64,000 nucleotides of DNA from Ailanthus altissimus (lineage: Eukaryota; Streptophyta; Magnoliopsida; Sapindales; Simaroubaceae), in the NCBI GenBank assembly GCA_946807835.1, contig OX327697.1:10103001-10167000 (forward strand), in the 5' to 3' direction. Both the position numbers and the translations under genes were made by a program. This document shows positions 1 to 64,000 of the stretch, piece by piece (position 1 is the stretch's first letter; every line of letters begins with the position of its first letter). The notes beneath the pieces are model-generated. The model was not told the origin of the DNA. It was given only the letters and a program-made list of their open reading frames with translations, and ran no database searches.

Positions 1-253
1 GGAGCATGATAGTCTTCTTAGTGCTCTATGTTGATGACTTACTGATCATTGGAAATGATATTGGTATGTTACAATCTGTTAATAGTTATATGAGTAAGAA
101 TTTCTCCATTAAGTATTTGGGATAGGCTTCCTATATACTGGGTATAAAGCATTATTGAGATAGAGCTAGGAAGTTGATAGAACTCTCCAAATCATCGTAC
201 ATTGATAGCGTCGTGGAAAGGTACAATTTTGCTAACTGTAAGATAGTTAATGT
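1..253 (+). pseudogene. Ty1/copia reverse transcriptase fragment (copia A, part 1)
   Basis: The frame beginning near base 21 reads VLYVDDLLIIGND, the catalytic YVDD box of copia reverse transcriptase, followed by an 'MSKNFSIKYLG' segment typical of the same domain. A stop codon (TAG at the 'YLG*ASYILGIK' position) and the missing upstream part show it is not functional. The frame runs up to base 253, where an LTR is inserted with a 5-bp duplication (AATGT). It resumes at 2547. The upstream part of the element lies outside the window. Confidence 0.85.
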
Positions 254-2546
254 TGTTAGGATTTGTTCTTACGTGCCATCCCATTATATATAAATATTTA
301 ACTATAATATTTATACAATTAACATTTCTAATAAAATCGTTAATATTATTAATTATTAAATGGTAAGATGCTTGTAACGTTTCAGATATTGTATGATCTG
401 AAAGAGTTCAGATCTGGTCTAAAGGAGTTTAAATCAGTGCTAAGAGTTAACAACGCTAAAAGTTATAAGTGTTAAGAGTTAGTAGGTTATAAAAGTTAGC
501 AAAATCTAAGGAGTTAGAGCCTTGTTTGAAATGGGACAAAGATCTAAGAATATATTAGTAATGACATAGCTGCAAAGAGTATAGATGGTGCTAGAAAATT
601 TCATTATGCAAGTATGTTCTCAAACACTATGTTTATGATCTAATTTTATTGATGCGAGTCTATCAGTGAAATTTAATAATATTAATTAGTGTATGTCTAT
701 ATCTGTATGGTTCAAATGGTTAGTCTTAACAAACTATGAGCTTACCAGAAGTTCGTATAGAGATACAAGTATTCAGTGAGGACTGGGTATTGAATAAACT
801 CAAGAAGACTTCCAATAGACATCTCATAAGGCCATCAATGGAAGGTCTTCTGAGTTGAGTAGTATTCATAATCCTTTGACTTGAGCGCCATAGTGGGGTT
901 GTGAGTGATCCACTATATTTTGGTTCCGCAAATATCAGAAATCTTTTATGATCTAACCGCTGGGTGTCGTTAGGTATCGTCTGATGCTCATAGAGTCTGG
1001 TATAAATAGATATGGGATTCGTCAGCTCATATGAGTGAGTTGTATATCTTGATGCTCCGAGATTGTATTTCAAGAATCTCGTAGCCACAAGTATAAACCC
1101 TAAGAATAGTTTCTATAGGGCTAAACAATATCACAAAAGTCTTTGCGGATATTGTTTATGGAAATACAAATCTGGAGATAAATTAAAGGTTGGGCAAATA
1201 AAGATTTAATGGTGATGATCTATAGCTCTACTCTTCCAAGATGTCAATAACGGAGGGATTATACGTATATGCTATAATCTCAAATTGTATGGTTTAACGC
1301 GCTGTTTTGTAATATCTGTAACATGTTTGTGGGGCATTGTTCATGGACGTATGGAGGAGTTTCATATAATAAATCGGGTGTGGACCTAGAGAGTCTCACA
1401 ATATGAAGTATACTCGTTGCGCACTAAGGTAACAGACTGGATTCAATAATTTGATCCAAAAAATTCTAACAAACTAGATATTTGTTTAAAGATCCCTTGG
1501 AATGTATATTTGTCAAGACTTAATTATTAAGTATATCATATAATTAGTTGACATAAGTTGTTAACTCATAAGATGTTGACAAGTGGCATAATTTGGTCCG
1601 TAAATTATTTTTACCTTAAATTGGCCTATTAACCTTACTAGTAAAAATAAGTAAAGTAAAGTAATTATTCAAAATTGTTTTAGATAATTAATTAATTATT
1701 ATATATAGTAATTATTATATAAATTTCAATGGGGGTACAAATAATTATTACTATGACCTATTAATAATGGTATAATATTATGAATGATGGAACACCATTA
1801 AAGTAAAGTTTACAAAACTTATAAAAAATTTAAAATGTTTTAATTTTAATTAAGTGGGTAATTTAATTACACTACCACAATAATAAAAGAAAATGAAGAT
1901 GTCATTTTTAATTTTATTTGTGTTAATTAATAGTACTGTAAATTTATTCAATGGATAAGCACTAGTAAAAAAAAAACATTGGTGGCCAACAAAATTAATT
2001 GGTAGGCCATTTATTAATTTCTTTTGTGGAGAAACAAAACAAATAAAATTAAATAAAAGTAGTTCAACAACTAAAAAAAGGGAGAGGATTTGATTTGATC
2101 AATTCTCTCTCAATTTTCATCATCCAGCCATGCCAAAGAAAAAAAAATTAAGAAGTAAAAATAATTTTTAGACAAGAGTTGGATAAAAACATACTTCAAT
2201 GAAAAATAGTTTAAAATGAGCTATACAAGAGTTGTATAAATAATTTATTTTCTAGAAAACAAATATGTATGTGTTAAAAGAGTTTGAACACATAGTGCTA
2301 AAAATTAATCAAAAAGTTACTATTCTAACTCCACAATCCCACTGGGTTGTTGTACACTAGAATTGTTTAAGGGTAGACTTCAAGGTGAGCTCCAAAATTT
2401 AAAATCTTAACTTGTTTATAATTCAGTTTACATGTGTATATTTTGATTATATGTTTAATTCCGCTAAAAATTGTCTAAGTGAGACATATATTTAAGTTTT
2501 TCAACATGTATACAATCATATGCATACACCCAAAAACACGTTAACA
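254..2546 (+). mobile_element. solo long LTR (2.29 kb), TGTTAG...TTAACA
   Basis: The insert starts TGTTAGGATT and ends GTTAACA. It is flanked by the direct repeat AATGT (249-253 and 2547-2551), and it splits a copia reading frame exactly. Its sequence is homologous along its length to 22822-25012 and to the reverse complement of 3800-6011 and ~50785-52982. It has no coding domain; a 120-codon minus-strand frame (726-1088) also lies within LTR sequence and is probably fortuitous. In relatives the 3' end reads '..TTCCGCTG..' and CCAACA, which in plant copia LTRs usually precedes a TGGTATCAGAGC primer site, so I read + as the sense strand. A single LTR with a target duplication implies a solo LTR formed by recombination. 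Confidence 0.85.
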
Positions 2547-3060
2547 AATGTACATTTTAGATATGGTGTTCATCTTTCGAGGAAAATGTCTCCTCATATG
2601 GAAAATAAAAGAGTTAGAATGTCTAACATACCATCTGTATCAGTTGTTGAAAGCTTAATATATGTTATGATATGAACGAGACGTGACATCAGTATGGCTG
2701 TTGTAAGTGTTACAATTCGATATTAGTCTAATCTAGATGACAACCATTGAATGATAGTCAAATATGTCTTGAAATATCTTAAGGATACAAAGGATAAGTT
2801 TTTCATTTATGAAAATACTGATTTACTGGTGAAAGGATACACAGATTCTGACTTCTAGTATAACCTAGATGATACAAAATTTATATCTGAGTATGTGTTT
2901 ACTCTCAATGATGCCGCAATAAGTTAGAAGAGCACCAAGTAAGGATCCATATCTGACTCTACCATAGAGGCAAAGTATATAACCACCTCAGAAGCAACAA
3001 AAGAAGCAATGTGGATTCACAAGTTTGTTGCCAAGCTCAAAATAGTTTCAAGTTCGTTGG
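2547..3060 (+). pseudogene. Ty1/copia RT end and RNase H fragment (copia A, part 2)
   Basis: Joined to bases 1-253 across the LTR, the frame continues as 'HFRYGVHLSRKMSPHMENK', then a 'RRDISMAV' block, 'VKYVLKYLKDTKD', 'GYTDSDF', and 'STIEAKYITTSEATKEAMWI'. These are the connection and RNase H signatures of copia polyproteins. Several in-frame stops (for example after YVMI, TDSDF and AIS) mark it as dead. The 3' end is cut at 3060 by another LTR of the long family in reverse orientation. Confidence 0.85.
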
Positions 3061-3655
3061 TGTTGGTGTCGATTAAATACAGTGTGTATGCAAGTGTTAT
3101 TTATGTTCATTATACAAAATACATATATCATACATATTTATGTACAACGGAAGTATAAAATAAATAATAGACACAAATAAATAACATATTAATCAAATTA
3201 ACATGAAGATTGAGAATTCACTAGTGTAACTTTTGAACAAAAGTTACTTGAGTTTGCCCTGAATTACAACCGTTGTCCATTCTAGTACTCAACAGTGGTT
3301 GGTTTTAAGTATTTAGAAGCAACTTCAAATCCAATAACAGATTTAACACTTAAATCAAATCCAGGATAACCTCTTTATCTAGGACTTATTTGTTTATATA
3401 TATTCTTGTTCAACACTTGAACTTATGAACAAAACTTGTTGTAATGATAGCTTGAATTATTGACGAATAAGTTAAATGAATAAATGCAACTCTTGCATTT
3501 CAAATTTAAGAAATGATTTCTTTTGTTTTTGTTCTCCCAAGTGGCTAGCCAACATAACAACCAAAAAACATTTTAATTTATTTCCATTTCACATATATAT
3601 AATAATTTATAAAATAATCAAACCATGATCAACTCTTTAACCTAGGTTAGGTAAC
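3061..3655 (-). mobile_element. partial long LTR, reverse orientation
   Basis: It starts TGTTGGTGTC and matches the reverse complement of the 3' part of the long LTR family, including the 'catacatatttatgtacaac' and 'gttacttgagt' regions that recur at 3950 and 50990. Similarity stops near 3655 in the part of the LTR that is rich in GGTTAA/TTAACC. It is therefore a truncated copy. No second boundary or target duplication was found. Confidence 0.65.
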
Positions 3656-3799
3656 CATTATACATGCTTCTGCTATATGATTTGAAGTTGTGGCTATTAG
3701 ATATGGAGCCATATTCTTCTTATAACAATGTTTCTTCTCAGATTCAGTAGGAGGTTAGTATATATGACTACGAGCTCTCTGAGTTGTTGATACAGGAAT
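3656..3799. other. unassigned 144-bp island between two LTRs
   Basis: This segment does not align by eye with the long LTR on either side. One plus-strand frame reads without stops for about 16 codons (MEPYSSYNNVSSQIQ-like) and again after one stop (EVSIYDYELSELLIQEL). I do not recognise it. It may be the remains of the sequence into which the reverse LTR at 3800 was inserted. Confidence 0.3.
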
Positions 3800-6011
3800 T
3801 GTTAAGGTTTGTTCTCTTATGATCATTGGAAGAATAAAATACATATATATACGCAGCAAAAGCATAGAAAAAAATAATGAACACAATTCAAAACATATTA
3901 ATCATATTAATATGAAGATTGAGAATTTCACATATGTAACTTTTGAACAAAAGCTATTGGAGTCCGCTTGAAGTATAACTCATTTATAGTTCTAGAAACC
4001 AACTGGATGTACTTGGTTATCTAGAATAGTAGCTCCAAAATCAGCAGAGGCTTAACACTTAAACCCAAACTTATTTGTTTTACCCTTGATCAATAAAACA
4101 AATATGATAATACTTTAATGGCTTAAGCTTGATAGAGAAGATGAAGAATAATGAACTCAACTCTTGGATTCAAAGTTGAAAGAAACAATTTTCCTTTTAT
4201 TTCAACTCTTAAAGCGGCCGACCATCCATTAGAAATTAACCCACTTATTTTGTTTCATTTAATCATAAACCATTAACTTTTAATTAAACTAAACTATAGT
4301 TAACTTCTTAACTTAGGTTTAGTCTAATCTAACTAAAGTTAACTCGTATCTGTAGTTAAGTTAATAAACTTGTCCAACAAGTAACTAATATTTAAATATT
4401 TAATTAACCTAATTCAAGTTAATTATTAACTTTAATTAGGTTAGTAAACTTTACCAATAAGTAAACATCAGTTAAATATTTAATTAATTTAACCTTGTTA
4501 CCTATTTAACCTAGGTTAAGTTATTGATTATTTAATTATTAAATAAATATCTTGAATATTCAATAATTAAATATATGAAATTACTCTTAAGCCCTTACTT
4601 AGTTGCCAAGTTAACCCAAAGTGGGTCTCATTTAACCACACACTTGAGTAAACTTAATTGAAGGCTCACTATGCTCCATGTGTCATTATTTGATTATCAA
4701 CAATAATTGTTACCTAACTAATATACTTAACTTTTAAGTAGTGACACGTACGCATCCCTAGTGTTCTTGAAACAATTATCCGATTCTGTTGGATTCTATT
4801 AGATTAAACTATTCAATCCGGTACGTTACTTCAGTACACAACAAGTATACTTCATATTGGAGACTCGTTAGGTCCACGCCTGATTTGTCAAATGAACTAT
4901 TTCGTAAGTCTGTGAACAATGCCCCACGCACACATCATGGATATAACAAATCAGTGCGTTAGACCATACAAGTTGAAGTCATAGTGCATAAGTATAGTCA
5001 TTCCATCATTTATATCCTAGATGTGCAGGGACATAGATCAATATTGTCAAATCTCTATAAGCTTATCTATGAACTTATCTTCATATTCGTATCTTGATGA
5101 ATAATATACTCAAACACCTTTGCTATATTGTTCAATCCTGAGGGAAACTCATTTCTCGGATTGATTGCTTATGGCCATAAGACTTTTTGAGATACAATCT
5201 TGAAGCATCAGATAAATAAACTCTCTATGTTAGCTGACGGATCTCATATCTATACACACTGGATTTCATGAGCATCAGACCATACCCAACAATACGTAAT
5301 AGTTAGACCATGAAAGGTATCTGACATTTGTAGAACCTAAGTATGATGGATCACTCATAAGCCCACCGTGGTGCTTAGGTCAAAGGACCACGAATATTAC
5401 TGAACTCGAAAGGACCTTCTATCAACTCAAGAGGGCCTTCTATCAACGGCTTACATATGATGTCTACTGGGGTCCTTGTGAGTCTGTTCGGTACTTAGTC
5501 CTTCTTAAATACCTATATGCCTATACGAGCTCCAAACTCATGATCAGTTAGGAACAACCATCTGTACCCTACAGATACAGACATACACTGACTATATAAA
5601 AAGGATTCACCGACAAACCTGCATCAGTGAAAATAGATCAGGAACATAGTATTTAAGAATATACTTGTATAATGACATTTCCTAGCACTTAATTGGAACT
5701 CTTGCAACTATGTCATTACTAGTATACTCTCGGGTCTTTGTCCCATTACAAATAAGGCTCAAATTCCTTAGATCTCATTTATTCTTATAACCTACTAACT
5801 CTTAATAGTTATAATTGCCAGTGTTACTAACTCTTAGCCCTGATCTAAATCCTTTAGATCAGATTTGGACTCTTTCAAATTATACAATATTTATAGCGTT
5901 ACAAGCATTGTACCATATAATTAATGTAATTAACGATTTAATAAAATGTACATTGTATAAATATCAAATATTTATACAAACAGGGATGTCATGTAAGTAC
6001 AAACCCTAATA
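3800..6011 (-). mobile_element. long LTR (2.21 kb), reverse orientation
   Basis: It begins TGTTAAGGTT and ends CCTAATA, matching the reverse complement of the 254 and 22822 copies over the full length. The shared landmarks are the TTAACC-rich stretch near 4260-4540, the 'ccccacgcacac' region and the 'aacaaaccctaa' terminus. The terminal CA has decayed to TA and no convincing 5-bp duplication is visible (GGAAT on the left, GTTTT on the right). The copy is probably older than the ones with intact duplications. No protein domain is present. Confidence 0.75.
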
Positions 6012-6271
6012 GTTTTAACTCACCATCAATTATAAGATATCTCGAACTCTTGATGGGTGATCTATTTACCGCACAATTTACGAATTGTCATTTTGATAAG
6101 ATAGTATTCCCATCATTAGGAGAAAGAAAATTGTCTCATGAAGTAAGGCATGAACTTTCTTAGAAAATGACCATTATATTTTATTTGGATCCTCGCACAA
6201 ATATGTCCATCTGTATTTATAAAAAAGAAAGAATTTGGATTTTCCATTATGGCTAATGATGTCTAATTTAA
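6012..6271 (+). pseudogene. Ty1/copia integrase C-terminal region fragment (copia B, part 1)
   Basis: From about 6020 the plus strand reads SPSIIRYLELLMGDLFTAQF and then TNCHFDKIVFPSLGE and LDPRTNMSI. This is the stretch after the integrase core in a plant copia family where '...RYLEPLTGD.FTARFADCHF..' and 'LDPRT' are characteristic. The family is the same as that of the RT at 8240. The frame contains a stop after 'HELS' and is interrupted at 6271 by an LTR element, so it is a decayed remnant. Confidence 0.7.
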
Positions 6272-8235
6272 TGACCTAGCGCAAGTGCACGCTTTTTTTA
6301 CCAAGTAATATAGGACTAAGTCCAAATTATCGATCCCACAAAGACTATTGTTTTTATTTTCTCTAATCGAATACTAAAATTATTCTGCTTTATCTTTATT
6401 CAGACTAGCTTTAAGGATGTAGTTTAACTAACTAAATTATTGCTATCAAATTTAACCTAATTAAAATATTGCAAGTACTTAGAGATAGAATTCACTAAAT
6501 TGATAGGTAATCTAGGATATCGACGTATTCCCTAGTAGTTCATTAATCCCTTTAACCCCTTAGTTATTCCCTTTTTATTAATTGATTGGCTAGACATTGA
6601 TTTCATCATAAGCTTCTGTCGACAGTCGAATGATAATATCATACCCTAACAATTACCAATATGTCTATGGTAATCCGAATAAGATGCAACTCATTAAGAT
6701 TAAGTCTAATCAAACCATACATGCCACCTAGGTATATGTCTATACTAGATGGAATTCATAGATATCACCCTATGATCATGTATCAATCTACCCTAGGTTA
6801 AACACATGATTCCTTTTGTCAAAGTTATCATGGTTCCTAAATAATTAAAATAGTGATCAAGTATAATGAAAGCATTAAGCATAGATAGATTAAATCAATT
6901 AAAGAATAAAAGTTCACAACTAAGAGTTTAAAAGAATTAATTATATACTAGGTTCAATAACATCTAACCCTAGATCAAAAGTATTTAGCTCATGTTCAAA
7001 ACAAGATTATCAAAGAAAAAGTGTAAAAATATCATGATCAGAATCATCTCTTAAAACTAAGGAAGAAAATAAAACAAGTGATGCCCTGAGTTGTTCTTCT
7101 TCCTCTTGTCTTGATTGCCCAAGAGTTGATTCTTCAATCTTCAATAAAATTCACCTTGATCTCTTGGTTTGAATATGTATTCATTGCTTGCATTTTTCTT
7201 CTTGCTAAATCTCTCTATTTTTGCCTCAAGATAGTGTTTTTGTTGCTAAGAGAAACCCTAAGTGCGAGGAGCTTCGAATCCACTTGAATAGGCGAGTTGA
7301 GAAGAGTATTTAAACATCCGCACGGGCGCCGCGGTACTGAACACAAGCACCAGGTCTATCAAGATGTTGACGAGTGCTGCGCCGCTGGATGCCCTGAGTT
7401 GTTCTTCTTCCTCTTGTCTTGATTGCCCAAGAGTTGATTCTTCAATCTTCAATAAAATTCACCTTGATCTCTTGGTTTGAATGTGTATTCATTGCTTGCA
7501 TTTTTCTTCTTGCTAAATCTCTCTATTTTTGCCTCAAGATAGTGTTTTTGTTGCTAAGAGAAACCCTAGGTGCGAGGAGCTTCGAATCCACATGAATAGG
7601 CGAGTTGAGAAGAGTATTTAAACATCCGCACGGGCGCCGCGGTACTGAACACAAGCACCAGGTCTATCAAGATGTTGACGAGCGCTGCGCCGCTGGATGC
7701 CCTGAGTTGTTCTTCTTCCTCTTGTCTTGATTGCCCAAGAGTTGATTCTTTAATCTTCAATAAAATTCACCTTGATCTCTTGGTTTGAATGTGTATTCAT
7801 TGCTTGCATTTTTCTTCTTGCTAAATCTCTCTATTTTTGCCTCAAGATAGTGTTTTTGTTGCTAAGAGAAACCCTAGGCGCGAGGAGCTTCGAATCCACT
7901 TGAATAGGCGAGTTGAGAAGAGTATTTAAACATCCGCACGGGTGCCGCAGTACTGAACACAAGCACCAGGTCTATCAAGATGTTGACGAGCGCTGCGCCG
8001 CTGGGTGCTAAGCGTCGCGGTGCTCACTTGCTAATCTGGGCCCCGCGGCACCCAGCCACCTGCTGCTGCGCTACTTTCGTATTTTGAGCGTAACTTCTTC
8101 GTTTGACGTCCGATTTGCCTCCCATTTGTTCCTATGCGTCACATTTTCCATCGTGCATCTGTTTATGATCAGAAAACACAATTAAATAGTCAAATACTTA
8201 TGATTATGAAAAAAAATATGAAAGTTAGGTACAAA
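6272..8235 (-). mobile_element. short-family LTR with internal tandem triplication
   Basis: It starts TGACCTAGCGCAAGTGCACG. The first 800 bp match the short LTR family seen at 34826, 47372 and 62344: 'caagtaatat', 'gatcccaca', the 'actctcttag...caataa' block and the cluster of 'tatgtctatggtaatc'. In related gypsy LTRs the strand complementary to this one carries 'gggttcgacatccgac...acttgc' at the LTR 3' end, so I place the element on the minus strand. Its length is swollen by a 3 x 308-bp duplication. The right boundary (about 8235) is set only by the return of copia coding sequence. No target duplication was seen. Confidence 0.6.
7081..8004. repeat. 308-bp tandem repeat, three copies
   Basis: Three head-to-tail units start at 7081, 7389 and 7697 (each 'atgccctgag'), giving an exact period of 308 bp. 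Units differ by only a handful of substitutions (e.g. gtgcgagg/gcgcgagg, cttgaa/catgaa). Each unit ends with a GC-rich block containing GGGCGCCGCGG and GCTGCGCCGCTGG, unlike the AT-rich surroundings. Two of the units carry a 64-codon minus-strand frame purely because the unit is duplicated. The duplication lies inside an LTR, so it probably arose there by unequal exchange. Confidence 0.95.
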
Positions 8236-8239
8236 TTCT

Positions 8240-9247
8240 ACTAGTGCTTTTATGCCCCTATTAGCTGTATACGTGGATGACATAAATTTGATCGTGACTC
8301 ATGCAGAGCTCCTAAAATCAGTAAAATATATAATAGGAGAATTTAAAATGAAAGACTTGGAAAAAATTAAATATTGTCTCGGTATACAGATCGAGTACAA
8401 ATTAAATATAATTTTTATCCATCAATTTACTTATATTGAAAAGATTATAAGAAGATCTAAAAAATGATCCATTTCATCCTAAGGAAAACGATGAGAAAAT
8501 ACATGGCCTAGAAGTATCATATTTTATTACAATTGGTACATTATTATATTTAACCTAATACACCAAACCAGATATAGTTTTTGCAATAAGCTTATTGGCA
8601 AGATTCAATTTTGCACCAACTCGACATCATTAGAATGGTGTCAAATATATATTTCTCTACCTTTATGGAAAAATAAATTTGAGACTATTTTATTCCAATG
8701 AATCTATAGAAAATCAAGATTTAGTTGGTTATACAAATACTGGGTACTTATCTGATCCCTGTAAAGCCCGCTCTTAAATAGGATATGTTTTTATTTACAA
8801 TAATATTATGACGATTAATAAAACAAGCCTTTATTTTCACCTCCTCAAATCACCCGGAGATTCTTGCACTACATAAAGCAAACAGGGAATGCATATGGCT
8901 GCGATCTATCGTTCATCACCTTCAGAGCATATGCAACTTACTTTCTGCAACAAATATTCCAACTATAATATATGAAGACAATACTACTTGTATTACTCAA
9001 TTTAGAGGCGGATACATCGAAGAAGATAGAACTAAATATATTTCTCTAAAATTCTTTTACCCTTTTGAGTTATAAAAAAGTAAGAAAATTAATGTTAAAT
9101 GGATACATTCCACTAAGATTTTTGCAGATCTGCTTACTAAATCTCTGCCAACATCAATTTTTGAAAAATTACTTTACAAAATTAATATGTACTAGTTTAA
9201 CAAATTGTCAAATTGATAGATGTTACTTTGAGAAAAAAAACATTTAA
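8240..9247 (+). pseudogene. Ty1/copia RT and RNase H fragment (copia B, part 2)
   Basis: The frame from 8252 reads LLAVYVDDINLIVT, then 'FKMKDLEKIKYCLGIQIEY', 'IFIHQFTYIEKIIRR'. This is the catalytic YVDD box and following RT blocks. Further on come 'YTKPDIVFAISLLARF', 'LVGYTNTGYLSDP' and a degraded RNase H end, with 'FADLLTKSLPT'-like residues about 9120-9160 in shifted frames. Stops and frameshifts are frequent from 8467 on. The region between part 1 and this part (integrase end to mid-RT) has been lost at the site now occupied by the 6272 LTR. Confidence 0.85.
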
Positions 9248-9845
9248 TTAGGGGGAAGCTCACTCTTCTAAGAGAAGAATTACATCAATTACAAACATAC
9301 ATTATACTCTTTTTCCCTTCAACTAGATTTTATCCCTTTGGGTTGTATTGGCAATGTTCTTAATAAAGTAGTTTTGAAGTACGTTTACTATAATTGCATA
9401 TTACAGAATTATATTTAATTTTATTTAATTTTTGTCCTATTAATTTTTCTTATCAATGTAAAATATAATTAAAGTGATAGAATTTAAGGGAAAGTGTTGT
9501 AAAGTCAATTTAGTTAAGGTGGTGGGAACTTAAAGGTACTTTTTACTTTCCCTCTTGCTTATAAATATGTGTATGATACTATTTATAATTTGTTCACTTC
9601 CAATACTTCCAAAAATATTATAATACTTTTGATAAATTTTTCAATACTTGAATTATCTTTAACTCTCACATTTTATTACTTATTTATAACAAATTCAAAC
9701 ATAAAAGTGACTATTGTTTTCTATAAAGATATACAAAGAAAAAAAAAATTCAATCCTACTATGTTGTGCTCTCAAATGGCTTCACACTTGTTAGGGTTTA
9801 ATCCTAAGAAGAGTGCAAGCCTTAGTTACGACTCACACAGTTGAT
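9248..9845 (+). mobile_element. probable 3' polypurine tract and 3' LTR of copia B
   Basis: A purine run AGGGGGAA (about 9250-9257) follows the end of the RNase H homology. Downstream is 'ctctttttcccttcaactag' and 'tatccctttgggtt', a pattern I associate with the LTR/3' region of this copia family, and a TATA-like sequence (TATAAATATG at about 9562). LTR ends could not be fixed because no partner LTR is in the window. A 91-codon frame at 9569-9844 lies inside and looks fortuitous. Confidence 0.4.
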
Positions 9846-9849
9846 GCTT

Positions 9850-11330
9850 ATCTGTTATATATGTATTTTTTTCTTTTTATTATTAATTTTACTTATCATA
9901 ATTGTATTTTATGTTTATCAAACCAATAATACTGTATGTACAAATTATTTATATAAATTCACTTATATTATCTGATGTAACATAATATGATTGGAGAATA
10001 AAAATAATGAAAATAAAATATTAAATAAAAAATAATGTGATAAATATTTAACTAATTATATCATAACACAATAGATAATATAGTGAGTCTATATGATTAA
10101 TTTATACAACTAATTACTCTTATCAAATATATATTATTAATTTTAAAATAACAGTTGTGTTAGTCGCAATTAACGGTAGCAATACTTAGCATTGCTCCTA
10201 ATCTTCACATACCATTCATTTTAAAAGTTTTTTTTGTCATTTCTGTTAAGGTAATCTTCACTCCATTCCCGTATTAAATCGAAAACCATCGTCACATTCT
10301 CAAATTTTAAGAAAGTTTACATTGCGCTCTTGCGCTGTTATATCTGTCAATTAATATTAAGTACATGCGAGATAATAACATAATTGCACATGTAATTACA
10401 TAATTTTCAATAATTTCAATAAATAAGCACATTCTGATCCATTTCAACAATTTTCTCATATATAAAAAAACTCTTTTTCTTATATAAAAAAGCTCTTTTT
10501 CTTATAAATAATATAATATATATTTATTGAAATACTCACATTGAGCTTTAATTTAAATTATCCATATAAAAAAATGTTATTGTAAAAGAATATCACTTTT
10601 TTCCTATTTTTTAAAATAAATTATTGGATTTTTATTGAAACACTGAAATTGAGATTTATAAAAGATCCATTTCAATTAAATTATTATAAATATCTTGATA
10701 CTTAGATTTTGATAAGTAATAGAATAAAAAAATATTATAGAGTTTGTTTCATTCTTTTACTTCTACGTACATCACATGAGGGTAAATTAGTTTTTTCAAT
10801 AGTAAATATTGATTAACTTTAAACTTTAACCGACCAATGTAATGATGTGAGGACGTGATGTAGATTTTTCAAAGTTTTTGAAAACTCGACCAAGTTTGTT
10901 GATTTAATTTCAAATCAAATAATTACCTTTTAAAAACAAAATTGTCGTAATCCATGTAAGAGGTTTGAAGTTCGATGAACATACTGCTATAATTGTGTGA
11001 GATACTTCTATGCTTCTGAAATGCCCTAGAAATTGCAACTACAAAAGTGAAGTAAACATAAAGAAAAAGCAAAACATATAGAAAAGATAAGTAACCCTCC
11101 GTAAAAGCTTGTGTAAATTCAATACAAGAAATTGCACCCAATAAAAGTTGTTGGACTTTCATTCAAAAGTGCAAAAATAATAAAAGACTTTTAAATTTTT
11201 ATTTCCTCGTTTACTCCCTAACTATTTTTTTGGTGTTTTGAGTTAAAAAATACTTCAGGTGATGGAATGTTCAGCTTGTCAATAAGTCTTTTTCTTTGGA
11301 AGACAAAAAGGCCATTTTTAGCATCCCACT
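9850..11330. other. AT-rich stretch without recognisable gene
   Basis: I see no domain, RNA gene or clear repeat boundary here. A 79-codon minus-strand frame (10923-11162) with a hydrophobic middle (YLSFLYVLLFLYVYFTFVVA) is the longest frame. It has no supporting homology that I recognise and sits in sequence of the same composition as its surroundings. Two imperfect 27-bp copies of 'ttcttatataaaaaa.ctcttttt' occur at about 10450-10505. Confidence 0.5.
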
Positions 11331-11334
11331 CCCT

Positions 11335-12206
11335 CTAATGCATTGACTCTACAAGATTCTCTCATGTGGCATTATAACAAATATGGTCATTACTCAATTA
11401 AAAGTGAATATTGGCTGCTCTTTTTCTTTAAGGGGGTTGCGGGTTGCTAAGGCTCTTTGGTGGTCTCTTCTTGGTGAATTTTTTTTTGGCACTCGGGTAT
11501 TTTACAAAAGGTAAAATCTTTTACGGTAGCTCATAACTGGATCCCAACCTTTGTCAACTTTCAGCGTCATCATGTCCTCATTGGCCAGTTTTATCCTAGA
11601 TGTGGTGTTGGGGTTGAGAACTCCATCCATTCTCTTTAGCTTTGCAAGCTTTAAAAACTTGTGCGAGATGCTTGTTCTTTCATACGAGGTATTCTTTGTA
11701 ATAAGCTTATCTCTACTTTGGCTTTCCTCATCTCTTGCATGGATAAATTGTCTCATGATAATCTTGAGCTCCTTTTGATTATTCTTTGGAGAGTTTGGTT
11801 TGTTAGGAACAATTTCATTCACAATAATTATCAGAGGGGTGTTGTTCATATTGTCAACTGGTCCAAGCATTTATTGTATAAATACCGGAAGGCTAATACA
11901 CCGATCTCAATATATCCTAATTCTTCTATATCTGTTTGGCGTTGTCCTAGCATTGACTGTGTTAAAATAAACTCTGATACTGCTTTGTATAAAGACAATA
12001 GGCTAATATTTTCAGCTTCTTTTCCCATTAATGCATTCTACTCGGTTCATATTACTGAAGCTCTTGCCATTCACAATGGTCTCATTCTTGCTAAGGAATT
12101 GGGTTTACAGGTTATTGAAATTGAATCAAATGCTCAATCTATTATTCAGGATATTACTTTCGTGACTCATTCAGTTTTTGAATTTGATCTTGTTTTACAA
12201 GATATT
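11335..12206 (+). pseudogene. LINE (L1-type) ORF2 C-terminal remnant: zf-RVT and RNase H-like
   Basis: Near 11352 the plus strand reads DSLMWHYNKYGHYSIKSEYW, the conserved start of the zinc-binding RT-C region of plant LINEs. The 183-codon frame 11661-12212 then shows 'ILWRVWFVRNNFIHN', 'DCVKINSDTALY', 'EALAIHNGLILAKELGL' and 'IEIESNAQSIIQDI'. These match the RNase H-like domain at the C-terminus of these elements. The DCVKINSD start and AE-like glutamate are present. The domain is cut after 'FDLVLQDI' by an LTR that begins at 12207. Upstream there are frameshifts and a poly-T run, so this is a dead 3' end. It could alternatively be called an RVT_3 host domain, but the zf-RVT part argues for a LINE. 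Confidence 0.8.
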
Positions 12207-13114
12207 TGTTAGAACTTGGTGATTCAACAATCTTGTATGGGCAAGAATTAAGATTAATATAAAAAAGAGAGTCATTATAAAATCAAGTATGCATTAGGTG
12301 TACAAGGGAGAAGTAAAACGAAAAGTCAAAAAGAATGGGTACTGTTCATGCAGCGACACTGTTCATAGCGAGCATTGTGCGCGCGGCGATGGATACTGTT
12401 TATAGAGAGTACTGTTCATCATGTACTGTTCTCGATGGTTACTGTTCACATGAGGTATTGTACGCGTAATTATTATTCACGCGTCAACTTAAGGGTATTT
12501 TCTACTTTGACTCAATTGATTTTTTTAAATGGGATTAGAATTATTACAAATAATGACTCTTATTCTAAATAGATTTAAGATTTCTAAAAGTGTTTTATTT
12601 ATTATATAAACCCTTCTAAATATAAGAGAAAGACAAGCATCTAAGGTTTCAAGATGTAACCATAAGAGATAATAAAGGAGTTAGGTAGGCACTAAGTGCG
12701 TGGTGCACTAAGGTGTAACTTTTGGGGAGTGTTTTCTTTTAGTTCTTAAGTGAACAAAAGAAACACCATAGATCCTTTTAGTTTAGATGTTCGGGCTATT
12801 CTTGTGTTCATTATAAAAATCTCTTATGAGAAAATACTAAGAGGTCTTAAGGAGTCATGGTGATAATTGGTAGGTATTTAGAGGTCTCTATAGGATATAC
12901 TAAGGGGTCTTGTGAGATCATTGATGATGTAAGAAGATACTTAGTGATCTATTTCAATAATAAAAAGCTGGATTATTGATTCTCCACGTAGACAATTTTG
13001 GGCCGAACCACGTATATATTGTGTTTTGTTAATTGATTTATTTTTTTATCTTTATTGGTGTGTTGATCTTATGTGTTCTTCTTTATAGTGTGAGTTATGA
13101 TTTTTTATTGTGCA
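12207..13114 (+). mobile_element. copia-type LTR inserted in the LINE
   Basis: It starts TGTTAGAACTTGG directly after the LINE frame. It holds repeated ACTGTTCA motifs (12345-12450) and 'ttttgggccgaaccacgta' near 12990, which resembles the 3' part of plant copia LTRs. A sequence like a degraded TGGTATCAGAGC primer site (TGGTGTCAAATT, about 13161) lies about 45 bp beyond the proposed end, so the end at 13114 (…TTGTGCA) is approximate. No coding sequence follows. No matching target duplication was identified. Confidence 0.5.
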
Positions 13115-13974
13115 TAAAATAAAAAATATATAAAAAATATGACTTAATTGATACTATAATGGTGTCAAATTAAAATACAAAACTTCATATCCACAATAAT
13201 ATTATTAATCTTTTACATTTTTTTCATTTATGTAAAATTATTTATACTCATCGTTATTTTAATAGAGTGGCTCATGAATTAATTATGTATGCTTTAAATT
13301 TATATACTAATAACACTTGGTATGGATCAGTTTCGAAATATATCAAAATCTCTGTAATTTAAAACTCTTAAGTTCTGGTTAATAAATATATTTTATTTAA
13401 AAAAATAAAAGAAAAGCAGAAGTTGGAAGTAGCCAGGACTTGAGAGATGATTATTATCGACTCTCGATGATCTCCTTCCTATTTCTGCATTGGCTGATTG
13501 TCGTTGGATGCAAGAACTTGAATTGAATGATGAGATCGGATCAGCATAATACTGACTTTTTTTTTTTGGGTTGTGGAGGAGAGATGACAAATTGGTGTCA
13601 AATCGAAGTATCCCATCTTGGTGCTGGCCCAGCAATAGCATGCCACTTCTTCATTATCTCCTCTACTTTGGTTGCCAGTGTTTTCAAATCGCTTATATTA
13701 AACAAGTTGAAAGACATAAGCCATGTGGCCCCCATCTATACAATCAACACGAACGTCCATCCGTACATCGGGACCCTCCATTTCCACCATCATGATTCAT
13801 CGGGCAAGGCGTAAATGTGATTTTGTGCTCCATCAAAAAGATGAAACTTTGAAAACTGTTTTCGTTATATTTGTATACTGGTTTCACCAAGTTGTCTTGC
13901 GGGGTAACTTTTATTTATTTATTTTTACAGTTTTAGAGTTGGAGAGCATAATCAATAATTTTGAAGTGTGGCTA
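13115..13974. other. unassigned stretch with higher GC
   Basis: The part from about 13400 to 13830 is less AT-rich than its surroundings. It has overlapping frames on both strands (82-95 codons) but no recognisable domain. The plus frame at 13527 begins after a poly-T tract and shows a run of ordinary-looking residues ('GAGPAIACHFFIISSTLVAS'). It could be a fragment of a host transcript or of an unrecognised element. I cannot decide between these. Confidence 0.35.
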
Positions 13975-14970
13975 TAGGGATGACAATCTGCCCGCGGGAT
14001 GGGATTCGTGGGATCCGCTTTAATTAGGTTGGGAATGATATTATTTTTATAAAAATAAAATGAAATAGGAGAAAAAATTAATTTTTAAATTATTAATAAA
14101 GTAGGATTGTGATTAAGTTTTCTCGTCTTGTTTTTACCTTGTTTTTTTTATAGATATATTATATCTAATATTTTAGTATATATTTACATATTAAATAGTT
14201 TTTTGTTCCTTAATTTTATAATTTATATTTAATTATAACATATTTTAATAATATATTTTTATTAATAAAAATATAAAATATATAATAAAAACCTTAAAAT
14301 TTACTTTTTTATTATAAACAATAAAAAAAATTATTTTTGAGTTGAGTGATTAATAATTTTAGTGAGAATATGAAATAGTTAATAAAAAAAATTAATGATG
14401 TTACGCACTTGAATATTATCTAAATTCTTATTTTTTTAATTTTTTGTTTTATTTATTATTTGTATAGAAATTTATTTATCAATTTCTATTCATATTATTG
14501 AAAGATGTCCTATTATTTTAGTTTATAAGTTTTATATTTTTTTTTAATCATAATAGACAAAAATTTAATATTATCAAAATTTATGAATATAAATTTATAT
14601 TAAAAAAATGAGTGGAAAGAGAAAAGACATTTTCATATAAAGATTTTGTATCCCGAACCTATTAATTTTTTTAGAGAATTCAGTAAAAAAATGAAACTTA
14701 AAATAAAAAAACATGGATGTTCCTACAATTTTAAAATAAGAATATGATCTATATAATATTATTTAAGACTTATAAATACTCTTTAAATAGTTTTCTTATT
14801 TTAAAAAATTATAAACGAATGTCTTTTATAATTGACAAATTGACCATTTGGATATATCCTTACGTCCTTTTAAAAATATTTTTTTTATTTATAATTTTAT
14901 ATTTGAAAATAGGAAAACAAGTTAAGTCCCTAAAAGTATCGAGCCGAGCCTTTTGAACTCTCTCTAAAAA
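13975..14970. other. very AT-rich stretch beginning with a hAT-like terminus
   Basis: Base 13975 starts TAGGGATGACAAT followed by a GC-rich 'ctgcccgcgggatggg' block. This resembles the terminus of hAT-like MITEs, including the one at 32038-32457, whose end reads TAGGGATGGCAAT. I found no inverted partner on the right, so it is only a one-sided call. The rest to 14970 is almost pure A/T with no supportable gene. Confidence 0.3.
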
Positions 14971-14978
14971 GGCCCTAG

Positions 14979-15043
14979 GCCTTTTAGCATTGTTTTTTTA
15001 TTTTTTATTTTTAGAATAGAGGCCCTTTTAGCATTGTTTTTTT
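14979..15043. repeat. short direct repeat 'cccttttagcattgtttttt'
   Basis: The block 'gg(c)ccttttagcattgttttttt' occurs at 14979-14999 and 15023-15043, each copy next to 'ggccct' or 'gaggccct'. The two units are about 44 bp apart. The repeat sits just outside the truncated end of the copia element. Confidence 0.6.
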
Positions 15044-15371
15044 TTCTAGAATGGAGGCTCTTTGGCCTCCTCTTCGACGACCTCTCCTTTTTCCCATCTC
15101 TTCTCAGTTTAAGGCTATTTTACTTTTATTTTACCTTCGTTTTTTTTATTTTCAATTTGGTTGGTCACCCAACTCCTCTCCGGCATAGCCTCCGACTATA
15201 TTGGTCAAAAAATAAATAGTTGTCTTGATCACAAAAATGCCAACACCTAAGACATCACCATGCTTCCACTGACAATCCTTTTTTGACCTCTTCTGTGTGT
15301 GGCAACTTGAGAAGAACTTCTTTGGTCTTTGGACTCCATCAGGTTTTTTGGAGTCTCGGCCGACCAGGCCT

Positions 15372-17515
15372 GTGCTATATTCTAACGCCCTTCGGCTCAG
15401 GCGTGGCAGAGTTATTGGATCATCTTCTAGTCCTATATCAAACTCATGTTCTTGGAGATACACGACATAATCATTTGAAAATGTTGATCTCCTCTCCTTG
15501 GTGGATCTCCTTAATGGCACTTCCAATTGAGGTTGTTGTTGTTGTTCCTCCTTTACATGAGTAAGAGCAAGTTCTTCAATATTAGCGGGAGATATCTCAG
15601 GAACGTCTTGATTATCTGTATTTTCATCCAGCATAATGACAGGTGCAATTACCTAGCCATTATCAATTGCAATATTAAGAATAGTTACATATTCCTCTTC
15701 AAAGACAATGTTCCTGAATTTGGTACTCCCACTGTATTCAACATCCTCAATGAACTTAGCATTCCCTGTCTCGGAAAAAGATCTGCTTGAGGGATCATAA
15801 AACTTAAAACCCCTCGATCTCTCTGAGTATCCAACAAAGTAGCAGCTTACTGTTTTTGAGTCCAACTTTCTTTTATTAGGCTTGTATGGCCTAACCTCAA
15901 CTGGACAACCCCAGACATGTAAATGCCTAACACTAGGCTTCTTTTCAGTCTATACCACATATGGGGTTTTAGCTACTGCTTTACTTGGAACTCGATTAAA
16001 GATATATACTGCAGTCTTTAATGCTTCACCCTAAAGAGATTATGATAAAGAAGATGATTTATCATACTTCTAACCATATCCTTTAGGGTCCGATTTCATT
16101 TCTCAGCTACACCATTTTGACTTGGAGTCCCTGGCATGGTGTATTGAGGAACGATGCCATATTCTTGCAAATACCTCGCAAAAGGGTTCGAATGTTGTTC
16201 ACTTGATCCGCCATATCTGCCATAGAACTCACCACCACGATTAGATTTAATGGCTTTAATTTTCTTACCAAGTTGATTTTCAACTTCAGCTTTATAGGCT
16301 TTGAAAACATCCAATGATTGAGACTTCTCATGAATCAAGTATAGATACATATAACAAGAACAATCGTCTATGAAAGTAATAAAATATTGTTGAACATTTT
16401 AGGAAGCCGTAGGGAATAGACCACAAATATCAGTATGAATTAATTCCAAGACGTTTGAACTCCTGTTGGCACCAACTTTTCTAATATTTGTTTGTTTTCC
16501 CTTAATGCATTCAATACATATTTTAAAATCTGAAAAATCAAGAGAATTTAGAATTCCTTTTGATACAAGCCTTTGAATTCTTTGTTTAGAAATATGTGCT
16601 AAACGCTTATGCCATAACATATAAGAATTCTTATTAATTAATTTGCGCTTTATACCATAATTGCTTACATGCAAAGTTTCATTAATTTGTGAGGCATGAA
16701 GATCTAACTGATATAAATTATCAACTAAAGAACTAGTACCAATAACATTTGAATTCTGAAAGAGACTAAACTTTCTATTTTCAAAAGAACAAGAGTAACC
16801 GAATTTGTCCAAATAAGAAATAGAAACTAAATTCTGTCTAAATAACGGTATATAAAATCTCTCATGTAAATTCAAATAATAACTAGATTCTAATAGTAAT
16901 CTAAATAATTCAATTGCCTCAACAGGAGCTTTATTGCCATCACTCACATAGATGAGTCTTTCAGCATCAGTTGGCAGTCGGCTCCTTAGACAACCCTGCA
17001 TAGTCATATTTATGTGAGTAGTTGCACCCGTATCTATCCACTAAGTGTGACTTGGTACTAAAGCCAAATTAACTTCTAAACAAACAAAGTTGAGAAGTTT
17101 ATCCTTTTTGTCAAGCCATTTTGCATACTTGGAACAATCCTTCTTTACATGTCCAACTTTCTTGCAAAAGTAACAAGAGATTTCAGTATTTTGTTTCTTT
17201 TGCACTTTAGGCTGTGAAGTTTCAATGTTTGCAACTCTTTTTCCTTTATTATTCCACTTCCTTTTCTTGTTGACAGCATTGTCATTGGAAGAAGTTGCTA
17301 AATGAGCACTCTCTATCTTTTCTTGTTTCAATCTCTATTCCTCTTGCACACATTGAGCAATGAGCTCATTAAGAGTCCATTTCTCTTTTTGAGTATTATA
17401 ACTTATCTTAAAAGGATTGTATTGTACAGAAAGAGAGATCAAGACCAAGTGCACGGGAATGTCATCAAACAACTCTAACTTTAGTGCCCTTAATCTTGTA
17501 ACAAGAATAGACATT
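15372..17515 (-). pseudogene. Ty1/copia gag end, protease and integrase (copia D, part 2)
   Basis: Read on the minus strand from 17515 leftwards, the first part is gag ('MSILVTRLRALKLELFDDI', continuing from 28550). A zinc knuckle CYFCKKVGHVKKDC (CX2CX4HX4C) follows near 17170, then the protease start IDTGATTHI (about 17030). The HHCC integrase zinc finger comes next (WHKRLAHIS...CIECIKGKQ, near 16500-16600). Then comes the integrase core: 'HTDICG', 'KSNRGGEF' where the usual catalytic Asp (SDRGGE) is Asn, and 'TPSQNGVAE' (16100-16420). The region from 15865 to 15380 gives 'CYFVGYSERSRGFKFYDP' and 'VPLRRSTKERR'. Stops divide it into several frames. RT and RNase H are absent: homology ends near 15372 and unrelated sequence follows, so the 3' half is deleted. 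Confidence 0.9.
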
Positions 17516-17520
17516 TCCAT

Positions 17521-19881
17521 TGTCACGCCCCAGACCCAAAAGATCTGACACACGACATCACTTACATTCATTCAATAATACTTAAACATTCATTTTAATT
17601 TCTTTCGAAATTATAGCAATTGAATTATGACTGGGACAATTAGTAAACCGGAGATACGCAGAGTTTTCTCAGAGATTAACACTCTACTACGTCACCAGTA
17701 GCAACTTTGTTACCGGAAGCCCAGAATATATTCATTGTAAATTCTTACTTAAAATCAATCCATTACTATACTTGGTGAAACTTAAATTAAGTCCAACCAC
17801 ACACAATAAAATAATATATAGGTATTTATTCACTAGGGACAAATCAAATATCTTATCCCACGTGTCCCCAAATGAAACACTTAGCAACCTAACAAATTAG
17901 GGAACCCAAGGAACAGCAGAAGCCTTGCCAAATCCGCTAAGCACACATGTACCTTATTTACCTGAAATCACCATAAATTATAATGAGTATAAAACTCAGT
18001 AAGCATACTAGTTTTTCATATATCAAATACAAATACATATATGTACACAATGCATATGTATGATATGCTGTGATCAATCAATATCATAATCTTATCAAAT
18101 CACATATCATGTAAGCGCTTACACATTCTTTCAAAACACATAATAGGAATACCATCACTCAACTACTACTTAGTAGGACTTACATATCACACTTCAAAAG
18201 CTTTCTTTGTTAAACATATCTTATCTTGAAAGCTCACTTTCAAAAAAACACATGTATGTCCATGCTCAATGTCAATGCTCACATTCATAAACATATATTC
18301 ACATTTCATATCAAAATATACTTTGACATAACATAAACATATTCTTAGCCACATTTACAAAATCATTCATAACACTTACTATGTTTATTGTGATTCCAGT
18401 AAAAAGTCTAGTATACTTACCTCTTAGCATTTTCAGGTACAAGGCTTAAATCTCCTTAACCTATCAATGGAGATTAATATTTTCATAAGCCTCACAATTC
18501 ACACAAAATACTTTAAATAGCTTACAAAATTATACACAATGCATTTATCACATCAAATTGGTCTAAATACTTGGTTTCTCAAAACCTGTCATTCTGACCA
18601 CTTACACTTAACAAAATTTTCTAATATATCAAATGATGTCCAATTACTTCAAAATCAGAATATATCATTCTTGACTCATATATCCTTCTTATATATGAAT
18701 ATTATATCAAAATTCCTACACAATCCATTCCATACATACCATCGAATCCAAACTACTAACCTGACAAGATCAAGATACTTACTGAATAGTATTCAATCTC
18801 CCAATTTTATAAAATCATATACTAACTAAAAAATTATAAAACTATCACATAATTACTCTTAACACATATCTCAGTCCATGATAAATATTTCACTTCTAAA
18901 TCACTGCCAAAAATATTTTAAAACTATTTTATTCCATAGCTTTAAAAATCTGTTAATCAAATACTGTAATGAGCGGATATACTTTAGAAAATCATAACAT
19001 TTCAACCACATTGATCTAAATTCTCAATTCCGAGTATATCATATTAGACATATAAACTTATCATATTCCATAAATTCGTAATTTTTGAAGATCATTTAGT
19101 AGGACAAACATTGTTCGTCACTGTATTATACTGTTCACATAGGAAATTTCTAGAATTTTAGGGTCATTTTGGTAAATTCACAACAAATTCAATTTCTGGA
19201 ATTTTGAATCGATTCAAATTCTCAGATGATCCTAAACATATCTAATTTTATATAATCAAAATTCAAAACCAGAATCGAATAACAACAATTTATAAAATTC
19301 TTGGATCAAGAGACTATCAAGCAGAAATTCTACAATCCATCATGATTTATCAAACTATCTTATAGATCATCATCAATTCTCAAAATATCATACGAAATAC
19401 ACGTCAAATCCTCAATTATACATATTTCCAGAAATCAAAACTTAAAGAAATTAACATAATTAACACCAATAAATTGAGAAATAGTTGTGATATACCTCTT
19501 AAAATCCAAATTTCCAATTTCTTCTTCTTTTTCTTCTCCTTCTTCTCTTTCTCTCCCCTCTTTTCTCTCTTCTCTCTCTCTAAAAGAGGTAGCTCGACCA
19601 AAATGAGAGAATTAGGGTTTTAAAAGTGTATTTTTATACTAAGTGGCTAATTTTTAGAATTTACGAATTTACCCCCAAAACTTTCAAAGTATTACAATTT
19701 GGTCCCTAAAATAAATCTAAAGTCTTGCAATGAAACCCAATGCTAATAGTATCACCTTAACCTATACAAACACTACTAATAACAATATATAAATCAAGTA
19801 TCACCAACATACAAATAAAATACGTATATTTATACATATATAAATACTTATTCTTACTAGTCGTGGATACTGGTTACTACA
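17521..19881 (-). repeat. 3' LTR of the LOG-carrying gypsy element
   Basis: On the plus strand it reads TGTCACGCCCC…GGTTACTACA, which is TGTAGTAACC…GGGGCGTGACA in the element's sense. This start and end are common in plant gypsy LTRs. It is 2361 bp. Comparing its first ~400 bp by eye with 25825-28544 gives about eight differences, i.e. close to 98% identity. Relative to the 5' LTR it lacks ~355 bp (the segment 26492-26847 of the other copy). A lysine/glutamate-rich minus-strand frame (19416-19601), repeated in the other LTR, comes from a CT-rich tract and is not called as a gene. Confidence 0.95.
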
Positions 19882-20095
19882 ATTCTCCCCTCCTTATAAG
19901 AATTTCGTCCTCGAAATTCATGACTTGAGCAAACATATAAGGATACTTAAATCTCATTTCTTATTCTCATTCCTAAGTTGCCTTTTCAACAGTATGGTTT
20001 ATTCATAAAACATTTACAAAGCAATCTTTTTGGTATATAAGATTTGCTCATAACTTAGTCTGTGAGAGAAGTACGAAACATTCATCCATAAAATA
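19882..20095 (-). pseudogene. gypsy (chromovirus-like) pol C-terminal tail and polypurine tract
   Basis: On the minus strand, reading from about 20095 towards 19882, there is 'YEQILYTKKIA', then 'NVL*INHTVEKAT*E', 'EMRFKYPYMFAQ' and finally NFEDEILIRRGE. This matches the end of plant chromovirus polyproteins (VLWxNHxVEEATWExExxM…YPxLF…FEDEI). It carries at least four stops and one frameshift. The run AAGGAGGGGAGAA directly before the LTR is the polypurine tract. Homology stops near 20095. The rest of pol is missing, which makes this the only visible protein-coding relic of the carrier element. Confidence 0.8.
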
Positions 20096-20640
20096 AACAC
20101 ATGACACACATTATGGACTTATAAAATTATACACACATATTTTTATTCTTTTCTCCCATTCGTTCAATATTTAATGTACATCTATACACTTCACCTTTTA
20201 TTCATTAAAGAATAATATAGATGTAGAATACCTATACTAATCTCTTAAATAAAATTCTTAACTCCTCTGAAAATTTTAATCCCTTCAACATATACTCATA
20301 CGTCATAATATCATTCACTACCTTGATATCATTAAAAAAAAAATGTAGCATTTCTACGCAACTAAGTTGTCATTCAAATCAGAATATTGAAGGCATTATC
20401 TTAAACGATCAAAAATCAACTTCAATAAAAAGACCTTTAGTTCAACTGATTTTTAAACTATAGATCTTAACATTATATCTCTTACTTTAACTCTTTAAAA
20501 AAATAGTCCACCTTATTGGACATCATTTTCTCATTGAGATTGACATGTCTGCTTTTTTTTTTTTTCTAATATGCTCAGTTTCAAACAGAAAAGATTTTAC
20601 TAGCACAATTACTGCGATGGCAAATATGGTTTTTCAACTA
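20096..20640. other. AT-rich interior of the gypsy element, no gene seen
   Basis: This stretch lies between the pol tail and the promoter of the 386-codon frame. I see no domain in either direction. It may contain the junction between retrotransposon sequence and captured sequence. Confidence 0.4.
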
Positions 20641-20648
20641 TTCCTTTA

Positions 20649-20714
20649 ACGTCATCCACGTAAAAGAAAAGGACAAAACGATTATTAATTTTCTTTCACA
20701 AAACTCTATAAATA
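20649..20714 (+). promoter_or_regulatory. ACGT-containing element and TATA box upstream of the 386-codon ORF
   Basis: ACGTCA (20649-20654) and a second ACGT (20658-20661) lie about 50 bp upstream of TATAAATA (20707-20714), which is 63 bp before the ATG at 20777. The layout of an ACGTCA/TGACGT-type element a short distance before TATA resembles as-1-type plant promoters, including those of plant pararetroviruses. The motifs are visible; promoter activity is inferred. Confidence 0.5.
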
Positions 20715-20776
20715 GCCTAAACCTCATAATCACTTTTCTAGCAATAAAGAAAACCAACCCTCTTACCATCTTCATA

Positions 20777-21937
20777 ATGAATCCCATTATCATAACTCCT
20801 CCTGTTCCTTTTACTCCACCACAATTTCCAGACCTAATCAGAACCAGAACACTCCATTCCCGTGCCAAAGAATTCATCAAACACTACGCCATCTTGGCAG
20901 TCCAAGAACACGGCCTCACAGTTCTTGGTGGCCCTTCATTCAACTTGGAATACCTTTTCTTTCACCTGCACTATTTTTTCCCATTTTCCCAATGGTCCAA
21001 ATCTGTCCTTTACTTGTTATGGTACCTATTGGATCTGTATACAATCGCCATGGAATTTCCATTACTTAGAACCGTCCAAAAATTAGAAAAATGTGATGAA
21101 AATCATCCAGCCCTGTTTTTTCTCCAATGGTTTTACCCAAAGACATGGTGGATAACTAAATTTCAACACATGATTGCAAACAACACAAATGCTGCAGTCC
21201 CTAGACAACATCTTTGGTCTGTTTTACTTCTCCAACGAAAGGGTATGATTGTTTCAGATCATGAAATCCATTATTACCCCACTGTCAAGGATTACCTCAC
21301 CTTTACCCTTTCACTAAAGGGGTCAATTAAGCTCTGGCCTGCAGAAGTAATCCAGTAAAAGAGAGAACTTGAAAGAATTCTTGCTCAAGAAAACCAGATA
21401 ATTCCTCCATCCGTTTGGATCTCCCCAGAAGATGCTGCACCTTGGGAACAGGTTGAAGATGACTTTGCAGAAGAACTGAATTTTGCCAATATACTCAAAT
21501 TCCAACAAAGACAAAAACATCATCTTTCACATCATAGAAATACAAATTACTCTACCCACCATCACCATATCCCAAACATGACTTATTATGCCAGATACAG
21601 ACAAGAAATGGATAACTTTCACCAATGGCCTCAACCACCTATCTCGACAGACTCTACTCAATCTCAGCCAGTTGTCCCGACAGAACCTGACCAACACCAA
21701 CCCAATCTTGACTTATCCCTCTTTCAAGACTCCCAACCTTATCCAACCGACACCCAAATCCAAGAGGAAGCCAGCACATCCCTCATCCAGACCAGCTCAT
21801 CTGAAGAAGATCAAGATATGGTAGACCCATATTCCACTCTGCCAGAGCCTTTATTCAATGTATGGGAACAACAACTCCATAAGTTCCTCTCTCACGGATA
21901 CGACACAGATGAAAGCGACCAAGGAGACTCATTTTGA
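20777..21937 (+). pseudogene. unrecognised 386-codon ORF with one in-frame TAA
   Basis: The plus-strand frame runs from ATG 20777 to TGA 21937 with only one interruption, TAA at 21356-21358 (codon 194, context CAG TAA AAG). The two halves, 193 and 192 codons, are in the same frame, and the sequence between them has no other stop. The N-terminal half is rich in aromatic residues (LEYLFFHLHYFFPFSQWSKS, WFYPKTWWI) and ends in 'GSIKLWPAEVIQ'. The C-terminal half has a His cluster (STHHHHIPN) and an acidic Gln/Ser/Pro-rich tail. I do not recognise the family. A TATA box precedes it and an AATAAA (22110-22115) follows. Codon use and lack of further stops suggest it was maintained until recently. 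It could be a captured host gene, an ORF of a mobile element or virus-like element, or a gene using stop readthrough. It sits 0.6 kb upstream of LOG copy 1, on the same strand. Confidence 0.7.
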
Positions 21938-22460
21938 CCTACATTGCTGTTTCTATTTTCACAGAAACTAGATCCGTGTTGCTCTATCACATCAAAGAGT
22001 GACTGATTACTGCTTTATCTTTATGTCAAGTGTGCTTTATCTTTCTTCATATATGCTTTTAATCTATTGGCCAAAAATCAATGTTAAGATCACAAAAATC
22101 TTTGTAATTAATAAAGTTAATTTGGCCTCATGTCCAAAGTCCAATTGTTAGCTCAAAAAGTCTTCAAGTAATAGATGCACTGTCGGCCATTAATGCCAAA
22201 ACAGCAAAGTCCCTAAATCCATAAAATAGGCCTTTATTGACTTTTCTTAATTATCTTACCTAATTCATCACGCTTTCGACACAATTTTTATCACACTTAC
22301 ATATCAACATATATTTATTCAAGATTTTGCGGCCTATTATCCCTTATAAAATGATAAAGTAAAACTCATTCTTTTTTTTTTTTGCCTCACAAGAATCGAG
22401 AAAAATATATACTTGAACATACTTACACATATGCTCCATAGCTATTATCAATTTGTTTCT
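21938..22460. other. spacer between the unknown ORF and LOG copy 1
   Basis: This is non-coding. It holds the putative polyadenylation signal AATAAA at 22110-22115 and a poly-T run near 22371-22383. The last ~50 bp before the TATA box resemble 58660-58710, the sequence upstream of LOG copy 2. Confidence 0.5.
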
Positions 22461-22461
22461 C

Positions 22462-22468
22462 TATAAAT
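22462..22468 (+). promoter_or_regulatory. TATA box of LOG copy 1
   Basis: TATAAAT lies 62 bp upstream of the ATG at 22530. The surrounding '…aatacatt…gcatc.t.atacaaactc' is conserved upstream of LOG copy 2 (58700-58745). The two copies therefore share promoter sequence, not only coding sequence. Confidence 0.55.
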
Positions 22469-22529
22469 ACATTATTATTGCATCCTTATACAAACTCGAA
22501 AATATTCAAAGATTAGGGTGAGCGTAACA

Positions 22530-25379
22530 ATGGAGGAAACCTCAGTTCGTCGATTCACAAAAATTTGTGTCTTTTGTGGATCTAACCCTGGGAATACTGA
22601 AGAGTTTACAAAAGTTGCAGAAAATCTTGGTAAAGTATTAGCTGAGCGAAATATACATTTAGTATATGGAGGAGGTAACCGAGGGTTAATGGGGTCTGTG
22701 GCAAAAGCTGCATACAATAAAGGTAGTCGAGTTTTGGGTATCATTCCAAAACCTCTAGCTATTGAAAATATTGTAGGAAAAACAGTTGGGGATGAGTTAC
22801 AAGTCTCATCTATGCATGAACTGTTGGAGCTGGTGCTCACGTGCCATTCCAATATTGTATGAATATTAATTGTTAATATTTATACAATAAACATTTCGAA
22901 TAAAGATTGTTAATATCATATTAATATGGTATAATGCTTGTAACATTACAGACATTGTTTGATCTGAAAGAGTTCAAATCTGGTCTAAAGGAGTTTAGAT
23001 CAGAACTAATAGTTAGCAAAGCTGAGAGTTATAAATGCTAAAAGTTAGCACTGTTAAGAGTTAGCAGGTTATAAGAGTCAGCGAGGTCTAAAGAGTTAGA
23101 ACCTTGTCTATAATGGGACAAAGACCTGAGAGTATACTTGTAATGATATAGTTGCAAAGAGTTGCAATAGGTGTTAAGAAATATCATTATGTAAGTATGT
23201 CTCAAAGATAATGTTCCTGATCTATAATCACTAATGCGGGTCTATCGGTGATTCACTATATATAGATTAGTGTATGTCTATATCTGACTGGTTCAGATGG
23301 TTGTTCTTAGCTGACCATGAGCTTAGAGCTTGTATAGGCATGCGGGTATCCAGTCAGGACTGGATACTGAACAGACTTATGAGGACCCCAATAGATATCC
23401 TATGACACCGTCAAAGGAAGGTCCTCTCGAGTTGAGTAGTATTCGTGGTCCTTTGACCTGAGCGCCACGGTGGTCTTGTGAGTGATCCATCATGCTTTGG
23501 TTCCACATATGTCAGAGACCTTTCATGGTCTGACCGCTATGTGTCGCTGGGTATGGTCCGATGCTCATGGAGTCCGGTGTGCGTAGATACGGGATCCGTC
23601 AGCTTACGTAGGTAAGTTGTATATCCGATGCTCCGAGATTGTATTTCATAAAGTCTTGTGGCCACAAGCATAAACCCGGGAAAAGAGTTTCCCATAGGGT
23701 TAAACAATATAGCAAAAGTGTTTGCGTATATTGTTTATCGAGATACGAATCTGGAGATAAGATTATGGATGAGCAAATAGGGATTTGACGGTGCTGATCT
23801 ATATCCCTGCACATCCAGGATATAAATGATGGAAGGATTATACGTATACGTTATGACCTCAACTTGTATGGTCTGACACGCTGATTTGTAATATTCGTAA
23901 CGTGTGCGTGGGGCATCGATTACGGATTAATGGAACAGTTCCATTTGACAAATCGGGTGTAGACCTAGAGAGTCCCAATATGAAATGTACTCTTTGAGCA
24001 CTTGGGCAGTGTACCGTATTGAATTGTTCAATACAGTATAATTCAGCAATTACTAAGGTTACGTTAACTAAAGTATGTGGTTAAATTGGTGGGACCCACT
24101 TTAGGTTAACTTGGTAACCGAGTAAGGATATAATAGTAATTTCACTTTATGATTATTTAATTGTTAAATAATTAAAATAAATATTTATTTATTTAATTGT
24201 TAAATAAATTAATTTAACATAACTAAGGTTAAAAGTTAACCAAGTGGTTAAGTTAAGTTAACCTTACTTAAAGGTTAAGTAAAGGTTAACCTAACCATGG
24301 TTAAGTTAGTTAACTATGGTTAAATTAATTAAATATTTATTAACTTAAAGGTTAAGTTAAAATAATCTAACTAAGGTTAAATGTTAACTAAGGTTAGGTT
24401 AAGCCAAATGAAATGCAAATGAAATTCAAATTAGTTTGGAATTAATTCATTTGTATATAAAGTGAAATGAAATTGAAATTCATGAAGGATTTTAGTTTTT
24501 TAGGTTTTGCATTTTGGGAGCCAATTCAATTTGAGAAATTGAAATTGTTTGTTTTGTGTTTTAAGTGTTAGAACAACAAAACAAATTGAATTAATGGTTA
24601 CTAAATGTAATAACTAAAAACAAGATTTGTTTTATTTATTCAAGAGTTGAATAAAAGGAAAAACAAATTTAATTAAGTTAAATGGTTTAACTTTGAAAAA
24701 TGTTTAAGAGTTAAACACATATGCTGGATTAAGATGCTGCCATTCTAGACAATCAAACCCACCCTTGTTGATTGCTAGAATTGATCAAAGATTCATTTCA
24801 TGGTGGACTTCAAAGAAAATTAATCCAAAGGCTTCATTGGTGATATTTCTCAATCTCGAATTTCAGATTAATCAAATGTTATTTTCTGTGTTCATTATAT
24901 GTAATCTTCCGCTGTGCACATGTATGTATGAGATATGTATATTGTTTGTATGATGAACACAAACCCACATGCAAGAACCCTAAGTTAATTCGCCCACCAA
25001 TATAACCCAACATGAACGAATGGCTTAAATGCTTAGGCATGCAGATGCTTTCATAGCTCTACCAGGAGGTTTCGGGACCTTGGAGGAAATTTTTCAAATT
25101 GTCTCATGGGCACAATTACAAATCCACCAAAAACCCATTGGTTTGTTAAATGTTAATGGTTTTTACGATGGGTTGATATCTTTTCTTGACTATGCAGCGG
25201 GAACACAATTCATCCCACTTCTAGCACGACGGATTCTTATTTCAGCTCCAACTGTTGATCAACTGATTGATCAATTGCAGTCTTTTATTCCTCTGTCTAA
25301 TCCAACATTGCATCAGTTAGATTGGTCTACTCATGACAGTCAGAAGAAGCGCAAAATAGACTTAAATCTCACTCCGTAG
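22530..25379 (+). pseudogene. LOG: intronless LOG-family gene (cytokinin-activating phosphoribohydrolase), copy 1, disrupted
   Basis: LOG enzymes release free cytokinin bases from cytokinin riboside 5'-monophosphates in the cytosol. Part 1 (22530-22821, 97 codons) begins MEETSVRRFTKICVFCGS and contains the nucleotide-binding YGGGNRGLMG. Part 2 (25018-25379) contains PGGFGTLEE, the conserved PGGxGTxxE catalytic motif, and 'KPIGLLNVNGFYD', 'RRILISAPTVDQL'. Together they give about 216 codons, the usual LOG length, with no introns, whereas typical plant LOG genes have several. Part 1 and part 2 are separated by a 2191-bp solo LTR. Even with that insert set aside, codon 101 is TAA (25026-25028, in MHERMA*ML where relatives have Glu), so the copy carries two independent lesions. 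AATAAA follows at 25434. It lies antisense inside a gypsy element. Confidence 0.93.
22822..25012 (+). mobile_element. solo long LTR (2.19 kb) inside LOG copy 1
   Basis: It starts TGTTGGAGCT and ends ACCCAACA, so its termini are inverted (TGTTGG/CCAACA). It is flanked by TGAAC at 22817-22821 and 25013-25017. Removal of the LTR and one TGAAC restores the LOG frame at the HER of 'MHER'. It is homologous to 254-2546 over the whole length. It contains a block dense in GGTTAA/TTAACC (about 24215-24400). No protein domain is present. A single LTR with a clean duplication means a solo LTR, and the insertion is later than the LOG capture. Confidence 0.95.
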
Positions 25380-25433
25380 CCTCTATTGTATTTTTGTTAC
25401 TGCTATTGTTGTTGTGTTGTTGTTTTCCTTTTC

Positions 25434-25439
25434 AATAAA
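25434..25439 (+). terminator. putative polyadenylation signal of LOG copy 1
   Basis: AATAAA lies 55 bp after the LOG stop codon. The sequence around it ('ttttcaataaaag.tgtttcaa.tgat') is conserved after LOG copy 2 (60791-60815), supporting a shared 3' untranslated region. Confidence 0.6.
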
Positions 25440-25804
25440 AGTTGTTTCAATTGATGTCTTCAATGCTCTACTTCTCTATATTTTGTCATTGAGAAAATTA
25501 TCTCAATTTGCTCTATGACATGCAAATTATCATTATAAGATATTCAACATCATTCTTGCTAAGCATATTAGTCATAACTTAAAAAAAAATCTAAATGGTA
25601 ACATTAAGATCTACAAGGTACCATTATCCACAACAACAACAATCTTAGCAGCTCTTGGATACTGTGTCATCTTCACAAAATCATACAAAATTTAAGGAAT
25701 ATGTCAAACTTTTACACAACAAAGCTACAAATACAATCCTAAGGATTTGGCATCTGCTCGGTTCCCTTGACTCGACACTTAAAAGTCTACAGAATCATAT
25801 CTTA
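25440..25804. other. LOG 3' flank and gypsy 5' leader
   Basis: Homology with the 3' flank of LOG copy 2 continues to about 25510 ('cattgagaaaattatctcaattt' versus 'cattaaggataatgtcttaattt'). From there to the primer site the sequence should be the leader of the minus-strand gypsy element. A short minus-strand frame near 25600-25660 (MTQYPRAAKIVVVVDNGT) could be a remnant of a gag start, but I cannot confirm it. Confidence 0.35.
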
Positions 25805-25816
25805 GCTCTGATACCA
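25805..25816 (-). other. tRNA-iMet-type primer-binding site
   Basis: The minus strand reads TGGTATCAGAGC, identical to the primer site of most plant LTR retrotransposons, complementary to the initiator methionine tRNA 3' end. It lies 8 bp inside the LTR that begins at 25825. This fixes the element's direction as right to left and identifies 25825-28544 as the 5' LTR. Confidence 0.9.
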
Positions 25817-25824
25817 ATAAAAGC

Positions 25825-28544
25825 TGTCACGCCCCAGACCCAAAAGATCTGACACACGACATCACTTACATTCATTCAATAATACTTAAACATTCATTTT
25901 AATTTCTTTCAGAATTATAGCAATTGAATTATGACTGGGACAATTAGTAAACCGGAGATACGCAGAGTTTTCTCAGAGATTAACACTCTACTACGTCACC
26001 AGTAGCAACTTTGTTACCGGAAGCCCAAAATATATTCATTGTAAATTCTTACTTAAAATCAATCCATTACTATACTTGGTGAAACTTAAACTAAGTCCAA
26101 CCACACACAATAAAATAATACATAGGTATTTATTCACTAGGGACAAATCAAATATCTTATCCCACGTGTCCCCAAATGAAACACTTAGAAACCTAACAAC
26201 TTAGGGAACCCAAGGAGCAGCAGAAGCCTTGCCAAATCCGCTAAGCACACATGTACCTTATTTACCTGAAATCACCATAAATTATAATGAGTATAAAACT
26301 CAGTAAGCATACTAGTTTTTCATATATCAAATACAAATACATATATGTACACAATGCATATGTATGATATGCTGTGATCAATCAAAATCATAATCTTATC
26401 AAATCACATATCATGTAAGCGCTTACACATTCTTTCAAAACACATAATAGGAATACCATCACTCAACTACTACTTAGTAGGACTTACATATCACATATCA
26501 CATAATGAGCCAAATGTCATTCGTAGGTGACATACCGTATGAGAGGAATAGTACAAGTGAGGCCTTTAAATCACACATATATAATGCTCATGCCCGAAGG
26601 TAAAAGCCAAACCCTCACCCTGATCATCGGTGAGTCCTCTCACATGTACCAATACGCCACAACACGAATGTGACGACTCACTCTTCCTTTAAGTACAAAT
26701 AGGATCCTCCCTACATACGGAACACATAACATATACCAATCCTGAAGGAAAGGCCACACATAAAGGCTCCACAAATCACATAAAATGCCTACTAAGTTAA
26801 CAGTGAGTTCAAGTACCCTCAAAAAACAAAATATTTCTCATGGACATATTACACTTCAAAAGCTTTCTTTGTTAAACATATCTTATCTTGAAAGCTCACT
26901 TTCAAAAAAACACATGTATGTCCATGCTCAATGTCAATGCTCACATTCATAAACATATATTCACATTTCATATCAAAATATACTTTGACATAACATAAAC
27001 ATATTCTTAGCCACATTTACAAAATCATTCATAACACTTACTATGTTTATTGTGATTCCAGTAAAAAGTCTAGTATACTTACCTCTTAGCATTTTCAGGT
27101 ACAAGGCTTAAATCTCCTTAACCTATCAATGGAGATTAATATTTTCATAAGCCTCACAATTCACACAAAATACTTTAAATAGCTTACAAAATTATACACA
27201 ATGCATTTATCACATCAAATTGGTCTAAATACTTAGTTTCTCAAAACCTGTCATTCTGACCACTTACACTTAACAAAATTTTCTAATATATCAAATGATG
27301 TCCAATTACTTCAAAATCAGAATATATCATTCTTGACTCATATATCCTTCTTATATATGAATATTATATCAAAATGCCTACACAATCCATTCCATACATA
27401 CCATCGAATCCAAACTACTAACCTGACAAGATCAAGATACTTACTGAATAGTATTCAATCTCCCGATTTTATAAAATCATATACTAACTAAAAAATTATA
27501 AAACTATCACATAATTACTCTTAACACATATCTCAGTCCATGATAAATATTTCACTTCTAAATCACTGCCAAAAATATTTTAAAACTATTTTATTCCATA
27601 GCTTTAAAAAACTGTTAATCAAATACTGTAATGAGCGGATATACTTTAGAAAATCATAACATTTCAACCACATTGATCTAAATTCTCAATTCCGAGTATA
27701 TCATATTAGACATATAAACTTATCATATTCCACAAATGCGTAATTTTTGAAGATCATTCAGTAGGACAAACATTGTTCGTCACTGTATTATACTGTTCAC
27801 ATAGGAAATTTCTAGAATTTCAGGGTCATTTTGGTAAATTCACAACAAATTCAATTTCTGGAATTGTGAATCGATTCAAAGTCTCAGATGATCCTAAACA
27901 TATCTAATTTTATATAATCAAAATTCAAAACCAGAATCGAATCACAACAATTTATAAAATTCTTGGATCAAGAGACTATCAAGCAGAAATTCTACAATCC
28001 ATCATGATTTATCAAACTATCTTATAGATCATCATCAATTCTCAAAATATCATACGAAATACACATCAAATCCTCAATTATACATATTTCCAGAAATCAA
28101 AACTTAAAGAAATTAACATAATTAACACCAATAAATTGAGAAATAGTTGTGATATACCTCTTAAAATCCAAAATTCCAATTTCTTCTTCTTTTTCTTCTC
28201 CTTCTTCTCTTTCTCTCCCCTCTTTTCTCTCTTCTCTCTCTCTAAAAGAGGTAGCTCGACCAAAATGAGAGAATTAGGGTTTTAAAAGTGTATTTTTAAT
28301 ACTAAGTGGCTAATTTTTGGAATTTACAAATTTACCCCCAAAACTTTCAAAGTATTATAATTTGGTCCCTAAAATAAATCTAAAGTCTTGCAATTAAATT
28401 CAATGCCAATAGTATCACCTTAACCTATACAAACACTACTAATAACAATATATAAATCAAGTATCACCAACATACAAATAAAATACGTATATTTATACAT
28501 ATATAAATACTTATTCTTACTAGTCGTGGATACTGGTTACTACA
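25825..28544 (-). repeat. 5' LTR of the LOG-carrying gypsy element
   Basis: It is 2720 bp, with the same ends as 17521-19881 (TGTCACGCCCC…TACTACA on the plus strand). It contains ~355 bp (26492-26847) missing from the other LTR. That segment lies between short repeats 'catatcaca' and 'catattaca', which points to a repeat-mediated deletion in the 3' LTR. The copy is followed on its outer side by TCCAT (28545-28549). Confidence 0.95.
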
Positions 28545-28549
28545 TCCAT

Positions 28550-28963
28550 AATGCACTCCCTTATATTTTCTTTGCCTTTATACCGCATTGAAACAAGCTT
28601 AAACAAAATGGTGCTTGTTTCGACCTTTTCATTACCAGTGAATCGGTTTGCTATTTGGCTTAGAAATTTTTTGGCATTTTATTCCTCAGGCACTGCACCC
28701 CTAATGGTATCTGGAATAGAGTACTTCATGATTATCAGACTCATGCGGTTAGAACGTTACTATTTTTCATAAAGTGCCATTTGTTCAGCAGTACTGCTAT
28801 TAGTAGGGGTGGGAGGTTCTTCCATCCGGATTGCATAGTCTAGATCTATACACCCAAGCACAATGGTAATGTACTCATTCCATTTCCTGAAGTTAGTGCC
28901 GTTAAGCATTGGAATGTTGTTCAAGTTGGCAGATATAGAAGAAGCATTTACTGTATAGAACAA
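28550..28963 (-). pseudogene. Ty1/copia gag N-terminal part (copia D, part 1)
   Basis: On the minus strand from 28963 the frame starts MFYTVNASSISANLNNIPML and continues NGTNFRKWNEYI, the 'L(N)GTNFxxWxxxI' signature of copia gag. A stop follows YEK at 28760. The frame then reads 'RMSLIIMKYSIPDTIRGAV' and 'TSTILFKLVSMRYKGKENI' up to 28550, where the gypsy element is inserted. It continues at 17515. About 1.5 kb separates this start from the probable 5' LTR. Confidence 0.88.
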
Positions 28964-30491
28964 ATAAAAAACTCACAATCAATAACCATGTCATTTAATT
29001 ATGCATTCATATAAACACATGGCATAAGATATAATAAATTGGGCCATTATAAGATACCAAACACAACATTGCTATTTAGTCTTTAGACAGAAATAATAAT
29101 TTGTAAACGGTACTCTAAAAAAAAAACTTGGACAATAAACATTGATAATAGATCATGACCGACATATTATATGCATAGAAAGTGCCAAAGTTTATTACAT
29201 ATTTACTGTCACATGTATTTATTATTTGGCCAAAAAAATAATCTTCTTTTGGGCCGATTATCTTCCGCATAAATTTAAACACAATTATTTATTTTCTTTA
29301 ATAATACCTACATATTTTAAAATAAATAAATTTGTATAAAAGAGGTCACTTTAGTGGCATTTTAATTCAATTCAATTTATTTTAAAATACTATATTAGTT
29401 TGTACGAAAATAGAGAAAAAAATAGAATGGTCAAAGTCAACGGTTAAAAGTCAACAATTAAACTATGTCAAAATTAGGATGTAATGGTCAAAGTCAAAGT
29501 CAATGGTCAAAAGTCAACAATCAAACCATGTCAAAATTAGGATGGAATCGGAATAGGTAGGAATTAAAGTGGTTAGGTCAGATCAAATCTAACATTTTCA
29601 AATTACCCAAACCCTAAACTTTATCTAATAACCTAAACTTAAAATGGGCCCAGATCTATCTTAACTCACTTGTTTTGGTAAGTATGTTGGGTATAAAAAA
29701 TTTAGGCTAATAAAATCTTTATGGGTCATATAAAATTAACATGATAAACTCTTAAAATTTATGGATACTAACTATCTGACGTGCACTACAATTAAAAAAA
29801 AATTTCATTAAATTTAATATTATCAATTTGACTTTAAATAAATTTTAACTTCTTTCATTATTTTTTTATAATTAAAAATTAACGCATGAAAGCATGAATT
29901 TTAAACTTAAAAGAATTTGAAACTTGCAAAAATTAGAAAACGCAATCATTATATTGATTGAGTCGAAGATGCAATTTTCATTAATGCAGATTTAAAAAAT
30001 AAAAAAAATTACTGCCAAATATAATATAATAATAATGCATCAATGCAAATTTGTATTCATGATTAAACAATGCATTGAAATAAACAACATTCACTTGTTA
30101 TTCAGCATAATATGCAATCAATTTAATTTGAAACGAAATAAACAATGCTTTAATGCATTTATTGCATAGTAGTAAAAGAAAATCATGTAATCAAGAATAT
30201 TGCCGCCTAGTTGAATGCTAAATCCATAGAATAATAAATAAAAAAATTGTATAAAATACAATCATCACATGCCAGAATTCAGCTCATATATTTATTTAAA
30301 GACAAAATCAATTGCGCATATACGTTGAGGCATATATTTATGTATAATATATTAATGTAAACGTCAACGTTGGATTAAAGTAACCATGCTGTTTTTTTTT
30401 AATGCATATGCCGCATGGAGAATTAATATTTCATGCGGCATAAATTTTTTTTTTGGATAAATGTGTAATTCATAATTTAGTCTCAATGATT
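28964..30491. other. leader region of copia D with a GTCAA-rich tandem duplication
   Basis: No protein domain is seen. The stretch is AT-rich and contains the duplication at 29426-29545 described separately. Its length is unusual for a copia leader, so other insertions may be hidden in it. Confidence 0.4.
29426..29545. repeat. imperfect 57/63-bp tandem duplication rich in GTCAA
   Basis: Unit 1 (29426-29482) and unit 2 (29483-29545) both run from 'aatggtcaaagtcaa' to 'atgtcaaaattaggatg'. Together they contain ten GTCAA cores (TTGAC on the other strand), the core of WRKY-binding W-boxes. The repeats are visible; a regulatory role is speculation. Confidence 0.8.
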
Positions 30492-30962
30492 CAACATTAG
30501 GTTGTTCTGATACTATTTATTTGGATAAAAATATTTAATTAATAAAAATATTATCATAATTAGAATTTCATTTTAAATCATCAAGAAAAATAAAATTAAA
30601 AATGTATCTGAATTCATGGAGACGCAAAAAAATTAGAGTTGATGCCTTTCACGTTTAAATTTTTTCTTTATGAGAGAAAAGTTACCGTCACTCACTGATG
30701 AGATGTGAATAAATAATACGTTAAGATTTAAACTTGAGATCTCAACCTATTATTTATAGTATTTTATTTTATTTTAGCCCATCATAAATTAAAATAAAAT
30801 AACTGAGTCTCTACACATTAAAGCCCATGTAATACGTGATGCCCTAAAAATTTAATATAAATAAACTTTATTTAATCACTTTTAATGGGTAATAAAATAA
30901 ATAACCAATAATATAAAATTAATTGACATATGTAGGCCCGCCTTATTATATAATACTCAACA
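30492..30962 (-). mobile_element. probable 5' LTR and primer site of copia D
   Basis: On the minus strand the interval 30962-30522 starts TGTTGAGTATT and ends TTTTATCCA, giving a ~441-bp LTR with TG…CA ends. Seven bases further in lies TAGTATCAGAAC (about 30503-30514), 10 of 12 matches to the TGGTATCAGAGC primer site. No partner LTR is present because the other end of the copia element is deleted. Confidence 0.45.
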
Positions 30963-31862
30963 GTTACTTATAAATTATGAACATTGAAAAATTATAAAAT
31001 TATTTTAAAAAAAAGTGCTAATACATATATATAAATATATATATGTGTATATATTATATTATAATAGATAAAGTTATATAATCAATTGGGTATGTGGTGG
31101 CTTGATTTTATAATGCATTCTGAATTGTATTAAAATTGTAAATTAATTAAATAATGTCATATGATATTACTGTTGATTATCATGTGAATAACATAAGTTA
31201 TTATATTATTCTAAATTATATTTAAAATGTGAATTAATTAGATAGTGTCATATGATATTATTATTCATTATTATGTGAATAACATGAGTTATTATTATTA
31301 TTATTATTATTCAAACGTGCTCTAAAAGATAAAATTATATTTAACTCTCGCTAAATAATTGAAGAATATTTGTAGATAATTGGAAGTGCGAATGAAAAAA
31401 AGAAAATTGGAATGTTGGCAACTGAAGATTTCCATATATTTATAATGATATTTAGCAAAAGCAATGGCAAACATAGAGTACTCTGTCATCCAACCACCGA
31501 TCTCTTATTGGAAACACACAGTAGGACCATCAACCATGGGCACAATAAACACAATCTAACCCATGTGCTTTGTTGATCCAAAATACATATATTCATTACA
31601 AACATAAACTGAATTCTGAAAGTCGTTTTTGTTACTTCTTATGTCAAAAACTTTTTTTGGACCCAAATGCAGGCAATTTATTTAATGTTAATGCTGTTTG
31701 AGGCGGCATGGCCCAAACAAATTGAAAGAGAAATCAATGGGGAATAGGATGGTGGCCTCTTTCTTATTGCAGGTGTCTCTCATCCCAAACATCAGCTCCC
31801 ATGCATTGCCATGTGAATTTTGGTTTTGAACATCACGATCCCAAGTCTTTCAAGGTTGATCA
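30963..31862. other. AT-rich stretch with simple repeats, no gene seen
   Basis: It contains TA-rich simple sequence (about 31018-31075), a 91-bp tandem duplication (31120-31300) and an (ATT)n run at 31288-31309. From 31400 to 31860 the sequence is more complex and may be host DNA. I see no frame or domain in it. Confidence 0.45.
31120..31300. repeat. 91-bp imperfect tandem duplication ending in (ATT)n
   Basis: Units starting 'ctgaattgtatt' (31120) and 'ctaaattatatt' (31211) share 'aattaatta.ata.tgtcatatgatatta' and 'atgtgaataacat.agttatta'. The second unit runs into an ATT microsatellite. Confidence 0.75.
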
Positions 31863-32502
31863 TTGATGCAGGCCAAGAATGAATTTTTGCTATTAATGGT
31901 ATTAATATTTTGAAATAGTAATTTTTTTACATAATTGTATTATCTTATTGGTTATCATCTTTATTATCCTTTTTAGTAGTGATGTAAAGTTTATATAAAG
32001 AGTCACCTCTTATACATATTTTAGTCATTATGAAAGATAAGAATGGAAAAATTTAGATTCAGATTTAAGTTTTGTTCAATTCAGATCTAAATCCAACTTT
32101 TTTAAGGAACTCAGAATTCAAATTTTTCTGCGCTAGACTGGATCTAAGTTTAAATTAGGGATTATTTATTTATTTATTTCTTATTTTTTTAATGTTAAAT
32201 TTGAACTTTTGGTATATATATTTTGTAAAATAATTATTAAATTCATATATCTTAAACATTAAGAATTTTAAAAATTAATTTAGGATTTTTTTTTAAAAAA
32301 AAAGATAAAATTCTAATCCAAACCGGGCTTTTGAGTTCTGACAAAAACTTAAATTCAAAAAAAATTGAATTTTTTAGACTCGGACCAAATCTAAGTCAAC
32401 TGAGTTTTTGAATTTTTTCGAATTTGGGTTTGAATCTGAGCTAAATTGCCATCCCTAGTAAAAGATACAGTTTCTTTAAAGCCTCTCATATGGTATTAGA
32501 GT
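31863..32502 (+). mobile_element. probable 5' LTR and primer site of copia E, split by a MITE
   Basis: TGGTATTAGAGT (32491-32502) is a 10/12 match to the plant copia primer site. Upstream are a TATA-like sequence (about 31991) and 'gtcacctcttatac', typical of copia LTR R-U5 regions. The part from 32038 to 32457 is a separate MITE. The left end of the LTR could not be fixed. The copia gag and RT of the same strand follow at 34.7 and 37.1 kb. Confidence 0.45.
32038..32457. mobile_element. hAT-like MITE, 420 bp
   Basis: The right end reads, as its reverse complement, TAGGGATGGCAATTTAGCTC. The left end is TAAGAATGGAAAAATTTAG, so imperfect terminal inverted repeats of about 25 bp are visible. The 8-bp flanks are ATGAAAGA (32030-32037) and GTAAAAGA (32458-32465), 6 of 8 identical, as expected for a decayed hAT target duplication. 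The TAGGGATG start resembles Ac/hAT termini. No transposase is present. Confidence 0.65.
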
Positions 32503-32760
32503 TACTTTGAAGAAAATTTTCTCTCTTCAAACATAAAATTGTCTTTAGCCATTGTTTTTGGTAGCCACCAGTGCAGGAAGTACATGAACTGTTGTACCTT
32601 CTATCTATTTGACAAAAAGGCATAATCGATTAACTCAGCTAATGTCGACAACCTCTTTGCTTTGGTCCACGCATTGCCAAAACTCATTAATCGCTATGAA
32701 AGAATAAATCTCCGAATATGGCTCCCATTTTATCATCGCCACTAATTCTCGACAAGTGAC

Positions 32761-34210
32761 TGATAAGGGCAAATTTGTCATATATTTTCTCATGTTTTTA
32801 TTATTGATATTTTATGATTTTATGAAAATAGATGGCTATTTATGTGCATTATTGTTATTTATAGGGACTTGAACGAAATTTAAAGAAAGAACGCAAAAGG
32901 AGCGAAAACAGAGACTAAAATGCAAAGTTCTCAAATTATGAGTCCAGCGCCCCTGCGCCACAAGTATTTTCGCCCCAACGCTGAAATAGTGATCGAAATA
33001 AGAAAAACGACCTGCTTAAGTCGCGTCTAGCGCCCCAGCGCCGAAGAGTCAGCGCGCCAGTGGTGAAGCCGTTTTCATACAGCGCCCCAGCGCCAATATC
33101 CCACCGCTCCAGCGGTAATAGCTTTTTCACGCGTCGCCCCAGCGACAGATGCATAGCGCGCCAACGGTAGTCCGAGTCCTAGTCCGACGAGAATTGAGAT
33201 CTTCAAGCTCATATCAATCCCTATAAAAAGCCACTCGTTCCCAGCCTTCAAGGATGAATCCAAGACGACCCAAGAGCACCAAGAATACAGAGCACAAGTC
33301 TTGGAGAGCAATAGGAGCTTAATTGAAGCAACTTTAGAGAGAGATACAAGACGTTCTTCGGCATCAAGAGTTCCTAGGCAGCGCAATTAAGAGCAATTCG
33401 ACGTCTATATCGGTTTGCTAATAATTGTATCATGATTTATAATTATTTGTACTGCTGTTCTCTTGTAGCCATGAGCTAAACTTGTTTTCTAGGGTTAATA
33501 CTTGAACTCAATATGTGTGCTTAATTGCCATATCTTTCGAATATTTAATAAACTTAGTCATTTATTATTTAAATTACTTGTGTTTAATGCTTCAATATAT
33601 CTGGCCAATATATGGTGAATGAGTTGGTAATATTATTGATAAACTCGGAAGAGGAATCATAATATTTAGACCTAGGTAATTTGATGCATGATTGTAGAGT
33701 AACATTCAATGTTGAATATGCAAGTTTCAATTTAGGATAGGAATATACTTAATTGGCATGTATGATCAATAAGACCTAATCTTAATGAATCTTAATTTAT
33801 TACAAGTACCATAGGAATATAGGTATTTGGTAAATTAAGGTATACTTGCATGACCTTGGAAGAGGCTTGTGAATACATTAGTGTCTTGATCAATAATAAA
33901 GACTAAGGGAGTTAAATATTATAAGGTTAATCATTAGAAAGAATATTGAGGGATAGTATTAATCCTAGGTTTTCTCTACATTGCTATCTTCTTATTCTCT
34001 TTGCATTGTGTTTTTACTTTTATATTTTCTACATTCATTCTTAGGTTTTTATTTATCTGAATAATTATTAGGAAGATATAATTTTAGTAATTGGTTAAAA
34101 AGAAAACATTATCTCTGTGGGTTCGACATCCGACTTATTTAGTCTATTTATTACTTGCATACGATAGTGTATACTTGCACTTAATTTTATGATATGAAAA
34201 TATCGCATCA
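32761..34210 (+). mobile_element. solo short-family LTR (1450 bp), sense orientation
   Basis: It starts TGATAAGGGC and ends ATCGCATCA, with GTGAC on both sides (32756-32760, 34211-34215). Near its 3' end it carries 'gggttcgacatccgac' and 'acttgcatacgatagtgtatac', landmarks of Athila/Tat-type gypsy LTRs. It contains a GC-rich block (32938-33190) with repeated AGCGCC motifs. It interrupts the leader of copia E and is a solo LTR by recombination. Confidence 0.92.
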
Positions 34211-34825
34211 GTGACTACTCATTGCCATTGCCAATAAGTTTCTAAATCATTGATCTATTAAATTATATCCATACTTTCTCATTGCTTTTTCCTCGATACA
34301 TATATGGTTCTCTTTTAATCTCTACAAAACTCTCAATTAAGCTTTTTTATTAACTTAAAAAAAATATTTGAGGTCAAAGTAAGATTTTTTGAGGAGTTAA
34401 TTGAAAGAATCTCAGTAATCTAATGTCTACCTAAATTTTTTTTTATAAATCTAGGGCCAACCTAAAATTTTAAATATATTAGAGGCCAATTTATAATTCT
34501 TCATAAATTTGGGGGCTAATTTAATTTTTATTTTTGTAAATTTGAGTCAAATCTATAAATTTTTAAAATAAATTTGGAGAATATTTTTAATTTTTTTTTA
34601 TATAATTTTGGGCAAATCTATAATTTCACACCAAATTGATCTTACCATATGTTTCTAAGTTCTTGTTATCATTGAAAACTTTGATGTCTTAACCTATAGA
34701 TAATGATACTAATGCACATAAGTTTACTGCCTACAAAGATCATCAACGGTTAATTTATTTTCTTATGGTTTTATAGGATCATTTTGAGCCCATTCGTGCT
34801 TCTTTGCTCTGTCAAAAGCTATTAC
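34211..34825 (+). pseudogene. copia E gag fragment
   Basis: Near 34720-34820 the plus strand reads FTAYKDHQRLIYFLMVL*DHFEPIRASLL, which matches the 'DEQRLIQFLMAL.DDFEPIRASLL' segment of plant copia gag (UBN2-type). It carries a stop and lacks a clean start; the preceding 500 bp are degraded. The frame is interrupted by an LTR at 34826 and continues for a few residues after 36177 ('LPILD*ASDRLISEKL'). Confidence 0.7.
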
Positions 34826-36177
34826 TGTTGTATAATTTCTATAACACAAACTAATGTAAGTGCACGTTATCGCAACAAGTAATATAAGATGAGTAGAGTG
34901 TTGATCCCACGAGGAATTGTTATTACTACTTGCTAAGTACTAAAATTATGTCCTCTTACTCTTATTTAAGCTATTGACAATTTAATGGTTTTGATATCTA
35001 AACCAACTAAACAAGAAATCATAATAATTATAAGAATTGAGCAAAGAGAACAAACATGATAGCACAAATACTCAAATGCCTAAGATTACAATAATCCCTC
35101 AATACTTCACTTGAATTCAATTACTCCCCTTAGAAATATCAATATGAATGCTAACCAAGAACTCTAATACCCTTATAAGCCTCTTCCAATGGTCAAGTGA
35201 GTATATCTCATTCAATCAATTATCTATATTCCTATGATAATCAAATTGAAATAAGATTCATTAAGTTCAAATTCTCTAAATGGTCATATATGCCATATGA
35301 GTATATTTCTATCTCATATGGAACTTATACTTTTACACAATGATCATACATCAATTTATTCATGGCCAACATAAAATTCCCTTTTCCAAGTTCATTAAGA
35401 TTTCCAAATCAATCTAATACATTGTCATGTAATTAGAAGCATTAAGCATGGAACAAATTGAACAATTTTATACCAATATGACAAATAAGGGAAAATAATC
35501 AATCTAAGCTACATATAAGTTCACATTGTAATCCTAGTAATAAAATTTAGTTCATAATTGAAAAAATAAGTTTAGAGCATCTATCAACATCATTATACAT
35601 GCTGGAATCAACAATAAATATAAAATTAAAGAGAAGGAGAAATTTCCCTTGATGCAATGGTGATTTTCTTCCTCTAAAATGCAAAAATTCTTCTCATTCC
35701 TCTTGATTCTTGCTTTCAAGACCCAAATGAAGTGTTTATTTTTGTGCTCTCTACTACCCAACCCTTCTTGACTCAACAATAGGCGTTTATATAGGTTTAG
35801 AGTTTCAAAAAGAGGACAAAAATATCCTTAAAGAGTGTCCAGAATTCAGTGCTACGACATTCGGATTCAATGCCGCGGCGTAGAGCTTCTGGAATTGATG
35901 CCCTGGCGCTCAAATCGAATGCCCCGGCATTGTACTATTCATGCTCTATAGAAATTGCACCGTTCACTCGTACTATTCACGTTTTGAGCATTTTAGTCCC
36001 TTTTCGGATTCTCATCTTAAATAGCTTCATTTGCATCCGATTTTCGGTATTTTTACTCCGATAGTGCTTAAACCTAAAAACTAACATTAATATGCATAAA
36101 TAGCTAAATTATTGGGATAAATTGAATAAACATCAAGTTTAGGAGGATAAAATATTTTATGCAATTACGCCCTATCA
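34826..36177 (-). mobile_element. solo short-family LTR (1352 bp), reverse orientation
   Basis: It starts TGTTGTATAA, ends CCCTATCA, and is flanked by ATTAC at 34821-34825 and 36178-36182. The interior matches the family ('gtaagtgcacgttatcgcaa', 'gatcccacgagg', then the ~850-bp A/T body and a GC-rich block at 35850-35935). It is inserted in the copia E gag. Confidence 0.92.
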
Positions 36178-37149
36178 ATTACCTATTCTTGATTAGGCTA
36201 GTGATAGACTTATATCGGAGAAACTCAACTTGCTACTCTTTGGAAATATTGTACATATATTATTCTTGTAAGTCCATAGATCCTTCAAAATAAGTCAGCT
36301 AATAATAACATTCCTTTCAAAAACATGCATATATTGCTATCTGATTGGGCATCTAATGCTAAAATGTCATGCACACAAATGTCAAATTTGTTATAAAATG
36401 AGGCTTGAATTACGAAAGGGATTGCCTTAGAGAAATCATTTTAGGGTGCTCCTCCTAAGAGTCATCAACTGTTATACTGACACTGTTAATTATGCAACTT
36501 TTGGTAGTTTTGAGTCACCATCTTTCTCCTTTAAAATTTGGTAACACTTCCATCTTTACCTCCTCTATTGTCTCACATAATCTTCTTGATATTTTAATTT
36601 TGCATGTTCATATAGCCTCATATCCTACTATGTTTTCTTTTATGACCTTTGTTTATAATTTACCTTTTATTTAAGCAACTAATACTTTTGTAATGAATGT
36701 TTATCAAATTGGCTAAAAGTCACTTTCAATTCTCTCTTTATTAAAGACATTTCTTACTCCTAGACCAAATTAAAATTTTTTTTTCCATTGGTCATTTATG
36801 TGAACTTGGTCTTAATATATTGTTTACTACTTGTAATTATTATATGTAAAATCTATAGATAGGCCAGAAACTTAAGATAAGCTGTAAAGTTGCGCTTATA
36901 TTAGCTTGTCACCTTGCATTTTCCTTTTCACAGTCATTTGTCTATAGATGTAACATTTTTAGTATCTTCTTTGAGTTTTAAGCATTCTTGATTTAGTAAT
37001 GAGTTAGTCTATTATATACATTCTTTAGTTTCTAGTAATCATTTAGGTATTATTTTTTATGAAATATTGATCGTTTAACTTGTCCATTAGCAAAGCAATT
37101 TGCTTTATCTTTTAATAACAATGATTTTATTTGAGGGCCTTTTTCCATT

Positions 37150-38262
37150 TGTTGTTGCTGCTATAAGTGGTTGGATATTATTTTAGATGTATATGAAGAA
37201 TGTTGTTTTTAATGGTGATCTCTCTTAAAAAAAAGTCTATATAAAACCATTTCCTAGCTATTCCTATCATCCTTATGTGGTTGGCAAACTTCGTTGTGCT
37301 TTATATGGTGTTAAGCAAGCTCTGTGTGTGTTTGCTAAATTCACAGTACTATTTAACAATATAGTTTATACTCTAGTCCTTATAACTCAACACTTGTTTG
37401 TTGGCAAGATCACTCAAGGTTGTGTTCTTCTACTTATTTATGTTAAACACATGATCATTACAAGAGTTGACTTGGTTGGTATCTACGATCTCAAGAGTTT
37501 ATTGTAACAACATTTTAAGATGAAAATCTTGGACACCTTAACTATTTTCTTAGTCTTGAGGTAGTTTTTGATTCTAAAGTATACTACATTTCACAAACAA
37601 AATATACATCTAATCTAGTCCCTCAAATATAATTGACAAACAGAACTTAATATCAAGTTAAAGTAATTGGATGAGACACTTCTCTTAGATGCTAGTTTGT
37701 ATCGGCAATTGGTTGAAAATCTAGTATATCTTATTGTGATTTACTTTGATATTACTTATATTATTTATTTAATCAGTTAATTTATGTCTACTCCTCGTTC
37801 CTCTTACTATGTTATCGTTCTCATATTTTACGTTATGTCAATGTTATTTTTTTCATAGTCTTTATTTTTTAGGATACTCTTTTCGTGAGTTACAAGTTTA
37901 TTCTGATGTTGATTAAGTTTTGTGATCTTATTGATTTACGATCTACTATTAATTTTTATCTTTTTTGGGGGAGTTATCTTGTTTCTTGGCGGAACAAGAA
38001 AAAAATAGTTACAATACAATCTAGTACTGAAATTGAATACCGTGTCTTTACTAATACTATTCAGGAGGTTGTTTAATTATAAAAGCTCCTTAATGATATG
38101 ACAACTATATTTCTTAACATATTTCTCATGACACTGTTAAGCTTTATTAAATTTATTTTGATCACTAGCAAACTGATATCTTCATAAAGTTTATTCTTAT
38201 TGGTAGTTTTCAAGTTTTAGTTTTCAAATTGAAGCTCGTTTTCACTAACCAACTTGAATTCA
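37150..38262 (+). pseudogene. Ty1/copia RT and RNase H (copia E)
   Basis: The frame at 37277 reads VGKLRCALYGVKQAL and 'GCVLLLIYVKHMIITRVDLVGI'. This is the copia RT pattern in which the catalytic YVDD has become YVKH, so the enzyme is dead. Further blocks include 'LDASLYRQLVENLVYL', 'FMSTPRSSYYVIVL' and, at 37970-38060, 'RNKKKIVTIQSSTEIEYRVF', the RNase H end. Frameshifts separate the blocks. The part upstream (36240-37140), which should hold integrase, is too decayed for me to annotate. A GGGGGA purine run follows at 38263-38268, with the probable 3' LTR beyond it. Confidence 0.85.
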
Positions 38263-40150
38263 TGGGGGATATGGATAATATTAGTATTTCTATTAGTATT
38301 TTTTATATATATAATAATATTGTCCTATTTATGTCATATTTATAGGTTATAATACGAGTAAAAGACATATTAATTATTGTATTTTCTCACATTTTTTCTT
38401 ATTTTTTTTAAAAATAAAATCATATGGCCATATTTTATAACAAAGAGTATAGATCTTATTAATAATCAAACGCATTGATTATAACTTATAAATAAGTTCG
38501 TTTACATGTATTTGAATCCTCTCCTAATTTAATTTTTTCCTTAATTTTTTAAGCATCTTATAGTATGTGGCATATGTAATATTATAAAATCAAGACCAAT
38601 TAACTTATTATTTTCTTGATTCATTATCAAAATTTAGAACTCAATGGCTTTTGATGTTTTAGTGTCTAAAACTAAACTCCGAATGCCTAAGGCCTTGTAA
38701 ACGTTAAAAGATTAAAAAGAAGAATCACCATAATAATAAAACCAATTACTCTTCCAATAATGAATTCCATTAATAGTATTTAAAATTTTCATGAATCCAA
38801 ATAAAAAAAGTGGGAGAGAAGAAAAATCCAAATAAAATAAAAAATTAAAAAGAATTAAAAATATATATGGCTTCTTCAATCAAGCCAATTGAACCAATTT
38901 TTCATTTTAGAATCTATGCTTCTCATGATTTTTTTCCGCCTACAAATCTCTCATGTTGAATTAAAATTAATAAACTGAAATTTCATCTAATTAAAAGATT
39001 TTCAAATTAACGCTGTCCACGAGTCTGCCTTTACAAATCTGACATTGGATTGGACATGGGTTGCAACTTGTTAGTTTGATTAAAATATCACAGAATTTGT
39101 TTGCCTTCTGTCTTGGAGAAGAAACGTATTAAAAAAGGCATGAAACAAGTTTTTGAGAGATAAAACGATCTTCTTAGGAAAATAATAAGTTGAAATCTTT
39201 CATTTAAATATATCACTTAAGCCTTTTTTTCTTTAATAATTACTCAATTAATCTAAAAATGAGCACAGTATGTTTTGATTTGATTTTCTTTCAAACTGAA
39301 CTGAATTAAAAAAAATTAAATTCTTCTTATATATAATTGAACTGAATTGAATAAAATATTAAAATTAAATAAATCAAACCAGTTCGGTCTATATCAGTCC
39401 ACGAGTAAGATGGACTGAGCTTGGCCGTTGCATTTCTAATAACTTCACTGCCGAATTTTGCTTCCCGATATAACAATAAAAGATCCGTGAGTAGTACTTT
39501 CATTGGTTAAAAAAAAAGTCTCGAAAGTATTCTAATAAATTTTCATATAATAATACTTGGATATTTGAGATGAGAAATCCAATTTGAAACACTTTCATTG
39601 TAGACAATTCAAAACATTTGAATGTAGAACTAATGCCATAAACCAAGAACAATCTTAAATTCTCCATAACCTATCTCACTATACAAAAAATAAAATCACT
39701 AGCCCATTAACCAAATCAAAACCAAAAAGGAAACCAAAAAACCTATAAACGCATTTAATTGAAACCCAAAAAATTGAATGATTAAAATTAGATGGGAACA
39801 CAAAAAAACTCACCTTGAAAACCTAATAAAACGAGCAAAGATTTCAATAGACACCCCAAAGATGATAAAAAATTAAACAACTTCACCAACGTTTTAAATT
39901 ACAAATCAATCAATCAATCACTAAATACACATCCTTAGACTTCCAAATTTTAATAAAACATACGAAATCAAACTCAATATTAGATGAAATCCATGCGAGG
40001 CCAATTTTGCCGCAAATAAAAAATAAAAGAGATTTTATTGATAGTGATTGTCGATTAAATGTTAAGCTTTCAGTTAAAAATAAATTTATCTTCTAAAAAC
40101 AATAATTTGATCTAAAGTTGATCTAATTTTACTCTCCTCGAGCACCGATC
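38263..40150. other. AT-rich stretch, copia E 3' end and no further gene
   Basis: The first ~150 bp probably hold the polypurine tract and 3' LTR start ('TGGATAATATTAG'). From 38450 on I see no domain, repeat pair or RNA gene. Confidence 0.4.
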
Positions 40151-41557
40151 GACGTCTAAAACTTACCACTTCACTCACAAAAAGGGTCAAGGCTATGCCG
40201 GAGGTTATCTCTGGCAATGAATCTCCAGATGTTCAAGTAAGAGATTGGATTGGTGAAAAAAAGGATTCTTAGAATAGTATTTTTCAACTACTTACTTTCT
40301 TTTTTATATATATATATATATATTTGGGTCTCTAAATTTTTATCCTTATCCTAGAGTTTGAGCCTTAGCTCTCATTTATATAGGCATTTTGGGTAGTTAC
40401 CCCACATTGCACATCGCCTTTTGGGTTGGTAGGCTTTTTCCTACACACTTAATAGGAAGAATATGAATGTCACGCTATGTGTGTTCGGATTCTTCAGGAT
40501 CATAGCTTTGGTGGTGTAGCCTCTATGTGCTTAATGTAGTCTTTGGGCTGCAACGAGTTGTAAGGTTACCTCAGTGGGGGCTCTTTATTATGAGGTTATT
40601 GGTCAGACTGAGGAGGTAGTTGTAATCTAAGGATGACTTGATGATAGACACTACTCTCAGGCTCTTCAGGATTTCTAGGCCTAAGATTCATAGCTTTGAA
40701 CAGAGGTCAGTGAGAATAGGCTGGGCCTCAGTGAACTAGTTCCTTGATAGATTGGGCCTCAGAATTAGGCTCTTAGTGGGATGGGCCTGGGATCTTGGGG
40801 TAACAGGGTCCCTCAATTTCAATATTGACTAGTCAATAATAGAAACTAGATCGTAATTCTTAGCCTGGACGATATCTCGTTGTTTATTCTACAAGTGATC
40901 TTCAAAGTTGATGACTTTGAAATTTGAAATTAACGCCAAGCATTAAATGAAGTTGGCACTTCCAAAATTGTGTGCCATTTCAGTTATGACTTTTCAGCCA
41001 CTCAAAGGTTGAGATGCTATAGTTATCATAAACTTGGATGCCTCTTTTACCATTTGACCTCATTTGATGGATTGCCCTCGAGCTGAGGCATCTGTTAGGC
41101 GACGTCACACACATGGGTGATTCTAGGCCATTAGATTCTTTTGCAATTGTTGAGATCACCTCAGGTGTCCTCTATTATTTGGGCGACTCTTCAAAACTCT
41201 TGCACTTTTACTCAATTCAAAATTATAAAGAGAGAAAGAGCAGTCGACTTTATTAAGAGAAAGTTTGCCTATTTAAAGATCAAAATCTCTAATTCACCAA
41301 CTTTAATCTCTAGTAATTTCTCTTCCTCTTTATCTTTGGTTTCAGTCTTTATTTGTGCATTTTATTTTGGGTTGTTTGCATGCTTTAGGGTTTTGGGTTG
41401 TGTATATTATTAGTTTTGTAGGCAATACTTGAATGCTCAATTTAGCTTTTCTAAATACTTAGTTACAGTTATTGAATGCTTGACTAACCATTTCATGTTC
41501 TTGAGTATGTCTAGGTTGTTCAATCTTGTCTCATCTAAATTAATCCTTAAGAAAAAA
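40151..41557 (+). other. probable LTR/leader of a gypsy-type element, no ORF
   Basis: This is less AT-rich sequence with a (TA)n run at 40303-40322 and many phrases seen in plant LTR/leader regions ('gtgggggctc', 'gggcctcag' repeated at 40726 and 40755). A 90-codon frame at 41141-41413 ends in a hydrophobic stretch and has no recognised homology. The region leads directly into the gag-like sequence at 41558. LTR boundaries were not found. Confidence 0.35.
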
Positions 41558-42552
41558 ATGTGTTCAGATAGGAGTTCCATGAATATTTCCCAGAATATAT
41601 CGAGTTAGGATTTTGGTAGTATGATGGTACACTCAGATGCTAGGAATAACCTGACCTAAGAAATCAGTAAGAGAGTGAGCCAAAAGGACCTTGACCTCTT
41701 AAAGTTTGCTAGGGAACTTAGTTAAGAGAGAGACCCAAGGTTCAACTAATCAAGGTCATAGGGGATGCCAAGCTAAGTAAGTATAGAGCCTGAGAGACAA
41801 GAGGCCTCTACTAATTGGAGGCTCAAAATATTAAAGAAGAAGAGCACACATTGGTTGAGTAGTGAGGTACTTTACGGTTAGATTGTGCCTCTTATTACCT
41901 ATTCAAAATAACTAAGGATGCTCTTATAGAGCTCAGGGACAAATATAATATTCTAACTAAGGTCACCATAAAGGTCCCTAAGCTAGGAGAGTTTGCTAGC
42001 GAGTTTCTTTTTGCTAAAATCACCCTTCACATCGCCTTTTTCAGACTAAGACTTAGGCTACCAATACAACCTTAATTTATTTATATGTTGTCTAATCTGC
42101 ACTTAGCCCTTTGTCAAGTAAACTTGAATTTGTAGAGTTGTTTTTGGTTTGGTTTGTATGTGATGTGGGTGAAAGTTGGAAAATACCAACCAACCTTTTA
42201 AGAACTTGAATACTACTACCAGATTTGAGTGAACCTAGATAGGAACAAAGGATTCTACTTTCTGATGGCGTATGAGGGTCAGGCAACCTCTATTTGGAGG
42301 ATGCCTTTAAGTAACAAAGAGTGGAAATAACTATGTTTTATGTCGGGGCATAATACGGGTGAAATGTCTAAGGGTTAATGTTGAGATCCAATATGTGCTC
42401 TAATACTTTTCATGAAGTAGGTTTACCTTCTCAACTCTATTTCTTTTCTATAAGATGAGGACAACCACTAACTAATATAGATATTTTAGAGTATCTTGGT
42501 CATTTAGAACAAACTTTAACCAGGAGGACCAAGAGAGGATTTCCTAAGCTTC
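41558..42552 (+). pseudogene. plant gypsy-type gag-like protein, part 1
   Basis: The region around 41960-42330 reads 'KVPKLGEFASEFLFAKITLH', then 'LRLPIQP*FIYMLSNLHLAL' and 'CQVNLNL', and (frameshifted) 'FYFLMAYEGQATSIWRMPLS'. I associate this with the 'putative gypsy-type transposon' gag-like family of plants (the 'RLPLHPF…YRLLxxxxLxPxQLxxN' pattern). Many stops are present. The frame is interrupted at 42553 by another element and gag-like sequence continues at 46927. The family assignment rests on pattern memory and is moderate. Confidence 0.5.
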
Positions 42553-45500
42553 TGATGCGATATTTTTATATCTTAAAATTAAATGCAAGTATATGCTATC
42601 GTAACAAATAATAAAGGGACTTTTAAGTCGGATGTCGAACCCACACGGATAAATTTTATTTTTTGCCAACTACTAAAATTTTATATTTCAAGTTATATCC
42701 AAATAATTAAATCTTCAAATTACAAATAATAAAAGTGCTGAAAATAAATGACACAACTTAAATAAATCAAGAAGATAGCAAGATAGAGAGAGCCTATGGT
42801 TAATTACTATCCTTAAATATATTTTTCAAAAATTAATCTTTTAATATTTATATCACTCAATTCTTATTATTGGTCAAGACATTAATGTATTCACAAGCCT
42901 CTCCAAAGATCATGCAAGTATACATATACTCTAAGGTAGTCTAGAAAGGCTCAATCGGTCAAAACATGACCTAATGTCATTTTTCTATTCACGTGTTTCT
43001 TAGGATTCCGCTTCAAGCAGTAATTAAAGACAAGTTCTAGAGTGTCGGTCTTTGAGACTTGAGTGTATTCCCTAAAGCATAAGTATCTCTCAGTAATAGT
43101 TATATCTATTCATGCTTATAAAGTGCTAAAAAAGAATGGTGATTATAAAAAAGGTTGAACTCATTCTTGAACTTAGATAACCAAAAATGTCTCAAGTATC
43201 TATCATTTCTTAGGAATTTGTGAAAAAATAAATTCACCTATATATTCTATTTCTTATCATAGACTAATAATCATCTTAACAACCTAACAACTAAAAACTA
43301 AAAAAAAATTAATCTACAAGATAACCAATCAAATCATATAGCAAAAATAAAAACAAAAAAGTATTTTTCACCAGCAAACTTAAATTAGACATTGTCCCCA
43401 ATGTTGAAAATAAAGAATTGAGAGTATGAGACTTTTCTGGTAAGTGAAGTTGAAGCAGTGCAGCATTATATCTTTTGAATATGATTATGATTTCCTTTGT
43501 TCTCAACGCTTGTAAAAGTTTGTGCTACTTCATTGAGTGTTTAACTTGCTGTTTTATTTCTACAATAAAAACATAAAGTAGCTAAAATTAAAATAAAATT
43601 ACTTAGGTTGCCTCCGAAGAAGCGTTTGATTTAGCGTCGTTAGCTTGATGTCTTTGTTTTTGACTCATGATGGATTAAATTGCATGTTAGCATTGTCGTG
43701 CCTATAGAAATTTAATCTATGTCTATGAGTATTGGTGTTTTTCTTATTTAACTTCTATAGCTCCTTGAAAAACGTTTGTAGACATCATCCCATCTTCTTT
43801 AATTTGAGCTTTATTGAAAAGATTTTAATCTTAGACTGAAATACTGCACCTTGTTGGCCATTATCAATTAGCCTCTCCATTATCTTTCCATGCCTTTTCT
43901 TTTTCTTTAACTTACACAATTTTATATGAGCTTGTAGTTGAAGGGCTTCTATCACTTTAAATTTAGAAGGTGGTGGTGGGTCTTTGGAAATTACCATGTT
44001 AACCTTAAAACAATGAGAGATATTGTTAGAAAATTAATGATGTTCAAGGTTCTTCTCTTGGATCTTTGTGGGAAAGGTGGTGGTGGAATGTATGAACTAT
44101 TTTTGTTTTGAAGTGCCATCAATTCCTTTTCTTCTGTAGTTGACTAATCTTCTTTTGTCTTTGTTGCTTTATCATGGCTCTTCTTAGGTTAAGATGTTTC
44201 AATGACTATTGGCAGTTCTTGTTTACTCTTCAAGGTGATTTCTTGGCATTGCTCTTTATTTCCTCTTGAATTTACCTTTGTGTTATTGGTCAATGGGCCT
44301 TGTGGATAATTATTTAATGATGTGGCTAATTAGGCCACTTGCATCTTTAACGTCCTTAAAGAGGATGATTGGCTTTGAATGAGGGCATCTGTTTGCTTTA
44401 TGTATTGCATAAACATATCCTCTAGGCTTGGTTTCTCTTCAATCTGCTGTTGAGGTTATGCTAGTATTCTATAAGGGTCTATCCAATTTGAATTATAGAA
44501 GTTGGTGTATGGATTATGCTGCCGTTCTTGATAGTCCTCAATATAGTGTGTAGGTTCTATGCATTAGCTATTTAGATGATTGTCACCACAGAAATCACAA
44601 GTGATAATTTGTCTTTTAACAGCGTTAACTCCAAAAGCATCTAAATTTTTGGATAACAGATTATCGTGTGTAGATAATAAATTTGTACCCTTTCATTATG
44701 TAAGCCTATGACTCTTCTTGGGGTTGTAATTTCTACTGGTCATTAGTAACTATTTGATGCCAGCTCCTCAATAAGGTTATATGCTTCGTCAATTGACTTG
44801 TTCATTTGTGCTCCACGTGCAACGACATCTATTATGATCCTTAGTTGTCCTATTAAGCCATTATAGAATGTATGCACAAGTAACTACTTTAGAATCTCAT
44901 GAAGTGGACATCTTCTTGGCATATCTTTATATCGCTCTTATACTTCATAAAGTATTTCTAAGTAATACTGCATGAAAGAAGTGATGTCATTCCTCATCTT
45001 TTATGTCTTGGCTAATGGAAAGAATTTGGATAGGAATTTTTAGGCCAAGTCATCCCATGTTGAAATTGATCATGATGGTAGTGAAATCAACCAACTTTTT
45101 GCATTGTCTCTAAGTTAAAAAGGAAATAGCTGCAATCATATTGCATCATTTAAGACTCTATCGTATTTGAACAAATCACAAATCTTAAGAAAATTTATGA
45201 TATACTCATCTGAATCATCACATGGATGTCCACTAGATTGAACTGAGTCTTTCAATATTCAAATTATTTCCACCTGAATTTTAAAGTAGTTGGCGTTTAT
45301 TGTTAGTCAGCATATGCTGGGTTGAATGTTGCTAATAATTGGGATTGAATAATCTCTTAAAGATTTATGTTTTATTGCTTGCTGTTAAAATTGAATTTGA
45401 AAAGCTATGATATAGCTCTGAAAAGGTATCCTAAAAAAACAAAAAGAATTAAAAAGTAACAGTACAAAAATAAAAATAAAAGAAAATGGACTATATAAAA

Positions 45501-46926
45501 AATAAAATAGAAAAATTCTGAAGTAAAAACAAGAAATATTGGTATTTATATTGGCAAAATAAAATATTATCCTCAGCAACAATGTAAAAAATTTAATGTG
45601 ATATTTTTATATCTTAAAATTAAGCGCAAGTATACGTTATCGTAACTAGTAATAAATGGACTTTTAAGTCAGATGTTGAACCCACAGGGATAAATTTTAT
45701 TTTCTACAAACTACTAAAATTGTATATTTAAAGTAATTATCCAAAATATTAAATCTTCAAATTACAAATAATAAAAGTGCAGAAAATAAATGACACAACT
45801 TAAATATATCAAGAAGATAGCAAGATAGAGAGAGCCTAAGGTTAATTACTATCCTTAAATATATTTTTTTAAGATTAATATTTTAATATTTATATCACTC
45901 AATTCTTACTATTGGTCAAGACATTAATCCATGCATAAGTCTCTTCCAAGGTCATGCAAGTTATCTTAAGTTACTGAATACCTATATTCCTATAGTATTT
46001 GTAATAAATTAAGATTCATTAAGAACAAGTCTTATTGACCATACATGGCAATTTGATATATTCCTATCCTAATTTGAAACTTGTATATGTAACTTGTATG
46101 TTACTCTACAATTATGCATCAAATTATCTAAGTCTAAATACAATGATGCCTCTTCCAAGTTTATCAAAGTATTACCAAATCAATCATAATATTGATCAAA
46201 TATTATGAAGCACTAAGAACAAATAATTTAAATAATAGAGAATTGATTTCAAATAAATATTAAAAGATATAATAATTAAGCTCCTATATTGAGTTCAAGT
46301 AATAGCCCTAAAAAAAAAATTAGTTTATGATAATAAGAGAATTATGGCTAAAAAATAAAATAAACATTATACAACTAAAAGCAAACCAATATAGACGTCA
46401 ATTCACAGTTGGTTGATACGCCAAAGATTCGCCAATAATCTCTTACTTCCTGAAATTCCCTTTGCTTCTCTCTCTAAAATTGCTCTTCTTCTATGTATTG
46501 TGCTTTAAGAGCCATAAGTTGGATGTTCTTTAGGTCTAAAATAAGTGGCATTTATATAGGGATTGATTGAAGTATTGGAGTTGTATTTTTTTTTTATTAT
46601 AGTGCGATTACTGTTCATGGTTATTGTTTACATGTACTGTTCACGAGTATTCACCACTATAGCAAAACGATTTTGGTGCTAAGGTGCTGGAATTTCACTT
46701 GGGCAATGTTACTACAACAAAGCACTGTTCATATAAACTGTAGCATGTTACTGTAGCAATTTTGATATTTTGCTTGATATTCTTTAGATTTTCATCCTCA
46801 TTTACTCAATTGACTCTAAACCTACAAAATAACAATAAAACATATAAAAAGCTTAATTTTCTTATAAAAATGAGCAATTAATTAAGTTAAGGGAGTAGAA
46901 ATAATAAATACAATTTATGGTTATTA
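42553..46926 (-). mobile_element. minus-strand gypsy element with gag only
   Basis: On the minus strand: a 5' LTR (46926-45594, start homologous to the 59323 and 32761 copies), then a leader 'aaattttttacattgttgctg' at the place where related elements have TTTTTGGCGCCGTTGCCGGGG. Decayed gag follows (about 45380-43640), and 3' LTR-like sequence ends at 42553 (plus-strand TGATGCGATATT). Gag includes 'AIWLQPFPFWLRDNAKSWL', 'YNGLIGQLRIIIDVVARGAQ' and the knuckle CDFCGDNH. No protease, RT or integrase is seen between gag and the 3' LTR, and the interior is only ~2.3 kb. Only ~375 bp of the left LTR align clearly. No target duplication was found. Confidence 0.65.
43640..45380 (-). pseudogene. Athila/Tat-like gag remnant of the gag-only element
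   Basis: Reading from 45240 down: 'DAIWLQPFPFWLRDNAKSW', 'SISTWDDLA*KFLSKFFP', 'RYKDMPRRCPLHEILK*LL', 'NKSIDEAYNLIEELASN' and near 44580 CDFCGDNHLNS*C. These are the retrotransposon-gag core and a CCHC-like knuckle. Stops occur every few dozen codons. Near 43610 the minus strand reads 'cgcttcttcggaggcaacct', which resembles the 'GGGAGGCAACCC' found after the coding region in Athila/Tat elements. Confidence 0.7.
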
Positions 46927-47371
46927 AGGGAAAAGAGGGGAAATCTCCCTGCCATGTAAAGGAAGGTCAACTCAGAGGGACCTTTGGGGGTTGCCAAGGA
47001 AAAATGGGTGGCGGACTTCTACTTTAACTCAATTGCTAACTTGCTGCAATGTGAACCCAAAGCTTGTAAAGTCTTGCTTGAAGGTCTTTAGGATAATGCC
47101 AATAAGGGTGCCAGCCCTAACACCATATCTTTCTCATATGCATTAACCTTCTTTAACCTCTGAATCAACTAAAAGGCAAAGTACAGGCATATAGCCCAAC
47201 TAAAAGGCAAAGTACAGATATATAGCCCTTTTGATCATGGAAAAAGTGTGTGTAGTGAAAACTGAGCATACCAAGGTAACCTCCAAGGAATTTGTTTACT
47301 TACAAATATTTTGTTTCCTTTCCTTTTAGGTAATGCTCATCACTGAATTTTCTTTGTTTGCAAGCTACATT
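46927..47371 (+). pseudogene. plant gypsy-type gag-like protein, part 2
   Basis: Decayed coding-like sequence resumes after the gag-only element ('INPKACKVLLEGL', 'SPNTISFSYALTFFNL' in a frame with stops). A 31-bp tandem duplication lies at 47166-47227. The segment is cut at 47372 by an LTR. The call depends on continuity with 41558-42552. Confidence 0.35.
47166..47227. repeat. 31-bp tandem duplication
   Basis: Two copies of 'caactaaaaggcaaagtaca…tatagcc' start at 47166 and 47197 and differ at one position. It is a local duplication within the decayed gag-like region. Confidence 0.9.
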
Positions 47372-48242
47372 TGATATGGATTTTAATAAAGTACAAGTGT
47401 ATGCTATTATTAACAAGTAATATAAGATGGTAGAGTATCATTTCATAAGGATTTTTTATAATATATTCTCTTACCAAGTACTAAAATGAACCTACTTAAC
47501 TTTTATTTAGACAAACTTAAAATTGAGTAACTTTAATTTATCTAATTATACTAAAATTAACCTAAACTTAAGTAATAAGCAAACAAAGATTTGAATTCAC
47601 CAAGTTAAGAAAACCTAGCATTACAATTTATCCTCTAATACTTTATTGAACCTATTATTCTCTTATTTAATTCCTCAATAATAAATTGTTGGCTAGATCT
47701 TTATTACTATTACAAGCATCTGTCAATGGTCAAATAACTATATCTCACTCTGACAATTACTTATATGTCATGGTAATTAAAATAGAATGAAATTCATTAA
47801 GAATAGGTCAATTAATGCCATATATTCCTTATATGTATGTCTCTATCTTATATGAAGCTTATAGTTGTTACCCCGTGATTATATATCAAACTATTCTAGG
47901 TTAAATACATAAATTCCTCTGTCGAGTTCATTATAATTCCTCAAACAATTAATATATTAGCCATATATAAAGAAAGTATTAATCACAAGATAGAATGAAC
48001 AATTCTTCTTTACTTAGTTCATAAAATAAGAGAGATAGAAAGTTCAACTATATATTGGGTTTAAAAGTTGAATCCTAGATAAATAAAATTAGTTCATGAT
48101 GAATTTAAGAGTATTAAAGCAAATATTAAAAGACATAATTAACAAGGACATAAAAATAAGAAAAAGAGAAGGAATTAAACAATATGGATGCCTTGAATTG
48201 CATCTTTCTCTCTCTTGCTTGCTCTATAGTCGTTGTTCTTCA
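47372..48242 (-). mobile_element. truncated short-family LTR, reverse orientation
   Basis: It starts TGATATGGAT and follows the family through 'aagtacaagtgtatgct', 'caagtaatataagatgg', 'taccaagtactaaaat' and 'cttattta..cctcaataataaattgttggct', closest to 62344-63537. Similarity ends around 48242. No right boundary or target duplication was found. Confidence 0.7.
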
Positions 48243-48325
48243 ATATTTTGATAAACACTTGAAATTATACATTTAATAAAGATTTTTCAATATCGTTTTG
48301 CATTACTAGTGTTATTAATCTCCCT

Positions 48326-49887
48326 AACTTGAGATTCATTAGGCCACTTGGGAGAAACTGTGCCAGGGAAATGATAAAGGAGGAATGAGGTTTAGAGACT
48401 TACAATGCTTCAACCAAGCACTTTTAGGCAAACAAGGATAGAGATTGATGAAAAGTTTAGAGTTCTTAACAACAATGGTGTTTAAGGTAAGATACTTCAA
48501 AGGGAAGTCATTCCTGGAAGCTGAATTGGGAAGCAACCCCTTATATATTTGAAGGAGTCTTCTATGGGGGAGACAGCTGCTACTAGAAGGTATGAGATGG
48601 GTTGTTATGAATGGATCAAAAATTAAGGTGTACCAGAACAATTGTATCACCAGGGTATCCATGCTAATGCCATTTTCACCACCAATTCTCCCAGTGGAAA
48701 CCAATGTAGATTACCTAATTACTAAGAGGAATAAATGAAATGTGGAACTTTTGACACAACACTTCCTTGACATAGATACAAAAGCCGTACTCCAAATCTC
48801 TCTACCCCCGAGGAAAATTGAAAATACCTTATGTTGGCACTTTGATAAAAGGGTCGAGTATAGTGTTAAGAGTGGATACTATACTACAGTCCAAAGGAAA
48901 TTCAAAGACTGACCTGAGTCATTCGTCAATAGAGGGGATTGCTGAAAACTCATATGGCACAGTTCTATCCAACAAAAGATCAAAATTTTCCTTTGGAGAG
49001 CTATTAAAGGTTTCTTGCCTATAGCTAAAGCCTTAAAATCCCAGAAAGTCATTAACAACTCAGAGTGCAATAGATGGCATAATGGGGATGAGAGCATCTT
49101 CCATGCATTGGTTAAATGCAAGATGGCCAAGAAAGTGTGGAAAGATACTGAGTTTACAGAGGTAGTGAAGGGCTTGAAAGGGGAAAACTTGGGAGACTTT
49201 CTGAACTAGTTAAAGTTAAGAGTTAAAGAGCAACAATTCTCTAAGATTCTGGCGCTGCTTTGGATGATCTGGAAGAGCAGGAATCTATTCATCGTGGAAG
49301 GAAAAAAAAGAAGATCCTAAAAACATCATCATAGGACTAAAGCTATGCTTAAGCAGCATATAGTACAGCCCTAAAAGGGCCTCCCTCATGATACTAGCAA
49401 TGAACAAATGGAAGTCTAGCCTCTAAAATGGGAAGATCATCCTTAAGGCTGGATTAAAATTAATGTTGATGTTGCATTAAGACAAGGGGGTTTTAAGGTG
49501 GGAATTAGTGTTGTTATTAGAGACCATAGGGGAAACTGCCTAATAATGGCCACTGCCCAAAGAATTGGTAACGGTGAGTGGAATTCGCTAAGACATTGGC
49601 TATGCTCTTTGGACTAGAAGTAGCTGCAGAGTAGATGAGCTTCCCTACTATTATTGAAAGTGATGCAAACAAATGTTGTTTGCCTATTAAATGGGGAGAT
49701 TCAATCCTCAAAAGAGGTCTACTGGGTGGCTAAAGAAGTTAATATCTTGAGGCAAGATTTTGGTCTGTCCACAATTAAATTCATTCCTAGAATTTGTAAT
49801 TCATTGGTTCATCAGTTAGCCAAGAGTGCTTTTAATTATTTGGATATAAAAAATGAAAGGAAACCTTCCATTTTCTTTAGTCTTTAA
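48326..49887 (+). pseudogene. LINE (L1-type) ORF2 C-terminal half
   Basis: Plus-strand blocks in order are: '[20 protein letters not shown]' (RT C-terminal), 'LPPRKIENTLCWHFDKRVEYSVKSGYY' at 48800-48880, 'IKIFLWRAIKGFLPIAKAL' and 'SIFHALVKCKMAKKVW' (zf-RVT, 48980-49140). Then come 'KINVDVALRQGGFKVGISVV' and 'CNSLVHQLAKSAF' (RNase H-like, 49450-49830). Stops and frameshifts are scattered. The 5' part (endonuclease and RT core) is missing, as usual for a 5'-truncated LINE. The frame ends at 49885-49887, and A-rich sequence follows to about 49930. Confidence 0.88.
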
Positions 49888-49930
49888 TTGATTTCTTTAT
49901 TCTAAAAGAATAATAGAAAAATAAATACTT

Positions 49931-50321
49931 GAACCTATTTATAAGATTTGGCATACGCTAATTAAAAACATAAATACAAATTAATATATAAATTGGGACG
50001 AACCAAATTTGTTATATCTTTCAATTAAAACCTCCTTTGTGTGAGAATTCTAAATGAGTTATAAAAGAGAGTTGAATGTATCTTATTTCATATACCATGA
50101 ATGGATCTCTTAACCCTAGCATTCATTTTAATTTATTATTTGCCTCATTACTTGTAAACAACTTATTTTTTTAATGCTTTATGTTTTATTTTTGAGATTT
50201 TTTTTTTATATTTGTACACTTTAAGTATACTTTCTTGAGGATTGACCCCATTCTTACAGGGTAATTTATTACTTTGACATTCCTACACTTAGAAATAGAA
50301 TCTAATATTTTGAATGTGTCA
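49931..50321 (+). repeat. 3' part of the 5' LTR of the Athila-like element
   Basis: The segment ends 'gaatgtgtca' immediately before a degenerate primer/leader motif. Its interior contains 'ttgaggattgaccccattcttacag', the counterpart of the 'gattcgaccc…cttgc' zone near LTR ends in this group. Upstream sequence is occupied by the LINE. Confidence 0.5.
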
Positions 50322-50346
50322 AGTTTTTTAGCACCATCGTTGGGGA
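50322..50346 (+). other. degenerate Athila/Tat-type primer and leader motif
   Basis: AGTTTTTTAGCACCATCGTTG and the following GGGAA resemble the 'AGTTTTTGGCGCCGTTGCCGGGGA' sequence that follows 5' LTRs in Athila/Tat gypsy elements. It sits about 200 bp before the gag start at 50540, in the right place. Confidence 0.7.
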
Positions 50347-50539
50347 AGTAAAATTTGGCATTTACATCTGTGAATAATCTTTATTTATTTTCTTTTCTTT
50401 TCTTATTTGGTGTTTAAAAATTTATTTATGTATATTCATTTTCATAGGAGTCTTTCATGAAAATTTGGTCACGAATATCAAGTGATAGATTGATTAAAAA
50501 ATCCTCATCATCTTTAAAAAAACTTGATGGATAATTAAA

Positions 50540-50784
50540 TTGATGGATTCAGAGACCCAAGGGACAACCAATCCCAATATTGATCATAAACAACCTAGGA
50601 CAACTAGAAACTACATGAACACCACACGAATTGATACACCATCTTGTTTAGTTTTTTCTCCAGATGCATCATATTTTAATTTTAAACTGGGTATTATCCA
50701 ACTTTTACCCACTTTTTATGATTTAGATGAAGAAAAGTTTTACCTACATCTAAGAGAATTTGAAGAAGTGTGTAACACATATAA
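50540..50784 (+). pseudogene. Athila-like gag, part 1
   Basis: The frame starts MDSETQGTTNPNIDHKQPRT and continues 'RIDTPSCLVFSPDASYFNFK', 'GIIQLLPTFYDLDEEKFYLH' and LREFEEVCNTYNY. This is the gag N-terminus of Athila-type elements. After NYW the sequence turns into a reverse long LTR. Part 2 resumes at about 52985, with ~25 residues apparently missing at the join. Confidence 0.88.
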
Positions 50785-52982
50785 TTATTGGGAGTTGATT
50801 ATTCAAGGGTGTTTGCATGTGGGTTTTGTGTTTAACAACAAAATATACATATCTTATACATATAATTACGCAGCAGAAGCTTAAAACTTTGCAGTAAACA
50901 CAATCATTACATATTAAAGGAATTAACAAAAATAAAATTGAGAAATAACCCTTGAAGCCTTTGGATGGAAATTGTTGAAGTCCACCAAAATGTAATCTTT
51001 GATAATTCTAGTAATCAATAATGGTGGGTTGATTATCTGGAATGACAGTCTTTGATCCAGCAAAAGTTTAACAACTTAAACTTATGTTCTTGATTTTTTC
51101 TTTTGATTAACACTGAATCAATTAATCAAAACATCTTTTGCTAAATTAGTTTTAATGCCTTATAAAAGAAAATTATGAATTCAACAACTTGAATCTTATA
51201 ATCAGAAAATAATTTCTCTTTTCTCTCTTTGTAATGGCTGGCCAAGTTTTTAGTAAAAAGAAAACTTAATAAACTTATGAATTTAATTACATTTGTCTTA
51301 TTTATACAAATGAATTTAATTTCATTTATTACACTTAATTTCACTTAATTTCAATTTGCATTTAACCTAACCTAATCATAGTTAACTCTTAACTCTAATT
51401 AGGTTAAATGAACATTTAAATATTCTAACTATAGTTAACACTAAACTCTAGTTAGGTTAAAAGAATATTTAAATTTTTTAACCATAGTTAACTAACGTAA
51501 CCATGGTTATGTTAACTTTTACTTAACCATTAAGTAAGGTTAACTTAACTTAACTATATGGTTAACTCTTAACCATAGTTAAACTAAATTATTTATTTAA
51601 CAATTAAATAAATAAATATTTATTTAAATTATTTAACAATTAAATAATCATTAAGTGAAATTATATTTATGTCCTTATTAGGTTACTAAGTTAACCTAAA
51701 GTGGGTCTCACCATTTAACCATATACTTTAGTTAACTTAACTATAGTAAATTACTGAATTTTACTGTATTGAACTATTCAATACAGTACGTTGCCTAAGT
51801 GCTCAAAGAGTACATTTTATACTGGGACTCCCTAAATCCACGCTCGATTCATCAAATGGAACTATTCCATAAGTCCGTGATCGATGCCCCAAGCATACGT
51901 CACGGATGTTATAAATTAGCGCGTTAGACCATACATGTTGAGGTTACTACATATTCATATAATTCTTCCGTCATTATATCCTGGATGAGCAGGATATAGA
52001 TCATTACCGTCAAATCCCTATAATTTCATCTGTTACTTTATCTCCAAATTTGTATCTTAATGAACAATATACACAAACACTTTTACTATAATGTTTAATC
52101 CTGTAAGAAACTCTTTTCTCAGGTTAATTGCTTACGGCCATAAGACTTTATAAGATATAATCTCGAAGTATCGGATATATAATCCATCTATGTGAGCTAA
52201 CGGATTCCATATTTACGCACACCGAACTCCATAAGCATTGGACCATATCCAGCAACATGTAGCGGTCAGACCATAAAAGGTCTCTGACATATGTGGAACC
52301 AAAGTATGGTGGATCTTCCACAAGCCCGCCGTGGTGCTCAGGTCAAAGGACTACAAATACTACTCAACTCGAGAGGACCTTCCTTTGACGGTTTCATAGG
52401 ATATCTATTGGGGTCTTCATGAGTCTGTTCGGTATCCAATCCTAACTGAATACCTGTATGTCTATATGAGCTTCAACCAAGCTCATGGTTAACTAAGAAT
52501 AATCATCTGTATAATACAGATATAGACATACACTAATCTATATTATTGTGTTTCACCGATAGACCCTCATTGGTGAACATAGATTAGGAACTTTATATTT
52601 GAGAAGATACTTACATAATGACATTTCTTAGTATCTATTGCAACTCTTTAAAACTATGTCATTACTAGTAGAATCTCAAGTCTTTGTCACATTATAGATA
52701 AGGTTCTAACTTTTTAGATCTCGCTGACTCTTATAATCTGTTAACTCTTAGTAGTGCTAACTCTTAGCATTTATAACTATCAGCATTGCTAACTCTTAGC
52801 CCTGGTCTAAACTTCTTTAAACCAGATATGAACTTATTCAGATCATACAATGTCTATAATGTTACAAGCTTAATTATCATTTAATAAAGGTTATTAGTGA
52901 TTTAATAAAATATTCATTGTATAAATACTACAAAATAAATATTCATACAAACAAGGATGGCATGTAAGCACAAACTCTAATA
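50785..52982 (-). mobile_element. long LTR (2.2 kb), reverse orientation, inside gag
   Basis: Homologous to the reverse complement of 22822-25012 from 'tgcatgtgggttttgtg' (50814) to 'catgtaagcacaaactctaata' (52961-52982), including the TTAACC-rich block (51355-51600). The left terminus is not clean: the usual TGTTGG is not visible and gag residues expected between the two parts are missing. A small deletion may therefore have accompanied or followed insertion. No target duplication is readable. Confidence 0.8.
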
Positions 52983-52984
52983 AT

Positions 52985-53960
52985 AATAACCTAGGCCAGG
53001 ATCCATTTTTGCATGGGATGAGATGCAAAAATAATTTTTTAAAGCATTTTTTCCTTCCCATAAAATAAATTCTTTTAAAAGACAAATCACTACATTTGCT
53101 CAGAAACCAGGAGAGACCCTTTATCAATGTTAGGATAAGTATAAACAACTACTTAATACCTGTCCCTATCATGTCTTAAGACTTAGAGATTAATCTTAAA
53201 TTTCAATGAGGGTTTAACAACCTAACTTAAATGAATTGTAGAAATGATGTGTACTAGAACATTTAAGGATAAAGACCCAAGAGGTAATGGACTGCCTAGA
53301 CTTATTAAAAAAAAATGCTCAAAATTAGGACACTACTGGTACCTGTGAGGCACTAAACAAAACTTAAACACTACATCTAGTGGAGGTATTTACCATCTTA
53401 GGAAAGATCATGAACTTTAAGTCAAGTTAGCATCCCTAGTTAGAAAAGTCAAAAACTTAGAAATGAAAAAAGTAGTCAATAAAAATCTGTTTAAGAAATT
53501 ATGTGTCACAAATATGAAATCCATAATCATTATACCAATGATTGGCTAGCTTTACTTACCTTTAGGGTATTTATCTCTGAATAAGCCAATGTTCTAAATA
53601 TGTTCAAATGGTCAAATCCTAATATGTATTCACAAAACTATAATTTTGGTTGGAGAAATCACTTAAATTCAACCAAAATTATAGTTTTAGGAATGACACT
53701 CAAGCACAATCTTTACAACCACCTTTTCAAACACACAAAAACTTTCAAAAATCTCAAGGTTATACACCATATGTCATTCCTTCTAAGAAAAATCTAAAAG
53801 AAACTTTGCATATATTCATTGAAAATTAAGAGTATACTAATTCTCAAAATGCTTAAACATTGGATGATTTAAAAGATACTCTCACTAAATTTGCATTTTG
53901 CATTGAGCATTCATGAGAATGGAAAATTTCATTCTCAACCATAACCAAACCCAAAAAGAC
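52985..53960 (+). pseudogene. Athila-like gag, part 2
   Basis: The sequence reads 'RPGSIFAWDEMQ', 'FKAFFPSHKINSFKRQIT', 'FAQKPGETLYQCWDKYKQLL' and 'NTCPYHVLR' in shifting frames, matching the retrotransposon gag core. Further on, near 53650, 'FGWRNHLNSTK' resembles the Athila 'NPGWRNHPNF' motif. Stops are frequent. Confidence 0.8.
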
Positions 53961-54239
53961 AACATAACTCAAATGTATGTAGTTCAGAAAGCCAACACAT
54001 TTATTAAGTTAAAGTGGTCATTACTCTTCTGAATGGTAAGGTTATTAAAAAACACATTCCTCAATCTTATGAGATTGATGAATTGATCTCTAAAGGTAAA
54101 GAAAACATTGAACCTACACCTAGTGAATAAAACACCAAACCTACATATGAACCCCTATTTCTTTATGACTTACGTAATACTTGAAAGTTGAATCACAATT
54201 GTGAAAATTTTTAAATCTTCAAATATGTAAAAGTTAATA

Positions 54240-54746
54240 TTCCTTTATAGGGTGCTATTTTTAACTGAACAAGTAAGTGTTATTCTTCATAATAATAATG
54301 CTTTGAAATACAAAATCCATGGTTGTCCTAAAATTTCATGCATTATTGGAAGTTATAAAATTGAATAAGCCTTACTTAATGTTGGTGCAAATGTGAATTT
54401 ACTACCATATTCAATTTTATCAACAACTCAATCTTAGTAAGTTAAAACTAACTTTTGTAACTCTTTTAGATCAATAAAAGTGCCAAGATGGATAATGGAA
54501 GATGTGTTAGTTCAAGTTGATAGATTCATATGTCATGTGAATTTTATTGTCTTGGATACAAAACCTGTTATGGGATGCAATCTAATTCCTGTTATTTTGG
54601 GGCATCCATTTTTAGCAATTTCTAACGCTTTAATTAATTACAAGAATAGAGTATTGAAACTTCCATTTCAGAATATAACACTAGAGTTTAATATTTCAAT
54701 ATGTGTAAGCAATTACATAAAGAGGAAGATGAAAATGAAAAGCTAA
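54240..54746 (+). pseudogene. Athila-like aspartic protease domain
   Basis: Near 54379 the frame reads LNVGANVNLLPYS, where active retroviral-type proteases of this group have D(L/S)GAS; the catalytic Asp is Asn here. The frame 54480-54746 continues 'IMEDVLVQVDRFICHVNFIV', 'ILGHPFLAISNALINYKN'. The latter is the protease flap and C-terminal ILGRPFL-like motif. Confidence 0.82.
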
Positions 54747-55159
54747 AGTGATTGAAACTGTTGTAGATGATCATATTCAAAAGGGAGTTTTTCTGATTCT
54801 TTACAAACTTGCTTATTTAATTTCCTTGAGTTAGGTATGTAATTAGATCATGAAATCTCTAATATATGTTATTTACTTGACTATGCACAGGTAATAAAAA
54901 ATCAAGGATGGAAACCAAAGTTTGAAGAATTAGAAAAAAATGAGAATAAACAGGACGAAACCCTAAAGTTGGAGTTAAAACCTTTACCTGAATGGCTAAA
55001 ATATGCAATTTATTTTTGGAGAGAAACAAACTTACCTAGTGGTAATATCTTCTATACTCATAAGTGAACAGGAAGGTAAGTTACTTGAATTATTAAAAAT
55101 GCATAAAATGCAAAAAAAAAAAGGACTTTAAATGATATAGATATTAATCCTTTAATTTG

Positions 55160-55910
55160 TACACATAGAATACACCTAAAGGATAATGCCAGAACTTTCC
55201 AGCAAATCCAAAGGAGATTAATCCCACATATAAAAGAGGTAGTAAAAGTTAAACTTCTCAAACTGCTTGAAGTAGGAATCATCTACCCTATCTCAGATAG
55301 AAAGTGGGTAAGTCATACTCATATAGTACTAAAACAAATCTGGAATCACAGTCATTGAAAATAAAAAATGTGAGTTAATACCAATCATGAGTCTCATCTA
55401 ATTGGAGAATGTGCATAGATTATAGGAAGTTAAAATTTGCCACTATAAAAAAACTATTTTCCTTTACCATTCCTTAACCAAATTTTAGAAAGAGTAGCAA
55501 AACATCCTTACTATTGCTTTCTTGATGGCTATTAAGGTTATTATCAAATTACTATAACATTAAAGGACCAAGAAAAGACTATCTTCATATGCTTTTTAGG
55601 ACTTCGCTTTTAGAAGCATGCCCTTTGGACTTTGTAATGCCCCAGTAACATTTTCAAAGATGTATGTTAAGCATTTTTACTGACATGGTTGAGCATTATT
55701 TAAAAGTTTTCATAGATGATTTAACTGTGTTTGAAAATATTTTTGATAATTGTCTTCAAAACTACAGAAAAAGATATATAGAAAAGGACCTTGTGTTGGA
55801 TTAGAAAAAATGTCATTACATAGTTATTTCTAAAATTGTTGTGGGAAATATATTATTTTTTAAAAGAATTGAAGTGGATAAAGTAAAAGTCGAACTCATT
55901 GCCCATTTTT
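55160..55910 (+). pseudogene. Athila-like reverse transcriptase
   Basis: Blocks in order are 'CTHRIHLKDNARTFQQIQRR', 'LKLLEVGIIYPISDRKWVSH', 'YFPLPFLNQILERVAKHPYY', 'CFLDGY', 'PFGLCNAPVTFSKMY'-like residues and FIDDLTVFEN (the catalytic xxDD, near 55703). The conserved order is intact but frameshifts and stops interrupt it repeatedly. Confidence 0.88.
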
Positions 55911-56099
55911 CCCCACCAAAAATAGTCAGGCTCATTTTTAGGACATGATGAATTTTATAGGAAGTTTATTAGAAATTTTAGTGCTATATCTAGATTTTTT
56001 TTGTAACCTCTTATCAAATAATGTATCATTTGACCGGACTAAATAGTGCCAAAAATCATTTAAAAAAATTAATTAGTTTCTTAACATTTGCTCATATTA

Positions 56100-56500
56100 T
56101 ACAATCTCCTAATTAGTCTTTGTATTTTAAGCTAATGTGTGATGCTAGTACTATACTGTTGGTGTTATATTCGATCAAAGAAAGGATAGTAAACCCTATG
56201 TAATTTATTACACAAGTAGAAATTTAAATAGTGCATAAATTAATTGCACAACAGTAGAAAAAAAATTACTTTTTGTAATATTTGCATTAGACAAATTTCA
56301 CTCTTACTTAATTGGTTCTTCAACTGTTGTGTTTACTGACTATGCTGCTGTAAGGTACTTAATATAAACAAAGAATACTAAACTTAGACTGATTTAGTAG
56401 ATTCTATTACTTCAAGAATTTAACATCACAGATTAAGGATGTTGAAAAGCTGAAAATGTTGTTACAGATTACTTATCAAGACTCATACCAGATTTATGAA
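56100..56500 (+). pseudogene. Athila-like RNase H domain
   Basis: The frames read 'LMCDASTI', 'IFDQRKDSKPYVIYYTSRNL'-like residues, 'FALDKFHSYLIGSSTVVFTD' and 'VVTDYLSRL'-like residues, the RNase H domain of gypsy pol. Stops are present at several points. Confidence 0.8.
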
Positions 56501-56559
56501 CGAAAATAACACCCATTAATGACTCTTTTCTCGATGAATTTTATTATTTTTGTTATTAC

Positions 56560-57770
56560 AATGCCTTGGTATGCTAATATTGACAGGAGAAATGCCACCT
56601 CAATGGAACACCCAAGATAAAATAAAAATTCTAACTGAGGTAAATAGTTTTATTGGAATAATCATTACCTATTCAAATATTGTCTTGACCAAATATTTCG
56701 AAGATGGATAATCGACAATGAGGTAAGTAGAGTTATTAAATTTAGTCATTCTAAAGTTTATAGGGGGACATTTCTCATCAAAGAAAATAGTTGTAAAAAT
56801 CTTGCCGTGTGAATTTTATTGATCAACTTTATTTAAAGATACACATGCATTTTATAAAATGTGTGTAAATTATCAAAAATTAGGATCCATTTCAAAATGA
56901 AACGTGATGCCTTTGAACCCCATTCTTGTTATTGAAAATTTTTAATGTTGGGGAATAGATTTTATAAGACCATTTCCACCATCATTTGGCTTTATATATA
57001 TTTTAGTGATAGTAAATTGTTTCTTAAAATGGATTGAGGCTATTTTATGTCGAAATAATGACCACAAAAGAGTCATAAATTTTTTTAAGGAAAATATCTT
57101 GAGTTGATTTAAAATTCCTCAAGTCATTATAAGTGATAGGAATAAGCACTTTTGTAACAAGCCATTTGAAACTTTAATGAAAAAAAATGGAATTACTTAC
57201 AAAGTTGCCATCTTTTATTACCTTTAGATAAGCAGCCAACTTGAACTAGCTAATAGGGAAATAAAATTTTGAAACAAATTGTAAACTTAAATTGTAAAGA
57301 TTAGTTTTTAAGACTTAATGATGCACTTTAGGCTTATCGAACTAATTTTAAAACTTCATTGGGTATGTCTCCTTATAGGTTAGTTTATGAAAAACTTTGT
57401 CACTTGCCTGCAGAACTTGGGTATAAAGTTTATCGGGCCATTAAAACTTTCAACTCAAACCTTTATAATGCTGGATAGTTATGTAAATTATAAATAAATG
57501 AACTTGAAGAGATGAGAAATAATGCATATGAGAATTCAAAAATTCATAAAGTTAAAACCAAAGCTTTTTATGAGCAAAAAATTCAAAGAAAGATATTTCA
57601 AGTTGGTCAGAAGGTTTTACTTTACAATTTGTAACTTCACATATTCCATGAAAAATTAATATCAAGATGGAATAACCATTTTATTGTGAAACATATATAC
57701 CCTTATAGAGGAATTGACATTGAAAATCCTAAAAATGGTAATGTGTTTAAGGTAAGTACGCACCCCTGTC
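56560..57770 (+). pseudogene. Athila-like integrase and pol C-terminus
   Basis: After an H2C2-like zone (56750-56930) the core reads CWGIDFIRPFPPSFGFIYIL (first Asp), 'FKIPQVIISDRNKHFCNKPF' (second Asp) and 'SSQLELANREIKF' (Glu). All three catalytic acidic residues are visible, though stops intervene. The C-terminal part gives '[12 protein letters not shown]', 'EKLISRWNNHFIVKHIYPY' and 'DIENPKNGNVFKV' up to about 57755. Overall the order of pol is complete. Confidence 0.85.
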
Positions 57771-58740
57771 ACGAGACCAATTGATATTTATTGTACATAT
57801 TTATATATATTTGTTCTTTTTCTAACTTTATTTGTCCTTTTAGTCTTGTTTCATACCTAGTTAATTGACGGATAATATCACTCTGTGACATTTCAAGTCG
57901 ATTTTATTAGTTTCCCATAATAACTGATACAAAAAAAAAATCCATCTTCTTTTATTCCTTTTTCTATAAAAATGGATAACATTCTGATAAATCTGAAAAG
58001 AAGTTTTCCCTTATTGCCTCAAAATGCCTTGAAGAACATTTACCCAGCAAATTGTGAAATATTATTGTTATTAATGTTATGAACATACTTATTGATATAT
58101 GTTGGTTAATTGAAGTTAAGGTCCGAATGATAGGTGAGTTTTTAGATGCATTAATTTTCTACATGATGAGATCGGGTAAAAGCTCTTTTACAAAAAAGTG
58201 AAGAGCAAAAAGTTTAAGTGTTTGTTACAAGTGTGCATGCATGACTTGTAACACACGTTGTCAAACTTTAGAAATTGTGTCTACAAATCATAAAGTTAAA
58301 ATTCAATTTATTAGGGATGGCCAGAGGAAAGTAGTCTTTACATGATATCTTTTCAACATTTAAGATGGAATATAGTGGATATATGCATATTGCCATTCGT
58401 GATTTATTAGAAATTTTCAAAAGGAATATGAGCGGTACAGTCTAAAAAATCTGACTAAAAAGAGATTATATTTGCCAATTTATAAGAAAATTAGATAGAA
58501 AGCCTATCCTTGACACATAAAGGGCATTTAAGTTGTTACTGGACATAAAACTATAGGAAGATGTGAGCGACAATTACAACCACCTGTACATATACACATT
58601 ACCCGTTCTTTTTTAAAATTTTACATTTATAATAAAATATTTTTTTCTGACATCAACCAACTCCTCATATAGACTTTATAGCTACAACATTGTTCTAGGT
58701 TCTGTAAATACATTGCTTTACTTCTGCATCTTCATACAAA
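57771..58740. other. unassigned segment between pol and LOG copy 2
   Basis: About 1 kb that belongs neither to recognisable pol nor to LOG. Frames on the plus strand contain coding-like stretches ('GEFLDALIFYMMRSGKSSF', 'EYSGYMHIAIRDLLEIFKRN') broken by stops, possibly an env-like or captured ORF of the element. I do not recognise it. The last ~80 bp resemble the promoter region of LOG copy 1. Confidence 0.35.
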
Positions 58741-58754
58741 CTCAAAATCATAAA

Positions 58755-60743
58755 ATATTTTCTTCTGTGGATCCTACTCTGAGAATACCAAAGAGTTTAT
58801 AGAAGTATCAGAAACTCTTGGTAAGGTGTTAGCTGAGCAAAAAATGCATTTAGTTTATAGTGGAGATAACCATGGGTTATTGAGGAGTATGACAAAAGCT
58901 GCATAAAATAAAAGCAATTGAATTTTGGGTATCATCCTGAAACCTCTAGTCGTTAGAAATATTGTAGGACCAACAATTGGCTATGAGTTATAAGTCTCAT
59001 CTATGCATATGCGAATGAAAAATATGCTTGGTCGTGTAGATTCCTTCATAGCTCTACTAGAAGGTCTCGGAACTTTAGAAGAAAATTTTCAAATTGCCTT
59101 CTAGGTATAGTTGTAAATCCACCAAAGACCCATTAATTTGTTAATTTTTAATGATTTTTAAAATAATTTGTTATCATTTCTTGACTATGCTTTAAAAAGA
59201 ATTTATTTCACTTTTGACAGGACAAATTTCCATTTCTACTTCCATTGTTTATCAGTTGATTATTCAATTACAAGCTTTTATACTTCTATCTAATCCAACA
59301 TTTAGTCAACTAGATTGGTTCACGATGCGATATTCTTATATCTTAAAATTAAGCGCAAGCATACGCCATTGTAACAAGTAATAAAGAGACTTATAAAGTC
59401 GGATGTCGAACTCACAAGGATAATTTTTATTTTCTACCAACTACTAAAATTATATCTTTCTGGTAATTATTCAGAAAAATCAAATCTTAATTTTTGCAAT
59501 AAATTTAAGAAAAATAAAGTGAAGAAAATAAATGACATAACTCAAATAAAATAAGAAGATAGCAATATAGAAAAAGCCTAGGATTAATTACTATCCTTCA
59601 ATATGTTTTCTAAAGATTAATCATTTTAATATTTATATCCCTCAATTCTTATTATTGGTCAAGACACTAATGTATTCACAAGCATGTCCCAAGGTCATGC
59701 AAGTATATCCTAATTTACCAAATACTTATATTCCTATGGTACTTGTAATAAATTAAGATTCATTAAGAATAAGTTTTATTGACTATACATACCAATTAGG
59801 TATATTCCCATCCTAATTCAAAACTTGCATATGTAACATTGAATGTTACTTTACAATTATGTATCAAATTATCTAGTTTTGAATACAATGATGCCTCTTC
59901 CGAGTTTATCAAAGTATTACCAAATCAATCATAATATTGATAAGATATAATAAAGCATTAAGAACAAATAATGTGAATAAGAAAGAATTGAGTTCAAATA
60001 AATATTAAAAAGATCCAATAATTAAGCTCACATATTGAGTTCAAGTAAGAACCCTAGAAAATAAATTTAGCTCATGATAACAAGAGAGTTATGGCTGAAA
60101 AATAAAATAAACATAATACAACCAAAAGCAAACTAATATAGACGTCAAATTGTAATTGGTTGATACATCAAAGATTCACCAATAATCTCTTGCTTCCTTA
60201 AATTCCCTTTTCTTCTTTCTCTAAAAATTGCTCTTCTTCAATGTGTTTTGGCTCTAAGAGCCCTAAATTGTGTGTTCTTTGAGGTCTGAAATAAGAGGCC
60301 TTTATATAGGGATTGATTAGAGTAATTGAGTTGTATTTCCTTTTTATTGTAGCGTAATTACTATTCACTAATATTGGTCACGTGTGACTGTTCACCGTTG
60401 GAGAGAAAAGCTTTGGGCCCTGGAGTTTTGCTGGAGCGAAATATTGTTTATCGTTGGGCTGAAGTTATTGTAGCAAATCACTTTTTATAGCACTGTAGCG
60501 AATCATTATAGCATATACTATAACAATTTGATGTTTTGCATTGTTTTCCTTAGATCATCCCTAATTGCTCTACTACTCCAAACTTACAAAATAACAATAA
60601 AACATATAAAAAAACTAATAATCTTATTAAAATGTGCAATTAATCAAGTTAAGAAAGTGAAAATAATAGATATAACTTACGTATATCAGTTCATTGGTGA
60701 CAGTGAGAAGAAATGCAAGATAAATTTGACTCTCCGTTTTTAG
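58755..60743 (+). pseudogene. LOG-family pseudogene, copy 2
   Basis: Part 1 (58755-59322) reads 'FCGSYSENTKEFIEVSETLG', 'KVLAEQKMHLVYSGDNHGLL' and 'LGIILKPLVVRNIVGPTIGY', parallel to LOG copy 1. Part 2 (60689-60743) is FIGDSEKKCKINLTLRF then TAG. They are separated by a solo LTR. The start codon and first ~14 codons are deleted relative to copy 1. The catalytic PGGxGT motif is LEGLGTLEE. In-frame stops follow 'TKAA' and 'GYEL', and the region after 'LDYA' is frameshifted. Like copy 1 it has no introns. AATAAA follows at 60796. It lies in sense orientation within the Athila-like element. Confidence 0.88.
59323..60688 (-). mobile_element. solo short-family LTR (1366 bp) inside LOG copy 2
   Basis: It starts CGATGCGATATT (T to C at the usual TGATGCG), ends GTATATCA, and is flanked by GTTCA at 59318-59322 and 60689-60693. 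Removing it and one GTTCA restores the LOG C-terminal frame (LDWFIGDSEKK). The interior matches 42553 and 45594 over hundreds of bases, including ACTGTTCA-like motifs near 60360-60420. Confidence 0.93.
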
Positions 60744-60744
60744 C

Positions 60745-62089
60745 CTCTCTACTTTTATGTCTTTATAACATTTTGTTAGTATGGCTTACTTTTTCAATAA
60801 AAGCTGTTTCAAGTGATATCTTTTATACTCTACTCTTTCTATATTTTAGCATTAAGGATAATGTCTTAATTTAGTTAAGGGAGGGTAGTTGATATAGAAT
60901 GTTAGTGTTAAGTTTTGCTATCAGTTGTTCTTTAAAGAAAAAATATTTTGATATCATGAATGGCATAAGTAAAGGGTTCATTTTGGACTCTTGAGACTCT
61001 TTTTAGATCTAAAATGACAAAGTAAGGAGTACATTTGTGAACTTTTGAAAATTATTTTAATTGACTTGTTATAATTATAATTATTTTATTTTTTTATGCA
61101 TTTCAATACGTTTGTTTATTGCGTGTATTCTTGGTAACTCTTGTATAAATGAGTTTGCTTTGCTATTGAGGTATGATTTCAAAATTATTTGGTTTAAGTC
61201 ATTTTTTCTATATAGGTTACTAAAGAATGACTTTTGAAATTATTTTTTGAGCACAATACTAAGCCTTATAATAAGACGGATGTTTTAATGTATATAGCCA
61301 AGAAAATTCTCATGTTTAAGTATACATTTGTTTTTTCTAATCTCACATATATTTTATGAGTTAGTGGATAGGTTTGAGAAAATAACTTATGAACTTTCAT
61401 TAATCTTTTAAATTGGTTAATTTTTATTTAAAATGACTTTATTTAGATTGAGGAATGATTTGGTTGTCTAGCCAAAAGATGATTCAAAATAAAATTTCAA
61501 ATTTTGTGAAACATATTTTTGTGAGAAATTGTTCTTATTTTGTAAAGCTTCCTTATGTTCTTTATAATAGAGAAAAAAAGAAAAAAATAAAAGGAAAAAA
61601 AAAAGTAATTCAGTTCAATAAAGCGTTCCTTCAAATTTAGATGACAAAAATCTTTCAGAAGCATTTTTTCTCAACAAACCTCTATTTGTGATATTCACAT
61701 AGGGTAATTGAAGTCTTAAAAGCTAGTGTGTGACGAGAATGGTTTGACTCTAAATAATTAACTTTTCTATCTTTAAAATCATGTTAGATTATCTATCTAT
61801 CCTGAAACGTGACATTTTCTTGAGCGCTTATATATTTTTCAACTCTATGATTGAAATTCTAGCCCTTAAAAAAATTATTCACCATGAGAAGAATTTCTAG
61901 GTTTTATATGTTGTAGTTTATAGTAAGAAGGTTTTGACTTGATTCACAAAAGCACAATTTTAAAAGTTATGATTGAAATAACCTTAATAGCAATAGTAAT
62001 CTTGAACTGGCATTTTGTTTGAAATACATAGGTATTGTTTAAATTTTATTTATTCTTGAATTGTTAGAGATTAGCAATAAGCTTGTTAG
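60745..62089 (+). other. LOG copy 2 3' flank and Athila 3' untranslated region
   Basis: The first ~120 bp match the 3' flank of LOG copy 1. From about 60860 come 'ttaaggataatgtcttaatt' and 'agttaagggagggtag', resembling the 'GACAATGTC…GTTTGGGGGAGG' of Athila/Tat 3' regions. An A/G-rich stretch at 61570-61630, also common before 3' LTRs in this group, follows. No functional gene is seen; short frames (60-61 codons) look random. Confidence 0.5.
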
Positions 62090-62343
62090 TGGGTATGATG
62101 AGCATTTGAAATTACACATTTAATAAGGGTTTTTCATTATCATTTCGCATTACTAATGTTATTAAGCTCCTTAACTTAAATATATTTTTAATATTATACC
62201 TAATTAAGTTCTTAACTATTTTAGTGTAGGTTCAATAAATTTGGCATAACTTTCTACCAAGGAATCTACTTGAAGTAATTCTTGAACATGTGAAGAGTTG
62301 ATTTCATATAAAACAATATTAGATTTCACACATATTATGTAAT
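62090..62343 (+). repeat. probable 3' LTR of the Athila-like element, first part
   Basis: 62090-62175 is closely similar to 48243-48325 ('tgaaatta.acatttaataa', 'gcattacta.tgttattaa.ctcc.taactt'). 62200-62290 is similar to 49950-50060. That is the order expected for an LTR whose 5' partner is split by the LINE. The segment is interrupted at 62344. Confidence 0.45.
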
Positions 62344-63537
62344 TGATGTGCGCAATAATAGTTAAGTACAAATGCACGCTATCGTATCAAGTAATATAAG
62401 AATAAAGTTCAAATATCGTTCCCACATATACTTATGTAACCTATTTCTTTCAATCAAGTAATAGAATTAATCCTAACTTTTATCCATACAAATCTAAAGA
62501 TGAATTTTATTTAATTAATCTAATTCAATTAAATTAAACCTAATATTAATAAAAAAAGCAAGCAAGAGTTTTAAATTCACCAATTAAAAGTAATCTAGGG
62601 TTTCGACTTATCCCCTAATATTTTATTGAACTTATTAATCTCTTAGTTAATCCTTCAATAACAAATTGTTGGCTACACTTTAAACTCATCATAAGCCCCT
62701 GTCGATGGTCGAGTGACTATATACACCCTAACAATTATTTATATGTCTATGGTAATCTGAATAGAATGCAATTCACTAAGAATAAGTCTAATCATGTCAT
62801 ACATGTCATGCATCAAACTATCCTAGGCTAAACACATAAATTCCTTTTTCATGTTCATTAGAGTTCCTTGATTAATCAATACATTGGTCAAATATAATGA
62901 AAGCATTAAACACAAGATGGAATGAATTAATTTAATCTATTAAGTTCATAAACTAAGAGAGTCAATAAAATCTCACTACATATTAGGTTTACAAATCTAT
63001 TAAGTTCATCGTGAATCCAAGAATATCAAGTAATTAATCAAAAATATCATGAACAAGATCATAATGGTAGGAGAAGAAAAGAAAGTAAACAAGAACATGC
63101 CCTAGATCGCTTCTTTCTCTCTTGAGTGATGCATAACTCTTGATTTTCAATCTTTAAATCCTTACTTTGATCTCTTATTTTTATGATGTGTTTTTGTTTG
63201 TCCTAGTTTGCCTATGATATTCTCTACTTTGGGCTGTGAAAAAAGAGTGCTTTTATAGGCTTTCGTAACCCTAAAGATGTAGAGCTTCAAATGAAAGTCA
63301 AAATAGGAGACTTGAGAGAGGATTTCTTTTGTCACGCAGGCACCGTGGCACTAGGGGTTGACGGCTCCTCTATTTTTCGTCAATTTCGTGCCCAATTTCT
63401 CTAATATCTTTATGCCTTGGGTTTTAAACCTATGTATGATAATAAAAACAAACCTCAAATAAATAACCAAATACTTATGATTAGGGAAAAATCTAAGTCT
63501 GAGGATATAAATATTAGTATATATTAAAATGCTATCA
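62344..63537 (-). mobile_element. solo short-family LTR (1194 bp), reverse orientation
   Basis: It starts TGATGTGCGC, ends TGCTATCA, and is flanked by GTAAT at 62339-62343 and 63538-63542. The body is closest to 6272-8235 and 47372-48242 ('atgcacgctatcg', 'caagtaatataag', 'ccctgtcgatggtcgagtgac'-type blocks). No coding sequence is present. Confidence 0.93.
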
Positions 63538-63542
63538 GTAAT

Positions 63543-64000
63543 TTGAATATTTAGAGGGTACAAAGTGCTTAAAAGAGGACCTATCTGTAGTGTAGCCCAA
63601 TCTGAGCAAGCTTCAGTATTTGGCCTATAACTTGAGAATATATATTCAATAAGGACATTCTTGCCTATTCTAGAAAGCGGAAACAAATATCTACAACTTT
63701 ACTATTAGTATGTGAATCAAATTGACTACTGTTGGTGACAAGGTAGCTTGACTCATTTATCTATGCCCAAAGAAGAACTGAATTTAGTTCCAAACTCATT
63801 TATTTTGTATTCTCTCTTTTGTAGTATTAATTTCTTTCATCTACTAGTTTAAAGTTTATGTTATCTCTTCTTGCATTTCTTTCCTTTAATCTATTATGTT
63901 GAAGTAATTTTTATTTTGTTAAGGTGAAATGGTGAAAATCTTGGTAAAATAATAAAATATACTTAAACTCTTAGTTTATAATTTACTGTTACATTCTTAA
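63543..64000. other. flank after the last solo LTR, possibly more Athila LTR
   Basis: No gene is visible. By position it continues the sequence broken at 62343, so it may be the remainder of the Athila 3' LTR. The window ends before this can be tested. Confidence 0.3.

What the first reader, a model, noticed from the sequence alone, without database searches (positions are those of the whole stretch)
17521..28544. An LTR retrotransposon that carries a host cytokinin gene instead of gag-pol
Seen: two near-identical LTRs, a perfect TGGTATCAGAGC primer site next to one, a polypurine tract and pol tail next to the other, and a TCCAT target duplication on both outer sides in the middle of a copia gag. 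Between the LTRs lie, in opposite orientation, an intronless LOG gene and a 386-codon ORF, while gag, protease, RT and integrase core are absent. Known: plant retrotransposons occasionally transduce cellular genes, and LOG proteins activate cytokinins. Inferred: the unit moved as a single 11-kb element with its cargo, presumably using proteins of an autonomous relative. An alternative is that the cargo was inserted into the element after integration.
Basis: partly seen in the sequence, partly recalled or inferred. Interest (0 to 1): 0.92.

Follow-up and report, generated by a model that had tools for sequence, protein, structure and literature searches.

The report
Jumping gene family carrying cytokinin gene
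A plant retrotransposon that has lost its own replication genes, and whose cargo occurs in hundreds of copies, carries a gene for a plant-hormone-activating enzyme whose protein looks to have been kept by selection while the element spread, although the copy in this window is itself broken.

Summary
The element is real: two LTRs (K2P 0.012), tRNA-Met primer site, polypurine tract and TCCAT duplication in a copia gag. The window copy is dead: LOG is split by a 2,191-bp solo LTR, and both cargo ORFs carry a stop. Genome search decided the main question. 20 of 20 other distinct copies fetched carry LOG at the same place; of 17 measurable ones, 15 have exact, all-different target duplications, LTR divergence 0-1.6%. 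788 places match a LOG stretch. The cargo was mobilised. LOG is open in 31 of 40 sampled copies; inherited changes show purifying selection (30 syn:22 nonsyn:0 stop), private ones do not (18:51:7). A gag- and integrase-bearing chromovirus with 89-93% identical LTRs is the likely helper. LOG was probably not taken directly from a host gene: a second Ty3/gypsy-like family (552 places) carries it in sense before its polypurine tract; LOG domains in Citrus and Populus Gypsy elements are published (PMC9289625). The other ORF follows a caulimovirid RNase H relic. New variant of a known kind; its use to the element is inferred.

The parts
25825..28544 (-). 5' LTR of the element (element reads on the minus strand)
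   Evidence: direct repeat; 92-93% identical to the LTR of the coding chromovirus in three fetched 5' ends
17521..19881 (-). 3' LTR, lacking 358 bp present in the other LTR
17516..17520 (.). target duplication TCCAT, left copy
   Evidence: sequence
28545..28549 (.). target duplication TCCAT, right copy; the empty site restores the copia gag reading
25805..25816 (-). primer binding site TGGTATCAGAGC (tRNA-Met, recalled)
   Evidence: only occurrence in the window; also next to the LTR in L037-L039
25496..25804 (-). leader and start of gag region kept from the chromovirus
   Evidence: 74-75% identical to L037-L039 over window 25496-25878
19882..20119 (-). polypurine tract and decayed end of pol
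   Evidence: aligned to the open pol end of L030
20570..20776 (+). relic of a caulimovirid RNase H C-terminus, antisense to the element
   Evidence: best PDB match CaMV RT 8R0S residues 541-574, E 9e-4, the only other match up to E 10 being a haemolysin at 0.42; the copy in L026 gives 8R0S alone, E 6e-4
20777..21937 (+). ORF2 (386 codons in open copies; one stop inside in this copy), antisense
   Evidence: inherited changes under purifying selection; size and place as published for florendovirus ORF2
22530..22821 (+). LOG gene, first part, antisense
   Evidence: PF18306 E 2.3e-10; Arabidopsis LOG-type chains E 6e-24 and 8e-23
22822..25012 (.). solo LTR of another element inserted in LOG, duplication TGAAC; absent from LOG in the 20 other copies
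25013..25379 (+). LOG gene, second part, with one premature stop near its start
   Evidence: PF03641 E 6.7e-27
58698..60872 (+). fossil LOG of the second (Ty3/gypsy-like) family, interrupted by an insertion at 59320-60693 (duplication TTGGT)
   Evidence: roughly 70-89% identical, by block, to L060-L063
56946..57104 (+). integrase core fragment upstream of the fossil LOG, same strand
   Evidence: PF00665 E 6e-4, below the curated cut-off
60850..60888 (+). conserved 3' motif and purine tract closing the fossil element
   Evidence: the same motif and a G-rich tract follow LOG in L060-L063

Best explanation
This is a broken copy of a young, high-copy, non-autonomous Ty3/gypsy (chromovirus-derived) LTR retrotransposon family of a plant. 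The family keeps LTRs, primer site, leader, the decayed end of pol and the polypurine tract. In place of gag-pol it carries two genes on the opposite strand: an intronless LOG (cytokinin riboside 5'-monophosphate phosphoribohydrolase type) and an ORF that follows a caulimovirid RNase H relic (ORF2, florendovirus-like by place and size). Shown: the cargo moves with the LTRs, and the codon pattern of both genes is that of purifying selection in the replicating lineage. Strongly suggested: a chromovirus family with its own gag and pol and nearly the same LTRs supplies the proteins for transposition. Suggested: the LOG came from a second Ty3/gypsy-like family, where it is a sense gene before the polypurine tract. 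Inferred: the LOG protein helps the element spread, most simply by raising active cytokinin in the cell where copies are expressed, so that cells with new insertions divide more or stay meristematic.
For: 20 of 20 other distinct copies fetched carry LOG at the same place, antisense, without the solo LTR (seven of these also). 17 have both LTRs measurable: 15 exact and all-different 5-bp duplications, K2P 0-0.0164, median 0.0007. 788 genomic places match a 65-bp LOG stretch with up to 3 mismatches, reversed control 0. LOG is open at 217 codons in 14 of 20 LTR-picked copies and 17 of 20 LOG-picked copies. In 36 in-register copies inherited changes are 30 syn:22 nonsyn:0 stop, private ones 18:51:7, neutral expectation 0.288:0.672:0.040; P 1.3e-5 (one-sided) for inherited, 0.38 for private; each half sample gives the same picture. 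For ORF2 44:46:3 against 28:73:16. Frame-shifted readings of LOG lose the signal. LOG is closer than the LTR in 105 of 120 copy pairs. Helper: gag, protease and zinc knuckle in one 5' end; RNase H, integrase zinc-binding and SH3 over cut-off, integrase core and chromodomain below it; 1,509-codon open frame at 39 of 150 listed places (counted by eye); LTR 89-92% identical in 8 of 8 3' ends and 92-93% in 3 of 3 5' ends; five of the 39 are among these eleven loci. Source of LOG: L062/L063 show pol end, ORF, LOG, motif, purine tract, LTR-like start in one orientation; the LOG of L062 is 73% identical in protein to that of L042; 552 places.
Against: Very young copies with a broken LOG exist: L026 (K2P 0.0004), and L014 and L015 (0.0004 and 0, in an apparent array), so a copy can be mobilised or multiplied without its own LOG. 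No transcript, protein or enzyme activity was seen. The sampled copies were the best matches to this copy's LTR or exact matches to a LOG stretch, so the most decayed are under-represented; the 20 LOG-picked copies were not checked for LTRs. Two of the 14 open copies of the first sample lack the PGGxGTxxE motif and one other lacks SMHER. ORF2 has 3 inherited stops and is not less diverged than the LTR (57 of 120 pairs). Trans-mobilisation is inferred from shared LTR, primer site and tract. No link between LOG product and transposition is shown.
Confidence: 0.84

Rival explanations
1. Direct transduction of a host LOG mRNA by the chromovirus, as in maize Bs1.
For: LOG is intronless while most peanut LOG genes have 7 exons (passages of PMC13257298); captured genes are common in plant LTR elements (abstract of PMC3726574).
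Against: The cargo is antisense, while transduced genes are usually sense (PMC7264820). The segment shared with the second family runs from window 22459 to 25510 and stops where chromovirus leader homology begins at 25496. The young LOG is 73% identical in protein to the LOG of the second family but only 41-51% to two Arabidopsis LOG-type chains in four aligned parts (43/96, 49/96, 40/98, 49/98), which are 64/96 and 68/98 identical to each other. A host-type exon was found (L064, 69% to Arabidopsis) but not compared with the young LOG in a tree.
Confidence: 0.12
2. The cargo entered an ordinary LTR element after it integrated.
For: The window copy alone would allow it.
Against: 20 of 20 other distinct copies carry it, with different target duplications; pol-tail stops are shared between copies.
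Confidence: 0.01
3. Selection on LOG acts at the level of the host (domesticated extra cytokinin genes), not of the element.
For: The LOG protein is conserved; captured genes are reported as partly expressed and under selection in sorghum (abstract of PMC3726574).
Against: Constraint appears in changes shared by several copies and is absent from private changes, which is the pattern of selection during replication and not of retention at single loci.
Confidence: 0.08
4. The LOG protein serves the element by cleaving a nucleotide signal of host defence and not by making cytokinin.
For: LOG cleaves N-glycosidic bonds of nucleotides (recalled); PF18306 (SLOG cluster 4) matches; in both families LOG sits beside a virus-like protein gene (ORF2 here; PF05515 Viral_NABP in L062).
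Against: No substrate evidence; the motifs are those of ordinary LOG.
Confidence: 0.15

Closest known systems
Ty3/Gypsy elements with YgdH (LOG) domain in Citrus sinensis, C. clementina and Populus trichocarpa (PMC9289625: abstract, passages and section 12 seen; it cites Steinbauerova et al. 2011, not held)
   Same: LOG domain inside plant Gypsy-type elements; probably the same kind as the second family here (L060-L063)
   Different: There only a domain detected in consensus sequences; no non-autonomous carrier, antisense pair of genes, selection test or helper in what I saw
[quoted passage not shown] PMC7264820 first of three parts)
   Same: cellular-type gene between LTRs
   Different: transduced genes are described there as being in one or few copies and usually sense; here hundreds of LOG copies, antisense, under selection
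Antisense additional ORFs of Grande, RIRE2, Retand (PMC7264820 first part; PMC11963269 passages)
   Same: antisense genes kept across a family of LTR elements
   Different: those lie beside gag-pol and their proteins have no known role; here gag-pol is gone and one protein is a LOG
Florendovirus ORF2 (PMC4241990, passages and section 7)
   Same: ORF directly behind RNase H, 45-58 kDa, no known domains
   Different: here inside an LTR element and separated from the rest of a virus; no sequence comparison with florendoviruses was possible
Chimera of a badnavirus and a Ty3/Gypsy element in Musa (Gayral et al., as told in passages of PMC10377300)
   Same: caulimovirid sequence associated with a Ty3/Gypsy element
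   Different: here a short viral piece amplified in many copies together with LOG

Membership tests
LTR retrotransposon | paired LTRs, PBS, PPT, 5-bp target duplication | tested here: met
   15 exact duplications in 17 measurable copies
Autonomous Ty3/gypsy chromovirus | own gag, protease, RT, integrase, chromodomain | tested here: not met
   none found in the interior stretches tested; gag, protease, RNase H, integrase and a weak chromodomain in the relative (its RT polymerase part was not scanned)
Non-autonomous derivative of that chromovirus | LTR, PBS, leader and PPT shared with a coding relative in the same genome | tested here: met
Mobilised gene-carrying element | several LTR-flanked copies with the same cargo and different target duplications | tested here: met
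LOG phosphoribohydrolase | LOG/lysine decarboxylase-like domain with PGGxGTxxE | tested here: met
   no NCBIfam cut-off is reached by either part of the broken copy taken alone
LOG phosphoribohydrolase | releases cytokinin base from its riboside monophosphate | not testable with these tools
   needs an enzyme assay
Florendovirus ORF2 | sequence homology to florendovirus ORF2 | not testable with these tools
   protein database switched off; no relative in IMG/VR
Caulimovirid RNase H relic | match to a caulimovirid RT-RNase H end in preference to Ty3 | tested here: met
   CaMV RT 8R0S best, no Ty3 chain listed up to E 10 or E 1; short, E about 1e-3
Host gene transduction | cargo closer to a host gene than to any mobile gene | tested here: inconclusive
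   closest relatives found are in the second family; host LOG exons not compared in a tree

The most novel reading that the evidence does not exclude
Retrotransposons have made a cytokinin-activating enzyme part of their own toolkit. In one genome two different Ty3/gypsy lineages, one apparently with its own pol and one without gag-pol, carry LOG in hundreds of copies, each time next to a virus-like protein gene, and in the second lineage the LOG protein is kept by selection while it is mobilised in trans. The pair acts like a small effector cassette: one protein acts on silencing or RNA, LOG on hormone state or on defence nucleotides, so that cells in which the element is active divide or fail to react.
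Probability: 0.4. Interest if true: 0.93.

Novelty: new variant of a known kind. Interest (0 to 1): 0.83.

Why it matters
Why non-autonomous LTR elements keep coding genes that replication does not need is open. Here constraint can be separated from decay in one family: inherited changes are constrained, private ones are not. That makes the question testable with ordinary enzymology and expression data. It would also mean that a plant hormone gene spreads as selfish DNA, and that retrotransposons exchange accessory genes with each other and with pararetroviruses.

Tried and rejected
Rejected: LOG with a large intron (the 2.19-kb piece is a solo LTR with a duplication, absent from the other copies). 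Rejected: cargo added after integration. Rejected: LOG as a gene of a pararetrovirus (my own early idea), since the second family carries LOG without that ORF2. My recalled reading that FEDEILIRRGEL is the end of the pol protein is wrong for this family: the open pol ends before it. Led nowhere: IMG/VR searches with ORF2 and LOG pieces; AlphaFold models of an ORF2 part (pLDDT 41.5) and of LOG of L042 (pLDDT 47.3), too poor for fold searches, which I did not run; Pfam on ORF2; Pfam on the integrase-like pieces of L061 and L063, no match; Rfam and tRNA scans (only a plant snoRNA). Not done: a tree with the host LOG genes; a search for the caulimovirid donor; a scan of the helper's RT polymerase part. 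On checking I found that loci L002-L008 are the same seven copies as L009-L015, so the count of other copies is 20, not 27.
Full report
OBSERVATION. The window is repeat-rich plant DNA (a plant snoRNA; genome of 939 Mb, window = contig 15, 10103001-10167000). The element is as described in outline. LTRs lie at 17521-19881 and 25825-28544; they differ by 18 transitions and 11 transversions over 2,361 bases (K2P 0.0124) and one lacks 358 bp. The only TGGTATCAGAGC in the window is at 25805-25816 on the minus strand. TCCAT flanks both outer ends, and the joined copia flanks read through as gag. Ten of 29 minus-strand open stretches of the interior were scanned and gave no Pfam match.

LOG is cut by a solo LTR, 22822-25012, with TGAAC on both sides, and has one premature stop; the same codon is a stop in 0 of 36 other copies. 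The 386-codon ORF has an inner stop at 21356-21358. A second LOG, 71-80% identical by block and full of stops, lies at 58.7-60.9 kb. At 48 of the 123 positions where both Arabidopsis chains agree, the two window copies differ; the element's copy keeps the shared residue at 29, the fossil at 2, neither at 17 (one-sided binomial for 2 of 31, 2.3e-7). So the element's LOG lineage stayed constrained after the split.

MOBILISATION. After eight unanswered attempts the genome search worked. With a 500-bp primer-site/LTR query, 40 of 3,081 first-look candidates were scored, all at 98-100%. The seven other loci cut out with it all carry LOG without the solo LTR. I then took ten-kb stretches at 20 of the 39 other places, these seven included: all 20 carry LOG. 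L017, L018 and L025 could not be measured end to end; L025 lacks one side. Of 17 measured, 15 have exact target duplications, 15 different ones; the two without (L014, L015) lie about 13 kb apart on contig 25, where element copies adjoin. K2P ranges from 0 to 0.0164, median 0.0007; the window copy, at 0.0124, is among the older. The cargo therefore moved with the LTRs, and recently.

COPY NUMBER. A 65-bp LOG stretch matches 387 + 401 places with up to 3 mismatches; the reversed pattern matches none. The tool gives these counts as whole. LTRs around them were checked only in the 20 copies.

SELECTION. LOG is open (217 codons) in 14 of 20 LTR-picked copies, one more lacks its stop, five are broken. 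In a second sample of 20, taken at intervals from the list of exact matches (contigs 1-5 only; no copy shared with the first sample), 17 of 20 are open. Four copies (L014, L015, L040, L041) were dropped before the count because they were out of register. In the remaining 36, changes found in one copy only are 18 synonymous, 51 nonsynonymous, 7 stop; changes in two or more copies are 30, 22, 0; neutral expectation 0.288, 0.672, 0.040. Inherited changes differ from neutral (one-sided P 1.3e-5), private ones do not (P 0.38); Fisher P 1.7e-4. Both halves show it separately: 19:11:0 against 18:41:5, and 19:8:0 against 15:28:2. Reading 18 of the copies one or two bases out of frame removes the excess of synonymous inherited changes (7:19:3 and 2:24:4). 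For ORF2 (19 copies, L025 left out) inherited changes are 44:46:3 and private 28:73:16, neutral 0.271, 0.680, 0.049. ORF2 is open at 386 codons in 6 of 20 and at 375 in 2 of 20; in three the start string was not found and nine are broken. LOG is less diverged than the LTR in 105 of 120 pairs of 16 copies, ORF2 in 57 of 120, so for ORF2 the case rests on the codon pattern alone. As the copies share their layout, the inherited changes most simply arose after one capture, while the family spread. Against strict dependence on the own LOG: L026, and also L014 and L015, have near-identical LTRs and a broken LOG.

HELPER. A search with PF24626 (SH3_Tf2-1) listed 150 of 5,613 candidates; by my count 39 have a 1,509-codon open frame without a stop in the match. 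All 8 loci cut out lie next to an LTR 89-92% identical to that of the window. Three 5' ends taken at other listed places show LTRs 92-93% identical, a primer site with the same sequence, and a leader 74-75% identical to window 25496-25878. Five of the 39 (L031, L035 and the places of L037-L039) are among these eleven; the other 34 were not checked for their LTRs. Pfam finds gag, RVP_2 and a zinc knuckle at the 5' end L038, and in L031 and L030 RNase H, integrase zinc-binding and SH3 over cut-off, with the integrase core and, in L030, a chromodomain below their cut-offs. The pol end of the LOG family is decayed, with stops shared by the copies in which it could be read, so it has long been non-autonomous.

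WHERE THE CARGO COMES FROM. The stretch before ORF2 matches the C-terminal end of CaMV RT (PDB 8R0S; identity of the entry seen in a passage of PMC11363490) at E 9e-4 and, in another copy, 6e-4; no Ty3-type chain was listed up to E 10. Florendoviruses have an ORF2 of 45-58 kDa behind RNase H with no known domain (PMC4241990, passages and section 7); ORF2 here fits by place and size only. For LOG, a query with the fossil copy found an older layer at 77-79% (40 of 2,947 candidates scored). L060 and L061 hold LOG followed by the CATTGAGGACAAT...TCAATTTA motif and a G-rich tract. A query with an Arabidopsis LOG stretch listed 150 of 4,803 candidates, the best one a host-type exon at 69%, the others at 52-54%. 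Two of the others, L062 and L063, 98% identical to each other, read in one orientation: a pol end that I read as integrase, an ORF matching PF05515 Viral_NABP (E 6.9e-6), an open LOG (PF03641, E 5e-40), motif, purine tract, LTR-like start. Pfam did not confirm the integrase reading in L061 or L063; it found a core fragment, below cut-off, upstream of the fossil LOG in the window, and L063 aligns at 84% to window 57289-57755 just behind it. A 66-bp LOG stretch of this family matches 267 + 285 places. Its LOG (L062) is 73% identical in protein to that of the young family (L042), and the shared DNA spans window 22459-25510, ending where chromovirus homology starts. So LOG most likely passed from this family into the chromovirus derivative, ending up antisense. 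How (nested insertion with deletion, or recombination) is not resolved; simple RNA template switching would give sense orientation.

COMPARISON WITH THE LITERATURE. PMC9289625 (abstract, passages and section 12 seen) reports the YgdH domain of LOG proteins in Gypsy consensuses of two Citrus species and, unfiltered, Populus, citing Steinbauerova et al. 2011 (not held). LOG in plant Gypsy elements is therefore known as a domain. Not seen in the listings of my searches or in the parts of papers I opened: a non-autonomous family with LOG in place of gag-pol, antisense, with a pararetroviral ORF and evidence of selection. The library lacks most subscription journals.

MECHANISM. Shown: joint mobilisation, recent activity, codon-level constraint. 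Strongly suggested: supply of replication proteins by the chromovirus. Inferred: benefit through LOG. LOG enzymes release active cytokinin in one step (recalled), which could raise division of cells in which the element is active. The neighbouring virus-like genes in both families suggest a second function against silencing or RNA control; PF05515 proteins are carlavirus nucleic-acid-binding proteins (recalled). A role on defence nucleotides is possible but untested.

Noticed in passing
L062:367-1050 and L063 (window fossil region 57780-58645): ORF upstream of LOG in the second family matches PF05515 Viral_NABP (E 6.9e-6, above cut-off, L062): a carlavirus-type nucleic-acid-binding protein inside a retrotransposon.
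   Followed up: partly
window 265-1425, 4393-6019, 22822-25012, 50806-52990: Four LTR-like copies or parts of one repeat family, 70-78% identical by block; one of them is the solo LTR in LOG.
   Followed up: partly
window 33394-34214, 42555-42919, 45596-46917, 59320-60693: Another repeat family with four copies or parts in the window; one interrupts the fossil LOG with a 5-bp duplication.
   Followed up: no
window 7080-8008: Three tandem copies of a 308-bp unit, 98% matches.
   Followed up: no
window 44894-45000: Plant snoRNA snoR71 (Rfam RF00097, 46 bits).
   Followed up: no
L027: Complete LOG-element copy with shortened LTRs in which both LTRs share the same internal rearrangement, so a variant LTR form is itself mobile.
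   Followed up: no
L014, L015 (contig 25, about 16.145-16.168 Mb): Adjoining LOG-element copies that lack matching target duplications and look like a tandem array of LTR-interior units.
   Followed up: no
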